Part shown: positions 1-55,022 of the stretch, one piece after another
Layout of the letters: every line of letters starts with the position of its first letter
How positions within the stretch are numbered: the stretch's first letter is position 1
From: Candidatus Raymondbacteria bacterium RIFOXYA2_FULL_49_16
GTDB taxonomy: Bacteria; Fibrobacterota; OXYB2-FULL-49-7; XYB2-FULL-49-35
Reading direction: 5' to 3'
NCBI GenBank assembly: GCA_001789205.1
Contig: MFYT01000037.1
Location: 1-55,022, forward strand
Length of the DNA: 55,022 bases
Made by a program: the position numbers and the translations under genes
The notes under the pieces: model-generated
The model's database searches: none
What the model saw: only the letters and a program-made list of their open reading frames with translations
Told to the model about the DNA's origin: nothing

Positions 1-764
1 TGTGCTGGTGCCAACAGAGAAAACGAGACTGCACGGGGAACTGGTTGGGTTGTTCAGCGTATAGGTGTTGATGATGAGCGCAGGGTGCGTGTCATTGGCC
101 TGGTCCTTTGACCTGAAATAATAACTGCCTCCGACACCGGAAGGATCGGAGAAGGCAAGGCCATAGGCGGTCTTGTTGACTATGTCCTGCATGATTGCAA
201 TATCCAACGGAATGGACCTGACTTCGTCCAATGTTGTCATGTTCGTTATGGACGTGGAGTTTATCCGAGAATTGTTGTTGCCTTTGCATATATCCACGGC
301 ACGGTTGGACGAATTACCCAGCCAGTACACGGAATTGTAGCGCTTATATTTGTAGTCGCTCGCGTTAGCCACATAGGCTGTAAAATTTCCATTGCCTTCG
401 TAAAATGTGTCAACAAGTGACGATATCTGAAAGGACTTTGTCGTAATATTAGCGCTACTACTGGCGCCCAGTACTTTTATCTTCAAGGAACATGATGAGA
501 TGGGATCAGTAGGAAGAGAGGCAAGGTTCCATCCTATCATTGGATTGTAAATGTCCCATGCCATGATTCTTAAATAACCCAGCGCACCGCCATTTAGCGT
601 ATCTTCGGTTGGAAGATCGCTGACGTAATTGTCATTATTTGTCTCATACACGTTCCGGGCGCTAAAAGTTGCAATTGGCGCCAGTGTGATCATCAGTAAT
701 ATATTCAAGATGGAGAGAGAAATAAGGCCGATATGTCTGGTGCTTGGGGGGGAGGGTAGCACAT
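1..764 (-). CDS. Secreted DNRLRE-like (CBM96-type) protein, C-terminal part outside the window
   Basis: An open minus-strand frame runs from an ATG at 764 to the left edge, so the C-terminus is missing (254 residues seen). It starts with a hydrophobic stretch (roughly residues 12-32, ending near 'APIATFSA') that fits a signal peptide. The rest reads like a DNRLRE/CBM96 beta-sandwich: 'NDNYVSD' near the start, then 'LKIKVLGAS', 'IPLDIAIMQDIVN' and the closing 'YYFRSKD...HPALIIN' strand pattern. Such domains are found on extracellular polysaccharide-binding proteins. The frame is visible; the family call is from pattern memory and moderate. No strong ribosome binding site precedes the ATG, so the start is uncertain. 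As the last gene of the minus-strand block it probably also carried a sorting tail, which cannot be seen. Confidence 0.6.
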
Positions 765-892
765 CGGCCTCGATATTGAACACTCAATGCCTAAAACTAT
801 ATATATTATAATATACTATCATTTTATATGCATAAAAATGGGTAATATGCTCATTTAAATGAGGAATATACGCAATGGTCGATTTTAAGTTC

Positions 893-944
893 ATCCCGAT
901 ATTCCTCAGTAATAAAGGCAACACCTGGGGTCGCCGTTGTCATT
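893..944. repeat. Direct repeat copy A
   Basis: This segment begins ATCCCGATATTCCTCAGTAA and ends GGTCGCCGTTGTCATT. It matches 1281-1331 almost base for base, with one single-base indel and about one substitution. Both copies lie in noncoding DNA, which suggests a dispersed intergenic repeat or the ends of a small non-autonomous element. Confidence 0.8.
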
Positions 945-1280
945 TCTTCTTCACTGCGCTGGTCTCGGGAACCTGTTTTATTGGTACGACTATTTTCAGG
1001 TGAAACTATCCAATGGAATACAATGGTATGTGCTATATAATATAACCAATTTAGTAAAAATAACCAATAAATATTTATGATAGTTAAAACAGCGAGAATC
1101 ATTGACAGATAAATGGAAAAAGGTATATTATGGTATATGCAGAGTTTTATTGGTGATATTGGTGCTGTTTGGGTTAGTGCGACTCTTTTAATGCTAAATG
1201 CTATGCTAAGGAAATTCAATGTTGCACTCCTAAAAGACATATTTTTCAGCGAGGGGGGCATTGTAAGTCTTCCTGCTTTA

Positions 1281-1331
1281 ATCCCGATATTCCTCAGTAA
1301 TAAAGGCAACCCTTGGGTCGCCGTTGTCATT
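1281..1331. repeat. Direct repeat copy B
   Basis: Second copy of the 893-944 element in the same orientation, beginning ATCCCGATATTCCTCAGTAA and differing by one indel in the 'acctgggg/ccttggg' part. The roughly 336 bases between the copies show no gene. Confidence 0.8.
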
Positions 1332-1406
1332 CCTTTATGCATATCTCCCAATCCTGTATTGTTATGTACGCCTCCATTTTCGTTTCACGGATTCCTGCCT
1401 TGCGCG

Positions 1407-3776
1407 TTATCTGACCAATACGGTTTTATTGATGAGTATTGTATTGCCTTGGCTGAATCTTACGAAATACACGCCCGTTGGTTGATCGCGCGCGTCCCAG
1501 ATCACAGTAGCGCCTGACCAGGAACTTCGGATTTCGGACGAGAAATCCTTTACTATTCTTCCGGAAATTGAGAATACAGCCAATCTTGCATCCGGCATGC
1601 GGCATTTGGCATTTCTGAGAGTAACCTGCACCGTTGGATTAAAGGGATTAGGAAATATGTCAAGCACAATCCGGCCGGAAAGCCCACCGGTTTTGCCTGC
1701 TGCAACCAGGGACGAATCCGGTTTAAAAATAATCAGATCGCTGATAACCGCCGTATCCAGTTCAACCGTCAGATTTCCATCAGCTATCTCTATCGGGATA
1801 TACCTGGCGCTCACCGGCAGGCCGGGCGTAACAAGGCCGCCTGTTTCACGAAGCCGCATGCTTCCCGCAGGATAATACCTGTCCGGGAAATAAAAGACCG
1901 TATCATGCAGCACTGAGATGCCCTCAACGCGGATATTTTTGATCACATTTGACGAATCAGTATTTAGGGCGCAGGAATTGTTCGCCCGCAACGATACATA
2001 ATACGACCCATTAATTATGGGATAATTCCAAGCAGCATTGGAAGTTGTCTTGATGCACCGCATTGCCAGAAAATCCTCGGCCCGGGAATAGAGCGCCGGC
2101 CAGGAAGAGTTGTCTGGCGCGGTAAAATTCCCTGTCCAGCCGGTGTTTGTCACATTTATCCAGCCTGCGGGCTGCGTGACGTCGTGGCTATATCCCCACT
2201 GGGTGTAATTCCCGAAGTTTATTTTTGCTATGGTATCCAAAGGATAGGTGACATATACAAGCCGTTTGTCCACATTTGTGTTTCCGTTATTGTCCGTTGC
2301 GGTCAAATAGAACGTATAATACCCTTCAATATCGGGAATAAAACCGCCGGAATCAGAGATTCCCGATATCTGCGTTGTTCCGGCCAGCGATGCACCGTCA
2401 AAACGGTCGACTTTATATGACCATGCCAACTTGGCCGGGCCAAGTACTCCGTCCTCATGGTCTGCGCCAGTGCCTTTCAACGCCACCGGCGAACCGACGA
2501 CGCCGTGGGATTGCTCCACGGGTAATTTTATATGCGCAACCGGCGGATCGTTCGCGTTTATTGTTTTGGTGATCGTCCACTTGTCGAAAACGATATAATT
2601 GTTTCCTGTGGATCTTATCAGGTTCGTCCCTGTCATCACGTTTCCATTGATTTCGATCTGGAATTTCTTGTGCCAGTGAAACCCTGCTGCATTGATGAAA
2701 AACGTATGATTGCCATGCCGCGTTTTTATAAAAAAGGAACCCAAAGGCGTTTGCTCAATCCGCCAGACGCTGTCAACGGTCATAAAAGGAGACCTGAAAT
2801 TATCATGATAGTGGCCTGATATTACAGCGTCCACTCCGTATCGGTCGCATATTGTGTCGTACATCTTCTCGCCCTTTGTCGAGAGTCCCCAATGGTCTTC
2901 AGTGCCAAGATTGCTATGCACCGGATAATGGTCAAAGAGTATCTTCCACATGGGCGTGGTATCGCTCAGTTCCTTTATAAGCCACCGGTGCTGGACATTG
3001 TTTGTGTCCGTGGGCAGGCCATGGAGGGAAATTATCCTTGTGTTGCCGTAATCAAAGGAATAGTACCATTCGCTGCTGTCGTAATCGTTCCGGGGAAGGT
3101 ACCAGGCGGCAAAATAATACATGCCCGATTGAGCTTCGCGGTTGGTCCACGTTCCGCAATCCCCGTCATGATTCCCCACTGTCGTATATATCGTCGTTTT
3201 CTGGATCATTGATCTGAATGGGTCCCACCACGAACCATCCGTGTATTGGCTCATGCATCCATGCTCCTGTTCCACATCGCCCTGGCATATCCATATTTCC
3301 GGCACCGGATTATGGATCGCATGCATTTCAGCCACGCATATCGAGTCCTCGCTTCCGCCCCATGGAACCGAGGGGCCATAGATGAGATCGCTCTCTGCAA
3401 AAAGCCTGAAATGCGTGTTTCCGTCGCCTTTGACCGGCGCGGTGGTAAAAACCATGGAATCAATGCCCGTGTACTCATAAGATCCGGACACGACTTTGTA
3501 ATAGTATCTGGATGAAGGTTGAAGGCCGGAAAGGCGCGCCAGATAGACATTGTCTTCCCATGCATCCCAGAAATTCTTTGCGTCCACGACCGCGGCAACG
3601 GAGTTGTCCATCGAAGATGGGGCAACGCCATAATAAACACTGAAACTGGCAGGAGCGTCTGATTTAAAAACGATCAATGCCGACTCATCGGTGACAATCT
3701 GGCTGTATGGCCCGCGAACGACCTCCAATGAAAATGCAACAAAAGGCAGAAGATAAATGATGATTGATAGTCTCAT
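1407..3776 (-). CDS. Secreted purple-acid-phosphatase-like metallophosphoesterase with sorting tail
   Basis: Predicted extracellular calcineurin-type phosphoesterase of 789 residues. I start at the ATG at 3776 rather than at an upstream codon of the same frame: it follows a GGGGAAAG ribosome site and opens directly with a signal peptide (MRLSIIIYLLPFVAFS). Residues ~18-110 look like the fibronectin-like N-terminal domain of purple acid phosphatases ('VVRGPYSQ', 'SSRYYYKV'). The catalytic domain has 'QGDVEQEHG', 'GNHDGD', 'FDHYPVHS' and 'SGHYHDN'. The usual first GD motif is replaced by 'AESDLIYG'. A PKD-like segment ('AHIKLPVEQSHG...') and a beta-sandwich follow, then the tail ('FPNPFNPT', 'TGVYFVRF', final LVR). 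The real substrate is unknown; phosphorylated polymer or nucleotide scavenging are guesses. Confidence 0.8.
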   Translation of the reverse strand: MRLSIIIYLLPFVAFSLEVVRGPYSQIVTDESALIVFKSDAPASFSVYYGVAPSSMDNSVAAVVDAKNFWDAWEDNVYLARLSGLQPSSRYYYKVVSGSYEYTGIDSMVFTTAPVKGDGNTHFRLFAESDLIYGPSVPWGGSEDSICVAEMHAIHNPVPEIWICQGDVEQEHGCMSQYTDGSWWDPFRSMIQKTTIYTTVGNHDGDCGTWTNREAQSGMYYFAAWYLPRNDYDSSEWYYSFDYGNTRIISLHGLPTDTNNVQHRWLIKELSDTTPMWKILFDHYPVHSNLGTEDHWGLSTKGEKMYDTICDRYGVDAVISGHYHDNFRSPFMTVDSVWRIEQTPLGSFFIKTRHGNHTFFINAAGFHWHKKFQIEINGNVMTGTNLIRSTGNNYIVFDKWTITKTINANDPPVAHIKLPVEQSHGVVGSPVALKGTGADHEDGVLGPAKLAWSYKVDRFDGASLAGTTQISGISDSGGFIPDIEGYYTFYLTATDNNGNTNVDKRLVYVTYPLDTIAKINFGNYTQWGYSHDVTQPAGWINVTNTGWTGNFTAPDNSSWPALYSRAEDFLAMRCIKTTSNAAWNYPIINGSYYVSLRANNSCALNTDSSNVIKNIRVEGISVLHDTVFYFPDRYYPAGSMRLRETGGLVTPGLPVSARYIPIEIADGNLTVELDTAVISDLIIFKPDSSLVAAGKTGGLSGRIVLDIFPNPFNPTVQVTLRNAKCRMPDARLAVFSISGRIVKDFSSEIRSSWSGATVIWDARDQPTGVYFVRFSQGNTILINKTVLVR

Positions 3777-3859
3777 AGTCTTTCCCCTTAAAGTAGTTAA
3801 AGTATAATGATCTCGACAGTTATAAGTTATTTCATACCGCAACTTTTCATGTCAAGTAT

Positions 3860-5431
3860 TTAACGCGATAGTATAAGCTTTTTTAAATAATTGTCGTTCC
3901 CTATTTTAGCCTTTATTACATAAACTCCGCTTGCATGGGTCCCGATATTCCAGACGACCGTATTTTTGCCAGCCCTTATATTCTTGAATTCTTTTACAAG
4001 GTTTCCCCTTATGTCATAAATCAAAAGGCGGGCGGATTTGCCGGGATTGAATAAAGAAATGGTTGCCGTTGCGTTTAAAGGGTTGGGGCCGGCGTCCAAA
4101 ACAGGATTTCCCGGAATATCGGAAGAACTTATTATACCGGTCGGATTGTCAATTATGGCCGTCAGGATGTCCGTATCTAAGGAAAGACCGTCCGAAACGG
4201 TGAGTACCACTTTGTATGGGCCCGCCGATGAATATGCGTGCGAAACAATCGCGCCAACGCCCTGCGGGCTTCCATCGCCGAAATCCCAAGTGTACGTCAA
4301 TGGATCATTGTCGAGGTCGGCCGAAGCTGATCCGTCAAAATTGACCGTCTGATTCACCACCCCTTTTATGTCCGCCCCGGCAAAAGCCGTGGGCCAGTAA
4401 TTTGACGGGGCAGTGGTCGTGCCGGAAAACTGCCGTATCATGCTCCCCGTGGAAAGGTCCCATAGCTTGATCGTTACGGAATAACTGCAAGATACGCCCA
4501 CGCTTCCATCCGGGGAAAAATCAACGCCATCGATAACGCCGCCGTGGTTCATCATATATATATTGGCTCCGGTCTCAAGATTCCAATACCCGACGCGGCC
4601 GTCCTGGCATGCGGTGAGAAGCCTTTTGCCGTCCGGGGAAACAGCGCACTCCCGGACATTTTGAGTATGGCCGGTGAACGTCAAAAGAAGGTTGCCCGTC
4701 AAAACATCCCATAATTTTGCGGTCCCGTCATTACTTGTGGAAACAAGTTTCTTTCCATCAGGCGTGTATTTGACGCATGTGCACCAATTGGTATAAATGG
4801 GACTCAGTGTGCGTATCACATTGCCGGTCGACAGGTCCCAGAGTTTCACTTTGGAATATCCCAATATACTGTCCCAACAGCCAAGGGCGCCGATGGAATC
4901 ATCGGGGGAAAGATCGAGCGCCTCTCCGCCGCCGTTATTATCAACGATGTTCCTCAATATAGAGCCTGTCCCGACGCCCCACACATCAAGATGGCCTGTG
5001 GTGGTGCCGATAACAGGCCCGGCAATCGCGCACCTGGCAAGGTCATTATGCATGTATTCTATCGCCACTTCCCACATCGACGCCTTGTTGAATGTATGAA
5101 GAAGAGCGCCCGAAAGGAAATCATACTCCCGCGCAGGACCGCGTATGCCGATTGTCACACGCCTGCCGTCCGGAGACCACGAAATATCGTGCGCCCATCC
5201 AAAAGTGGGGATGGAACTGAAATATTTGCCTGTTTGCCAGTCCCAGAATTTCGCCGAACCATCGCCGCCGACAGCGGCTACAAATTGGCCGTTGGGCGAG
5301 AACCGCACCGCATATATCCTTTCATCAGCCGGCGAATTACCCACCGCAAGTATGGAGATGATTCCAAAGACAATGATGGAAAGATATGGCCTGGAATTCT
5401 TCCTTACCGGATATGTATGCACTCTTCGCAT
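3860..5431 (-). CDS. Secreted WD40 beta-propeller with PKD domain and sorting tail
   Basis: 523 residues, with an N-terminal signal segment after a basic start ('YLSIIVFGIISILAVGNS'). About seven WD40 blades follow, recognisable by 'FSPNGQ/SPDGR/TPDGK' turns and 'KLWDLSTG', 'KLWDVLTG' and 'GYWNLETG' strand ends, enough to close one propeller (about residues 40-350). A PKD domain ('VNFDGSASAD', 'YTWDFGDG') spans roughly 360-435, and the tail ('GPNPLNAT', 'LLIYDIRGNLVKEF', 'SGVYVIKAK', final LSR) ends the protein. WD40 propellers are non-catalytic platforms; here it would act outside the cell. It lies 83 bases downstream of the next minus-strand gene start and probably shares its transcript with the phosphoesterase. 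No enzyme motif is visible. Confidence 0.8.
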   Translation of the reverse strand: MRRVHTYPVRKNSRPYLSIIVFGIISILAVGNSPADERIYAVRFSPNGQFVAAVGGDGSAKFWDWQTGKYFSSIPTFGWAHDISWSPDGRRVTIGIRGPAREYDFLSGALLHTFNKASMWEVAIEYMHNDLARCAIAGPVIGTTTGHLDVWGVGTGSILRNIVDNNGGGEALDLSPDDSIGALGCWDSILGYSKVKLWDLSTGNVIRTLSPIYTNWCTCVKYTPDGKKLVSTSNDGTAKLWDVLTGNLLLTFTGHTQNVRECAVSPDGKRLLTACQDGRVGYWNLETGANIYMMNHGGVIDGVDFSPDGSVGVSCSYSVTIKLWDLSTGSMIRQFSGTTTAPSNYWPTAFAGADIKGVVNQTVNFDGSASADLDNDPLTYTWDFGDGSPQGVGAIVSHAYSSAGPYKVVLTVSDGLSLDTDILTAIIDNPTGIISSSDIPGNPVLDAGPNPLNATATISLFNPGKSARLLIYDIRGNLVKEFKNIRAGKNTVVWNIGTHASGVYVIKAKIGNDNYLKKLILSR

Positions 5432-5453
5432 AATGATGGCCTTTTTGTTAAGT

Positions 5454-6149
5454 TCATTTTGCGTTATATTCCTGTAAAAGTTCCTGCGCCTTCTTTCCGA
5501 TATTATCCGCGATGCGATTGACTATCTTTTCGCCCAGCTCGCGCGATGCGTCTGTGCGCGGGTCGCGGCCCCATATGCCCGCTTCCTTGGCGCCTTCTTC
5601 GGTTGTCAATACCTCATTCTTGATTTTATCCATATCCACTAAATCAGGACGCAAGTACATCAGTATGGACGTTTCCCAGTGCGCCGCGTGGTCCATTGCA
5701 TCTTCCGGCAAGTCGTACAAAAAGCCCTCCTTCATGGCAAAACCCTTTGCCTTGCCGTCCGCGGATATCGCGTCAACGGCCTTCTGAAGGGAATCAACCT
5801 GTTCATTAACGTCGTGCCCCGTTACTCCTATGACGACCTTGAATCCGACCGTGACAAGCCCCTTGAAAATGGCGGCAAACAGTCCGTCGACAATCTCCTG
5901 CGGCAGTCCTGGATGGCAGCCCGGTTTCCAGTGGTCCATATGGCCCCAGTATGTGGGGGGAACAACCACGCCGCCGAACTTCTCCGCGGTCCTGAGCAGG
6001 ATGCCATACGCCTTAAGCGTGTCATTGCCGAGCGCAAGATGCCGGCCATGCCATTCGAGCGAACCGACAGGCACGTACGCCACGGGGAATATTCTTATCG
6101 CTTCGTCGAATTCGTGAGGAAGCATTTCTTCGTATCTGACCTTATTCAT
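5454..6149 (-). CDS. Creatininase-family amidohydrolase (cytoplasmic)
   Basis: 231 residues from the ATG at 6149, chosen because an AAAGGAG site stands just upstream; a longer in-frame start at 6197 has none. It has the creatininase fold signatures: 'PVGSLEWHGRHLALGND' carrying the first metal ligands (Glu, His, Asp), 'GVTGHDVNEQ' in place of the usual GHGGN, and 'DHAAHWETSIL' in place of GHAGE.TS. Family members hydrolyse cyclic amides or related C-N bonds with two metal ions (creatininase, MftE, ArfB). There is no signal peptide and no tail, so it acts inside the cell, unlike its neighbours. A second family member sits at 38214-39017. The substrate cannot be read from sequence. Confidence 0.82.
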   Translation of the reverse strand: MNKVRYEEMLPHEFDEAIRIFPVAYVPVGSLEWHGRHLALGNDTLKAYGILLRTAEKFGGVVVPPTYWGHMDHWKPGCHPGLPQEIVDGLFAAIFKGLVTVGFKVVIGVTGHDVNEQVDSLQKAVDAISADGKAKGFAMKEGFLYDLPEDAMDHAAHWETSILMYLRPDLVDMDKIKNEVLTTEEGAKEAGIWGRDPRTDASRELGEKIVNRIADNIGKKAQELLQEYNAK

Positions 6150-6216
6150 ACGCTCCTTTCGATTCCGTTTGGCAATATCCGAGAGTCCCGAATTCAATTT
6201 TCATAAGAATTAAAAG

Positions 6217-7899
6217 CTACTTTAATAATGTTACAGCTTTGGTTAAAATCCTTTTACCCGCTTTTACTTTTACAATGTACAGGCCGCTCCGCAGGCTTCC
6301 GGCATCCCAAACAAAGACATTTTGATTGCTTAATGGCTCAAGTGACTCGATAAACTTCCCTGTGACATCATAGATGCTTACCGTTAAATTAACGGCGGGA
6401 TCCCGCCCCTGGATTGTTACCGTCGTTTTCGGGTTAAACGGGTTGGGGCTGACCAATATCTCTAATGACTTATTTCCTATCGCACCACCCTGTTCGGCAA
6501 TTGTTGGTCCAGCGCCTATGTTTCCGGCAAAGGTCGTGATGCTTCGGCTCGGCAAAACATAGGAAAAGGAATTCCCCGTAACCGCGATTGCGCCCAAATC
6601 AACGCCGCGTTCATTGGTCGAGGTGCGAACCGCGTTCAGGCTGGACAGACCGTCAAGGTTGGCAATTGAAAAATTAGCCGTTTTGTTCGAAGTCGCGGGG
6701 TTAATGGCGACGATGGTGAAGACGCTTTCCAAGGGATGCTTGTAGGCGGAGACCTTCACGTCGTTCGTGTCGCTTGATATCGCCTCTATCCGGATTGCCC
6801 CGGGCCTGACCCAGTGCGCGAATTGCCTGAAGGCATACCCGTCCTTGGTGATTCCATTTGACGAAAATCTGCAAACGCCGCCGGGACAGGGCCAGTTTTT
6901 TGAATAGATTAGCCCCTTAATTACGCCAGTGCTGCCGGTCTCTATTCCGAGCAACATCTGCCACATAGTCGCATTGCCGATGGTCAGCGCGTCATGTATC
7001 CATCCCGCCATGACCAAACCCGCTGAATCAGCAGGCTTATTGCCGCAGCAGTGAGAGACTTCCGGGACCCAGATACTGGTAATATTATATTGCCTCGCAA
7101 GGTTGGCGAGCGCTTGCCAGTATTGAGGAGTCGTCTTGCCCAATTCAGTTCCATAGCCATTGGCCGCCAGCCCGTCAACCCATCTTCGAGCCGCCGTATC
7201 CGCTAAAATAAGATTGGCGTAATTAACTGAATTCTGGACATTCCAGCTAAGGCCGACATATATCTTTATGTTTGGTTTGGCGGCCTTGATAATTGGAGCG
7301 GCGACCTTAAGGTAGGCAAGATAGCTCGAAAAATCCATACTTAAGCGGTTGTAGGGGCCGGTGGAATCACAAGGCTCGTTAAGGTCGGGTTCAGCAAAAG
7401 GTGTATACACATTAAAGGTCATGCCCGTGCTATCTTCCCAAATATTAATCATATCAATCGTGAAATACGCGAAATCATCATAAAATTCAGGCAGCAATTT
7501 GCCGCCCTGTATATACGGACAATCTTTCAATTCCGGTTTAGGACGGGCGAGTCCGCCCAAAAGCGTTTGCCCATACCTTTTCGCCCACCTGTAAGTCGTC
7601 CAAATCTCCTCTGAGTAAAATGGCGACAGGTAACTCCCTAAACCAGTATCCGATGCGGCCCCTGTTCTCACGAAACTGACGCCAATATCATTAAAGAATA
7701 TATCCCAAAAAGCAGTGTCATTCGCATAGCCGGATCCATTAACGGATGAGTCGTGGCTTTCCATCTGGCAGCCAAAGCCCTGAATGGTCTGGTATTCCGT
7801 GGCGCCGTTTATGGCGACTGTGGCGGCCTGCGACATGGAAAATCCAAGCATAAAAATGACCGTTTGCACGCAGATTAATGTCAGCGACTTGACTTGCAT
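6217..7899 (-). CDS. Divergent GH30-like secreted glycosidase with sorting tail
   Basis: 560 residues with signal peptide (cleavage near 'SMSQAA') and a GGGAGG ribosome site. The start 'VAINGATEYQTIQGFGC' and the closing beta-sandwich ('FRQFAHWVRPGAIRI', 'VVAINPATSNKTANF') match the GH30 paralogues in this locus. The catalytic positions differ: the acid/base lies in 'TPFAEPDLNEP' (Glu170) where GH30 normally has Asn-Glu-Pro, and the nucleophile is probably Glu280 in 'IWVPEVSHCCG'. The barrel also has unusual insertions. The tail runs from 'SPNPFNPKT' to 'SGLYIVKVKAG' and LLK. Likely an extracellular hemicellulase; specificity may differ from true GH30. It could be a separate clan GH-A family. 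Confidence 0.72.
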   Translation of the reverse strand: MQVKSLTLICVQTVIFMLGFSMSQAATVAINGATEYQTIQGFGCQMESHDSSVNGSGYANDTAFWDIFFNDIGVSFVRTGAASDTGLGSYLSPFYSEEIWTTYRWAKRYGQTLLGGLARPKPELKDCPYIQGGKLLPEFYDDFAYFTIDMINIWEDSTGMTFNVYTPFAEPDLNEPCDSTGPYNRLSMDFSSYLAYLKVAAPIIKAAKPNIKIYVGLSWNVQNSVNYANLILADTAARRWVDGLAANGYGTELGKTTPQYWQALANLARQYNITSIWVPEVSHCCGNKPADSAGLVMAGWIHDALTIGNATMWQMLLGIETGSTGVIKGLIYSKNWPCPGGVCRFSSNGITKDGYAFRQFAHWVRPGAIRIEAISSDTNDVKVSAYKHPLESVFTIVAINPATSNKTANFSIANLDGLSSLNAVRTSTNERGVDLGAIAVTGNSFSYVLPSRSITTFAGNIGAGPTIAEQGGAIGNKSLEILVSPNPFNPKTTVTIQGRDPAVNLTVSIYDVTGKFIESLEPLSNQNVFVWDAGSLRSGLYIVKVKAGKRILTKAVTLLK

Positions 7900-7957
7900 A
7901 ATTACCTCCCTTGATTTTAATTGAACAGATACCGTTCTTCCGGCAACCTTAAAAGCC

Positions 7958-10774
7958 CTATTTCATCATTATCACCTTTCCCGTGACGACTTGCCTGCCC
8001 GCGGTCAAACGTACCACGAAGATTTGGCTCGACAAAGGCCGTCCATTGCAGTCCCGGCCGTCCCATGTCAACCGGCATACCCCTTGCCCGGAACTCTTAG
8101 GAGAGAGTTCCTTGATCAAAACGCCGCGCAAATCGTAGATACGGAGTTTCACGGCGGATGAAGGCAAAAGGCCTTGCCGACCGGCCGAAAAGGCGAAGTT
8201 CACCACAGGATTGAAAGGACTGGGATAAGCGGTGAGAAAAGGCGCTATGTCTTCCTTGTCCGCGCTGAATTGCGAGGAGACCACAATATGCGTTGTGTCG
8301 TTTTCCATGATAATCAGCACGTCGGCGCTTCTGTCGGGAACAAGGGCCGCTCCGCCCGTAGGATTGCTGAGTGTCAGGTTAACCGTCTCGTCGCCTTCGT
8401 AAACCGCATCGTCCAGGGTCGACACCGTGAAGGTCTTGCTCACCGTGTCCCCATCGGCCCATGAAAGCGTCCCGGAGACCGCAGTGTAGTCCGATCCTGC
8501 TGTGGCAGTGCCATTGCCCGTTGCGTAATTCACGGAAACAGCCCCGACACTGCCACCCACCCGCTGCACCGCTATCGTCACCGGGCTGAGGTTTGGTTGA
8601 AAGGAACCGCCGCTTTCCATAACACGGTAGCGGCCATCGTAATATACCGGCGCGCCAAACAGCAACGCCCCTGCTGGAGGGGCCGGATCATTGTCCACCA
8701 TAGTAATCATTGGTCCTGGATAGACACTACCCAGCCTGGCCCCCCCTGTTGGGTTGCTGATGGCCAGGGTCACGGTCTCTTCGCCCTCGTAGACAGCATC
8801 GTCCAGGACCGGCACTGTAAAGGTCTTGTTCGCCGTGTCCCCGTCTGCCCAGGAAAGCGTTCCAGAGACCGCCGTGTAGTCAGAACCAGCTGTCGCCGTC
8901 CTGTCGATTGTCCTGTAGTCCACAGAAACCGCCCCGGCGCTGCCGTCGCTCCGTTTCACCGAGACAGTGGCTGTCCCGGAGTTCTCGTTCACGCTGAAAT
9001 TCGCCGCGCTGTACTGCAATACCCCGGCCCTCTCCACAATCGTCAGCACTGCCTCGCTTGGCGTACCCGGCGTTGCACCACCTGTGGGGCTGCTCAGTGT
9101 CAGGTTGATGGTCTCGTTACCTTCGCAGATTGCATCGTTCAGGATCGAAACAGCGAACGTCTTGTTTGTCACGTCCCCATCGGCCCAGTTCAATGTCCCG
9201 GAGACCGCTGTATAGTCAGAACCAGCCGTGGCTGTTCCGTTGCTCGTTGTAAAGTTCACCGAAACAGCGCCGCTCGAACCGCCAGTCCGTGTCACCGCGA
9301 TTATCAGCGGGTTTGTGCCATACGCCCCATTCTCAAACGAGCTCCAATCCGCAGAGGTGAACTGCAACGCGCCCTTCTGGGTCCCCATAGCTCCGGTGAA
9401 AGTGGTGATGCTGTATGCCGGAAGAACACCGCTGAAACTGCCCGCGGACACTGCGACCTGCCCCGCGTCAACGCAATTCTCAGTGGAGGAAGTCCGGTAC
9501 ATTGAGAGGCCTGCAACGCTCCCGGGCAGGTTGCTCAAAGAGCAATTGATGGTTTTAGCTGCCGCTGCATCGCGGTTGATCACGACTACCGTAAAGGTAC
9601 CCTGCCCCTCGTGCTTGAAAGCCGTGACCAGTACATTGCTGTCGCTGCTTGCAGCGTCAACCCGCACGGCCCCAGGCCGGATCCAGCGGAAATACTGCTT
9701 TATCGTGTAGAACTTGGGGGTTGGCCCGGTTGCGCTGATGAGAGCCAGGGCCTTTTGAGATGGGTCCCTGTAAAGCTCATACACGTGCCATGCAGAGACC
9801 CCGCCGTAGACAAGCGCAGTATGGAGGTGTTGGGCCAGTGGCAGCGCTTCCGTCCATGTGCCGGTGCTGCTGCCGTCGTTGCAGTACTCGGTCAGCCAGA
9901 GCTTCTTGCCGTGTGTGGCTGCCAGGCTTGCTGCCGTCTGCCAGGCTGGAATGCTGGCATCAGGGTTCCAGAAGTCCTGGGTGTAGCAGTGTGTGGCAAG
10001 GCGGTCTATGTAGTTTTTTGCCACAGGATCTTGCAGTATCCTGTCAACGTACGAGCCCGGTCTCATACTGTTGAGACTGGTCGGCTCAGATGCGAAAATC
10101 TTCGTGGCAACCCCTTCTGCCTGAAATCGCGTTCCCAACCGCTTGGTCATATCCGCGAGCCTGTCCGACGGGTAGTAGAGCCACGAGCCGTTGGTCCAAG
10201 TGACCTCGGGCTCGTTGTGGATGGTGGCGTAGTCGAAATGCACCCCGTGGTATAATTCCATGCCTTTTATCCAGATCATTATGTATTCAATCAACTCCTG
10301 CTCATAGCCGGGCCTGAGTATTCCCTTGCCGGGTGTCTCCTCCTCATATACATTGGTCGTCATCCACACAGGCACGGAATGGTTGGTTGTGATCAGCTTG
10401 ACACCGCGGCTCTGAGCGGCCTTAAGAAGAGGCGCCGCCGCGTCAAAGAAAAAGGTCCTGACATTGCCCCAATTGATGACGAATGGATCGGTGTTGTCAT
10501 TCTCAACGACCTCATTGCCGTTGGTTTCGTTACCGCCATGTTCCACGTTGGGCAGCATCCTGAATCTCAGCTGGCTCACTCCAAGTTCATCGAATATCTT
10601 GGAGCGCATGGCCTCATCGGGCGGGTATATCCAACCCTCATCTCCGCCCAGCGCTTCGATGGCCTGATATTCTGTGGCACCGTTTATGTTAACATTGGCG
10701 GCTTGAGTGGCGGAAAGACACGACAGCAAGACAACCGTTTGTATAATTACGATGATCCCTGATTTGCACTGCAT
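7958..10774 (-). CDS. GH30 glycosidase with three Calx-beta domains and sorting tail
   Basis: 938 residues, GGAGG site 7 bases before the ATG, signal peptide ending near 'SATQAA'. The GH30 module covers about residues 25-460: 'INGATEYQAIEALGG', acid/base Glu188 in 'TIHNEPEV', nucleophile Glu296 in 'LWLTEYC', and the beta-sandwich with 'IRPGAVRV' and 'LPAYSITTFTG'. Three Calx-beta domains follow at about 467-575, 582-690 and 700-820, each with 'GTATAGSDYTAVSGTL' or close variants and 'WADGD'. The tail ('YPSPFNPVV', 'IYDLRGVLIKEL', final MMK) closes the protein. Calx-beta domains serve as calcium-binding spacers on cell-surface proteins. GH30 enzymes cleave xylan or beta-glucan; which one cannot be decided here. 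Confidence 0.85.
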   Translation of the reverse strand: MQCKSGIIVIIQTVVLLSCLSATQAANVNINGATEYQAIEALGGDEGWIYPPDEAMRSKIFDELGVSQLRFRMLPNVEHGGNETNGNEVVENDNTDPFVINWGNVRTFFFDAAAPLLKAAQSRGVKLITTNHSVPVWMTTNVYEEETPGKGILRPGYEQELIEYIMIWIKGMELYHGVHFDYATIHNEPEVTWTNGSWLYYPSDRLADMTKRLGTRFQAEGVATKIFASEPTSLNSMRPGSYVDRILQDPVAKNYIDRLATHCYTQDFWNPDASIPAWQTAASLAATHGKKLWLTEYCNDGSSTGTWTEALPLAQHLHTALVYGGVSAWHVYELYRDPSQKALALISATGPTPKFYTIKQYFRWIRPGAVRVDAASSDSNVLVTAFKHEGQGTFTVVVINRDAAAAKTINCSLSNLPGSVAGLSMYRTSSTENCVDAGQVAVSAGSFSGVLPAYSITTFTGAMGTQKGALQFTSADWSSFENGAYGTNPLIIAVTRTGGSSGAVSVNFTTSNGTATAGSDYTAVSGTLNWADGDVTNKTFAVSILNDAICEGNETINLTLSSPTGGATPGTPSEAVLTIVERAGVLQYSAANFSVNENSGTATVSVKRSDGSAGAVSVDYRTIDRTATAGSDYTAVSGTLSWADGDTANKTFTVPVLDDAVYEGEETVTLAISNPTGGARLGSVYPGPMITMVDNDPAPPAGALLFGAPVYYDGRYRVMESGGSFQPNLSPVTIAVQRVGGSVGAVSVNYATGNGTATAGSDYTAVSGTLSWADGDTVSKTFTVSTLDDAVYEGDETVNLTLSNPTGGAALVPDRSADVLIIMENDTTHIVVSSQFSADKEDIAPFLTAYPSPFNPVVNFAFSAGRQGLLPSSAVKLRIYDLRGVLIKELSPKSSGQGVCRLTWDGRDCNGRPLSSQIFVVRLTAGRQVVTGKVIMMK
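8452..9242 (-). repeat. Three tandem Calx-beta coding repeats
   Basis: The most conserved cores lie at about 8452-8519, 8843-8907 and 9178-9242, each encoding 'WADGD' on one side and the TATAGSDYTAVSG motif on the other. They repeat every ~335-390 bases and are similar enough at DNA level to recombine, so domain number may vary between strains. Confidence 0.75.
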
Positions 10775-10850
10775 GACTATGCCTCCTTCATTTGGTTAAA
10801 ATCCGGTTTATATTTCATTTTGATTTCGTCTTGCAGTTATCCAAGAATCC

Positions 10851-12299
10851 TTATTTTTGCAGAACAATCTTTTTTTCCAGTTCAAATCCTTGCCCTTTCA
10901 ACCGTATAAGATATACCCCGGATGAATTTTTTCCGGCATCCCATGAAACACCTCTTTTAAGAACGTGCAAGGCAATTGTTGCCGTCCAAATATTCTTTCC
11001 CTGGGTATTGTATATAAAAATATCAGCCGGGATGTTCCCATAATGCATTCCTTTGTCCAAAGAGATGGTTATATTTGCATTGAATGGATTTGGGCTGGCT
11101 TGCAAAGCGCCTTCTCCAATGGAATACGGCCGGAGGACGTCAGTTCCGCCATGCAATTTATTTATTGAAAGACTATCGAGCAGAATTCCGTTGACGTCAT
11201 AAGCGTCCATGTGCAGGAATGTTCCGTTTATGCTGAATTTTGCGTAATTTTGCGTCCCCGCCCCGGCGCCTTTTTCCACAAACCAGTCATCGATTGTTCC
11301 GGTACTGTAAAAATAAGTCGGGACGCCATTGTACGCCCCCACTCCATAACACCCTGAAACAACTTCAAGCCTCCCTTGCCCTGGAAGGCTGCCGTATTCA
11401 TCGACCGGCGCATTCGCGCTGACATTGAGATTGATTGGTCTGGATCGCATATAATAATGGACGTGTCCGTTAAGAACTACATCGACGCCGTAATCGTCAA
11501 AGGCCTTCCACCATGTGCCTCGATAGGCGTCCATGTCGTGCTGATGCGCCGCTGTTACGAAGAAAGGCTTATGGAAAAAGACTATTTTCCAGGTCTTGTC
11601 CGTGTTCTGGAGCTGCTGCAAGAGCCATGGGTATTGTTCGGCGAAACTCGATTCGCTCAGAAGGCAGATGAACAGGGCGTTTCCGAATTCGAATGCATAC
11701 CATTGCTCGTTTCCGGGCATGATGAACTGGTTCAGGTAGTTTGCGCCGTATTCATGATTGCCGCCCGTATGATATATAAGGTTCTTTTCAAGGAACACTT
11801 TTCCGGAGTCGTACCATGCGTCCCAATTGCTGTCCAGCGATCCATCGTTCACATGGTCTCCGGTAAACAGATGGAAGGCCGCATCTTCGGTTGCAAGCCG
11901 GTTTGCCACCTGCTGCCAGCCTGTCATGTTCGTCCTGCTGTCGCCTCCGCCGATAAAAGAGTATTGTGTCGTTGAGGTGTCAGTGGACGTGGCAAACGTC
12001 TTTTCTTCACTCCATGCACCGTCATATATCGAAAAGCGGATGGTTGAAGAGGCTGTCAAGACGGGGAACGCGTAATCATGCCAGTATCCCGTTGAATAGC
12101 TTGCGTGGTTAGCACTGGCAAACCCGCCCTGCTCAAAACCGGATGTATATCCCCACCGGATACTGTCATTCGTGTTGGTGCTGTGCCAGGTAATTGTCAA
12201 TCCATTCAGCGGATTATTCGTCGAGCCGAAATGGATATGCCCTGCCGCAGCGAAAGTTAAAACGCAGAAAGCGGCTATTAATACAAGCATGGCGCGCAT
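10851..12299 (-). CDS. Secreted purple-acid-phosphatase-like protein with sorting tail
   Basis: 482 residues with a signal peptide (MRAMLVLIAAFCVLTFAAAG). An N-terminal Fn3-like domain ('FGSTNNPLNGLTITWHS', 'SIRWGYTSGFEQGGF') leads into a calcineurin-type phosphoesterase with 'GGGDSRTN', 'FTGDHVNDG', 'GGNHEYG', 'FFHKPFF' and 'NGHVHYYMR', i.e. the full purple acid phosphatase motif order. A short beta region and the tail ('SPNPFNANIT', 'SGVYLIRLKG', final LQK) follow. It is a clear paralogue of 16899-18341. Function: extracellular phosphomonoester or phosphodiester hydrolysis; the presence of three such enzymes among hemicellulases suggests phosphate release during plant-matter breakdown (inference). 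Confidence 0.85.
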   Translation of the reverse strand: MRAMLVLIAAFCVLTFAAAGHIHFGSTNNPLNGLTITWHSTNTNDSIRWGYTSGFEQGGFASANHASYSTGYWHDYAFPVLTASSTIRFSIYDGAWSEEKTFATSTDTSTTQYSFIGGGDSRTNMTGWQQVANRLATEDAAFHLFTGDHVNDGSLDSNWDAWYDSGKVFLEKNLIYHTGGNHEYGANYLNQFIMPGNEQWYAFEFGNALFICLLSESSFAEQYPWLLQQLQNTDKTWKIVFFHKPFFVTAAHQHDMDAYRGTWWKAFDDYGVDVVLNGHVHYYMRSRPINLNVSANAPVDEYGSLPGQGRLEVVSGCYGVGAYNGVPTYFYSTGTIDDWFVEKGAGAGTQNYAKFSINGTFLHMDAYDVNGILLDSLSINKLHGGTDVLRPYSIGEGALQASPNPFNANITISLDKGMHYGNIPADIFIYNTQGKNIWTATIALHVLKRGVSWDAGKNSSGVYLIRLKGQGFELEKKIVLQK

Positions 12300-12334
12300 A
12301 GAAACTATCTCTCATATGTTAAACAGTCAACTCC

Positions 12335-12630
12335 TTATTTCAACAAGGTAATCTTTCGGGCCATGATTTTATCGCCTGCTATTATTTTAACAATATATAG
12401 ACCTGTCTGCCAACTACTGGCGTCCCAGATATAGCGTATTGCGCCTGCCGTGTTCTGCCCGTCTCTACCCGGTCGATCCGAGGAGTGCGTACCGTAGCAG
12501 GGCGCAAGCGTATTTACCAGCGCTCCCTTTATATCATAGATATTTACCGCTAAATGACCCGCTGATCCCTGACTCCTGACCTCTATTATAGTTTTAGGGT
12601 TGAATGGATTGGGGCTGACAATTATTTCAA
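12335..12630 (-). repeat. C-terminal tail cassette shared with 26950-27245
   Basis: The 3' end of this GH30 gene matches the 3' end of the unrelated propeller gene at 26950 along about 290 bases. Shared blocks include 'atagcgtattgcgcctg', 'ggtcgatccgagg' and 'ccctttatatcataga'. The upstream coding parts are not related, so the tail was copied as a DNA unit. Confidence 0.75.
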
Positions 12631-14053
12631 TGGGATTATCTTTTTTTCTGCCCATCTCATTAGTTGTCGTCCCTATGGTCCCGGTAAGGGTCGTGATGCT
12701 CGAATCGGGCAATGTGTAAGAAAAGGAATTGCCGGTCACGGATATCTGCCCTAAATTCACGGCGTTTTCCGTGGCTGAAGAGCGGATGGCATTAAGACTT
12801 GAGAGCCCTTGAATATTGTTCACGGTGAAGTTGACGTTCTGATTGGAACCGCCCCTGTTGATGTTCACGATGGCGATGGTCTTGCTGTCCTTTTGCACAA
12901 AGGAAGTGACGAGGATATTGCCGTTGTCGGTCGCTGCCTGTATCCGCACCGCGCCTGGCCGGACATATCTGAAGTAGTGTTTTACCCAATAAAATTGTTC
13001 CCTGGGACCGTTTTCATTAACCAATCCCCCATATCCATCGCCGAAACTTGTCGGGTGATACAGATCCATATATAACCATGCACTGACTTTGCCATAGTAC
13101 AGGCCGTTGTGCATATGCTGGACATATAATAAGCCGTCTTTCCAGGATGTGTTGCCTGCGCCCCATTCGTTCTGCCAGAGTTTCAGGTTGTACTGGCCGG
13201 CTATATCGGCCACATTTGTCCATGCGGTAATGGCGCCGTCCGGGTTGGAAAATGTAACGTTATATGGATGCGTGGCCAATACGCCCACATACTGCCGGGC
13301 TATGGGATCCTGCAAAGTCGGGTTTGCCAATCCGGCAAAACTGCCTAAACTTACGCATTCAGGCAGAATAATCTTTGCGGTGATTCCCTTGGTTTGAAAA
13401 TACGGCCCCACCACCTTGATTAAATCACGCAGTTCAGCCCCTGTATATGTGCATCCTGTCCAAGTAGGGTTGTGCCCGCCGTTCGGCTCATTCTGAAGTC
13501 CGATATAGGAGAGCGTCACCCCTTTCCTGTCCTTTAACCCCTTATACCATATATACAGAAATTCGGCGAATTCGTCATAATTCTGCGCTAAAAGCTTTCC
13601 GTCCCTGTAAAACAATCCGGCAGGTGAACGCATCCAGCTTGGCGGTGAACACACTTTTCCCGCAAATATATTGCACCCATGGGCCTGCGCCTTAACAGGC
13701 AGCACCCTCCCAATCATATCAATCCATGACGTATCCACCCCGTTCCAGTCAATAATATCCGGGTCGTCGTTGTCATTCCTTGATGCGTCTCCCAATCCTG
13801 TATCGTTATATACTGTGTCCTCGGTCTGGGTATAAAGGCCCATGTCGAGTATGCTTGCGCCCAGTTCATTAAATATAAGATTGAAATCATTGTCAGTTTT
13901 TGGAAACAATTGCACTTCATTCCCGCCAAAACCGTCAATTTCCTGATATTCTATGGCACCGTCTATGGTCACGCTTGCGGCTTGCAATGTGGTGAAACCA
14001 AGTAAAAGAATAAGCATTTGTATGCCGGTTAAAATCATTGAAATTAATCTCAT
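12335..14053 (-). CDS. GH30 glycosidase with sorting tail
   Basis: 572 residues from the ATG at 14053, preferred over upstream codons of the same frame because GGAGCAGG precedes it and the signal peptide (MRLISMILTGIQMLILLLGF) begins there; 14077 is an alternative. GH30 features: 'EYQEIDGFGGNE', acid/base near residue 189 in 'GLQNEPNGG', nucleophile near 296 in 'LWQNEWGAG', and the beta-sandwich ('FRYVRPGAVRI', 'LPDSSITTLTG'). The nucleophile context QNEW differs from the TEY/TEV of the other paralogues. The tail contains an unusual insert 'SDRPGRDGQNTAGAIRY' shared with the gene at 26950. Likely extracellular hemicellulase. Confidence 0.85.
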   Translation of the reverse strand: MRLISMILTGIQMLILLLGFTTLQAASVTIDGAIEYQEIDGFGGNEVQLFPKTDNDFNLIFNELGASILDMGLYTQTEDTVYNDTGLGDASRNDNDDPDIIDWNGVDTSWIDMIGRVLPVKAQAHGCNIFAGKVCSPPSWMRSPAGLFYRDGKLLAQNYDEFAEFLYIWYKGLKDRKGVTLSYIGLQNEPNGGHNPTWTGCTYTGAELRDLIKVVGPYFQTKGITAKIILPECVSLGSFAGLANPTLQDPIARQYVGVLATHPYNVTFSNPDGAITAWTNVADIAGQYNLKLWQNEWGAGNTSWKDGLLYVQHMHNGLYYGKVSAWLYMDLYHPTSFGDGYGGLVNENGPREQFYWVKHYFRYVRPGAVRIQAATDNGNILVTSFVQKDSKTIAIVNINRGGSNQNVNFTVNNIQGLSSLNAIRSSATENAVNLGQISVTGNSFSYTLPDSSITTLTGTIGTTTNEMGRKKDNPIEIIVSPNPFNPKTIIEVRSQGSAGHLAVNIYDIKGALVNTLAPCYGTHSSDRPGRDGQNTAGAIRYIWDASSWQTGLYIVKIIAGDKIMARKITLLK

Positions 14054-14307
14054 GATACCTGCTCCGGGGTTGTTCATTCCGATCCCCCATTTTTGGATTA
14101 AAATAACATTCCATAAACCTCTAAAAAACGTACGGCGTTGCATGCTTAACCATCATAAATATCAGCCACTTATGTGGTGTCGTAGCAGATTGCATGATCA
14201 CCAGTTTTCTCTCTTATCAATAAATATTATAAAATAAAAGAAAAATGGCTTGAAATAAACGGAGAAATTGTTAAAAAAAAAGGGGTTTTCTTAGTATTTA
14301 AAGGACA
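14054..14307. other. Intergenic region between the GH30 gene and the AraC-type sensor
   Basis: About 250 AT-rich bases downstream of the sensor gene and upstream of the GH30 gene, both on the minus strand. Several long A/T runs occur but no clear hairpin terminator. It is the widest gap inside the enzyme block after the left-edge one and probably carries a promoter for the genes to its left; no specific -35/-10 pair can be defended. Confidence 0.4.
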
Positions 14308-15861
14308 TTACTTCGGCAAATTGTGTTTTCTATATTCGGACGGGGTTGTTCCCACGCTGCTTTTGAATACCCTGTTGAAATTTTCCAGTGTGCCGTATCC
14401 CACCTCAAAGGCTATTTCCGAGACCCGTTTATTGGTGTTTTTAAGCAATTCCTGGGCTTTTTCCATGCGGATTTTATTCAAATAATTTGAGAATTTATCG
14501 CCAGCCTGCCTTACAAACAATTTTCTCAAGTAATCCGGACTCAAGTTAACGTTAGAGGCCGCTTTTGTCAAATCAAGGGTTTCGTCATGAAAGTTCTGTC
14601 TTAAATATTCTTTTACCGTATTTATTAAGGATTCATGCATGGAAACTTCAGCGGCGTCCCTAATGGCATTCAACCTTTTTTTTCTGCGGATAATGTATGC
14701 CGAGTAAGAAAGAACCGCAAGAGCAAGGGCGCAGCAAAAAACCAACACGGAATAATTATTCCTGTCAACAAGGCGCAGATTGCCCCATTCGCTGGGATTC
14801 TGGAGGACCAAATCGGAAATATTGGCCCAGCTTTTTGTCATGACAACACCAAACTTATTTTCCCTGTCAGTGTTAACAAGGTTAAATCCGATTGTTATGC
14901 CGTGTTTGGGTTTCAGACCGAATTCTTTCCAGGGGAAAGCGGCTTCAACATCATATCCCGCGCTTGTTTTTTTAATCCGGGTTTTAGGGTTCCAGATCAA
15001 GCCGGCGGCTTTTATGGTGGTGTCGCGTTTAAAATCAAAAATGGCCGTTTCGGTTTTTCCGCCAAGGCGGCTTTCTTTTGAATATTCCGGCCGGGTACTT
15101 CTCCTAAAATCAAAAACAGCCATTTCGGTTGTCCCGTTCGCCGGAACCATGATCTGGTAATCGTCCGTATCCCTGATCGAACCATGACCGTGATTTATAT
15201 CAAAATAGAATTCTATTTCATCCTGCATATAGGGACGGATATCTTGAAATTGCGTATCATTCTCCGCCGGGAAAATGTCCGCATCCGTCACTCTTACTGC
15301 AAAATAGAGAAAAGTCTTGTCCCATTTTGACGCCGCAATTATCCGGTTGTCGTTATTAATAAAAACAATGGAGTCTTGGGCAAACCACTCCTCAAGATTT
15401 CCATCAATCTTTATTGGTTCATCCGTCTTATAGGTAATCCATTCCATTCCGGAAAGTTCCTTGTTCCTGTCCAGGGCCGCTTTTGCCGCGAAATTAGCAA
15501 AACCTCCTTTTAGTTCATTCTTGGATGTTACATAATGACAAAAAAATCCTAAATTAAAGTTGTCTTGATCGGGAATCTTGGAACAGTCCCATATTGCCTC
15601 AAAAGGCGGCACGGAGTCAATGTCAATAATCGCGTCCTCAATCGAATGCTTCATTTTATTGCTCGAAAGAATGGAGTAAAAAACAAAAAAGCGGACCCAT
15701 TTTATTGTGTCGCCTTCTATTATACCGGGAACCGCGATTTTAACCAGGTTGTCGCTGATGACAGCGTTATTTCTGGGCATAATAAACCCAGAGGACAGCT
15801 CTTTTGGCAAGGAATGCACGGCAAAAGCAAATAAAGCGGCGGACAGATAAAGGCTTTTCAT
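14308..15861 (-). CDS. Membrane-spanning regulator: periplasmic CBM9-like domain, TM helix, AraC DNA-binding domain
   Basis: 517 residues in one chain. An N-terminal signal segment (MKSLYLSAALFAFAVHS) is followed by a periplasmic region; residues ~140-363 resemble the family 9 carbohydrate-binding/DOMON-like fold ('KIDGNLEEWF', 'WDKTFLYFAVRVTDADIF', 'MQDEIEFYFDINHG', 'AAFPWKEFG'). A single membrane helix spans ~370-391 and ends in basic 'RRKKR'. The C-terminal ~105 residues are a two-helix-turn-helix AraC domain ('TLDLTKAASNVNLSPDYLRKLF', 'VSEIAFEVGYGTLENFNRVFK', 'TPSEYR'). The layout implies a one-component receptor binding sugars or glycan fragments outside the inner membrane and controlling transcription directly. 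It lies inside the enzyme block and is the best candidate for its inducer-responsive activator. No kinase or receiver domain is present. The start lacks a clear ribosome site. Confidence 0.85.
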   Translation of the reverse strand: MKSLYLSAALFAFAVHSLPKELSSGFIMPRNNAVISDNLVKIAVPGIIEGDTIKWVRFFVFYSILSSNKMKHSIEDAIIDIDSVPPFEAIWDCSKIPDQDNFNLGFFCHYVTSKNELKGGFANFAAKAALDRNKELSGMEWITYKTDEPIKIDGNLEEWFAQDSIVFINNDNRIIAASKWDKTFLYFAVRVTDADIFPAENDTQFQDIRPYMQDEIEFYFDINHGHGSIRDTDDYQIMVPANGTTEMAVFDFRRSTRPEYSKESRLGGKTETAIFDFKRDTTIKAAGLIWNPKTRIKKTSAGYDVEAAFPWKEFGLKPKHGITIGFNLVNTDRENKFGVVMTKSWANISDLVLQNPSEWGNLRLVDRNNYSVLVFCCALALAVLSYSAYIIRRKKRLNAIRDAAEVSMHESLINTVKEYLRQNFHDETLDLTKAASNVNLSPDYLRKLFVRQAGDKFSNYLNKIRMEKAQELLKNTNKRVSEIAFEVGYGTLENFNRVFKSSVGTTPSEYRKHNLPK

Positions 15862-15957
15862 TAGAGCGTGGCTAATTTGAGTTGGCCTGTTTTCTTTTAA
15901 AATTCAATGAGTTACGCGGACCTTCTCTCGCCATAACAAACAAAAAAAGCAAAAGAT

Positions 15958-16176
15958 TCACGCCTTTGTCCTTACTTTTGGTCTTCTGGGACTCTTGATC
16001 ACCACAGCACTTTCTATTTTTCGAAGCAACAGCGTTGCATGATCTTTGACGCTCCAATCTAAAATGTCCCCCTTGGCATAATCAAGTGTTTCCGCCAGAA
16101 CCCGCTTGGCAGGCAATACTGTATTAACAAGATAATCGTATATTATTCGGCCATTTTTATTTTCAGATAGCAGCAT
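15958..16176 (-). CDS. Small basic-tailed protein of unknown function
   Basis: 72 residues from an ATG at 16176, with AGGA 8 bases upstream. The sequence is helix-prone ('YDYLVNTVLPAKRVLAETLDYAKG', 'LLLRKIESAVV') and ends in a basic run (SPRRPKVRTKA). I do not recognise a family. It is the gene nearest upstream of the sensor regulator and downstream of the STAS gene, on the same strand, so it may belong to that regulatory cluster. It could also be a chance frame or the end of a decayed gene. Confidence 0.4.
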   Translation of the reverse strand: MLLSENKNGRIIYDYLVNTVLPAKRVLAETLDYAKGDILDWSVKDHATLLLRKIESAVVIKSPRRPKVRTKA

Positions 16177-16203
16177 ACACAGATTCCTGTAATGTGATAG
16201 CTT

Positions 16204-16314
16204 TCAATTTAATATATCCCTTTCAAGCAGAACGGTGTCTTTCACCTGAATAATGACAATGTCGCCTTCGTCCTTCACCACGATAGAAGGGTTGTTTTTA
16301 TCGGGTTCTGTCAT
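16204..16314 (-). CDS. 36-residue ORF, possible STAS-like N-terminal remnant
   Basis: ATG at 16314, stop at 16204-16206. The product begins MTEPDKNNPSIVVKDEG and continues 'DIVIIQVKDTVLLERDIL', which resembles the first beta strands of a STAS domain and then stops. There is no evident ribosome site. Because it lies 36 bases downstream of a complete STAS gene, a truncated duplicate is plausible, but a chance frame cannot be excluded. Confidence 0.3.
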   Translation of the reverse strand: MTEPDKNNPSIVVKDEGDIVIIQVKDTVLLERDILN

Positions 16315-16350
16315 TGGGCGCCGTTGCTGATGTCGCTGTTTGTGGTGTGG

Positions 16351-16722
16351 TCACAAACTTTTCCCTTTTGAATCTTCGCAATAATTTAAATATTCCGCTT
16401 CATGTTTGAATATTTCGAAAACGCCTTCAAGGCCGGTGGCTATAAGCACTTCGAGGACATCTTCTGCGGGTGCAATAATGGAAATGGTAACACCTGTTTC
16501 ATCTGCTTTCGCCAGTGCGGTTAAGAGTGCGGTGATGGCGCCACTATCAATATAATTGGTTGCCAGGAAGTCGATGCCAACATGTTTGATGTGAGGTTTT
16601 CCGCACGCATCAAGCAGAATCTTCAAAAATCTATCCGAATTAATATCCTTCACTATCTGCGGAGGCGTTTCAATAATTATGCGGGATTCCCCGACCCGGC
16701 ATATAAAAACCTGATCTGACAT
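16351..16722 (-). CDS. STAS-domain anti-sigma-factor-antagonist-like protein
   Basis: 123 residues forming one STAS domain: N-terminal strands 'IIIETPPQIVKDINSDRFL', then 'KHVGIDFLATNYIDSGAITALLTAL' with the Asp-Ser-Gly turn (Ser60) that is phosphorylated in SpoIIAA/RsbV-type antagonists, and a C-terminal 'AEDVLEVLIATGLEGVFEIF' segment. STAS antagonists bind a serine kinase/anti-sigma partner and switch partners on phosphorylation. No partner kinase or phosphatase is in the window, so it may act with a distant system. Neighbours are a phosphoesterase upstream and tiny ORFs plus the membrane regulator downstream on the same strand, suggesting a small regulatory insert within the enzyme locus. 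Confidence 0.8.
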   Translation of the reverse strand: MSDQVFICRVGESRIIIETPPQIVKDINSDRFLKILLDACGKPHIKHVGIDFLATNYIDSGAITALLTALAKADETGVTISIIAPAEDVLEVLIATGLEGVFEIFKHEAEYLNYCEDSKGKSL

Positions 16723-16749
16723 TAGAATACCATCTATTAGATAATCGAT

Positions 16750-16854
16750 TCAACTGTCAAGGATAGCCCTCATGTTCGCCAGTCTGGCGCCTGCCACCGG
16801 CAGATAGAGAATGAGCGCCAAATATGCCATGAAAATAATAAATGACGCACTCAT
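16750..16854 (-). CDS. 34-residue predicted membrane peptide
   Basis: ATG at 16854 preceded by the very strong ribosome site AGGGAGGGA at about 5 bases; stop TGA at 16750-16752. The product begins MSASFIIFMAYLALILYLPV, a single hydrophobic helix of about 18-20 residues, and continues 'AGARLANMRAILDS'. It lies between the STAS gene and a phosphoesterase gene on the same strand. The ribosome site plus clean membrane-helix composition support a real small protein; the function is unknown. Confidence 0.5.
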   Translation of the reverse strand: MSASFIIFMAYLALILYLPVAGARLANMRAILDS

Positions 16855-16898
16855 TTATCCCTCCCTAAATTTTACGTGTTTTACGTTTCCACGCGTTG

Positions 16899-18341
16899 TT
16901 ATCTGGCTATCATTAAATTCTTCGTGAACAGGCGTCCCCCTGTCTTCACACGTACGATGTAAATGCCGGCGGGAACATCGGCCTGCAGCCGGTACTCGGC
17001 CGCGCCTTCCATGGGCCGCACTGTCAGGAGCCGCTTGCCCGAAACCGAATATAACTCTATAATTGCGTCACCTAAGGCTCCCGGCGGCAGGACAACCGAT
17101 GTTCTGCCGCCAAAAGCGGGATTGGGCGAAAGAACAATATTATGCGGCGCTGCCGGCGCAGCCCGCCGCTCATGCGCACCGGTGACCGGCTTGACAAGCG
17201 TAATGCTGTCAAAAATCGCGCCGTTGTTCATGATTGCGTCCAAATGAAGCGATTTGCCGTTGATGCGGATTTTGCAATAGTGGTTCACTTCCGCACATGT
17301 ATCAACGAACCAATCCGCGCCGCACCCGGCAATTGGCGCATAGGAAGCTGAAATTATCTGCAGGCGGCCTTGGTCCGGCCCGCTGCCGTATTCGCCGACA
17401 GGCCCTGCCGTGGAAACATTGCGGTTTATGGGTTTTGTGCGCTGGTAATTATGCGTATGGCCGTTGAAAATGACGTCAACGCCGTGATCGTCGAAGGATT
17501 TCCACCATGTATCCAGATAGGCGTCCAAATTGCCCGCATAAGTTCCGATAGTGAAAAACGGCTTATGGAAAAAGACTACTTTCCATTCATGCGTATCGGC
17601 AGCAAGCAGGGAGTCCAGCCACGGATACTGCAGGGCATACCAGGAGGCGTAAGGCGCCGTGAACAGACAGACAAAGAGCGCATTGCCGAACACGAATGAA
17701 TACCACGGCTTTCCGGTAATCTGCCTGTTACCGGGCATGATGAATTGATTCAAAAATATTGGGCCGTATTCATGGTTGCCGGCCGTATAATAGACACAAT
17801 TGCGCGTGAGCATTGGATCGCCTTCCGAATACCAGAGGTCCCAGTCGGTCGCGCTCGACGCGGAAAAGACATTGTCTCCGAGGAAAAGATGGAAATCAAC
17901 CCGCTCCTGCGCCAGCCTTCCGGCAATCCTGTCCCATGCCACCAGGTCTGTGGTACGGCTGTCGCCGCCGGCGATGAAAACGAAATCCGTTGACGCCGTG
18001 TCCGTCGATGTCATGTAATTCCTGACCGCGCTCCAACCATCCGCGTCCTTGATTGAATAATATATGGAATCCTCCGGATTCAGGATGGGGAAACGGTAAT
18101 CATGCAGATATCCGGAATAATCCGCACGGGCGGTGCAGGGAAAGGCGCCTTGCTCAAATGCTGCGGTATAACCCCACCTGATGCTGTCTGATTGAGATGA
18201 GGAATGCCAGGTGACGGTCAATCCGTTCAGCGGATTGTTGATGGACCCGAAATGGATATGATCCGGGGTTGAAAAAATGGATGTGACGTTGAAATAAACG
18301 GCAAGCATGACGGCAATCAAGAATGTTTGCTGAGTAAACAC
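16899..18341 (-). CDS. Secreted purple-acid-phosphatase-like protein with sorting tail
   Basis: 480 residues; the start codon is GTG, with GGGAGG a few bases upstream. A signal peptide is followed by the same N-terminal module as the 10851 paralogue ('HIHFGSINNPLNGLTVTWHSS', 'SIRWGYTAAFEQGAF'), then 'AGGDSRTT', 'FLGDNVF', 'AGNHEYG', 'FFHKPFF' and 'NGHTHNYQRTKP'. His/Asn/Tyr order in the last motif is classic for purple acid phosphatases. The tail is a variant type ('LSPNPAFGGRTSVVLP', 'ELYSVSGKRLLTVRP', 'AGIYIVRVKTG', final IAR) closer to that of the GH30 at 25290 than to its own paralogue at 10851. Confidence 0.85.
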   Translation of the reverse strand: MFTQQTFLIAVMLAVYFNVTSIFSTPDHIHFGSINNPLNGLTVTWHSSSQSDSIRWGYTAAFEQGAFPCTARADYSGYLHDYRFPILNPEDSIYYSIKDADGWSAVRNYMTSTDTASTDFVFIAGGDSRTTDLVAWDRIAGRLAQERVDFHLFLGDNVFSASSATDWDLWYSEGDPMLTRNCVYYTAGNHEYGPIFLNQFIMPGNRQITGKPWYSFVFGNALFVCLFTAPYASWYALQYPWLDSLLAADTHEWKVVFFHKPFFTIGTYAGNLDAYLDTWWKSFDDHGVDVIFNGHTHNYQRTKPINRNVSTAGPVGEYGSGPDQGRLQIISASYAPIAGCGADWFVDTCAEVNHYCKIRINGKSLHLDAIMNNGAIFDSITLVKPVTGAHERRAAPAAPHNIVLSPNPAFGGRTSVVLPPGALGDAIIELYSVSGKRLLTVRPMEGAAEYRLQADVPAGIYIVRVKTGGRLFTKNLMIAR

Positions 18342-18383
18342 AAAAGCCTCCCGCCGAGCGGCGTTATGAAAATAACGTAAATT

Positions 18384-19970
18384 TTACCTGACTACCACCA
18401 TCTTTTTACCGGCGTATTTATTGTTCTGGAGCAAGCAAGCGAAATAAATCCCTGTCGCAACTTGCTTTTTGAAATCCCACAGCAGTTCCAGCTCCCCTGC
18501 TATTGCCGCGCCAGATCTGTGCGACCAGACTTTCCGTCCTTTCAAGTCGTAGACATTCATCGTAAACCCTGCATTTGACGCAAGCCGCAGGAAAAACAGG
18601 GCATCGCTGCCTGAGACAATGCAGTTGTTTATTGCCAGATTGCTCCCAGCGCCGGGCATTTGCCCCCTCTCCGTATTTGTGCTCGTCAAATAGATGATGA
18701 ACTGGTTCTGCTTGCCCTTTTCAAGGTGAACCGATGCCGTGCAACTAGTGCCGCCTTTAGTCGCAATCACTCTGTAGGTTCCGTAGAACCCTTTGAAATT
18801 CGCATCTCCCGACACACCCGAAAGAACCGTGGTATCGGTATGCCACACTGTTCTTATCAGCCTGCACAGGCTGTCGTATGCGGGTTTTGGCAAAAGGTGC
18901 GAATCGAGCAGGCCGCCGCCTCGCAGCCACGACATGCTGTCGCACAGGTCCCACCAGGTTATGGCCGTCACGGCCGGATGCGCGAAGCAGACGCGGTAGA
19001 AGTCGGCCGCGTATTTTGCCTGCACCTGCGGGTTCCACCTGGCGCCGCGCCAGGTGGCGCCCGAGAGCGGCGTATCAATGGATACCGGCGTGAATTCCGT
19101 GATATGCACCTCTTTGTGCAGTGAATCGTACCAGTCAAGCACCCCGCGCACATAGTCCAGGGGAAAGGCCCTGGTGCGAGGTTCGTGTGCCTGTATTCCC
19201 ACAGCGTCCCAAGGCACGCCTTGTTGCGATGCGGTATTGAGCATGTTCCACAGCGCAGGCCTCATGTTGTACATAACACTATAGTCATTCACGACAAGCT
19301 TTGCTGAAGAATCTGAAGTATGCGCCCAAACATGAGGTGAATCTATCGGTATAGATGAGAAGTGTGTTGGTTCGTTCACGACATCCCATATGGTGATTTT
19401 ATCTTTGTACCATGTAAGAAGCTCGTTTATCCGTTGCTTTTGTTCCAAGGCGGTCGGCAGACGCGAGCAGTTGGTATAACCTGGAAAGCCAGCGGCGGTT
19501 CCCCATAGAATCGGGTGGCCCTTGAGCTTGATGCCGCGGCTTGAGCACCAGGCAACGATCCTGTTGGTGGATGCTGTGTCCGGACTGCCCTGGGTCCTTT
19601 CGTATCCGCACCAGTATAACTTGGCCGTGGCGTAGTTGAAAAGGCTGTCGAACCGCTGTTTATATATGGCATTGCGTGCTGAGTCCGGGAAGTAGTTGAA
19701 CCCGTAAATGTTGCACCCGAAGAGAAAATCGTGTTCCTGCTGTTCCACTTGGATGGTTGTCCCATCCAAGGGGCCGCCGGAGCCGTTGAGCACTGTGATT
19801 GTCCCAATGCCTTTACGGTTCGTCTCGATTCTCATGGCTGACGCGGCAATCTCCGCCTGTTCCTCTGTCTGCCCCCCCTGCACCACCAATGCTGATGCCA
19901 TGACCGATACAGCCAAAAGAATTATCCTCATTCTCTTTTTGAACCTCATCAGAAAAAAGGACTTTTTCAT
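18384..19970 (-). CDS. GH10 endo-beta-1,4-xylanase with sorting tail
   Basis: 528 residues with N-terminal basic stretch and hydrophobic segment (IILLAVSVMASALVV). A small beta domain (~45-80, 'TITVLNGSGGPLDGTTIQVEQ') precedes the GH10 barrel. Diagnostic motifs: 'KLKGHPILWGTA' (~148), acid/base Glu200 in 'IWDVVNEPTHF', 'GIQAHEPR' (~258) and nucleophile Glu292 in 'VHITEFTPV', then 'ITWWDLCDSMSW'. GH10 enzymes cut xylan backbones. The C-terminal tail is a variant lacking the NPFNP turn ('NVYDLKGRKVWSH', 'TGIYFACLL', final VVR). It gives the strongest substrate clue for the locus: xylan or arabinoxylan. Confidence 0.9.
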   Translation of the reverse strand: MKKSFFLMRFKKRMRIILLAVSVMASALVVQGGQTEEQAEIAASAMRIETNRKGIGTITVLNGSGGPLDGTTIQVEQQEHDFLFGCNIYGFNYFPDSARNAIYKQRFDSLFNYATAKLYWCGYERTQGSPDTASTNRIVAWCSSRGIKLKGHPILWGTAAGFPGYTNCSRLPTALEQKQRINELLTWYKDKITIWDVVNEPTHFSSIPIDSPHVWAHTSDSSAKLVVNDYSVMYNMRPALWNMLNTASQQGVPWDAVGIQAHEPRTRAFPLDYVRGVLDWYDSLHKEVHITEFTPVSIDTPLSGATWRGARWNPQVQAKYAADFYRVCFAHPAVTAITWWDLCDSMSWLRGGGLLDSHLLPKPAYDSLCRLIRTVWHTDTTVLSGVSGDANFKGFYGTYRVIATKGGTSCTASVHLEKGKQNQFIIYLTSTNTERGQMPGAGSNLAINNCIVSGSDALFFLRLASNAGFTMNVYDLKGRKVWSHRSGAAIAGELELLWDFKKQVATGIYFACLLQNNKYAGKKMVVVR

Positions 19971-20031
19971 TCTTTACCCCATATTTGAGTTTAATTATGC
20001 GATATATTAATATGAAGCCCAGCCGCTCCTC

Positions 20032-20202
20032 TTATCGTAAAAGGATGATACGCAAAATCTTGATGATGTCCGCGCCAGTGTAATTTGTACGGTTCATTTT
20101 TAATACGTATACGCCTGTCGCTCCCTGCTTGCCATGTTTAATGGCGACATCGCAGATCGTGTTATAAAAGCCAGTGTCCGCCTCTTTAATAAATCCTCCG
20201 GT
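20032..20202 (-). pseudogene. Orphan sorting-tail remnant
   Basis: Within the 316-base gap between the GH10 and a GH30 gene, a minus-strand frame without start codon encodes 'GATGVYVLKMNRTNY...ILRIILLR' and a TAA at 20032-20034. This matches the last strands of the shared C-terminal tail. Upstream, an in-frame TAA at about 20205 ends similarity. It looks like the leftover end of a deleted tailed enzyme. Confidence 0.5.
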
Positions 20203-20286
20203 GTTTTAGTTTTCGTTTCCGGTAAGCTATCCTAAAATACCTGTTAATTAACCGTAAAATTCGCAAAACCTACCGGAAAATCTTCC

Positions 20287-21936
20287 TTATTTTATTAACA
20301 ATACTTTTTTCTGTAAATTTTGTGTTCCGATGATGGCCTTTACTACATAGACTCCGCTTGGCAGGTTTGACGCATTCCAAGTATAACCTCGATACACCGC
20401 CCCGGCTACCTGGTTACCGCTGGTATATTCAGTTGTCAATTCTTCAAATAATACACCGCGAAGATTATAAATATTTACGGCCGGGCTGCCTGCTGATTGC
20501 TGATTGTTGATTGCTATTGCTATTGTGGTACTGGAATTAAAAGGATTTGGAGATACAAGTATCTCTATATTATCATTTTTTTTATATTCTGTTCTCTTTA
20601 TTTGTGTTGATCCTTTATGCCCGGTAAATGTTGTAACACTTTGGCCCGGTAAATCGTAGGTAAAAGAATTTCCACTTACAGAAACATTGCCTATATTCAA
20701 AGAACTATCGGTTTGCGATGTCCTGATTATATTTAAATTCAGAATCCCGGTAAGATTATTAATGGTAAAATTAGCCGTTTCACTATTCGTTTTCCTGTTA
20801 ATAGCAACAAAAGTTACGGTGTCATTCTGTTTATTGTTAAATCCTGTAACTAATATATCAGGGTCCCCTGACCGTACATCAATTCTTACGGCTCCAGGTC
20901 TGATATATTTAATGTATTGCTTTTGTGCATGATACCTATGAGTTGTAATTGCTCCAGGCATTATAATTTGCTCCATATTTGTGCTATAAAACTCCCAGGG
21001 GATATAGGCATTTATATCCGCGTGGGCAAGAGCGTTATGCATGTGCTGAGCCATATTAATAGCAATATCCCATCTGGTATTGTCTGAATTTGGTCTAGAG
21101 TACTCAGTCATCCATAATCTTTTATTATATGATTTAGCCAATGCTGATATGGGCTGCCAACCGGATATAAGCGAGTCTGGATCATTATAACTCTGCCCGT
21201 AGGAATGCGTACAGAGTATATCAACATAATTAGTGGTAACAGTGTCCTCACAGATAGGAGTAGCGCGGCTGCTGAATCCGCCCCACCATGCATTATCAGG
21301 CCCTATTAGTTTAGTAGTAATTCCTTCCGTTTCAAATCTGTTTCCGACAAGCTTTATTGCATCGTTAAGCTCACCTCCGTTATACCTGCAGCTCTCCCAG
21401 GTTTCTGTAACATCAGGCTCGTTTTGTATAGAGATGTAATCCATATAAATTCCGAGATTTTCTAAAGCTTTTATCCAAATAATTACATATTCAACAAATT
21501 CATCTTCATAGCCTGGCGTAACAGATCCTCCGTTTGTAAGTTGTCCGTTTGTCTTCATCCATGCGGGGGGACTCCAGATGGTTCCAAGTATTGGAATGTT
21601 CTTTGATTTAGCTTCCTGCAGTAATCCCAAGAAATCTCCTGATAAGGCACCGGTATTAATATTGTTCCAATCAATATCGTTCGGATTAGAATTATCATTT
21701 GAGGACTCCAGGGAAGGCATCATCCGAAATCTTAAAATACTTATCCCAAGATCGTCAAACAGGTAAGGCAGAATATTTGAAGGGGGATAATTCCAGGCTT
21801 CTGAAACACCAAAACCATCAATAACCTGGTATTCAATAAGGCCGTTTATTGTGACATTGGCGGCCTGGACATTTGTCAAAAATAGTACCACGATTATCGC
21901 CTGCATTACTACAACAATTCTTTTAATCTGTCTCAA
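20287..21936 (-). CDS. GH30 glycosidase with sorting tail
   Basis: 549 residues. The start codon is TTG, placed 6 bases after GGAGG. Signal peptide to about residue 25 ('LFLTNVQAA'). GH30 module: 'IEYQVIDGFGVSEAWNYP', 'ILRFRMMPSLE', 'IWSPPAWMKTNGQ', acid/base Glu173 in 'ISIQNEPDVTETWESC', 'THSYGQSYNDPDS', nucleophile Glu278 in 'LWMTEYSRP', and the sandwich 'IKYIRPGAVRIDV'. Tail: 'SPNPFNSSTT', 'IYNLRGVLFEEL', 'SGVYVVKAI', final LIK. The catalytic part is close to that of 25290 (long shared stretches), so the two are recent paralogues with different tails. Likely an extracellular xylanase or glucanase. Confidence 0.87.
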   Translation of the reverse strand: MRQIKRIVVVMQAIIVVLFLTNVQAANVTINGLIEYQVIDGFGVSEAWNYPPSNILPYLFDDLGISILRFRMMPSLESSNDNSNPNDIDWNNINTGALSGDFLGLLQEAKSKNIPILGTIWSPPAWMKTNGQLTNGGSVTPGYEDEFVEYVIIWIKALENLGIYMDYISIQNEPDVTETWESCRYNGGELNDAIKLVGNRFETEGITTKLIGPDNAWWGGFSSRATPICEDTVTTNYVDILCTHSYGQSYNDPDSLISGWQPISALAKSYNKRLWMTEYSRPNSDNTRWDIAINMAQHMHNALAHADINAYIPWEFYSTNMEQIIMPGAITTHRYHAQKQYIKYIRPGAVRIDVRSGDPDILVTGFNNKQNDTVTFVAINRKTNSETANFTINNLTGILNLNIIRTSQTDSSLNIGNVSVSGNSFTYDLPGQSVTTFTGHKGSTQIKRTEYKKNDNIEILVSPNPFNSSTTIAIAINNQQSAGSPAVNIYNLRGVLFEELTTEYTSGNQVAGAVYRGYTWNASNLPSGVYVVKAIIGTQNLQKKVLLIK

Positions 21937-21969
21937 TGGCAGCCTCCGGTTAAAAATAAATTGGTGTCA

Positions 21970-23685
21970 CTATTCTACCTTTAATGCTTTTGTAGTAAGC
22001 GCCCTTCCGTTGCTTTCAAGCCTGATAATATAAATCCCGCTTCCAGAAGCCATGCCGCTCCGATCTGTCCCGTCCCACGAAAACGTATGAATCCCTTTGT
22101 TCACAGCGCCTTTAAACAAAGTCCTTATCACTGCGCCCCTCAAGTCATATACCTTCAGAGTAACAAAGGAATGTATGGGAATAGAATATCTTATCGTAGT
22201 TGCAGGGTTAAACGGATTGGGCGTGTTCTGAAACAGGAACAACGCTTTGCTGTTGGCCGCAGATATATCGAGTGCTCCCGTCCCTTCCTGACCAGTGAGA
22301 AACAGAACGCTGTTACCGGGGCATGCGATAGAAACACCTGTTCCGATATTTTCATCCAAAATGGAAGTAGCCACGGGAAATCCATTGCTATCTGTTATAG
22401 CAGAACTCGGTGAATAAAGATATTGGGAGAGGGAGGCATGGCCATGCCCTGGCACTTGAATGGTTAGTGTTTGCGTGGAGAAGAGACGATTGACGATACA
22501 GAATGTCCAGGAGGAAGTCCCTTGGGCTGAATCAGTATGATGCGCAGCGATCCCTCGTAAATCGGAGCGGCCGGTGTTGAGTTTATAGATTTTTGAACCT
22601 GTTTTAAAATTCCGACACAGCAGTGCCCATGGATAAAACCACTGCTTCAATCTGAATCCCAAAGTCTTGTTGCACCACATACCCCAAGTAAAATCCATAA
22701 AAGAATTGTCGTCCAGCATCCAGGCAGACACCGCACCGCTGCCAGCGCTTGCGCATTGGACTGCGTAGTCTGCCATGATAACACCATAATCGAATGTCTC
22801 AATATTGCTGTTTTGGCCAGTTGAGGCACCATCACTCAAACCCGCCTCACCAACGATAAGGAGCTTTCCTGCGGCCGCACTGTCATGCGTCTTTGCGTAG
22901 GTCCATAGGTTCCCGACATAGGTTTCCAGGGAACCGGAAAGGATATCAGCACCCGATGCATACCGGTGAAAATCATAAGCACCTAATATATTCAACTCCA
23001 CGGCCTGTGTATGCCAAGCAACATTGTTGCTCATGTCAGAACCAGCCAGCAATACTTTGTCCTGTAAACCACGAGTCACAAGCGCATTCTTAACATTGGA
23101 TACACCTGCCGCCCAGCGTGAAAACGAGCCGACTTCGTAATTGGGCTCGTTAACCAGGATGAAGTACCGTATACAGGTATAGCCCCTGACATTGATGAGA
23201 TGGTCAAGATAGTTGCCAATAACGGATGCGTATAGAGTGTCATCGGTGCTGACAATATCGCTACCTGGGGGAACGGTCCATCCCTGCTCCACACCCCAGT
23301 CTGCGAGCAGTACCGTGCTTCCCAAGGCCTGGCAAACATCTAAATGACGGTATAGTCGATACATATCCGCTGTTTCGTAGTCAAAAACGCCATTGTTATT
23401 ATAGCCGTATTTCAACAGCATCATGATTCGTGCTACAGGCAGACCCATGTATTCCACGCGCTTACGGATCAAGGCAAAATCAGAATCGGTAACCTCATAA
23501 GAACCATAGGAATAAGAATCCCATTCTGCTCCGAAGCCAAAAAAGCGATTGCAGGAGGGGTTAGCCGTATCGACAACAACGGATTGAGCAAACAGAAAAC
23601 CGTTCAGCAAGAAGACTGCCACCATAAAGTTTTTTTGAAGGTTTAGAGCCTCTTGCATAAACTCTGAAAATTTACTTCCTTTCAT
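21970..23685 (-). CDS. Clan GH-A secreted glycosidase (GH30/39/5-like) with sorting tail
   Basis: 571 residues; AAGGAAG precedes the ATG and a hydrophobic segment (NFMVAVFLLNGFLFAQ) lies about 20 residues in. The barrel is not closely related to the GH30 set: 'RFFGFGAEWDSYSYG', 'MGLPVARIMML', acid/base Glu180 in 'YFILVNEPNYEVGSF', nucleophile probably Glu280 in 'LLIVGEAGLSDG', followed by a beta-sandwich with 'SWTFCIVNRLFSTQTLTI'. The tail is standard ('NTPNPFNPATTI', 'KVYDLRGAVIRTLF', 'SGIYIIRLESNG') but the last residue is Glu, the only non-basic end in the window. The family cannot be fixed without a search. Confidence 0.72.
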   Translation of the reverse strand: MKGSKFSEFMQEALNLQKNFMVAVFLLNGFLFAQSVVVDTANPSCNRFFGFGAEWDSYSYGSYEVTDSDFALIRKRVEYMGLPVARIMMLLKYGYNNNGVFDYETADMYRLYRHLDVCQALGSTVLLADWGVEQGWTVPPGSDIVSTDDTLYASVIGNYLDHLINVRGYTCIRYFILVNEPNYEVGSFSRWAAGVSNVKNALVTRGLQDKVLLAGSDMSNNVAWHTQAVELNILGAYDFHRYASGADILSGSLETYVGNLWTYAKTHDSAAAGKLLIVGEAGLSDGASTGQNSNIETFDYGVIMADYAVQCASAGSGAVSAWMLDDNSFMDFTWGMWCNKTLGFRLKQWFYPWALLCRNFKTGSKIYKLNTGRSDLRGIAAHHTDSAQGTSSWTFCIVNRLFSTQTLTIQVPGHGHASLSQYLYSPSSAITDSNGFPVATSILDENIGTGVSIACPGNSVLFLTGQEGTGALDISAANSKALFLFQNTPNPFNPATTIRYSIPIHSFVTLKVYDLRGAVIRTLFKGAVNKGIHTFSWDGTDRSGMASGSGIYIIRLESNGRALTTKALKVE

Positions 23686-23718
23686 AAGACATACTTCCTT
23701 AAATATTTCATTGTATCC

Positions 23719-25263
23719 TCATTTCAATAAGGTTATTCTTTTTGTTTGAATCGTTTTATTTATTTTCACCTTAACAATAAATATGCCGCTTTGTCGGCTG
23801 CCGGCATCCCATGTATATCGCATTACGCCTCCTGAATTCTGAGTTATATAACAAGGCGTAAACGTTTTTACCATCTTTCCTTGGAGATCATAAATCCCCG
23901 CCACTACCGGAACACCTGATACCGGACTGCTAACCTCTATCACGGTCTTTGGGTTAAAAGGATTTGGATGCACGGATATTTCAATATTATTGTCTCTTTT
24001 TATGTCCATCCCTCTTATATGAGTGAGCGCCTGCCCCACGAGTGTCGCAACAGTGTTGGCCGGCAGGATGTATGAGAAGGATGAACCGGATACTGAAATG
24101 TCCGCCTGTTGGGCAAGGGAAAGCGAGTTGGATGTAATCCACGGGGTGACTGAATTCAAACCGAAGCCTGATAGAGTGAAATTCGCGGTTATAGCGCCGG
24201 CCCTGGATGGATTCACGGCAACTATGGCGACCGTCTCCCCGGCCGGATCTTTATAGGCGCTGACCAGGAGACTGCCCGTGCTCGTTACGCCTATGCGGCG
24301 GAATCCAGGACGGACAAACTTGCTGTAATTGCCAAGTATATACATTCGTTTCGTCGGACTGAAGTATGGGCCTGTGAGCGCCTGGTTGTTTGAACAATAA
24401 CTACCAGGACAAAACAGCCACCAGTAATGCCATGCGTTTACTTCAGCCAGTGTCAGGAAATTATGAATTCTTCTTACCCATACGATGGCGTCTGTCATGC
24501 TGCTGTCAAAAACGCCATAGACATCCGAGACCTCGGTTTCCCAGAGGTGCTTGCCATGGGTGTTTACAACAGCGGGCGTGCCAAAATCATAATTGTGCGC
24601 GGCAAGAATGTCTACCATGTTCGCGGTAGTCGGATCATTCATTGTTGTTGAATCCAGGTCAAACCGCCAATGGGAATCCTCGGGCATGAGTATTTTCGTG
24701 GAATCCAAACCCTTTGCAGCAAGAGCATTATAAAGGAATGGGATAAAATCATGCAGCTCCTGCGCAGACATCTCGCACGATTCCCATGTTGCCGCATAGT
24801 TCGGCTCGTTCTGGACGGAGATTGCGTAGATATTGACGCCCGCGGACTTCATGCTGTCCACATAGGCGGCCTGTTGATTGGCGTAATCCTGGTATCTGGA
24901 CGCAAGAAGATGCCCGCCGTTATTTACATCGTTGTTGGTTTTCCATGCCGCTGGCGGACTCCACGGCGCGCTCCAGACCCTGGCGCCGCGCGCTTGGGCC
25001 TTTTGCATTATCGAAAGCTCCGACGTGGTCGCGGGAATTGTAGGAGCTATGCGGTTGCGCAGAAGAGAAAGGCCGATTCCCTTGTCAACCGAGAAGAACA
25101 TGTCGGCCTGGCTGTCCGTGATGCCCGACCTCCAGGCAGTGCTGGCGCCAAAGCCGTCGATGACTTGATGCGTATCGTTCCAGTCAACCGTGACTTCCTC
25201 TGCGGCCACGACACAATTCCATGAAAAGATCAGCAAGACGCAAACAACAATGATTCGAACCAT
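23719..25263 (-). CDS. GH30 (glucuronoxylanase-like) glycosidase with sorting tail
   Basis: 514 residues, GGGAGGGG ribosome site, signal peptide to ~21. It is the shortest and most canonical GH30 here: 'VDWNDTHQVIDGFGASTAW', 'GIGLSLLRNRIAP', 'WSAPWSPPAAWKTN', acid/base Glu153 in 'ISVQNEPNYAATWESC', 'AAHNYDF', nucleophile Glu244 in 'LWETEVSDVYG', then the sandwich with 'FVRPGFRRIGV'. The motif spacing resembles bacterial GH30 glucuronoxylanases, which cut xylan next to methylglucuronic acid branches; the specificity loop was not verified. Tail: 'HPNPFNPKT', 'GIYDLQGKMVKTF', final LLK. Confidence 0.87.
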   Translation of the reverse strand: MVRIIVVCVLLIFSWNCVVAAEEVTVDWNDTHQVIDGFGASTAWRSGITDSQADMFFSVDKGIGLSLLRNRIAPTIPATTSELSIMQKAQARGARVWSAPWSPPAAWKTNNDVNNGGHLLASRYQDYANQQAAYVDSMKSAGVNIYAISVQNEPNYAATWESCEMSAQELHDFIPFLYNALAAKGLDSTKILMPEDSHWRFDLDSTTMNDPTTANMVDILAAHNYDFGTPAVVNTHGKHLWETEVSDVYGVFDSSMTDAIVWVRRIHNFLTLAEVNAWHYWWLFCPGSYCSNNQALTGPYFSPTKRMYILGNYSKFVRPGFRRIGVTSTGSLLVSAYKDPAGETVAIVAVNPSRAGAITANFTLSGFGLNSVTPWITSNSLSLAQQADISVSGSSFSYILPANTVATLVGQALTHIRGMDIKRDNNIEISVHPNPFNPKTVIEVSSPVSGVPVVAGIYDLQGKMVKTFTPCYITQNSGGVMRYTWDAGSRQSGIFIVKVKINKTIQTKRITLLK

Positions 25264-25289
25264 GATTTTTCCCCTCCCAAATGAATGTC

Positions 25290-26936
25290 TTATCTTAATA
25301 TCATAATATCATCGAGATAGACCCTGTTGTCGGCAATTGCACGCAGGACATACACGCCTGCGGGCAAGCGCGTGTCGAGCCAGAATTCCGCCTGTGCGGA
25401 AGGTATTGCCAGTGACCGCACCTTCCGGCCTGAAACAGTATAAAGATCAACAACAGTGCATCCCGATGGCAGGCTCACGCAGGCCCTGCTGCCATTGACA
25501 GGATTCGGGCTCACATGGAGTCCCTCGCTTCCGGCCATAGCGGCTGCCATCGGCCTTTCTGTTGTTGATGATAAGGTCGCCGTAAATGTTGTCACGCTCG
25601 AATCAGGCAAATTGTAAGTAAAGGCGTTACCGGTTATGGCAACGGCTCCTAAATCTACCGAATTTTCAGAAACCGAGGTTCTGCTTACATTCATCACCGA
25701 AAGATTATTAATGTTCTGTACGTCGAAATCAGCCGTTTGGCTGGAAGCGTTTCTATTAATAGCGACGATTGTAAGCGTATTATTTTGTTTGTGACTAAAC
25801 GCTGAAACACAAACATCGTTATTTCCTGATTGAACATCTATACGAACAGATCCAGGACGGATATGTTTGATATATTGTTTTTGCATATGGTATCTGTACG
25901 TTGTAGTTTGATCTTTTAAGATTATGGGCTGAGGTGCGTCAAAAAATTCCCAGCAGATATATGCCGTGACATCGGCATAAGTAATCGCATTATGGATATG
26001 CTGCGCCATATTAAAGGCATTGAGCCAGGTTGCATTACCGCTTGTGTTGCAATATTCCGTCATCCACAGTTTTTTATTACAGGAATTGGCCAGTGATTTT
26101 ATCGGCAGCCAGCCATAGATTAAACTATCAGGATTATTATAGGTCTGGCCGTATGAATGCGTTGCAAGCGCATCGACATACCCCTTTGTTACGGGATCGC
26201 CGCAGATAACATCTGCCCGGGCAGTACCTTGGGAATTGGTAAAACTGCCAAACCAGCCGGTCTCGGGACCTAATATTTTAGTTGTTATATTCTCTGATGC
26301 AAAACGCGCCCCCACCACTTTAATAAAATTATTCAGGCTCGAAGCGGTATATGTACACGTTTCCCAAACCTCTGTAACATCCGGTTCGTTTTGCAGTGAT
26401 ATATAATCCATCTCAATGCCATAATAATCTTTGAGCGTACTAATCCAAATAACCACATACTCTGCAAACTCATTTTCATAGCCGGATATGACCTGGCCTC
26501 CGTTTTTAGTGCTGTCATTTGTTTTCATCCATGCAGGAGGGGAATAAATAGTACCCATTATCTTTATCCCCCTGTTTTTCGCTTCCCGCAATAAGTCCCT
26601 GAGGGACCCTCCGTGCGCCGCAGGATTGGGATTAAAGCTGGTAAGAATGCTCAAGTCAATATTGTTCCAGTCAATTACATTCGGATCGTTATTGTCATTC
26701 AGGGGTTCAAGTTCCGGGGCTATTCTAAACCTCAGTATGCTAATGTCAAGATCGTCAAAAAGATATGGATAAAAAGTAGAGTCCGGAGTATTCCATGCCT
26801 CAGCAACGCCCAATCCATCCATTGTCTGGTATTCCTGCGAGCCATCAATAGTCACCGCAACAGCCCATGCCATGGATAAGCTCCCCAGCAAAAGAACCAC
26901 TCTTACGCCGGCGCCGAATGTTAATTTTGCCTTCAT
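25290..26936 (-). CDS. GH30 glycosidase with variant sorting tail
   Basis: 548 residues, AAAGGTG upstream, signal peptide to ~25. The catalytic module parallels 20287 closely: 'YQTMDGLGVAEAWNTP', acid/base Glu184 in 'ISLQNEPDVTEVWETC', 'THSYGQTYNNPDS', nucleophile Glu294 in 'LWMTEYCNTSG', 'HIRPGSVRIDV'. The tail is of another type ('SPNPVNGSRACVSLP', 'DLYTVSGRKVRSLA', 'AGVYVLRAIADNR', final ILR), resembling the 16899 phosphoesterase tail. This suggests that paralogous barrels were joined to different tails. Secreted hemicellulase; exact substrate unknown. Confidence 0.87.
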   Translation of the reverse strand: MKAKLTFGAGVRVVLLLGSLSMAWAVAVTIDGSQEYQTMDGLGVAEAWNTPDSTFYPYLFDDLDISILRFRIAPELEPLNDNNDPNVIDWNNIDLSILTSFNPNPAAHGGSLRDLLREAKNRGIKIMGTIYSPPAWMKTNDSTKNGGQVISGYENEFAEYVVIWISTLKDYYGIEMDYISLQNEPDVTEVWETCTYTASSLNNFIKVVGARFASENITTKILGPETGWFGSFTNSQGTARADVICGDPVTKGYVDALATHSYGQTYNNPDSLIYGWLPIKSLANSCNKKLWMTEYCNTSGNATWLNAFNMAQHIHNAITYADVTAYICWEFFDAPQPIILKDQTTTYRYHMQKQYIKHIRPGSVRIDVQSGNNDVCVSAFSHKQNNTLTIVAINRNASSQTADFDVQNINNLSVMNVSRTSVSENSVDLGAVAITGNAFTYNLPDSSVTTFTATLSSTTERPMAAAMAGSEGLHVSPNPVNGSRACVSLPSGCTVVDLYTVSGRKVRSLAIPSAQAEFWLDTRLPAGVYVLRAIADNRVYLDDIMILR

Positions 26937-26949
26937 GAACGCACACCTT

Positions 26950-27245
26950 TCATTTTAATAGAGTGATCTTTCGGGTCATGGTTTTATCACCCGCTTTTGC
27001 TTTAATAATATACAGGCCTGTCTGCAGACTACCGGCATCCCAGGCATAGCGTATTGCGCCTGTCGTGTTCTGTCCGTCCCGACTCGGTCGATCCGAGGCG
27101 GGCGTACCAAAGCAAGAAACAAGCGTCTTGACTAGTGTTCCCTTTATATCATAGATACTTATCATTAAATTCCCCGCTGATTCCAGACCCCTGATTTCTA
27201 TTGTGGTTTTTGGATTAAATGGATTGGGACTGACAATTATTTCAA
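26950..27245 (-). repeat. C-terminal tail cassette shared with 12335-12630
   Basis: DNA-level partner of the 12335-12630 cassette. Both encode the unusual 'SDRPxRDGQNT' insert in the loop before the 'Y-W-D-A' strand; other tails in the window lack it. The similarity stops near the domain boundary. Confidence 0.75.
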
Positions 27246-28599
27246 CGGTTTTTTCTTTTTTATTACTTATAGATATGCCCTTTGTGTCCGGGATGGGAAA
27301 CATTAAATCTCCATAATTGAAAATCCGGACGTCGGCATAATTGCCCTTGGTTTCGGCAACGAGAAGTGCGCTGTCCACATTTTCAGCATTGGGATTCGAC
27401 TGATCGCTCCAGCCATTCCCTGCTGAGGCGCAAAGCAAGGTTTGTGTACCTTCCCAGTTTACACCGTCAAACCTTGTAAGATAAAGAGAAGACGCATTAA
27501 TGTCCGATCCGTCATAAGCGATGAACGTGCAGTAGAGTTTATCCTCCATGCCCGGACGCCTGTCCGCCTTTACCTGTACGGATATAATATCCTGATTTTG
27601 ATTTAATACCGTGCTCTTTACAGTCACCATGTTGGAAGAAGTATAAGGCGGGGATATTTTGATATGCCTCAGATTCCGGTTTACGTTCGGATGGGTGTTC
27701 GGGTTCCCCACTAATGGAACAAAGAGGACGTGGACGTTCTTGTTTTCATCCATGCATATGCCCGGACGCAGATCATCGGGCGCGTCATTCGGCATTTCCC
27801 CGCCTACCTGGAAAGGCGCCTGCCAGGCTGCGCCGTCATAGTAGTTGCAATACAAAAATGTACCGCCGCTGGTCGAGACTTCCTTTTCTATCGAGGTCAT
27901 GGAGAGCATTCGTCCGTTGGAAAGACTGAAACCCCAGTGGGCAGTGGAAGTCTTGCCGATTTTGCTTGGGGCCAACTGTTGAATCTGGGTTGTATCCCAG
28001 TCTTTAACGTTCAAGGGAAAAGAATTCCGCATTACCACCGGCGTGGTGTATTCATTACTTACGTTAACAGTATAGCGGCCGAAATACCAGAAATGATTGT
28101 AACTATCTCTATGCAAAGAACCGTAATAGATGGTGTATGGGGAGCAAACTCGATTATCTTCGACCTGTGTTAGTGAACCGTTTGATTCAAGCTTCAGGAT
28201 GCCCGTATGGAGCTCAAAGACCGCAGGACTATCACTACTAGCCTTAACCGTCTGACTGTAAAACAGGGAATCGCCGATAAAACGCAGGTCCATGGAAGAA
28301 GACCCGGCAGACAAATAGGAAGTGAAAATGTCTTGCAAGGGCGTCCAATTAATTAAATCAGTCGAACTGGTATATTGATATTTGCCGCCGGTAGCGGTCC
28401 ACACTAACACAAAAACAAAATAACGATTTTGACCCGGATGATAAGCAAGTTTCCGGTTATGTCCGCGTGTAATGCCGTGGGCCGCGGCATCGCTGGTAAT
28501 TAAATAAGAGGTGCCAGCAAAACAAAGAGATGCAAGAACAGACATCATTACAAACATACCTTTAAAAGATACTGTTAACCTTTCTATTTTAATCAACAT
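26950..28599 (-). CDS. Secreted BNR/sialidase-like beta-propeller with sorting tail
   Basis: 549 residues with N-terminal hydrophobic segment after 'KIERLTVSFKG' (a start at the Met of 'MFVMMSVLASLCFAG' is also possible). The body has propeller-like repeats: 'RKLAYHPGQNRYFVFVLVW', 'TSSTDLINWTPLQ', 'RDSYNHFWYFGRYT', 'RPGICMDENKNVHVLFVP' and 'YLTRFDGVNWEG'. The 'STDLINW' strand recalls five-bladed GH43/GH117-type and BNR-4 propellers, but no catalytic acid triad could be placed with confidence. It might be a hydrolase, lyase or binding protein. Its tail is nearly the same DNA as the tail of the GH30 gene at 12335. Confidence 0.65.
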   Translation of the reverse strand: MLIKIERLTVSFKGMFVMMSVLASLCFAGTSYLITSDAAAHGITRGHNRKLAYHPGQNRYFVFVLVWTATGGKYQYTSSTDLINWTPLQDIFTSYLSAGSSSMDLRFIGDSLFYSQTVKASSDSPAVFELHTGILKLESNGSLTQVEDNRVCSPYTIYYGSLHRDSYNHFWYFGRYTVNVSNEYTTPVVMRNSFPLNVKDWDTTQIQQLAPSKIGKTSTAHWGFSLSNGRMLSMTSIEKEVSTSGGTFLYCNYYDGAAWQAPFQVGGEMPNDAPDDLRPGICMDENKNVHVLFVPLVGNPNTHPNVNRNLRHIKISPPYTSSNMVTVKSTVLNQNQDIISVQVKADRRPGMEDKLYCTFIAYDGSDINASSLYLTRFDGVNWEGTQTLLCASAGNGWSDQSNPNAENVDSALLVAETKGNYADVRIFNYGDLMFPIPDTKGISISNKKEKTVEIIVSPNPFNPKTTIEIRGLESAGNLMISIYDIKGTLVKTLVSCFGTPASDRPSRDGQNTTGAIRYAWDAGSLQTGLYIIKAKAGDKTMTRKITLLK

Positions 28600-28675
28600 A
28601 ATAAAAACCCCCGCTTTTTAAGTTGCCTTTATCGACTCCCTGTTTTTCTATACGCATTTTGCCTATAATTTGACA

Positions 28676-30019
28676 CTATTTAATAAAAGTAATATTACCA
28701 CGAAAGCAATCACTTCCATTCCTCAATTCAACGATATAGCTGCCGCAGCCCATTTGATTACCGAAGTTATCCCGGCCATCCCAAATTCCAGATGCGGAAT
28801 GTTGAATGCTGGAGGAGGTATAAACCATCCTTCCGCGTATATCGTATATGTTCAAGTCAAAAAACGGCGCTTCACGGTTTGTATTCAGCAGTATAACATT
28901 AGCTTTTCCAGAAACAGGATTCGGCCATATTTTAATCCCCGCGTCTTTCATAAGGGATATTTGATCTGATGTGTGACTCGAACCTGCATTTTGAACGGCA
29001 ATTATTCCCCTGAATGGATTGGCATTAAACATAATGGAATCCGGATTCAATCTTACAATATTCAAAATTGTGCCTCCCTGCACTACCTCCACACTATCAT
29101 AATTCACTGGAAGTTTCACCAAAAGAGTCAATGGCAGATCATAGATGCTTGAGTCCATGGCATTGCCCTGGAATAAGATTTCAAATTGCGATACATTTGC
29201 GTTTTGAACGGAAACCGCATAATTTTTACGCTCATAGATGTACTTTAATACAGTCTGGGCCGGCGCCATCCATAAATTTCCATTGTCAATCTCCTGCCTG
29301 CAGAAATCAAGATGGGCCCTGAAAGTATCGATAGGGACAGGGTTCCATGAGGCGTCCTGAACCCCATGGGTTTCGCGTAGGGCCCAGCCGCCCTGACTGA
29401 CAGCGCTTGAAACAAAGCTGTTAAGTCCCGAAAGCCCTTCCGCGGTCCCGAAAACCTGGTATTTTGGCCTGAATGGGTCGCTCAAATTATATGGATTGGG
29501 ATTGGCCCCCCAACCACCGCTCCTGCACCCAAGAATCCCTTTGGTGCGCAGGTAATTGACTTTTACATCATCATAACTGTCATAAGGAAATGCGTAGAAC
29601 AAACATTTCTGGTTTGGGACATTCCTGTCAATAGCCGCAAGGGCGCTGTCGACCTCTTTTGCAAACTCGGTGGGCCCCCAGCTCTGCAAATGGTTCCACG
29701 AATGGCATTCGATCCGATGCCCCCGGCTTACCATGTCCCTGGCAACCTGCCATTTTGCACTTGTGCAATGCGTTACAATGGTGGCAATGGAAACAGCCAA
29801 TCCCCTGTTTGCAAGCATGGTGTCTGCGATCTGCTCAATACCGGGCGTCCATGAGCCCGGAAAATCATCCATTATCATAGAATAGGCGCCCTTGGCATTG
29901 TTCTGCCATGTTGCAATGGAAACGGATTGGGCCTGCGCCTTTCCTGTCATGACACAAGTTAACATGAAAGCGGATAAAATCGCAACCGCGAAAAAGAGCG
30001 ATCCGCTGTTCTTATCCAT
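28676..30019 (-). CDS. Secreted polysaccharide deacetylase (CE4) with sorting tail
   Basis: 447 residues with GGGGGAAG ribosome site and signal peptide to about residue 31 ('GKAQAQ'). NodB-type motifs: 'AYSMIMDDFPGS' (Asp51/Asp52, motif 1) and 'GHRIECHSWNH' (His106 and His110, the metal pair of motif 2). 'FYAFPYDSYDD' supplies motif 3. CE4 enzymes remove N- or O-acetyl groups; in this setting acetyl-xylan is the obvious candidate, chitin the alternative. After the catalytic domain comes a beta domain and a tail ('IWPNPVSGKAN', 'NIYDIRGRMVYTS', 'CGSYIVELRNG', final FIK). Confidence 0.82.
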   Translation of the reverse strand: MDKNSGSLFFAVAILSAFMLTCVMTGKAQAQSVSIATWQNNAKGAYSMIMDDFPGSWTPGIEQIADTMLANRGLAVSIATIVTHCTSAKWQVARDMVSRGHRIECHSWNHLQSWGPTEFAKEVDSALAAIDRNVPNQKCLFYAFPYDSYDDVKVNYLRTKGILGCRSGGWGANPNPYNLSDPFRPKYQVFGTAEGLSGLNSFVSSAVSQGGWALRETHGVQDASWNPVPIDTFRAHLDFCRQEIDNGNLWMAPAQTVLKYIYERKNYAVSVQNANVSQFEILFQGNAMDSSIYDLPLTLLVKLPVNYDSVEVVQGGTILNIVRLNPDSIMFNANPFRGIIAVQNAGSSHTSDQISLMKDAGIKIWPNPVSGKANVILLNTNREAPFFDLNIYDIRGRMVYTSSSIQHSASGIWDGRDNFGNQMGCGSYIVELRNGSDCFRGNITFIK

Positions 30020-30088
30020 TTCTTCCCCCTTCTTATAGATTCAACAGGAACCTGTAGGTAATTTTCCTTGTTAATCTTTTCATCCTCG

Positions 30089-30571
30089 TCAACATAAGAC
30101 CTTCTCCATTTCTAAGTTGCTTTTATCAACTCCCTTTTTTAAAAACATGCCTTGACCAACTTCTTCGGTCTTTAAGCTATTGAATATTCCGGCGATTCTC
30201 TTCATATCAAATTTCTCCGACCTGTTATAATTGTAGATGCCGTTCTCCTCCTGTTCCACGTCCGTCAATTGCTTGTAGCAGAAGCCGCATATGTGCTTGA
30301 ATCCGAGGATTGTTCTCACAAGGCCTTCAAGCCTGTCATAAAACTCTTGAACGGTTTCCAGTCCATCCCCGTTTCCCCAGGAATTGTCCGCAAAGGCCTT
30401 CTGGTTTTCCGGTATCCATTTGGTTCCGCCGAATTCATCTATCATATACGGCTGGCCGCTATAATCGCATTCTTTGTCAGGATACCTCCTGAATACACCT
30501 TTTTTCGGATCGGGCTTGAATATTTTGAAAAGCTTTACGGTCATTGCTCTTAAGTAATTGTCTTTGAACAT
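30089..30571 (-). pseudogene. Truncated duplicate of the GH2 C-terminus
   Basis: 160 codons, about 125 of which match the C-terminal part of the GH2 at 31395-33158 at roughly 85-90%: 'PDPKKGVFRRYPDKECDY', 'DEFGGTKWIPEN', 'DVEQEENGIYNY'. The nucleophile context (DEFGG) is retained but the sandwich domains, most of the barrel and the acid/base motif are absent, so it cannot be an active GH2. The first ~12 and last ~25 residues differ from the parent. It is separated from the parent by one small tailed gene, which suggests duplication followed by deletion. Confidence 0.8.
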
Positions 30572-30601
30572 TCAACCCCCTTTGATATTGTTGATAAAAT
30601 A

Positions 30602-31324
30602 CTATTTGAGCAGGACCAGCACCTTTGAATACGTCCTGCCGTCGGCAGAAACGCATGCGATGTATGTGCCCGATGGGAACGCGGAGGCATCCCAGGTTAA
30701 ACCGGCCTTTAGTTGTGGACCTTTCACATTCATGTGTGAAACCAGCTTGCCATGGACATTGAATATGCTTAGTTTCACATGCCGATCATTTGCCATGCAC
30801 GGATCGCTTATTGTTATTGTAGTCTGAGGGTTGAAGGGATTCGGTCGGCAAAAAAGAATCAAGTGATTTTCCCTGATTGATATCCCCTCTTTATTCATAT
30901 CAAGATTCAGATACTTGTTAACCAAAGCATGAAGCTCTGAATCAATATTATTCAGTGCGGGAAGACTGTAGTTATAGACGACGACTTGCTTTCCAAGATA
31001 AGAGATTTCGTATCCATATGCATCCATGACGGATCCGTCATAATAAAGACTGTCGAGTTCTGAAAAATGGTTGTCGCTGAACAAACTGTCCAGCGCATCC
31101 ATCTCCCCGCTCGAAAGAAGTGTGTCAATAATTCTAGCCCCAGCGGTTGAACAAAAACTGTAATGGAAATAACCGTTGACAGCCACGGTCAGCGTTTCGA
31201 CGTAATTCAAGGCGCCAGTTGTGTAAGAAATCATTGGGGCGGGTGTGTCTGCCTGGACAGGCGTCAAAAACGCAGCCGACAGCAATAAAATCGTACACAC
31301 AACAAGTAATCTGCCGTTTTTCAC
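30602..31324 (-). CDS. Small secreted protein of unknown function with sorting tail
   Basis: 240 residues; the start codon is GTG, directly after GAGGAGG. Signal peptide (LLVVCTILLLSAAFLTPVQA). About 130 residues of mature N-terminal domain ('ISYTTGALNYVETLTVAVNG', 'LYYDGSVMDAYGYEISYLG') match no family I know. The tail occupies the last ~80 residues ('RPNPFNPQTTITI', 'SIFNVHGKLVSHM', 'SGTYIACVSADG', final LLK). It lies between the GH2 fragment and the full GH2 gene. The small size and lack of catalytic motifs suggest a surface adaptor or inhibitor-like protein, but nothing more can be said. Confidence 0.7.
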   Translation of the reverse strand: MKNGRLLVVCTILLLSAAFLTPVQADTPAPMISYTTGALNYVETLTVAVNGYFHYSFCSTAGARIIDTLLSSGEMDALDSLFSDNHFSELDSLYYDGSVMDAYGYEISYLGKQVVVYNYSLPALNNIDSELHALVNKYLNLDMNKEGISIRENHLILFCRPNPFNPQTTITISDPCMANDRHVKLSIFNVHGKLVSHMNVKGPQLKAGLTWDASAFPSGTYIACVSADGRTYSKVLVLLK

Positions 31325-31394
31325 AGTTCCTCCTCATTTTAAATTATTATCTTTATCTTCCGCAATTAATAATGCAATTAGTGTGCCATAGGTT

Positions 31395-33158
31395 TTAAGC
31401 CCCTTTCAATATCTTAAAGGTATTGAATATTCCGGCGATTCTCTTCATATTAAATTTCTCCGACCTGTCGTAATTATAAATGCCGTTCTCCTCCTGTTCC
31501 ACGTCCGTCAACTGCGTATAGCAGAAACCGCATATATGCGTAAATCCCAGGATTGTCTTCACAAGGCCTTCAAGCCTGTCATAAAATTCTTTAACGGTTT
31601 TTAAATCATCTCCGATTCCCCAGGAATTGTCCGCGAACGGTTTTCGATTCTCAGGTATCCATTTTGTTCCACCAAATTCATCCAGTATATATGGCTGACC
31701 GCCGTAATCGCACTCCTTATCAGGATACCTCCTGAATACGCCTTTTTTCGGATCGGGCTTGAGTATTTTGAAAAGCTTTTTTGGGTCCTGCTCGTAATGG
31801 TGCACTGTCCAAATGTCCGTCTTTACGTGAACATAACCGGATGTGTCGTTTATTGGGCGCGTCGGATCAAGGTCTTTTGTAAGCTTATATGCGTCGATAT
31901 GAGCGCGGTAATGCTGATATCCGTCTCCGACATCACAAGTTTCGTTAAAAGGAGTCCAGGTTATTATTGAAGGATGATTGCGATCCCTGACCACAATTTC
32001 CCGCCATTCAGAAAGGAAATTCCTCGCTCCTAATGGACTTTTTATGTCGAAGCCCCAGCTTGATGATTCGCCCCATGTCAGATAACCGAGCTTGTCCGCC
32101 CAATAGTGGAACCTTTCTTCAAAAACTTTCTGGTGCAGACGGGCGCCGTTGAATCCGGCATTTTTTGAGAGTTCAATGTCTTTTTTTAATGCTTCATCTG
32201 ACGGCGCTGTCCAAATGCCATCCGGATAAAATCCCTGATCAAGCACAAAACGCAGATAACATGGTTTATTGTTAAGAAAGATGCGGTTGCCTTCAATGTG
32301 GATTTTGCGCATTCCCGCATAGCTTTTAACAGAGTCAATAACATTCCCGTTTCCGTCAATTATTTCAAAAAACAAATCATATAAGAACGGTCTTTCGGGT
32401 GTCCATTCTTTTGGGTTCTTTATTGAAACTTCGCAAGAAATACCATTGAAAGCGGAACATTCTGCCTGTGCTATTGTCTTGTCTTCATTTTTAACCGATA
32501 CACGGAAACGATGCCCTTGTTTTACGGCAAGGAACCGGGGGAGGATTATTAATTTTTCTCCATCAAGATCGGGTATGATCTGGGTATCGCGTTCAAGACC
32601 ATATTCTGAGACTGCTTCGAGCCAGACGGTTTGCCAGATGCCGGTTGTGCGGGTGTAATAGCAGCTGTTAGACTTGAATGCCCCGCTCTGTTTTCCGCAA
32701 GGCTGGTGATTCGACCTTGTTTCATCCTTCACCCATACGACGAGGTTGTGCCTTTTCCCCGGATGCACATGGTGCGTTATATCTAAACAAAAAGACGACG
32801 TGCCTCCCCAGTGTCTGCCCGCGGATTTTCCATCTATAAACACCTCGCTTTCATAGTCAACAGCCCCAAAATGGAGAAGAATTGTTTTTCCCTTCCACTT
32901 GTGGGGGACTTTAATAATTCGGTGGTACCACATCATTTCAATGAAATCCTTGAAACCAACCCCGGATAGGGAACTTTCAGGACAAAAAGGAACCGTTATT
33001 TTCCCATCAAACCCCCTGCTTTCCGCAAATCCGCGCTCAATGCCTGACTTACCAAAATCGAATGAATAGGTCCATTGGCCGTTTAAATTGATCCAATCAT
33101 TCCTTTTAAACTGCGGGCGCGGGTATTCTGGTCGTGGGAGAAAATGGTTGTTATTCAT
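31395..33158 (-). CDS. Cytoplasmic GH2 beta-glycosidase
   Basis: 587 residues without signal peptide or tail. Domain order is standard GH2: jelly-roll (~20-185, 'WINLNGQWTYSFDFG', 'LHFGAVDYESEVFIDG'), Ig-like sandwich (~190-285) and TIM barrel (~290-585). Acid/base is Glu406 in 'TWTPFNETCDVG', nucleophile Glu494 in 'YILDEFGGTKW'. 'RNHPSIITW' precedes the acid/base as in family members. The family acts on beta-galactosides, beta-mannosides or beta-glucuronides; the specificity is not readable. It would cleave oligosaccharides taken up after extracellular digestion. It is divergently transcribed from the AraC regulator at 33214, only 55 bases away, so co-regulation is likely. A barrel fragment of the same gene is at 30089. 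Confidence 0.88.
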   Translation of the reverse strand: MNNNHFLPRPEYPRPQFKRNDWINLNGQWTYSFDFGKSGIERGFAESRGFDGKITVPFCPESSLSGVGFKDFIEMMWYHRIIKVPHKWKGKTILLHFGAVDYESEVFIDGKSAGRHWGGTSSFCLDITHHVHPGKRHNLVVWVKDETRSNHQPCGKQSGAFKSNSCYYTRTTGIWQTVWLEAVSEYGLERDTQIIPDLDGEKLIILPRFLAVKQGHRFRVSVKNEDKTIAQAECSAFNGISCEVSIKNPKEWTPERPFLYDLFFEIIDGNGNVIDSVKSYAGMRKIHIEGNRIFLNNKPCYLRFVLDQGFYPDGIWTAPSDEALKKDIELSKNAGFNGARLHQKVFEERFHYWADKLGYLTWGESSSWGFDIKSPLGARNFLSEWREIVVRDRNHPSIITWTPFNETCDVGDGYQHYRAHIDAYKLTKDLDPTRPINDTSGYVHVKTDIWTVHHYEQDPKKLFKILKPDPKKGVFRRYPDKECDYGGQPYILDEFGGTKWIPENRKPFADNSWGIGDDLKTVKEFYDRLEGLVKTILGFTHICGFCYTQLTDVEQEENGIYNYDRSEKFNMKRIAGIFNTFKILKGA

Positions 33159-33213
33159 ATTCTATAATATAATGTTATTTATTATATTTCAAATGGGTGA
33201 AACAGGCATTTCA
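33159..33213. promoter_or_regulatory. Divergent promoter region between GH2 and AraC regulator
   Basis: 55 bases, strongly AT-rich, between two divergent starts. A TATAAT hexamer is at 33163-33168. The imperfect palindrome ATATTCTATAATAT lies next to the GH2 start codon. The compact spacing implies one operator could serve both genes. The exact promoters are not proven. Confidence 0.4.
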
Positions 33214-34053
33214 ATGAAGAATATACGCATGCGTGAAACCTCCTTTCGTTCTTCCGGAGAGGACAGGAATGCGGCTGTCTTTGATGTGTTTATTTCCGGC
33301 GTATCTTATTGTGATGGAACTTACTATATAAAAAGGAACAAGTCTGATGTTTGTGTCTTTGAATATATCAGGCAGGGGCAAGGCACTATTATTATTAATG
33401 GACAACAGTTTTTTCCGAAGCAGGGTGATGTATATATCCTCCATAAGGGCAGCGATCATGAATATTTCTCAGATAAAAAAAACCCATGGATAAAATACTG
33501 GTTCAACGTGAAGGGCGAGCTGGTTGAACAGCTTGTTTCAGTATACGGCCTGCAACACGTTTATCATATCGAGAATTGCCCGTTAAGGAAAACCTTTGAA
33601 AAAGGTCTGGCAATAGCCGGTAGAAAAGACATGGCCAGGCAGGAGATAAACGGCAAACTCTCGCTTGTGATTCATGAAATCATTATGAAAGCCGCAGCTC
33701 ATTGCCGGTCTGCGGAGCCCGAGCACTCGGAACCTGTCTTGCGCATGAAGTTGCTGCTTGAAGACCGCGTTGAAGGCAAGGTTACGATCAAAGACATCGC
33801 GGCTGCGGCGGGAAGATCTACCTCACAAGCCATACGGATATTTAAAAAAGAAATTGGATTTACGCCATATGATTTTTTTCTGCAGAAAAAAGTTGAAGCC
33901 GCAAAAATCTATCTGCTTCATACGGGAATGAGCATAAAGGAAATTGCCTTGAAGCTGCAATTCGCTGACGAATATTATTTCTCCAATTTTTTCAAGCAGA
34001 AGACCGGCATAGCGCCTTCGCAATATAAAATAGCTGGTGACCGCCCACTGTAA
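33214..34053 (+). CDS. AraC-family regulator with N-terminal cupin domain
   Basis: 280 residues from the ATG at 33214. Longer in-frame starts would overlap the GH2 gene and have no better ribosome site; 33193 is an alternative. The N-terminal half is an AraC-binding cupin ('VFEYIRQGQGTIIINGQQFF', 'GDVYILHKGSDHEYF', 'WIKYWFNVKG'). The C-terminal ~100 residues hold the two helix-turn-helix units ('VTIKDIAAAAGRSTSQAIRIFKK', 'MSIKEIALKLQFADEYYFSNFF', 'APSQYK'). Such cytoplasmic regulators sense a sugar and usually activate the adjacent catabolic gene, here GH2. Confidence 0.88.
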   Translation: MKNIRMRETSFRSSGEDRNAAVFDVFISGVSYCDGTYYIKRNKSDVCVFEYIRQGQGTIIINGQQFFPKQGDVYILHKGSDHEYFSDKKNPWIKYWFNVKGELVEQLVSVYGLQHVYHIENCPLRKTFEKGLAIAGRKDMARQEINGKLSLVIHEIIMKAAAHCRSAEPEHSEPVLRMKLLLEDRVEGKVTIKDIAAAAGRSTSQAIRIFKKEIGFTPYDFFLQKKVEAAKIYLLHTGMSIKEIALKLQFADEYYFSNFFKQKTGIAPSQYKIAGDRPL

Positions 34054-34150
34054 GGACACGAAAAATCAAGTCTTACCATCTCACCAAAAGGAATACAGTG
34101 CATCAGTACTTGTGAGTTATTCATCACAGTTGCCAAAGACTATATGATTA

Positions 34151-36502
34151 TTAACGAATTAGGTAGGCTTTGCTATCAAGAGTTACATTACCCGCCTGGG
34201 CCCGGATAAGATAGACGCCCGATGGCTGGCTTGAAGCATTCCAGATGACGCCCTTGGAAAATTCATTTCCGGAAGCAGGCAGCTTCTGAATCAATTTTCC
34301 GTGAACATCGAATATTTCAACAGTAATTTGATTTGTATTTGTCAAGTATTGTCCGGTACCGGATATTCTAACGCTCGGATTAAAAGGGTTGGGATAGATT
34401 TCAAGCCCGGCTTTCTTTTTCAGGTTGGGCAATGTACCCTTGATTTTTGTTCCATTGGTGCTCGATGGATTGGATATTTCGACCCATTTGTTGACCACCG
34501 CGCCGCTTATGGAGAGGTTTTCTACCGCACCGCTGTCAGCATTGAAAGTGTGTGTTTTTGGTACACCGTCTTCCTCATAGCCATAGGTGACCACTGCCTG
34601 GTCTTCGGCCGCACTGACACTATCTTCGTAATGGGCGTACAAATATAGCCGGTTCATGCCGCCGCTGCTTCCAGCATGGAATCGGGCGTAGAAGATATTT
34701 CCATAGTCTGCAAGCTCAGAGGTCTGGTTGAAAGTGGCGTTCCAATGCCGGCCAGCCTGGGTGGCATAGGTGCCGAAAGTGGTGAAGCTTGAGTTGTCGG
34801 GTGACACATTGAACGAATAGTCGTACGCTGTGCTCCATCCGCCGTATACATGCGCGGCCATTGAGCACCACTTTATCTTTGACCCATGGGGAGCAAGGAC
34901 TTTGAAGGTAACATCGCCGTTACGCATTTTAGTTGTGAGCTGACGGGGGTCGTATGTGGTTGTATTCTGGACCATCATCCGCTTGGCATAGGCTGAGTCT
35001 GATATATCCAGATGCATGTTTATGGGCGTGGTCTTTTCTCCCCGCACATCACCGGTGGAGTAGATGATGGTATTGGACCCGGTCTTCAGACGGGGAAGAG
35101 GCATGGGCGCCACTGAAACCAGTGTCCGCGTGCCAAAAGAGACCAGGCCCGCGCTTCCCGTTGTTCCCGTGAAGGTGAATTTCACCAGGTATCCGTATCT
35201 CCCATACATCTGAATAGAAAGGTCGTGCACGGAATTCAGCGCTGTGCCGCTTTCAAGGGTCACCCATGTTTCTCCGTTTGTTATTGAATAGGAAACCTGT
35301 GTGGCGCCTTGGGTCTGATAGTTGATGATCGCGCCTCCTGTATCGTCGCTTCTGATCTGGACATCGTTTGCCCGCGCGATTATGGTATAAGGCGAGTATG
35401 TCTTGAATACAACATATCCGCTGCCATCCGTAGAAAGAAAGACGCCGCTGGTATTTTGGGCGACATTGCTGTCCGCATATACGCCATCGGCATAATCAGT
35501 GCTCGCGTCACCAAGATCGGGTGCGTATGTGATGATGCCAAAGCCAGTTTTATTCGCACTGCCGCCAAGGCCGCTTTCGAACGATTTAGGACCCTGTGGA
35601 TCTAGGCTGAAATTCGGCCAGTAGCTATTTGCCACGCCAGCCCAATAGGAGCCTGCGGTGGTTGTGTTGCGGTTCCACTGTTCAATGGCCAAGTAAAATC
35701 TGCCGCTGTCCGATTGCCAGTACCGGCGGATTGTTTCACCCCTCCGCAGTACATAGTCCATGGTGTGGGTAAGAATATTCGGGCTGGGAAAGGTTTCACT
35801 GAAAGTTGATTGCAAACGGGTGCTGTCGGCCATTCCCTTAATCATAGAAAATGTCAGAAGCCCAGGTGCAATGGGATTGGTCTTTTGAAAGGGGAAATAA
35901 GGCGAGACATTGAAGGGGTTTGCATCGAAAAGGGACGAATTTGCGGCAAGGTCGGCCCACGAAGGAATTGTTCCGTCCGCTTTCTTAACATAGCCCCTCT
36001 GGTCAGGGTCAATATAATGCCAGGCACCGGCAAAATAAATTTCTGAAAATTTGTGGTAGTTTCTCATACTGCCGCATCGGACATCGAAACCTAGTGATTT
36101 CATGACGCCATTCCAACAGTCAGAATTATGGAAGCAGAGACCATATCCATGTACGTTGAACGAAAGGACCGGATCGCGCACTACACAGAACTCAATGCGC
36201 TCTCCGTAATTACTTACCACCTCTTGTTGGGCGCGGACGCCTGTGCGATCTTCCCATCCAGTATAATCCCCCCGTATATCCACCGAATGATAAAACCCCG
36301 TAACAGTATCGGTCAGATACGAAAACACAGCCTCGGCAAGCGCCTGGCCTGTTTTTCCCTGGAAATCCTGATACTGCAAAAAGTTCTGCCAATTGCCGCT
36401 CAGGTCAGCAACATGCTGTGTCAACACCTTTGGTGAATAGACTTTTGCGTGGCTGAACGATACAACGATGAAAAGAGACAGAAACAAAAGTGAAAATTTC
36501 AC
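34151..36502 (-). CDS. Secreted transglutaminase-like protein with sorting tail
   Basis: 783 residues; the start codon is GTG after GGAGGGG, with signal peptide to ~19. A transglutaminase/papain-like core is suggested by Cys123 in 'HGYGLCFHNSDCW', 'LGFDVRCGSMRNYHKFSEIYF' with His150, and Asp165 in 'AWHYIDPDQRGY': the Cys, His, Asp order and spacing of that superfamily. The remaining ~600 residues are beta-rich, with 'YSITNGETWVTLESG' and a tail ('IYPNPFNPSVRI', 'EIFDVHGKLIQKL', 'SGVYLIRAQAG', final LIR). Function could be protein cross-linking, peptide cleavage or a carbohydrate-related activity; some bacterial members of this superfamily occur in polysaccharide loci. It ends close to the AraC gene's end (convergent). 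Confidence 0.7.
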   Translation of the reverse strand: MKFSLLFLSLFIVVSFSHAKVYSPKVLTQHVADLSGNWQNFLQYQDFQGKTGQALAEAVFSYLTDTVTGFYHSVDIRGDYTGWEDRTGVRAQQEVVSNYGERIEFCVVRDPVLSFNVHGYGLCFHNSDCWNGVMKSLGFDVRCGSMRNYHKFSEIYFAGAWHYIDPDQRGYVKKADGTIPSWADLAANSSLFDANPFNVSPYFPFQKTNPIAPGLLTFSMIKGMADSTRLQSTFSETFPSPNILTHTMDYVLRRGETIRRYWQSDSGRFYLAIEQWNRNTTTAGSYWAGVANSYWPNFSLDPQGPKSFESGLGGSANKTGFGIITYAPDLGDASTDYADGVYADSNVAQNTSGVFLSTDGSGYVVFKTYSPYTIIARANDVQIRSDDTGGAIINYQTQGATQVSYSITNGETWVTLESGTALNSVHDLSIQMYGRYGYLVKFTFTGTTGSAGLVSFGTRTLVSVAPMPLPRLKTGSNTIIYSTGDVRGEKTTPINMHLDISDSAYAKRMMVQNTTTYDPRQLTTKMRNGDVTFKVLAPHGSKIKWCSMAAHVYGGWSTAYDYSFNVSPDNSSFTTFGTYATQAGRHWNATFNQTSELADYGNIFYARFHAGSSGGMNRLYLYAHYEDSVSAAEDQAVVTYGYEEDGVPKTHTFNADSGAVENLSISGAVVNKWVEISNPSSTNGTKIKGTLPNLKKKAGLEIYPNPFNPSVRISGTGQYLTNTNQITVEIFDVHGKLIQKLPASGNEFSKGVIWNASSQPSGVYLIRAQAGNVTLDSKAYLIR

Positions 36503-36608
36503 GACCCCTCCAGCTGGTTAAACTTAAAGCCCCTTCCGCATTAAATATAGGATTTTTATTGTCTTACCGCAATCCCAAAACTATTTTTACAATAAGCGGA
36601 GTAAAACC

Positions 36609-36992
36609 ATGTCGAGCAGAACAGTACGGTATCTTATCGTCCTTATCGTGATTTGTACAACATGTATCGCGCTTTTTTTTGCCATACGCCATTTTACGGC
36701 AAGGGAAATCGTACAGCGCGAATTGGATAGCGCAGCGGCAAAAGAAATCGCTGAATACGGTCTGGAACAGGCATTGATCAATCTTTCCCAAGACCCCTTT
36801 TGGAACCAAGGTTTCAAGAATATTGTTCATAAGACAGGGTTTTATAATGTTGTGGTGGCCCAGGTTGCTGACAGTGAATATCAGGTGATTACCACAGGCA
36901 GGGCCGGGAAGATGAAGAAAGAGATACCCTGCAGGTATTTTATTGCGGCAAAAGACGGAGTTGTCAAGGCGCGCGGCCTCAAGTGCGAGTGA
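36609..36992 (+). CDS. Small single-span membrane protein, pilin/PilX-like
   Basis: 127 residues with GCGGAG 8 bases upstream of the ATG. A membrane helix at residues ~8-27 (YLIVLIVICTTCIALFFAI) is followed by a long amphipathic helix ('REIVQRELDSAAAKEIAEYGLEQAL') and a small beta domain ('FYNVVVAQVADSEYQVITTGRAG'). This plan resembles PilX-like minor pilin proteins, but no prepilin Gly-Phe-x4-Glu site is visible. The gene is divergent from the transglutaminase-like gene and convergent with the beta-helix gene. Function unknown. Confidence 0.6.
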   Translation: MSSRTVRYLIVLIVICTTCIALFFAIRHFTAREIVQRELDSAAAKEIAEYGLEQALINLSQDPFWNQGFKNIVHKTGFYNVVVAQVADSEYQVITTGRAGKMKKEIPCRYFIAAKDGVVKARGLKCE

Positions 36993-36998
36993 TCCGCC

Positions 36999-38144
36999 CT
37001 ATTTCAGCGGTTTCACCAGGTCCAGATTTCCCATTGCAGGATCTTTGAACCACTCTTTTTTGGCGTTAAAGATATTACCGGACGTATCGGGTTTGTCGCC
37101 GCTGAATACAAAGATGTTTCCCATTATTATATTGTCCCGGATTTTTGCTTTTTTAATATCCTGGAGAAAGACCGTCTGCTCAGTGGGTTGGGCGCTGTCG
37201 GGAAAGGTATTGTAGATCGTATTTTTTGCTACAGTGATGTTGATCCCAAAGCAGAGTTCGATGGGCCGTCCTATACCTGCTATGATGTAGTTGTTCCGGA
37301 TAACGCCATTGGTCATGCAGTCCTTTTTTCCCGAAGGGTTGCCAAAGGCAATTCCCCTGTCGCAATGCAGGAAGAGATTGTCCTCGGCCACAATGTCCCT
37401 GCTGCCGTGCCACAGAAAAATCCCCGCCCTGCCGCCGCCGGTTGCGCCCCTGATGTTTTTGAACACATTGTGGTGGAAACGCCAGTTTTTCAGCATCATG
37501 CAGTCGATACCCGCGATATAGTCCTGGTCGCGAAGAGTGTCGGCATCGACCCGGTCCGTGTCCAACGGCGTGATCTGCTCAAAATAGCAGTATTCGACAA
37601 CGCCGTTCTCGTTGAATTTGTTTGTTTTTTGATTGCGCACACCTTTTATTGAACGCTCGCCGATATCATAAAAATGCACATTGTGTATCAGAGTACCTGA
37701 AAGGGGGGGGAGCAGTTTGATGCCGTGGCAGCGCGAGTCTCTGAGCGTGATGTCGGCGATGGTCACTTTGTTGGCGGCAATGATGAACATCTCCTCATCG
37801 GCCGCCACCTTATTTTTGAAACCGAACATGCCGCTGATCACCACTTTTTCTGGGTCGCCTGACTGCCCGCGCAGGGTAATATTGTCCGCATTGAACTGGT
37901 AGCCGCATTTCCCGGTTTTGCATCCGTCATTTATTTTATAGGCGCCATCAGGTATAAGTATAGTCGTGTTTGGTTTAGCGTTCTTTATTGCTTTGGCAAG
38001 GGATTCGGAATTGTTTTTTTCAACAGTGATAATGGCCCTGCCGGCGGGGTCCTGTATGGCAGGTATGGTGCATTTCAGGTAGTCGGCCACAGAGATGGCC
38101 CAAGCGGCGCACGCGATGGCAAGTACTGTGAACGCGGATTTCAT
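36999..38144 (-). CDS. Secreted right-handed beta-helix protein (polysaccharide-lyase-like)
   Basis: 381 residues from the ATG at 38144, preferred because AAAGGGGT precedes it and a signal peptide follows at once (MKSAFTVLAIACAAWAIS). It has the parallel beta-helix pattern: 'NTTILIPDGAYKI', 'NITLRGQSGDPEKVVISG', 'NKVTIADITLRDSRCHGIKL', 'RDIVAEDNLFLHCDRGIAFG', 'NGVIRNNYIIAG', 'NITVAKNTIYNT'. The fold is shared by pectate lyases, PL6-type lyases and polygalacturonases. No sorting tail is present, unlike most secreted proteins here, so it may stay periplasmic. Possible catalytic Lys/Arg residues cannot be assigned. Confidence 0.78.
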   Translation of the reverse strand: MKSAFTVLAIACAAWAISVADYLKCTIPAIQDPAGRAIITVEKNNSESLAKAIKNAKPNTTILIPDGAYKINDGCKTGKCGYQFNADNITLRGQSGDPEKVVISGMFGFKNKVAADEEMFIIAANKVTIADITLRDSRCHGIKLLPPLSGTLIHNVHFYDIGERSIKGVRNQKTNKFNENGVVEYCYFEQITPLDTDRVDADTLRDQDYIAGIDCMMLKNWRFHHNVFKNIRGATGGGRAGIFLWHGSRDIVAEDNLFLHCDRGIAFGNPSGKKDCMTNGVIRNNYIIAGIGRPIELCFGINITVAKNTIYNTFPDSAQPTEQTVFLQDIKKAKIRDNIIMGNIFVFSGDKPDTSGNIFNAKKEWFKDPAMGNLDLVKPLK

Positions 38145-38213
38145 TTTTACCCCTTTGTTTCTGGAATAACATATTATATTTTGTTTCAGAAATACCATTA
38201 AAATGGAGTTGCC

Positions 38214-39017
38214 ATGAATTGGGAATTACTGACATCACCTGAATTTGAGAAAGCCGTCAAAAAATGCGGACGTGTGTGCCTGCTGCCCTTTGGTGTCGTA
38301 GAAAAACACGGCGATCATCTGCCCCTGGGCATGGACGCCATTGCCATTCACGAGGTCGCCACAAAGGCGGCGGAACGCGAAACAGCAATGGTTTTTCCCT
38401 CTTTCTACCTGGGTCAGATATGCGAGGCACGGCACGTGCCCGGCACCATCGCCCTGCGGCCAGATTTGCTTGCACCCGTGCTCGAGAACATGTGCGATGA
38501 GATTGGCCGCAACGGGTTCACCAAAGTGCTTATCGTTAACGGGCACGGCGGGAACATTGATTTTCTCAAATTTTTTTCAATGACCATGCTGGGCCGAGAC
38601 AAGGAGTATATGCTGTATGTCTGCCAACCCTGGTGCGACAACAAGGAAGCAAGCGCACACCTTGAATCCCCGTCCGGGGGAGGACACGGGGGAGAGGCTG
38701 AGACGAGTGTCATGATGCACCTTTGCCCTGAAATAGTCAAATACAGAACATATGGGAAATATGGCAAAGCGCTTGGCCGTTTTGACAGGTTCAGGAAAGA
38801 GGGCGTTGAGTCGGGTATCTGGTGGTATGCTGATTATCCAGGCCATTTTGCAGGTGACCAGACACCATGCACAGCGCAGAAGGGGAAAAAGATTCAACAG
38901 GCGCATGTGAACACGCTGGTCAGACAGATACGGGTGGTCAAGAAAGACGATGCACCCGCGCGTTTGTACAGGGAGTTTTTGAAACGGGCGAAAAAACCAG
39001 CAAACCGATTTCCGTAA
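38214..39017 (+). CDS. Creatininase-family amidohydrolase
   Basis: 267 residues with TGGAG before the ATG. The three metal-site motifs are complete and more canonical than in the 5454 homologue: 'PFGVVEKHGDHLPLGMD' (Glu, His, Asp), 'IVNGHGGNIDFL' and 'GGGHGGEAETSVMM'. No signal peptide. Members act on cyclic or linear amides; a carbohydrate role has been suggested by context only. It is divergent from the beta-helix gene (70 bases) and convergent with the GH94 gene; the two stop codons are 9 bases apart. Confidence 0.87.
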   Translation: MNWELLTSPEFEKAVKKCGRVCLLPFGVVEKHGDHLPLGMDAIAIHEVATKAAERETAMVFPSFYLGQICEARHVPGTIALRPDLLAPVLENMCDEIGRNGFTKVLIVNGHGGNIDFLKFFSMTMLGRDKEYMLYVCQPWCDNKEASAHLESPSGGGHGGEAETSVMMHLCPEIVKYRTYGKYGKALGRFDRFRKEGVESGIWWYADYPGHFAGDQTPCTAQKGKKIQQAHVNTLVRQIRVVKKDDAPARLYREFLKRAKKPANRFP

Positions 39018-39025
39018 CCCGGTAG

Positions 39026-41782
39026 TTACGCGTAAAAGTAGTGGACCGCTATCTCTATCTTATTGAATTCAGTAAGGTTCCATACCTCAGGATTTTCCAA
39101 CTTTATCCCATTTATTACGATTATCCGGTCAGTTTGCTTTTTCCCTTTTCCCTTGCGTGCAAGTGTGAGCGTGAGAGGGATTTTTTGATAACCTTTTCCG
39201 GTCCAGGCGTGGACCAGCCTTTTTAGTATAAAGGTTTCTTTCATCTCTTCAGGCAGGTTTGGCGCAATCGAGATGGCTGGAATACTTTTATTGTGCAGCG
39301 CGAATGTTATTCCTGCTATCCGATGGAATATTTCAATGATCCAGTCCGTTGATCCGGAGAGACCAAAATACATGCCTTTTCCAAAATGCGGGTCTTCTTT
39401 GTCAGACACATACGAGGTGCAAGGTGTTTCAAAGGGGCCTGCGAGCGATTCATCCCGCAGGGCCGACATGATGGGTTTAAATTGCTCCCATACTGTGTCT
39501 GCCTGGCCATCGATTCCCAGCCTGAAGAGATGCATAAACGCCTGTGCGTGGTGGTATTCGCCGTTCTCGGCGCAGCCCGAGGGCACAATGCCCATGCGTC
39601 CGGCCAGTTTGATCGCTTGCTCGTTATTCGCAATTGGCGTGGTAAAGAGTGAGAGCCCGAGTTTTTTGTTATAAAAGAGCGTGTCCACTGTTTTCAGTGT
39701 TTTACTGATCATGCCGTTGCTTCCGGGAATTTCATCAAGATACTCTCTTTTTGTGTTCAACATTGCAAGGCAAAAGGCCTGCGCAGTGAGGTCCCTCCGG
39801 TTTATCCTGTCAAAATCCCTGTCCCGCATTGACCCAAGCGTGTATCCTGTTTCGTGTATGGCGCTGATAAATCCCGCGTTTGCACCATCTTCCCATGCTG
39901 CTTTAATAATATTTTTCCTGAGTCTGTTAGCGAATGTTATTAAAACCGATGTATCATTATTGATCAACGTATCGATTGTTTCGACAAGCGCGAGAAAAAC
40001 ATGAGCAGACAAACGGATCTGCACGCCTCTGCCTTTACCGCGCGTTGCAGGGTTGCCAATTTCAGAGGTACCGAACATGTCGATGGGATCGCACCAGTCA
40101 CCGTAGAGGATCTGGCAGCAGCCAAGAGGAGCGTCATTGGCATGGCGTTCGAAGCAGGCGAAGATTTCAAACAGCACTTCAACGATCTTCATTTCTTTGT
40201 CGCAGCCGATTATTCCGGAAATCTCCGGATGTTCAGGATCTGTGAGGCGAATTGTCTTTACTGTTTCATTCAAAATTGAAGCATCGCCTGTCTCGCGGAT
40301 ATACATGTTCAGGGCGTTTATGAGCCACACAGGGCTATCTGTATAGGGCCGGTTGTCGTTTTTCACTTCTTTGGTGCGGTTGAACCAGTGGCTTGGGTAT
40401 TGGCGCGGGAACATGCCGTGGAGTTTTTCCACAAGGGTAAGGGGGCTGTTTTTGCCGAATCCCCCCTCTGTTGTCACATACATGAAGCTGAAAACATGCA
40501 CCAGGTCAGATCGCACGCGTACGGGGTCTTCTTTGATCATGGGCCACATGTCCTGGCCCCGGTCGCGCGTGCCTAGCTCCACACCATCGGCAAGCTTTGC
40601 GCCATGGGCCCGGCAATTTTCATACAGTTCGCGCACGCCTGTCCAGACTGAATTCGCATAGTGCGCAGCGACCTTCTGATGGGGGAGTGCAATCTCAAAA
40701 TTTGGGTGCGCACCAGCGGCTTCCCTCTTTTCTGTTGCATGGTTTGTTTCTGACAAAGATTTGATCAAGGCATTGGCCGCATTTTTAAACGCTTTGGTCA
40801 TTGCGCTGTATGCGGGTTGTGTATAGCGGGCATTGTGTTTGAACGTGTCCATCAGTTTTTGGTCAGCCACATAGAGCAGTTTCTGGCGTACGCATGCATT
40901 TCTGCCCGCATTCAGCGAAAGAGTAAAACGGTTTGCACCAATAGCTGCAGTGGAAAAGCGCGTAAGTTTTTTGCCGACACCTTGCTTTAGGAAATTGCCC
41001 TTGAGCACTGCTTGCGGCATGGCAGCAGAGGTTGCTGTATTGCCGAAAAAGCCCGCATAATCACAGGTTGCGCCCGAAGGTTTTATTCCGTCACACTGGC
41101 TAAAAAGCCGTTTGATCTGCAAGATTGGGCTGTAGGGTACGCGCGCGGTCATGATAATGTCAGTGTCTGATATTGGCATACCCGCGTCGTACCAGAGTTC
41201 TTTGTTATAGACGAATTTCTGCGTTCCATGGAGAAAATATGAGGCCCATAGCAGGCCTTTTATTGGTTTTTTTCCTGTATTTTTAATGTAAATTTCCCGA
41301 TTCAATACCGGCCCTGCTTCTGTCATAACAAGAAAGAGTCTGACTGCTGTCCAGAGGTTTTTAAATTGGGAGCAATACCACATGTCTCTGAAGGGGTCGC
41401 CGCGTTTCACGATTTTTATGCTTTGTGCCGGGCAGTTCAGGTTGTTTTCAGGATTTATGAGCGATACAATGCGCTTCTGTTTTTTATCAGACAGATCGAG
41501 CCATATGTTGCCGGAGGGGACTCCACGCTCGCGTTTTTCAACCGGGTCAAAATGGCTGTCGAGAACATTCACTTCCATGCCGTCTTTGAGCTTTACCATG
41601 AAACCAACGGAACCATTCGACATGAAGGTGGCTGTTGCAGGGCCTTTGCTGTCCACAAGCACTGATGGGCAGCCAAAGGGGTGGGATTGGTATATGACCT
41701 CACCCTGCGGTCCATAGCCGCCAAGTTTGCTGACCCTGTCCTGGATCTTGAGGCCAAAGATGTATTCAGCGTCTTTTATCAT
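39026..41782 (-). CDS. GH94-type glycoside phosphorylase
   Basis: About 918 residues from the ATG at 41782 (a TTG at 41797 in the same frame is possible; neither has a good ribosome site). No signal peptide. N-terminal beta-sandwich ('GGYGPQGEVIYQSHPFG', 'REIYIKNTGKKPIKGLLWAS'), helical linker, and an (alpha/alpha)6 barrel with 'LGTRDRGQDMWPM' (~408), 'ILYGDWCDPIDMFG' (general acid Asp near 565), 'GCAENGEYHHAQAFM' and 'GLSGSTDWI'. These are the GH94 hallmarks: enzymes that split beta-linked disaccharides or oligosaccharides with phosphate to give a sugar 1-phosphate. Substrate (cellobiose, cellodextrin, laminaribiose, cellobionate or other) is not determined. It acts in the cytoplasm on imported sugars. 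Confidence 0.85.
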   Translation of the reverse strand: MIKDAEYIFGLKIQDRVSKLGGYGPQGEVIYQSHPFGCPSVLVDSKGPATATFMSNGSVGFMVKLKDGMEVNVLDSHFDPVEKRERGVPSGNIWLDLSDKKQKRIVSLINPENNLNCPAQSIKIVKRGDPFRDMWYCSQFKNLWTAVRLFLVMTEAGPVLNREIYIKNTGKKPIKGLLWASYFLHGTQKFVYNKELWYDAGMPISDTDIIMTARVPYSPILQIKRLFSQCDGIKPSGATCDYAGFFGNTATSAAMPQAVLKGNFLKQGVGKKLTRFSTAAIGANRFTLSLNAGRNACVRQKLLYVADQKLMDTFKHNARYTQPAYSAMTKAFKNAANALIKSLSETNHATEKREAAGAHPNFEIALPHQKVAAHYANSVWTGVRELYENCRAHGAKLADGVELGTRDRGQDMWPMIKEDPVRVRSDLVHVFSFMYVTTEGGFGKNSPLTLVEKLHGMFPRQYPSHWFNRTKEVKNDNRPYTDSPVWLINALNMYIRETGDASILNETVKTIRLTDPEHPEISGIIGCDKEMKIVEVLFEIFACFERHANDAPLGCCQILYGDWCDPIDMFGTSEIGNPATRGKGRGVQIRLSAHVFLALVETIDTLINNDTSVLITFANRLRKNIIKAAWEDGANAGFISAIHETGYTLGSMRDRDFDRINRRDLTAQAFCLAMLNTKREYLDEIPGSNGMISKTLKTVDTLFYNKKLGLSLFTTPIANNEQAIKLAGRMGIVPSGCAENGEYHHAQAFMHLFRLGIDGQADTVWEQFKPIMSALRDESLAGPFETPCTSYVSDKEDPHFGKGMYFGLSGSTDWIIEIFHRIAGITFALHNKSIPAISIAPNLPEEMKETFILKRLVHAWTGKGYQKIPLTLTLARKGKGKKQTDRIIVINGIKLENPEVWNLTEFNKIEIAVHYFYA

Positions 41783-41800
41783 GAATGAAAAATGCAATAT

Positions 41801-42280
41801 TCAAGCAGGATAAGGCAAAAGAAGCCGTGGACTGGTAGGGGTATCCGTGCGGGAACGGTCTTCCGCGAATTGGATGGTAAGTTCCAGCTCACGGCGCAGT
41901 TCCTCGCGGTTCGGTAAATAGAGTTGGTATTTCTGTACAAAAAGCTGGCTGTTCATCTGATAGGTGGCATATTCAACAAGCAGTTCATCCTTGTTGCGGG
42001 TGAGGATGATGCCAATGGGCGGATTGTCACCTTCGAGGTTCTCCTCCGCTGCAAAGTACCCGAGGTAAAGGTTCATTTGGCCGATGTCGTGATGCTGTAC
42101 CTCGGTATTCTTCAAAGCTCTATTAGAACAAAACAGCGCAAAATACGGTGGTAGAAAACAAGGTCCACCCGATAGTGGGTATTGTTGAGGGTGATGCGGT
42201 ATTGCCTGCCAACGAAAGTGAAACCTTTACCGAGCCCAAGGAGAAAGGATTGCAGCTTCCCCAGCAGTTTCCGGCCCGCT
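41801..42280 (-). pseudogene. Frameshifted C-terminus of a DUF1016/YhcG-type PDDEXK nuclease
   Basis: Two overlapping minus-strand frames together reproduce the conserved end of DUF1016 proteins. The upstream part reads 'GLGKGFTFVGRQYRITL...YRVDLVFYHRILRCFVLIEL' and then stops at 42112. The other frame continues with 'HHDIGQMNLYLGYFAAEEN', 'NPPIGIILTRNKDELLVEYAT' and 'KYQLYLPNREELRREL'. A single shift near 42115 explains both. The N-terminal half is missing, replaced by an IS91-like remnant. Confidence 0.8.
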
Positions 42281-42289
42281 TCGCCGGAG

Positions 42290-42545
42290 CGAAGCGAGGC
42301 GAGTTGAATCTGAAATAGCCGCGGAAACGCTTTGGTATGGTAAAAACCCATTGCCTGTGAGGGATTTGGGCAATGACCTCGTCCACAAGCCGGATTCCCA
42401 GTAAAAGTGCCCGTTTCTGGTCGCATGAGGGGCAGCAAGACCTTTGCCGGCATGAATAGGCCACGAAAAATTCCTCGCCGCAATCCGGGCAGCGAACACG
42501 GGCAAAGCCTTCTTTCAGGTCCCCACATTTACGCGTCTTTATGCC
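42290..42545 (-). mobile_element. IS91-family-like transposase N-terminal (zinc-ribbon) remnant
   Basis: Minus-strand frame encoding 'KCGDLKEGFARVRCPDCGEEF', 'YSCRQRSCCPSCDQKRALLL', 'LVDEVIAQIPHRQWVFTIPKR' and 'FRGYFRFN'. Four Cys pairs plus this 'HRQWVFTIPKR' block are typical of the zinc-binding start of IS91/IS801-type transposases. The catalytic Tyr domain is gone; sequence runs straight into the nuclease remnant near an inverted CGCTTCGC/GCGAAGCG pair at about 42279-42298, which may mark the junction. Confidence 0.75.
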
Positions 42546-42630
42546 CGATTCTCCGTTGTTGACAAGAACGACGCGAGAAGGATAATTTTACGATATGCGG
42601 GTTTTGTTCCAGAGAGAAATAGGTGTACGC

Positions 42631-42660
42631 CAAAAAACGCCCGCCATCCTAGCGGGCGCA
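42631..42660 (-). terminator. Rho-independent terminator reading leftward
   Basis: A perfect 7-bp stem, CGCCCGC (42638-42644) with GCGGGCG (42652-42658), closes a 7-base loop. On the minus strand it is followed by six T residues. No minus-strand gene ends here today, so the original gene has been lost or the terminator now only insulates the plus-strand PIN gene to its right. Confidence 0.65.
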
Positions 42661-42686
42661 AGGCAAAATATCTATAATTATTATGT

Positions 42687-43178
42687 ATGATATCGAACAA
42701 GCCAACCCTTTATATCGAAACAACTGTTATAATCTATTATACATCAAGACCTAGTACGAACGTTATTTTACGCGGCCATCAAGAAATCACCAAGCTTTTC
42801 TGGGAAAATAACATGCGGAAATATGATCCTTGTATCTCGCTTTATGTCATGCAAGAGATTGAGAAGGGGGACAAGGAACGAGCTGCGAAGCGGAAATCAT
42901 GTATAAATCATTTTGCCCTGCTTGAAATAACACCCATGATTGAAACGTTGGCCAAAGTTTACTCGAAAGAACTTAAAATTCCGGGCAAGGCTAAAATGGA
43001 TGCCTTTCATCTGGCAACTGCCGTTCATCATGAGATTGATTATCTTGTAACCTGGAATTTCACTCATCTCTCGAATGGATGGATTCGCAGACAACTTGAT
43101 AAAATAAATAACCGGTTGGGCATCAAGACTTCCATCATTTGCTCACCGGAAGAATTAATGGAGGCACAAAATGTTTAA
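42687..43178 (+). CDS. PIN-domain protein, VapC-like toxin candidate
   Basis: 163 residues. PIN-fold features: 'PTLYIETTVIIYY' at the start (first acidic residue Glu11 where Asp is usual), 'YVMQEIEKGD' (~54-62), and 'AKMDAFHLATAVHHEIDYLVTWNFTHL' (Asp105, Asp118, then the Asn124 position). PIN proteins are magnesium-dependent RNases, often toxins. The next ORF overlaps its end by 8 bases and fits an antitoxin. The whole pair sits in a region of decayed mobile DNA, yet both genes are intact. Confidence 0.8.
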   Translation: MISNKPTLYIETTVIIYYTSRPSTNVILRGHQEITKLFWENNMRKYDPCISLYVMQEIEKGDKERAAKRKSCINHFALLEITPMIETLAKVYSKELKIPGKAKMDAFHLATAVHHEIDYLVTWNFTHLSNGWIRRQLDKINNRLGIKTSIICSPEELMEAQNV

Positions 43179-43344
43179 AGATCCTATAGTTTGTGAGGTG
43201 CGCCGTACACGCAGAAGGATCGAGAAAGAGCTAGGAAATAACTTCGACAAAATTCAGGATTTCTTTCTTGAAAAGCAGAGACAGATCGATCCTTCTCGGA
43301 TTCGCAGGGCTCCAAAGAAAACTCATTATAAATCAGTTGTTTAA
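43171..43344 (+). CDS. 57-residue antitoxin-like protein partnered with the PIN gene
   Basis: ATG at 43171 lies inside the end of the PIN gene (8-base overlap), with GGAGG about 7 bases upstream in the PIN coding sequence; stop TAA at 43342-43344. The product begins MFKDPIVCEVRRTRRRIEKE and continues 'LGNNFDKIQDFFLEKQRQ', with a basic C-terminus. Small proteins with a 'DPIVEEVRxxR' start commonly accompany such PIN proteins. Toxin-first order is the reverse of the usual vapBC order. Confidence 0.7.
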   Translation: MFKDPIVCEVRRTRRRIEKELGNNFDKIQDFFLEKQRQIDPSRIRRAPKKTHYKSVV

Positions 43345-43850
43345 GCCCCTCGCCACAAGCTCTTTGAAACCATCCCCTTTCTGCGCTATATGGTCAATTC
43401 CTTCTTTGTGTCAGGCCTGGTGGTCATGATGCAGCTCTTTTTTTCGTCCCTGGGCGGCTTTGCGCTGGCCAAATACGAGTTCAAGGGCAAGAAATACATC
43501 ATGATACTCATGCTCATCCCGGGCCAGGTACTCATGGCGCCCCTGTATGAACTGCTCTACAAGTTCAGGCTGCTCGACACCTACACTGGTCTGGTCTCGC
43601 CCTGGGCGGTCAGCGTGTTCGGCATGTTCCTCTTTTCGCAGTCCATGAAGCAGATACCCCAGAGCCTGCTCGAGGCCGGACGGCTCGATGGCCTTTCCGA
43701 GTTCGGCATCTATTGGAACCTTGTATTACCGGTGTCGCGGCCCATGATAGGCGCCTTCTGCCTTATTTCGTTCATGGGTTCGTGGAACAACTTTCTCTGG
43801 CCCCAGATCGTGCTCAATTCCCAGGACATGTACACGCTGCCCATAGACAG
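43345..43850 (+). pseudogene. Fragment of a sugar ABC transporter permease (MalG-type)
   Basis: The frame opens directly after the antitoxin stop with 'RHKLFETIPFLRYMVNSFFVSG', typical of mid-protein MalG-like permeases, and continues through transmembrane segments and the EAA loop ('SLLEAGRLDGLSEFGIYWNLVLPVSRP'). It breaks off at 'SQDMYTLPID', where the family normally continues with the last helix. The first ~80 and last ~30 residues are missing. An ATG at 43390 and a stop at 43866 make it look like an ORF, but the end belongs to recombinase sequence. Confidence 0.8.
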
Positions 43851-44170
43851 CAAAAACGCTCAATGAGCAGGGAATAGGGCTTAAAAGCCTTCAGGAGAGC
43901 ATTGATACCACAACATCGGGGGGAAAACTAATATTCCATGTGTTTGGCGCCCTGGCTGAGTTTGAAAGGGATGTTATACGGGAACGCACACCAATGCCGG
44001 ACTTCAGGCTGCCCGGCTTCGTGGTCGACATGGGGGCAGGCCTATTACGGTGGACGATAAAAAGATAAAGGTAGCAAATGTTAACGGATAGAAATAATTC
44101 GATAGGGGAGATATGCAGGACAGTCGGGATATCGAGGACGACGTTTTACCGGTGTGTCCGTGGACGATAG
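43850..44170 (+). pseudogene. Broken serine recombinase (resolvase) C-terminal half
   Basis: Three frame pieces in order give a resolvase: 'KTLNEQGIGLKSLQESIDTT' and 'FGALAEFERDVIRERT'; after a shift near 43990, 'NAGLQAARLRGRHGGRPITVDDKK'; after another shift near 44080, 'SIGEICRTVGISRTTFYRCVRGR', the C-terminal helix-turn-helix. The catalytic N-terminus with its Ser is missing. It is joined directly to the permease fragment. Confidence 0.82.
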
Positions 44171-44279
44171 CCTAGCGTACTTCAATTTCCCTTTCGCCAA
44201 ACGACCCCCTGTTCAACGATTTCGGAGGGGCTGCCTCCATCTCTCAGAAAGCTTCTCTGGACACACTAGCGTAAGATTT

Positions 44280-44311
44280 TTTTCGTTTCGTAAGGCGACC
44301 CCAAACGAAAA
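44280..44311 (-). terminator. Hairpin directly after the DUF1828 gene
   Basis: TTTTCGTTT at 44280-44288 pairs perfectly with AAACGAAAA at 44303-44311 around a 14-base loop, immediately beyond the minus-strand stop codon at 44312. On the minus strand the stem is followed by A residues rather than T, so classical termination is doubtful; it may act as an mRNA-stabilising end or boundary. Confidence 0.35.
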
Positions 44312-45085
44312 TTAATGAATGACCTCTTTTAGGTAACCGACAATACGTTGCTTGTTTGCATCAAGATTTGAGTATTGCTTGCCACAAACATCACTCAATC
44401 TGGCAAGGACTTTGCGGTTGATATCTTCTTGATTTTCAAAAATAGCCAGTGATTGGAAAGATCGGCCCCATCTTTCAAAACAATAAATAGAGATGGTTGC
44501 AACCTGGGTCCGATCGTCGCCGTTGAGTGCAAACACATAAAGTGGTTTCGGCATGCCATTAATTTTGCAGTCAACTTTGTAGTTGCCCATTGGATCTTGT
44601 GCCTCGTCGTGCCAGTCGAAAGTCCTTCGGTTTTCAGGAATGGTCTCGGACATAAGCGCAAAAAAATCCTCCTTGAAGGTGGATTTAACCCTTTCCTTTG
44701 TAAGGTAGGAGAGATCGGTCAGTTTTATTAAGGCCTGAATATAGGAAAAAAGAGCATTTCCATAATCTTTATTTGAAATTCTGCTGATAAGTACACCGTC
44801 GTGATCTGAAACGGAATAAATCGAGAGTGCGTTTGTGATGATCTTTTGTCGGGTTCCGGCCTGCAATGATTTTTCATCCATTTCATAGGTAAGATGCATC
44901 ATGGTATGACCTTCATCGGAAAGCACCCACGAACCGTTATCTCGTTTAAGCACAATGGCAAGGTGGTCACCGTCATCAAACATGAAGGGGGTAAAAACCC
45001 GATAGCGTTCAATTCCCTCATTCTGGATTGTGATTTTTGAAGAAACTTTATTCTGAAATTCTTTCTCAATGGTTTCAATGGTCAT
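44312..45085 (-). CDS. DUF1828/DUF1829 protein
   Basis: 257 residues. The N-terminal part matches DUF1828 ('RYRVFTPFMFDDGDHLAIVLKR', 'WVLSDEGHTMMHL') and the C-terminal part DUF1829 ('FDWHDEAQDPMGNYKVDC', 'KPLYVFALNGDDRTQVATISI'). These proteins of unknown function occur in prophage- and island-associated settings and are suspected to take part in defence or phage interaction. No membrane segment or signal is seen. It is intact amid decayed mobile DNA and has a fair ribosome context ('GGGGGTTTCACC' on its strand). Confidence 0.8.
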   Translation of the reverse strand: MTIETIEKEFQNKVSSKITIQNEGIERYRVFTPFMFDDGDHLAIVLKRDNGSWVLSDEGHTMMHLTYEMDEKSLQAGTRQKIITNALSIYSVSDHDGVLISRISNKDYGNALFSYIQALIKLTDLSYLTKERVKSTFKEDFFALMSETIPENRRTFDWHDEAQDPMGNYKVDCKINGMPKPLYVFALNGDDRTQVATISIYCFERWGRSFQSLAIFENQEDINRKVLARLSDVCGKQYSNLDANKQRIVGYLKEVIH

Positions 45086-45259
45086 GGTGAAACCCCCTCA
45101 AAAAGGTCGGTTTGTGATCCAGATTCAATATTTAAACCCGCAGTCATTAAACATGCATGCAGTTCTTGAATCCAGCCTACTTTTCTCAGAAATAGCCTGA
45201 TTATTTCCGCGCTTTTTTCCTAATCCGGGAATCTCCTTGTAAAAGATATAGAGAAAAAA

Positions 45260-45342
45260 ACGGGTGACATTTTAGTTTCTTTCCTCTCATTACTACTTTG
45301 CCGGTGGTTTGAGAAGAAAGGAGACACAAGCATGTCACCCGT
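45260..45342 (+). promoter_or_regulatory. Inverted repeat pairing the leader with the start codon of the DUF6431 gene
   Basis: ACGGGTGACAT (45260-45270) and ATGTCACCCGT (45332-45342) are perfect 11-base complements. The second arm contains the start codon at 45332, with AGGAG just upstream inside the loop. A transcript entering from outside would fold and hide the start, a device known from IS10 and IS50 that limits transposase expression. Confidence 0.55.
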
Positions 45343-45898
45343 GAATAATTTAACAAACGGCAAGCCTGGAAGCAAAGGAAATCTTTCATGCCCGAACTGC
45401 CCGTATTGCGGGTTTGGCCGGTGCTGGAAACACAGCACATATAAGCGGATAGGATTCCATAGGCTCCCTGGGGAACAGCAGCACGGGACCGTGACCATTC
45501 AGCGCTATCTATGCCGGCGACCTTCGTGTGGACATACTTTCTCTAAGCTGCCAGAGGAAGTTTTGCCCTATTGCCGGTTTTTTCTGGTTGATCTTTTATG
45601 CATTAATGATACCCTGGCGGAGGGAAAGTCTGCCTACTGGATAGCGAAGTATCAGTGGAGTATGTCCCTGCGAGTCATTCTCCGCGCTGTCAGCCTGATC
45701 CGGAGGGTGACACCTTGGCTTGGACGACTATATCGGGAAGCCACCGGAAAGGTAGAGACCGGTTTCCAGACACTGACTCAGTCGTTGCGGAAAACGATGT
45801 CCTGGTTTGGCCTTACCCGGCACTGGTTCCACACTCTTTACCCCTGCCGTGCCGGGCATATCTTCGACCCACACAATTTGGACATTAAACGCTGTTGA
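45332..45898 (+). CDS. DUF6431-type zinc-ribbon transposition-associated protein
   Basis: 188 residues with AAGGAG upstream. N-terminal Cys-rich ribbon: 'CPNCPYCGFGRCWKHSTYKR', then 'RYLCRRPSCGHTFSKLPEEVLPYCRF', followed by a helical region ('AYWIAKYQWSMSLRVILRAVSLIRRV'). Proteins with this plan are found next to DDE transposases and AAA ATPases of related elements. Its role is probably DNA binding or target choice. It is the only uninterrupted gene of the element. Confidence 0.65.
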   Translation: MSPVNNLTNGKPGSKGNLSCPNCPYCGFGRCWKHSTYKRIGFHRLPGEQQHGTVTIQRYLCRRPSCGHTFSKLPEEVLPYCRFFLVDLLCINDTLAEGKSAYWIAKYQWSMSLRVILRAVSLIRRVTPWLGRLYREATGKVETGFQTLTQSLRKTMSWFGLTRHWFHTLYPCRAGHIFDPHNLDIKRC

Positions 45899-45958
45899 CG
45901 GGAGTTTTTACTTTATCTCCGATGGTTTTTACACACATAAACCCAAGGAGGTAAAGCG

Positions 45959-47219
45959 ATGACGGATTTTTCGAGACTCCCTGACGATCTGGGGCTGTGG
46001 CGCTTCGGCATCATTGCGCCCCTGCTGCACCGGAATGACGATTCTCCGCCCTTATACCGGGAATTGTGCGCTTTGGCGGAACGCATATTCTACACACCGG
46101 ACGGGCAGGAGAAAATACTCTCTGCCGACACCCTGCGCCTGTGGCTCTGGCGTTACAAGAACCTCGGCTTGGCCGGACTGCGCAACAAACAAAGGAAAGA
46201 CCGCGGCGGAACAAAGGTTCCTGAACCGCTGCGCATTGCATTGGCCCTGTAAAGAAAGGACCATCCTCTTTTCACGGTCAAGCGCCTGCTTGATGAACTG
46301 CTCCGAAAAGGGATATGGGACGGCCGCAGGCCCAGTCGCACGGCCATCTATCGCTTTACTGCCGCACAGGGTCTCAATCGTAACGTTCCGGAAACACCCC
46401 CCAGTGTCAAACCCTTTGAATACGCCCACTTCGGCGATCTCTGGAGTGCCGACTTTCTCCATGGACCTGCTGTCAAAGAAGGCCTCTATGAGAGGAAAGC
46501 CTATCTTCACGCCATCATAGATGACGCCACCCGCTATATAGTGGCAGCCACCTTTCACCTGGCCGAGGACACAGAAAGCCTTCTGAACGACCTCATGATG
46601 GCAATACGGAGGTTTGGTGTGCCCAGGCGCTTCTACACTGATAACGGCCCCGCGTTCCGCAGCTATCATCTCCGCCTGGTTGCCGCCAAATTGCGTGTCG
46701 CTCTGCCGCATACGCCATCCTATAAACCCCAAGGCCCGGAAAAATAGAAAGGCTCTTCCGTTCCATACGTGAAGGCTTCCTCGACGGAAGGCAACGGTCA
46801 TCACTACAGAAACTAAATGCTGACCTTGCAGAGTGGGTGGCGCACGGTACCACCAGACCGTCCATTCATCCCTGGGCATGTCCCCTCTCAACAGAAAACT
46901 CACCGACCAGGGTCAACCTCTGACACAAATCGACCCCACCGTGAACATCAACGATCTCTTCCGCATGGAAACAACCAAGACCGTACGCTCCGACGGATGC
47001 ATCAGCATGTGGGGAATACGATTCGAAATCCCTGACGCCTATCCAGGCGAAGAGGTTCAAATCTACTACGTGCCCTGGGACCATACCTATCTTCTCAGTG
47101 GTCCCGATAAAATCTTCACCAGACCGCTCGACCCGCTCAAGAACGCGCGCAGATTCGACCACCCTGCCAGAGGAAAAAGAGACAACCATACCAATGACCA
47201 AAAGGAGAAACTGTCATGA
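45959..47219 (+). pseudogene. Broken DDE (rve-type) transposase
   Basis: The reading frame starts at 45959 after AAGGAGG and encodes an HTH region ('TLRLWLWRYKNLGLAGLRNKQRKDRGG'). It hits an in-frame TAA at 46250-46252 and then continues 'DHPLFTVKRLLDELLRKGIWDGR', 'DLWSADFLHG' (first Asp), 'YLHAIIDDATRYIVAATF' and 'RRFYTDNGPAF' (second Asp). A one-base loss near 46740 moves to the frame with 'KIERLFRSIREGF' (Glu) and a second shift near 46846 to 'RYHQTVHSSLGMSPLNR' and a C-terminal beta-barrel-like region. All three catalytic residues are still encoded. The last codons overlap the ATPase start (ATGA). Confidence 0.85.
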
Positions 47220-47917
47220 ACAAACCCATCAAAAGCACAACACCACTCTCTGCCGCAGAGTTTTTCAAATACCGATATCCGCCCTTCGCAGATACCTACG
47301 AAATCCAGGAACCATTCCAAAGCGAAGCGGAAACCCTCATTTTAAACCGCTCCCTCGCACTCATACGCCAGGGAAAAAGCCTCGCCATCTACGGCGAAGC
47401 GGGCGCTGGAAAATCCATGCTCATCAAATCCATCGCCCAAAAACTCGACCAGAAAAACTTCCAACCCCAATCGGACAAGCCTTTCCCTGTCATCATCGTC
47501 GATGACGCCCACGACATGGAAAAACAATCCTTCTTCAACCTCTGCTCCCTCCTCCACGACGCTCAAACCAGAACTGCTGCAGCAGCTCTTGTCCTTGCAG
47601 GACAACCCGTCCTTAAAAAAATCCTCACCCTCGACATCTTCGCCCCGGTCAGGACCAGGCTCGCATGCCGGTTCCTCCTCCCCAAGCTCTCCATCGAGGA
47701 AACAAAGGAGTTCGTCAGATACCGCCTCCAAACCGCCGAGGCTGACGCAGACCTCTTCCATGAACAAGCCATTGAATCCATCGCCGCCGACTCCGCAGGA
47801 AACAGGCGCACACTCATGAATCTCGCAGCCTTGTGCCTCGAAGAGGCCGCACGAAGACAGGAAAAAATAATCACCGCAGATGTCGTCAATATGATCACAA
47901 TGGAACAAGCGGATTGA
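47216..47917 (+). CDS. ExeA/TniB-type AAA ATPase of the element, probably internally shortened
   Basis: 233 residues. Start 'STTPLSAAEFFKYRYPPFADTYE', Walker A 'IYGEAGAGKSMLIKSIA' (~58), Walker B 'FPVIIVDDAHDM' (~94) and 'LVLAGQPVLKKIL' sensor region. Only about 30 residues separate the Walker motifs where related proteins have about 65-75, so an in-frame deletion is likely. Family members act as target-selecting or switching ATPases with DDE transposases. It overlaps the transposase end by four bases (translational coupling). Confidence 0.75.
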   Translation: MNKPIKSTTPLSAAEFFKYRYPPFADTYEIQEPFQSEAETLILNRSLALIRQGKSLAIYGEAGAGKSMLIKSIAQKLDQKNFQPQSDKPFPVIIVDDAHDMEKQSFFNLCSLLHDAQTRTAAAALVLAGQPVLKKILTLDIFAPVRTRLACRFLLPKLSIEETKEFVRYRLQTAEADADLFHEQAIESIAADSAGNRRTLMNLAALCLEEAARRQEKIITADVVNMITMEQAD

Positions 47918-48103
47918 TTAAACCGGGGGGACAACCAAAAAGATCATCCGCTGCTTGTTCACCCGGCTGACTTTAGGAATTTATCACGAAAATTAAGTGC
48001 GTATTAAATGCGGGATTCAACACCCCGTATCGGCAGGGTAACTATTGATTCTCTCCATTAACGTTGACTTCGAATAGCTGATCGTAATTTGCTCTTCCAC
48101 CCT

Positions 48104-49525
48104 TTATTTAAGTAGAACCAGCCGTTTTGTAAGGCGGACATTGCCCGTCGATAATATCACAGTATAGAGGCCTGAGGCGGCCGGTTTTCCGTTGCCGCTT
48201 CTGCCATCCCAGGTAAAACTGTTCCTGAAATATTTTCCGATCTTGAACTCTTTTATGATCCTGCCCCTGCTATCCATGATAAGAAGTTCTGGAAGTTTTC
48301 CGTAGTGGCTGTAATAACCGGGAACAAAGCAGTTTATCTGCGCAGAAGGATTTGCCGGGTTTGGACTAATCTTCAGCTGGACGGAGCCAGAATTTATTCG
48401 GAATGATTCTGTCGCACTTGTAACCGGTGAAAGTGAGATGTAGAGCGGGCCTAAGTCAGGAATTATTTCGGCCATTACTATAATTGCACCATTGGTATCA
48501 TAAGGGGTAACCTCCTTAACAACATTGTTCTGCGAAGCGTAGACAGTCTGTCCCAGCCAGCCGGTTGGAACTTCTGTCTCTATTGTAAGGGGGGCATCAT
48601 AAAGAGAATCGATCAGGGTGTCGGTTATGGTTATGGCGATAGTGTCATTACTAACGGAGGTTTCCAGATTTCCGTATACTCTCTCCTTCATATAGAGTAT
48701 TATATCACGAAAAGTGTCTACCCATAGATTATTTGAATCTACCTGTGATTTTAGCCAGTCAAGTTCTTGTATAAAAAGAGCCTCCGTTGGAAGACCCGCG
48801 TTATTATCGGATACTCCATGCCAGTAAGCGTGCCAGAAACCACCTTTCTCTATGGCGTTGGTGGTTATTTTCTCCTGATAAGTCTCCAGAGTCCAGTTGT
48901 CAGCACCACCACGGTGAATACAGAAGAAAGGATTAGGGTTGATGGTTGTATCGGGGGTGAGTGCCATTTCGTAGGAGAAGCCGTTATAGCCTCGCTGGCA
49001 GGGGTGGCAGTCCGGGAAACTGGCATTAGTACGGGAGTGATCTGTGGCAATAACCCCAAGGCTGTCAAGTATGCTCCTGGATTCTTTTGAACCGTATGTA
49101 TTGGGGTGTATGGCAGTCAACACCTTATAACCCGGTATGTTCTGCTCAATCTCAAGAATTCCTTCGCGCACATCGGTATAATAGGTCTCAACACTGTCGG
49201 TTCCACAGTAATTCTGAGGTGCAAGGTGCATCTGATTAATGGAATTGATCTCATGTCCGTGGTCTGCAAGGTTCTGCCATTCGCTCCAGGCGTCGCGCGT
49301 TGTTGCAAGGCCAGACCAAATTGCCCAGTAGGCGTGGAAGCCGCGATTGGTCAGGATGGTGTCTATAAGATTTCCAGCAGTTGTGGTATAAGAGTTCCAG
49401 TCAAACCCGATCGTTAGTGAGGCTTTTGCTCCGTTTTTCCAGGGCTTGATCTCTGTATCGCCAACGGCGGCAACTAGAACGCATGCGGTGATCAAAAGTA
49501 ATGAAATTAATTTTTGTATACCCAT
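48104..49525 (-). CDS. Secreted CE4-like deacetylase paralogue A with sorting tail
   Basis: 473 residues, signal peptide (LISLLLITACVLVAA). NodB-fold features: 'KASLTIGFDWNSY' (motif 1 with one Asp), 'LADHGHEINSINQMH' (motif 2, where the first metal His of HxxxH is Ile96 and only His100 is kept), and 'AIHPNTYGSKESRSIL'. The mature domain then has beta strands and a tail ('SPNPANPSAQI', 'LIMDSRGRIIKEF', 'SGLYTVILSTG', final LLK). The changed motif 2 leaves function open: altered metal binding or a different esterase. It is highly similar to 53217-54614. No ribosome site is visible before the start. Confidence 0.72.
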   Translation of the reverse strand: MGIQKLISLLLITACVLVAAVGDTEIKPWKNGAKASLTIGFDWNSYTTTAGNLIDTILTNRGFHAYWAIWSGLATTRDAWSEWQNLADHGHEINSINQMHLAPQNYCGTDSVETYYTDVREGILEIEQNIPGYKVLTAIHPNTYGSKESRSILDSLGVIATDHSRTNASFPDCHPCQRGYNGFSYEMALTPDTTINPNPFFCIHRGGADNWTLETYQEKITTNAIEKGGFWHAYWHGVSDNNAGLPTEALFIQELDWLKSQVDSNNLWVDTFRDIILYMKERVYGNLETSVSNDTIAITITDTLIDSLYDAPLTIETEVPTGWLGQTVYASQNNVVKEVTPYDTNGAIIVMAEIIPDLGPLYISLSPVTSATESFRINSGSVQLKISPNPANPSAQINCFVPGYYSHYGKLPELLIMDSRGRIIKEFKIGKYFRNSFTWDGRSGNGKPAASGLYTVILSTGNVRLTKRLVLLK

Positions 49526-49543
49526 AATATTAATATAGTTAAA

Positions 49544-51220
49544 TTATTTAATCAATGTTATTCTCTTTGAGAGAACTCTGTTGCCTACGGTTGCCTTTAC
49601 AATGTAGATGCCGGATGGTTGAGAGGCAGCGTTCCAGGTGTATGTGTTACTTATTGGATGGGCATTATACTTCTTTTTGTCAGAATCATCGTTGTATAAT
49701 GCCCTTACAAACGTATGCACACATACACCATTCGCATTATAGATTGCCACGGTTGCATTATTATCAATGTGTGTACGGGCTACATCAATTTTAATAACCG
49801 CAACCGGATTAAACGGATTCGGACTCACCACTATCTCCTCATCTGACTCAATTTCTAACCTTTTACCACTCTCAATCTTGTTCTGTTCAGGCTCCCACCC
49901 TTCAGGTAGAAGGACCGGCTGTTCAGGCCTATTGTCATCCACAACAATTTCGTATGCGACAAGTTTTACCTCAGGCATCGCAATAACAAGCCAGAGAAGC
50001 TGCCGTTCATCATCCCAGTGGACAGCTCCAAGCAGGGTTGCTCTGCCCCCACCCTCTTCTACCCAATCAATACCTGTTCGGGGCCATTCGAAATCTACTG
50101 AAGCGCACTCCCAGGGCTTCCGGGTTCCATCTGCCACTTCGGCAAGATGGTCAGGATCATAGACCCTTCCCACTCTCCCATAAACCCCCTTTGGGTAGAC
50201 GGCATTCTGGGTTCTGCTTTCATGGTCGCCCCGGTTTCCTCCGCTGCTTGCCGTACTGTAAAAAACAGCCGGATCTTCTACCAGAAAAAACCTGCCACTT
50301 CCGCCGTCACCCTGCGCATCATAGTCGAGGATTCCACGAGCAAGGTTGTGAGTAGCTATAATCCCTTTAACCTGAGGGTGGTTTATATATGCAAGACCTC
50401 CAATATCACCCGCTTGCCAGTAACCTCTATCCCAGCACCCTCCTACAGAATCTGGTTCCCACCAAATGGGTAGCGGTTTCGCTTCCTCGTCTCCATAGGT
50501 ATAATAGGGATCCCGCCTGGCAGGATAATCCATCGGAAAGTCCAGCAGATAGGTGGCGTTTGAGTCACCAATATTCCATACCCCAAGAGCTGGACCTTGA
50601 GGGGAACCAAGTACGTCGTACCCCCCTCTGCCAAGCAGAAAGTTGTTTCCATTGGCGTTAGTATTAGCCCAGGCGGTATCAGCTACCCTCATAAAACCTG
50701 ACCCCAGCCCCTGCATCATATGGAAGTCCCCGGTTACCTGGGCTGAATCCGAAATAATAACATACCGTGTCTCTTCGTCGGTCTCCAGGTTGATCTTTGC
50801 CATCCAGGTGCGTTCAAAAGGTCCTCTGTACGATTTACGAGCGGAGGTCAGCAGTTCGTTCTCTGAGAGCCAGAATACACCGGATGGATTTATCTTATCA
50901 ACACCATCAAAGGCTCCCCGGCTTCTACCCTCTGTCATTGTCGGCCAGGGCTCTCCAACTGCACCTATACTATCCGGTTCAATAAGCTCCAGTACATAAC
51001 CTGCAGGATGGTTGATCGCCCATCTGTTTGTACCAGGCAATTTGTCTATCTGGCCCGCAGTCCATATGAGAGCTTTTTTGTCTTTCATCACATTTGGAAC
51101 ATTGAACCCACCAACAAGGTTTAAATACTTGCCCTGCAATAATATTTTCTCTCCACCCTGGGCGATTGATGCAAAAATAATTAGAAGTAAACATAAAAGT
51201 AAATTAGTGGACTTATTCAT
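49544..51220 (-). CDS. Secreted protein of unknown function with sorting tail
   Basis: 558 residues with AGGGAG upstream and signal peptide to ~22. Sequence elements include 'YLNLVGGFNVPNVMKDKKALIW', 'NRWAINHPAGYVLELIEP', 'FWLSENELLTSARKSYRG', 'GLAYINHPQVKGIIATHNLARG', 'WPRTGIDWVEEGGGRATLLGAVHWDDERQLLW' (read in short parts), which give a propeller-like impression. I do not recognise a catalytic family. The tail is full length ('SPNPFNPVAVIKI', 'IYNANGVCVHTF', 'SGIYIVKATVG', final LIK). It is flanked by deacetylase- and esterase-like genes, so a role in acetylated glycan handling is conceivable. Confidence 0.65.
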   Translation of the reverse strand: MNKSTNLLLCLLLIIFASIAQGGEKILLQGKYLNLVGGFNVPNVMKDKKALIWTAGQIDKLPGTNRWAINHPAGYVLELIEPDSIGAVGEPWPTMTEGRSRGAFDGVDKINPSGVFWLSENELLTSARKSYRGPFERTWMAKINLETDEETRYVIISDSAQVTGDFHMMQGLGSGFMRVADTAWANTNANGNNFLLGRGGYDVLGSPQGPALGVWNIGDSNATYLLDFPMDYPARRDPYYTYGDEEAKPLPIWWEPDSVGGCWDRGYWQAGDIGGLAYINHPQVKGIIATHNLARGILDYDAQGDGGSGRFFLVEDPAVFYSTASSGGNRGDHESRTQNAVYPKGVYGRVGRVYDPDHLAEVADGTRKPWECASVDFEWPRTGIDWVEEGGGRATLLGAVHWDDERQLLWLVIAMPEVKLVAYEIVVDDNRPEQPVLLPEGWEPEQNKIESGKRLEIESDEEIVVSPNPFNPVAVIKIDVARTHIDNNATVAIYNANGVCVHTFVRALYNDDSDKKKYNAHPISNTYTWNAASQPSGIYIVKATVGNRVLSKRITLIK

Positions 51221-51313
51221 GACAATTTCTCCCTGGTTTGAGTGAGCCTTAATAAACTGCGTTATATATTGTTATTTTATAAAATATACTCCTGTTTTCT
51301 ACCCTTTTATCAA

Positions 51314-53158
51314 TTATTTAATTAAGGTTATCCGCTTTGTAAAAACCCGTCCATTACCCATCGCTTTGATAATGTATGTGCCGGAAGTAAGGCCATTTGC
51401 GTCAAACACGATAGCCCGATTGCCGGTATTGGATATCTGGAAGTGCCGCAACAGCACCCCCTGAATGCTGTAAACACCTATCGCACAGCCTTTAAAAATA
51501 TCCGAATGAAGCGCATTCAGTCCGGAGATAGTAATAACGGTTGATGGATTGAATGGGTTGGGAGATGCGGATATTGAAAAATCATGGTTTTCTACCTGTC
51601 GTTCTGTTGTTGTTGCCGGCGCTTCGTTAAGTATGGGGACTTCCAAAAAGGTAAATGCACCTACGCCTAATGTACTCTTTATGCAGGGACCATCGTCGTA
51701 TGGTATAACCGTATCTGCATCATGGTAAATGCCATTGGTGATGTACGAAACATACGATGCATTCGACGCTTCTTTCAACCTTAACACTATTCTGGTTCTA
51801 TCAAGGACATACCCGGAATCAACAACCATTGAGTCACCATGCAATTCCGTATGATAAAAATCCGATACGCCTTCGGATATAATCTGAGAAGTATCCAGCA
51901 GATAGAAATAATCTTTAAGGAACCTGCCTAGAGAGTCGTTCTGCCATATCACCGGTTGAGAAAACTCAATGACGATCTCATCATGAGCTTCGGAACGGTA
52001 CCACGCCCGCAGCACATCTGGAGGAACCACCCCCTCTTTATTGGAACCGTAAAAATCATGGGCAAGAAGATCGCCCACCCATTGCCCCATTTGCAGATAT
52101 CCGGATGGAGTGAAATGGGCGAGGACATGACCCGTAAGCCCGATCTCCGGAATCGCCGCTACATCAGCATACTGTCCCGGAATACGGCGTTGTATTTCAC
52201 GGATCACTTCGTTGTTGCTGCTTCCGCTCCCGCTCGGATGAAGCTGAAACAGATAACAGTGTTTGAAACCAAATACATCCTTCCAGGCTTGGTAAAGTTT
52301 ATCAAAGGTGGCCGCATAGGTCTGATATCTAAGATCACTACCAGCATCGGCCTCACCCTGGTTCCAGAACAGGGCTTTAAGCTTATGAGCAAGCCTTGCT
52401 TTTCCCACACGATATTTTAATCTTCCAAACAGTCCCGCATTACCGAACAGAGTGTCTGGATTTGTCGAATCAGGCACGAATAATTCGATCTGCCCACCCG
52501 AACGGCCCCCGTTGATGACCGCAATCGGAACTTGAGCACTCTCCATAAGCACCTCTGCCATTCGGAGCCCCCAGACACCCACATAGCAATGCGAACCTGG
52601 GATGCCAGGTGATCTGGATTGCGCCACTCCCCAGAACGTATCGGCTATCATAGGCAATGGATCGGTTACATAAGAGGGTGTGCTCTCCTCGTTCCGCCAC
52701 ATTGCATCACCAAACGAGCGCACCCAGGGGTTTTGCCAATGGGCAAATCCCTCTTTGGGGTCCATGAGCACGCAGATCGAATTAGACTGACCGGTTATTG
52801 CGAATGCGTCTCCGCATACCACGCTATCGGCCTGAGCTATGGTATCATTATCAAGCAAAACGCTCACTGCATAGTTTGCCAACTCGGCATGAATCTTCAG
52901 TTTGAGAGAAAATGGCGCCGCGCCGCCACTATATTCAAGCAGCTGCGTTTCTGATGAATGAGGCTGACCCTCCCGAGCAATTGCGACCAGTATTTCCGAA
53001 TAGCCTGCTTCTAAGACTGTGCCGGCAACCTCCACCACCGCAGAGTCATCAGAATCGCGGGCATACAACTGGAGGTCTTTGGGCAGGGCGGAAAAGACAA
53101 CCTGGGCCGGTAAAACGGACCAGCAAAGAAAAAAAAGACTAACCGCCATTCTGCACAC
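51314..53158 (-). CDS. Secreted SGNH/CE6-type (sialate O-acetylesterase-like) acetylesterase with sorting tail
   Basis: 614 residues; the start codon GTG follows GGAGG by 6 bases (an ATG three codons later is poorly spaced). Signal peptide to about 24. SASA/SGNH signatures: 'DAFAITGQSNSICV' (nucleophile Ser125), 'INGGRSGG', 'ALFWNQGEADAG' (~264-272) and 'GHVLAHFTPSGY' (catalytic His near 343-347). Such enzymes remove acetyl groups from xylan or sialic acids. A second sandwich domain and the tail ('SPNPFNPSTVI', 'GVYSIQGVLLRHF', 'SGTYIIKAMG', final LIK) follow. Acetyl xylan esterase is the most likely role in this locus. Confidence 0.8.
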   Translation of the reverse strand: MCRMAVSLFFLCWSVLPAQVVFSALPKDLQLYARDSDDSAVVEVAGTVLEAGYSEILVAIAREGQPHSSETQLLEYSGGAAPFSLKLKIHAELANYAVSVLLDNDTIAQADSVVCGDAFAITGQSNSICVLMDPKEGFAHWQNPWVRSFGDAMWRNEESTPSYVTDPLPMIADTFWGVAQSRSPGIPGSHCYVGVWGLRMAEVLMESAQVPIAVINGGRSGGQIELFVPDSTNPDTLFGNAGLFGRLKYRVGKARLAHKLKALFWNQGEADAGSDLRYQTYAATFDKLYQAWKDVFGFKHCYLFQLHPSGSGSSNNEVIREIQRRIPGQYADVAAIPEIGLTGHVLAHFTPSGYLQMGQWVGDLLAHDFYGSNKEGVVPPDVLRAWYRSEAHDEIVIEFSQPVIWQNDSLGRFLKDYFYLLDTSQIISEGVSDFYHTELHGDSMVVDSGYVLDRTRIVLRLKEASNASYVSYITNGIYHDADTVIPYDDGPCIKSTLGVGAFTFLEVPILNEAPATTTERQVENHDFSISASPNPFNPSTVITISGLNALHSDIFKGCAIGVYSIQGVLLRHFQISNTGNRAIVFDANGLTSGTYIIKAMGNGRVFTKRITLIK

Positions 53159-53216
53159 AACAATCCTCCGTCAGGGTTTTTTCTTATAGTACGATTCTAA
53201 GTGCGTAGTTTCCCGG

Positions 53217-54614
53217 TCATTTCAGTAAAGTCACTCTCTTTGTAAGATGAACATTACCCGCAGTCAGCACCACAGTATATACACCTGAAGCAGCCGTTTT
53301 TCCGTTACCGCTTCTGCCATCCCAGGTAAAACTGTTCCTGAAATATTTTCCGATTTTAAACTCTTTTATGATCCTTCCCCGGCTATCGAGGATACGAAGT
53401 TCTGGAAGTTTTCCATAATGGCTGTAATAACCGGGAACAAAGCAGTTTATCTGCGTAGAGGGATTTGCCGGGTTTGGACTTATCTTCAGCTGGACGGAGC
53501 CTGAATTTATTCGGAATGATTCTGCCGCACTTGTAACCGGTGAAAGTGAGATGTAGAGCGGGCCTAAGTCAGGAATTATTTCGGCCATTACTATAATTGC
53601 ACCATTGGTATCATAAGGGGTAAGCTCCTTAACAACATTGTTCTGTGAAGCATAGACAGTCTGCCCTAACCATTCTTCGGGAACTTCTGTCTCTATGGTT
53701 AGGGGAGCATCATATAAGGAATCTATCAAGGTGTCGGTTACAGTTATGGTGATCGTATCATTACTAACCGAGGTTTCCAGATCAGCATATACTCTCTCCT
53801 GCATATAGAGCATTAGGTCTCTGAAAGTACCCACCCATAGATTATTTGAATCTACCTGTGATTTGAGCCAGTCAAGTTCCTGAATGAAAAGTTCCACAGT
53901 CGGTAGTCCGGGATTAGTATTGGAGACACCGTGCCAGTAGGCGTGCCAGAAGCCGCCCTTATTGATAGCGTTCTCAGTGACCTTGGTTTTATACCCGTCC
54001 AGCTCAGCATTATCAAAATTTCCGCGACTAATACAAAAGAAAGGGTTGGGAGAAATTGTCGTATCTAGACTCTCGGCCATCTCATAGGTAAAGCCCTTGT
54101 ATCCTCGCTCACAGGCGTCGCATCCGGGGAAGTTTGAATTACCCCGAGCATGGTCTGTTGCGATAATACCCAGGCTGTCGAGGATTGCACGGCCCTCATT
54201 AGTTCCGTAGGTGTTGGGATGGATGGCAGTTAAGACCTTATAACCGGGAATATTACGTTCTATCTCAAGGACTCCCTCACGAACATCTGTATAATAGAGT
54301 TCAACACTGTCGGTTCCGCAGTAATTCTGCGGAGGCATATGCCATTGATTTATGGTGTTGATCTCATGGCCATGATCAGCTAAAGTCTGCCATTTGCTCC
54401 ATAAATTTTTTTGAGTTGCTAAACCTGACCAGATAGCCCAGTAAGCATGGAGACCTCTGTTTGTGAGCAGAGTGTCAAGCTCTTGACCGTAATTCCAGTC
54501 AAATCCGATCGTTAGTGAGGCTTTTGCTCCGTTTTTCCAGGGTTTGATCTCTGTATCGCCGGTTGCTGAAAAACCGATTGCTATTGTAATTAAAATTAGT
54601 AAAATCGATCTCAT
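53217..54614 (-). CDS. Secreted CE4-like deacetylase paralogue B with sorting tail
   Basis: 465 residues from the ATG at 54614, chosen over 54647 because GGAG precedes it and the signal peptide (MRSILLILITIAIGFSA) starts there. Nearly the same protein as 48104: 'ASLTIGFDWNYGQEL', 'LADHGHEINTINQWH' (again one metal His replaced), 'AIHPNTYGTNEGRAIL', and the same tail with 'SRGRIIKEFKIGKYFRNSF'. The last ~250 codons are close to identical at DNA level, so duplication or gene conversion is recent. Confidence 0.75.
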   Translation of the reverse strand: MRSILLILITIAIGFSATGDTEIKPWKNGAKASLTIGFDWNYGQELDTLLTNRGLHAYWAIWSGLATQKNLWSKWQTLADHGHEINTINQWHMPPQNYCGTDSVELYYTDVREGVLEIERNIPGYKVLTAIHPNTYGTNEGRAILDSLGIIATDHARGNSNFPGCDACERGYKGFTYEMAESLDTTISPNPFFCISRGNFDNAELDGYKTKVTENAINKGGFWHAYWHGVSNTNPGLPTVELFIQELDWLKSQVDSNNLWVGTFRDLMLYMQERVYADLETSVSNDTITITVTDTLIDSLYDAPLTIETEVPEEWLGQTVYASQNNVVKELTPYDTNGAIIVMAEIIPDLGPLYISLSPVTSAAESFRINSGSVQLKISPNPANPSTQINCFVPGYYSHYGKLPELRILDSRGRIIKEFKIGKYFRNSFTWDGRSGNGKTAASGVYTVVLTAGNVHLTKRVTLLK

Positions 54615-54643
54615 TACATTTGCTCCATTTAAATTACCCAAAT

Positions 54644-54841
54644 TCAATTTTCAAGTGCAACACTCCCCAAATTCAGATTCAAAGATGTAATTCTACTTCC
54701 GTTAGATTCCGTAACTTGTTCAACAGTCCAGTTATTCCATCCATTCAGATCCAGAATTGACCTGACTACTAGAGAATCATCTGAATAGCTTTGACCATAA
54801 TTAAGCGCCGCTAAGAGCAGCAATAAAAGAAAATGTTTCAT
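54644..54841 (-). pseudogene. Truncated start of a secreted LRR-type protein
   Basis: 65 codons: a signal peptide (MKHFLLLLLLAALNYGQS), then 'DDSLVVRSILDLNGWNNWTV' and 'RITSLNLNLGSV', the classic N-terminal cap and first strand of bacterial leucine-rich-repeat proteins ('NGxNNWT...vtSLNL'). It stops after the first repeat. Without repeats or a tail it is probably a broken gene, though a short secreted peptide cannot be excluded. Confidence 0.55.
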
Positions 54842-54850
54842 CAGTCCCCA

Positions 54851-54994
54851 CTATTTAAGTAAAGTTACCCGCTTTGTCAGAACTTTGGATCCCACTGCTG
54901 CCTTGACAATATATATACCAGAGGGGTGGGGCGCGGCGTTCCATTTTAAATTGGATATTTCAGATTTTAAATTGATAAATGATGGCGTTAAATC
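54851..54994 (-). pseudogene. C-terminal sorting-tail end of a gene disrupted near the right edge
   Basis: Minus-strand codons ending in a TAG at 54851-54853 encode 'DLTPSFINLKSE', 'NLKWNAAPHPSGIYIVKAA' and a final 'TKRVTLLK', the standard tail. Reading upstream, an in-frame TAG at 54995-54997 interrupts the frame just where the tail should continue, so there is a stop, a frameshift or a sequencing error before the gene leaves the window. Confidence 0.6.
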
Positions 54995-55022
54995 CTACAT
55001 TCCGCAGATATGTTTATATATA

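Follow-up and report, generated by a model that had tools for sequence, protein, structure and literature searches.

Can a single polypeptide sense a glycan outside the inner membrane and change transcription inside it, without a kinase? The question is raised by a stretch of 55,022 nucleotides from Candidatus Raymondbacteria bacterium RIFOXYA2_FULL_49_16 (Fibrobacterota; contig MFYT01000037.1), here called the window, in which a gene for a predicted membrane-anchored AraC protein lies among glycosidase genes. By bringing together profile searches, structure prediction, phylogeny and gene neighbourhoods, we arrive at the probable reading that this protein is a kinase-free, one-component transmembrane regulator in which glycan binding outside activates the local glycosidase genes.

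A predicted sensor and DNA-binding domain in one chain

The reading frame at 14308-15861 (minus strand) begins with ATG and encodes 517 amino acids, with the following features.

14308-15861, minus strand: whole gene, with signal-like helix, Ig-like domain, CBM9-like domain, transmembrane (TM) helix and AraC domain (reading frame, Pfam, AlphaFold, Foldseek)
15805-15861, minus strand: N-terminal signal peptide or signal anchor, residues 1-19, MKSLYLSAALFAFAVHSLP (hydropathy; AlphaFold predicts a helix at 3-15)
15472-15783, minus strand: Ig-like, Big_7-like domain, residues 27-130, motif PPFEAIWDxxxIPDQD (AlphaFold beta strands)
14764-15444, minus strand: CBM9-like sensor domain, residues 140-366, Pfam part 180-366 (Pfam, profile search, Foldseek)
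14689-14745, minus strand: single TM helix, residues 373-391 (hydropathy)
14674-14688, minus strand: RRKKR directly after the TM helix (sequence)
14596-14754, minus strand: predicted continuous helix from the membrane to the AraC domain, residues 370-422 (AlphaFold, pLDDT about 81-95 along the helix)
14326-14559, minus strand: AraC-type DNA-binding domain, HTH_18, residues 435-512 (Pfam, Foldseek)

Pfam places CBM9_1 at residues 180-366, scoring 56.9 bits where the cut-off is 23.4 (E = 3.4e-15), and HTH_18 at residues 435-512, scoring 76.8 bits for a cut-off of 33.6 (E = 1.6e-21); HTH_AraC (45.4 bits, cut-off 26.6) falls inside the latter region. It finds nothing beyond the CBM9_1 and AraC domains, neither kinase nor receiver, in keeping with the preliminary description of the gene, and NCBIfam matches the AraC domain only partially. 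The AlphaFold model, built on a 21-sequence alignment (mean pLDDT 81.5), has beta sandwiches over residues 27-366, followed by the helix at 370-422 and the AraC DNA-binding domain. The best Foldseek match of the sensor is the CBM9 module of T. maritima xylanase 10A (1i82; E = 2.8e-12, TM-score 0.81 over the target), which a profile of the six paralogues in this genome also reaches by sequence (E = 2.6e-14), and the range of 130-365 proposed earlier for a CBM9/DOMON-like domain fits. The C terminus matches AraT (6swi, TM-score 0.85); with the profile threshold passed and its fold matching AraT and AraC domains, it belongs to the AraC/XylS DNA-binding family. The Ig-like region of the window protein has no Pfam match of its own, and a model of it alone, built without an alignment, was of low confidence (63) and matched no known fold significantly; Big_7 (PF17957) is found in 4 of the 21 aligned members, with a best E of 1e-4.

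The TM segment at 373-391 is strong (mean hydropathy 2.28). The 12 residues ahead of it carry a net charge of +1 and the 12 behind it one of +5, and hydropathy gives no further TM window in the mature part of the protein; the N-terminal h-region (residues 1-19) is of modest hydropathy. This predicted topology, one TM helix with positive charge following, bears out the earlier placement of the sensor in the periplasm, and hydropathy and the predicted helix at 370-422 agree with the claim that a single TM helix is joined directly to the AraC domain. We rejected two TM helices with a cytoplasmic sensor in view of the single TM segment of the mature part and the positive charge behind it, and a frameshift artefact or chimeric reading frame in view of 45 homologues that share the domain order. 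Export, one TM helix, a CBM9-like sensor outside, an AraC domain inside and the absence of a kinase are strongly predicted. By prediction, the protein has the layout of a transmembrane transcriptional regulator (TTR), in which outside sensor, TM anchor and DNA-binding domain form one chain.

One multi-copy and two single-copy clades

The window genome holds six paralogues; the window copy shares 25-32% identity with the other five. In an alignment of 21 members drawn from several genera, every one matches the CBM9_1 and the AraC Pfam families alike, with no kinase or receiver domain among the Pfam families found in them. Because of the six paralogues and these 21 double matches, the architecture is beyond chance. 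Full-length relatives occur in at least 25 of the 168 Fibrobacterota genomes searched, and in a single genus (genomes G311 and G398, 2-3 copies each) among about 220 genomes searched outside the phylum; some of the relatives lie on contigs JAEUSG01 and JADFYW01 of Fibrobacteres/Fibrobacteria metagenome-assembled genomes. A contig scan using motifs from the window genome alone returned no relatives, and a broader alignment did recover some. The Paenibacillus matches of this broadened scan were discarded, being CBM9 domains within large secreted proteins and so not regulators.

A maximum-likelihood tree of 45 proteins separates three clades. Clade B, which includes the window copy, is multi-copy and comprises 17 proteins (6 from the window genome, 6 from G001, 2 from G159 and 3 from G311; support 98/94), whereas clades A (8 proteins) and C (20 proteins) hold a single copy per genome, each with support of 100/100. 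The lineage of the window genome has gained its copies by duplication and divergence, and most of them lie in glycan-related loci. We infer that each paralogue may serve a different glycan locus, with a specificity of its own.

Clade C has a conserved setting of its own: in the five genomes inspected (L058, L059, L060, L063 and L064), mostly by eye and with families tested in L060 only, the sensor gene is accompanied by genes for a CxxCxxCC protein, a Wzi-like capsule protein and a sugar transferase; NifS/NadA-like genes are also seen by eye in clade C loci. Most of its sensors carry the motif HRxIRFGP and have lost the clamp loop. This regulator may watch a self-made surface glycan. Clade A members, where inspected, adjoin an HD-GAF response regulator or a histidine kinase. 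The expectation that the family would be associated with glycan loci elsewhere was therefore correct for clade B and not for the two single-copy clades.

Glycan-active neighbours of the sensor genes

In the window, the genes that bear on the function of the sensor are as follows.

6217-7899, minus strand: GH30-type enzyme (Pfam)
7958-10774, minus strand: GH30-type enzyme (Pfam)
12335-14143, minus strand: GH30-type glycosidase with a type IX secretion tail, a candidate target 164 bp downstream of the sensor gene (Pfam; intergenic sequence)
18384-19970, minus strand: GH10, the xylanase family (Pfam)
20287-21936, minus strand: GH30-type enzyme (Pfam)
21970-23685, minus strand: FlgD_ig protein within the GH30 gene run (Pfam)
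23719-25263, minus strand: GH30-type enzyme (Pfam)
25290-26936, minus strand: GH30-type enzyme (Pfam)
33139-34053, plus strand: second regulator, a cytoplasmic AraC protein with an AraC_binding (cupin-type ligand) domain (Pfam)

The gene had been described as sitting amid glycan enzymes, and GH30-type and GH10 genes do surround the window copy, as secreted glycan-active genes surround most clade B members. Near the other paralogues of the window genome are genes for a Sde182-type cellulose-binding protein, for beta-helix proteins that match chondroitinase B weakly, for an esterase, a GDSL lipase and DUF5060; the genes scanned around one of the six, C29, include none related to glycans. In G001, which belongs to the same order, a GH44 gene lies about 8 bp downstream of a sensor gene, a GH106 gene overlaps the end of a sensor gene, and a rhamnogalacturonan-lyase-like gene lies on the same strand as a sensor gene at a distance of 57 bp. 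The sensor may control these neighbours, yet the ordinary cytoplasmic AraC protein at 33139-34053 (+) shares the locus. No common DNA motif rose above shuffled controls in the intergenic regions of the locus, and promoter and terminator scans gave matches only modestly above shuffles. Type IX-tailed proteins are no commoner near sensor genes than near cytoplasmic AraC genes (150 scored of about 431 candidates); type IX-secreted proteins are so abundant in this genome that nearness to them is uninformative.

Several further observations concern these loci. The region 6217-28599 (-) combines at least six tandem GH30-type genes with GH10 and metallophosphoesterases, a strong local amplification of one enzyme type. 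Immediately upstream of the sensor gene lies a STAS-domain gene (16351-16722, -), and between the two a short frame at about 16200-16313 resembles a second STAS start, possibly a remnant (16177-16722, -). At 3860-5431 (-) the window encodes a secreted WD40-repeat and PKD protein with a type IX tail, whose WD40 part is very close to eukaryotic-type models. In G311, from another phylum, similar type IX-tailed FlgD_ig proteins lie directly downstream of two sensor copies (L171:164-1915 (-) and L172:6311-8059 (-)), and this pair is likely a conserved sensor target in that genus.

Half of the CBM9 clamp is kept in clade B

In the T. maritima CBM9 the sugar is clamped by Trp71 and Trp175, with Gln96 at the site, and in C. 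kristjanssonii CBM9.3 the clamp pair is Tyr89 and Trp191, with His114 at the site; CBM9.1, a natural CBM9 with leucine for the second tryptophan, bound none of the natural carbohydrates tested (PMC8280721). Aligned with T. maritima CBM9-2, the window protein has Y211 at clamp Trp71, Q236 at Gln96 and L353 at clamp Trp175, although loop gaps in the alignment of the clamp region make individual positions uncertain. The domain agrees with CBM9 by profile and fold and lacks the aromatic pair, with Y211 present and L353 in second place; because this second aromatic is absent, we call it CBM9-like rather than CBM9.

Across the family, the Trp71 position is W, Y or F in 10 of the 17 clade B members and in 0 of the 28 members of clades A and C, and the Gln96 position is Q, H or E in 15 of 17 clade B members. 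The aromatic at Trp175 has been lost in nearly the whole family, with paralogues C29 and C30 carrying tyrosine there. A site half kept in the clade of glycan loci and gone in A and C hints that clade B binds a sugar. For the window protein, with only one of the two CBM9 clamp aromatics retained, a sugar ligand is therefore no more than plausible. The more specific proposal of a xylo-oligosaccharide was a guess, given that only Y211 of the clamp remains and its partner is L353.

Membrane-bound AraC proteins across the genome

The window genome has 53 HTH_18 matches, and by hydropathy about 26 of the 47 distinct AraC frames examined carry a TM segment immediately ahead of the AraC domain. These include a second large set of membrane AraC proteins, with sensors of about 450-600 amino acids that have no Pfam match and that are probably further extracellular sensors. 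Its members (alignment A6; for example L098, L101, L104, L105, L110, L114, L116, L117 and L120) are about 600-700 amino acids long, with one TM segment and an AraC domain, and their large conserved periplasmic region, which matches no Pfam family, has the motifs FxxDFE near its start and NDTLxDSLFID. Separately, L080:1495-2490 (-) (contig C39, about 95 kb) encodes a protein of 332 amino acids made up of signal, sensor, TM segment and AraC domain. By eye its sensor resembles CBM6/35 (FIEAEtYnRi...), but neither PDB nor Pfam gave a sequence match. A further group of about ten soluble AraC proteins, paralogous to one another and 560-590 amino acids long (L112, L113, L122, L124 and others), shows weak PAS matches and a conserved middle without a Pfam match. 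The HTCS-type Y_Y_Y domain has no match above cut-off in the genome, SusD is absent from it, and it holds 10 TonB plugs.

A proposed mechanism and its alternatives

In the mechanism that we propose, the N-terminal signal would export the chain and one helix would anchor it in the inner membrane. Sequence, topology and fold predict that the Ig-like and CBM9-like domains are periplasmic and that the AraC domain sits on the cytoplasmic surface of the inner membrane. Secreted enzymes of the locus would release a glycan fragment that diffuses into the periplasm and is bound by the CBM9-like domain; binding would shift or pair chains, and the continuous helix would relay this change through the membrane to the AraC domain. 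The latter could then activate the adjacent glycosidase genes, and perhaps its own gene, without phosphorylation. In favour of this reading are the domains and fold, the single TM helix, the lack of a kinase, the six paralogues, the glycan-active neighbours of clade B with an aromatic at the Trp71 position in 10 of its 17 members, and the precedents of Saccharophagus degradans, TfoS and SusR. Against it stand the near family-wide loss of the Trp175 clamp, together with the failure of leucine-bearing CBM9.1 to bind any natural carbohydrate tested (PMC8280721), the setting of C29, the lack of a common DNA motif in the locus, the unspecific nearness of type IX proteins and the cytoplasmic AraC protein, which could itself be the regulator of the window locus.

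A second reading also fits the loss at Trp175: the protein would remain a kinase-free transmembrane AraC switch, but its CBM9-like domain would no longer bind free sugar and would read some other periplasmic signal. Such a signal could be the surface polysaccharide that the cell itself makes, or a partner protein carrying sugar, on the model put forward for ChiS with its chitin-binding protein. Clades A and C also lack the Trp71 aromatic, clade C with its HRxIRFGP motif adjoins a Wzi-like protein and a sugar transferase, and a genome with no SusD and 10 TonB plugs has no obvious importer of large oligosaccharides. Clade B, however, keeps an aromatic at Trp71 in most members and mostly Q, H or E at Gln96 amid glycan-active surroundings, and we regard this alternative as fairly unlikely.

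The locus itself could also mislead, with the sensor controlling distant genes, the local glycosidases expressed constitutively or under the cupin AraC protein at 33139-34053, and the position of the sensor incidental. Such a view gains from the sugar-type ligand domain of that second AraC protein, from the failure of type IX tails to single out sensor genes and from the abundance of membrane-bound AraC frames, about 26 of 47, which makes one in any locus not rare; the operon-like spacing of clade B sensors with GH44 and GH106 in a related genome, and the short distance of 164 bp from the window copy to the GH30 gene that follows it on its own strand, argue the other way and make it unlikely. 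Proteolytic release, by which a ligand-triggered cut near the membrane would free a soluble AraC fragment to reach DNA, occurs in some membrane-bound transcription factors. Nothing specific favours it here; the predicted helix enters the DNA-binding domain without a break, comparable membrane regulators that have been studied work without leaving the membrane (PMC11856585), and we consider it very improbable.

Relation to known systems

The principle of kinase-free glycan regulation by membrane AraC proteins is already known. In S. degradans 2-40, 16 of 31 AraC proteins are membrane-bound, several adjoin cellulase or xylanase genes, and polysaccharide sensing was proposed in 2008 (PMC2386152). 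That lineage-specific expansion, partly beside glycanases, and the sensing hypothesis resemble ours, whereas its glycanase-adjacent proteins have 2 or 6-7 predicted TM segments, a comparison made by description, as sensor folds were not given. TfoS of Vibrio cholerae and V. parahaemolyticus is a transmembrane AraC-family regulator that responds to chitin through an HTCS-like sensor (PMC7564644, PMC11856585). It shares with the window protein a periplasmic sensor, a TM anchor and an AraC DNA-binding domain in a single chain without a kinase of its own, and differs in governing competence and chitinase genes, aided by ChiS, and in its sensor, which is related to those of HTCS; in our family we found, outside the AraC domain, only the CBM9_1 match, plus Big_7 in some members. 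SusR of Bacteroides thetaiotaomicron likewise works without a kinase, switching on its glycan locus when maltose is bound on the periplasmic side; it is described as confined to Bacteroidetes, and its DNA-binding domain reportedly resembles that of no other known factor (PMC3878776); the output domain of the window protein is instead AraC.

The HTCS of Bacteroidetes likewise join a periplasmic oligosaccharide sensor and an AraC output in one chain in glycan loci, but the window protein has no histidine kinase, receiver or Y_Y_Y/Reg_prop sensor. With the xylanase CBM9 modules (T. maritima Xyn10A, 1i82; C. kristjanssonii CBM9.3, 7nwn) it shares the fold, an upper-clamp tyrosine as in CBM9.3 and a glutamine at the Gln96 position as in T. 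maritima, yet it lacks the second clamp tryptophan, has loop inserts and is fused to a regulator instead of an enzyme. As far as its anatomy shows, the window protein belongs with the transmembrane AraC regulators, built like TfoS and SusR, and is neither an HTCS, nor TfoS, nor a strict CBM9.

The view that a kinase-free glycan regulator is little described does not hold for the principle, given S. degradans in 2008 (PMC2386152) and TfoS (PMC7564644, PMC11856585), and stands for the CBM9-type sensor, which appears new, as do the six-fold expansion, the phylum-wide spread and the division between a glycan-locus clade and single-copy clades elsewhere. The open-access literature, with most subscription journals outside the search, gave no relevant paper on CBM9-AraC fusions or Fibrobacteres membrane AraC proteins, and the parts consulted of a 2024 review of hemicellulase regulation cover HTCS and ECF systems and do not mention a CBM9 sensor.

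On a wider scale, a Fibrobacterota lineage without SusD and HTCS may have built its glycan regulation on kinase-free membrane AraC switches (about 26 of 47 frames), one branch turning a CBM9 enzyme module into a receptor while single-copy relatives monitor the cell's own surface polysaccharide, so that foraging receptors would have arisen from, or share ancestry with, an envelope-sensing regulator. We offer this scenario tentatively and regard it as somewhat doubtful.

If the proposed regulator is real, one polypeptide would make transcription in the cell respond to a glycan bound beyond the inner membrane, and its ligand domain, continuous helix and DNA-binding domain would make a simple chain for studying how anchored AraC proteins switch. 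The six paralogues, lying beside different enzymes, would suggest themselves as a panel of glycan biosensors and could help to assign substrates to orphan loci of uncultured Fibrobacterota. The family also points to a way in which polysaccharide use may be regulated in a genome that has neither SusD nor HTCS.
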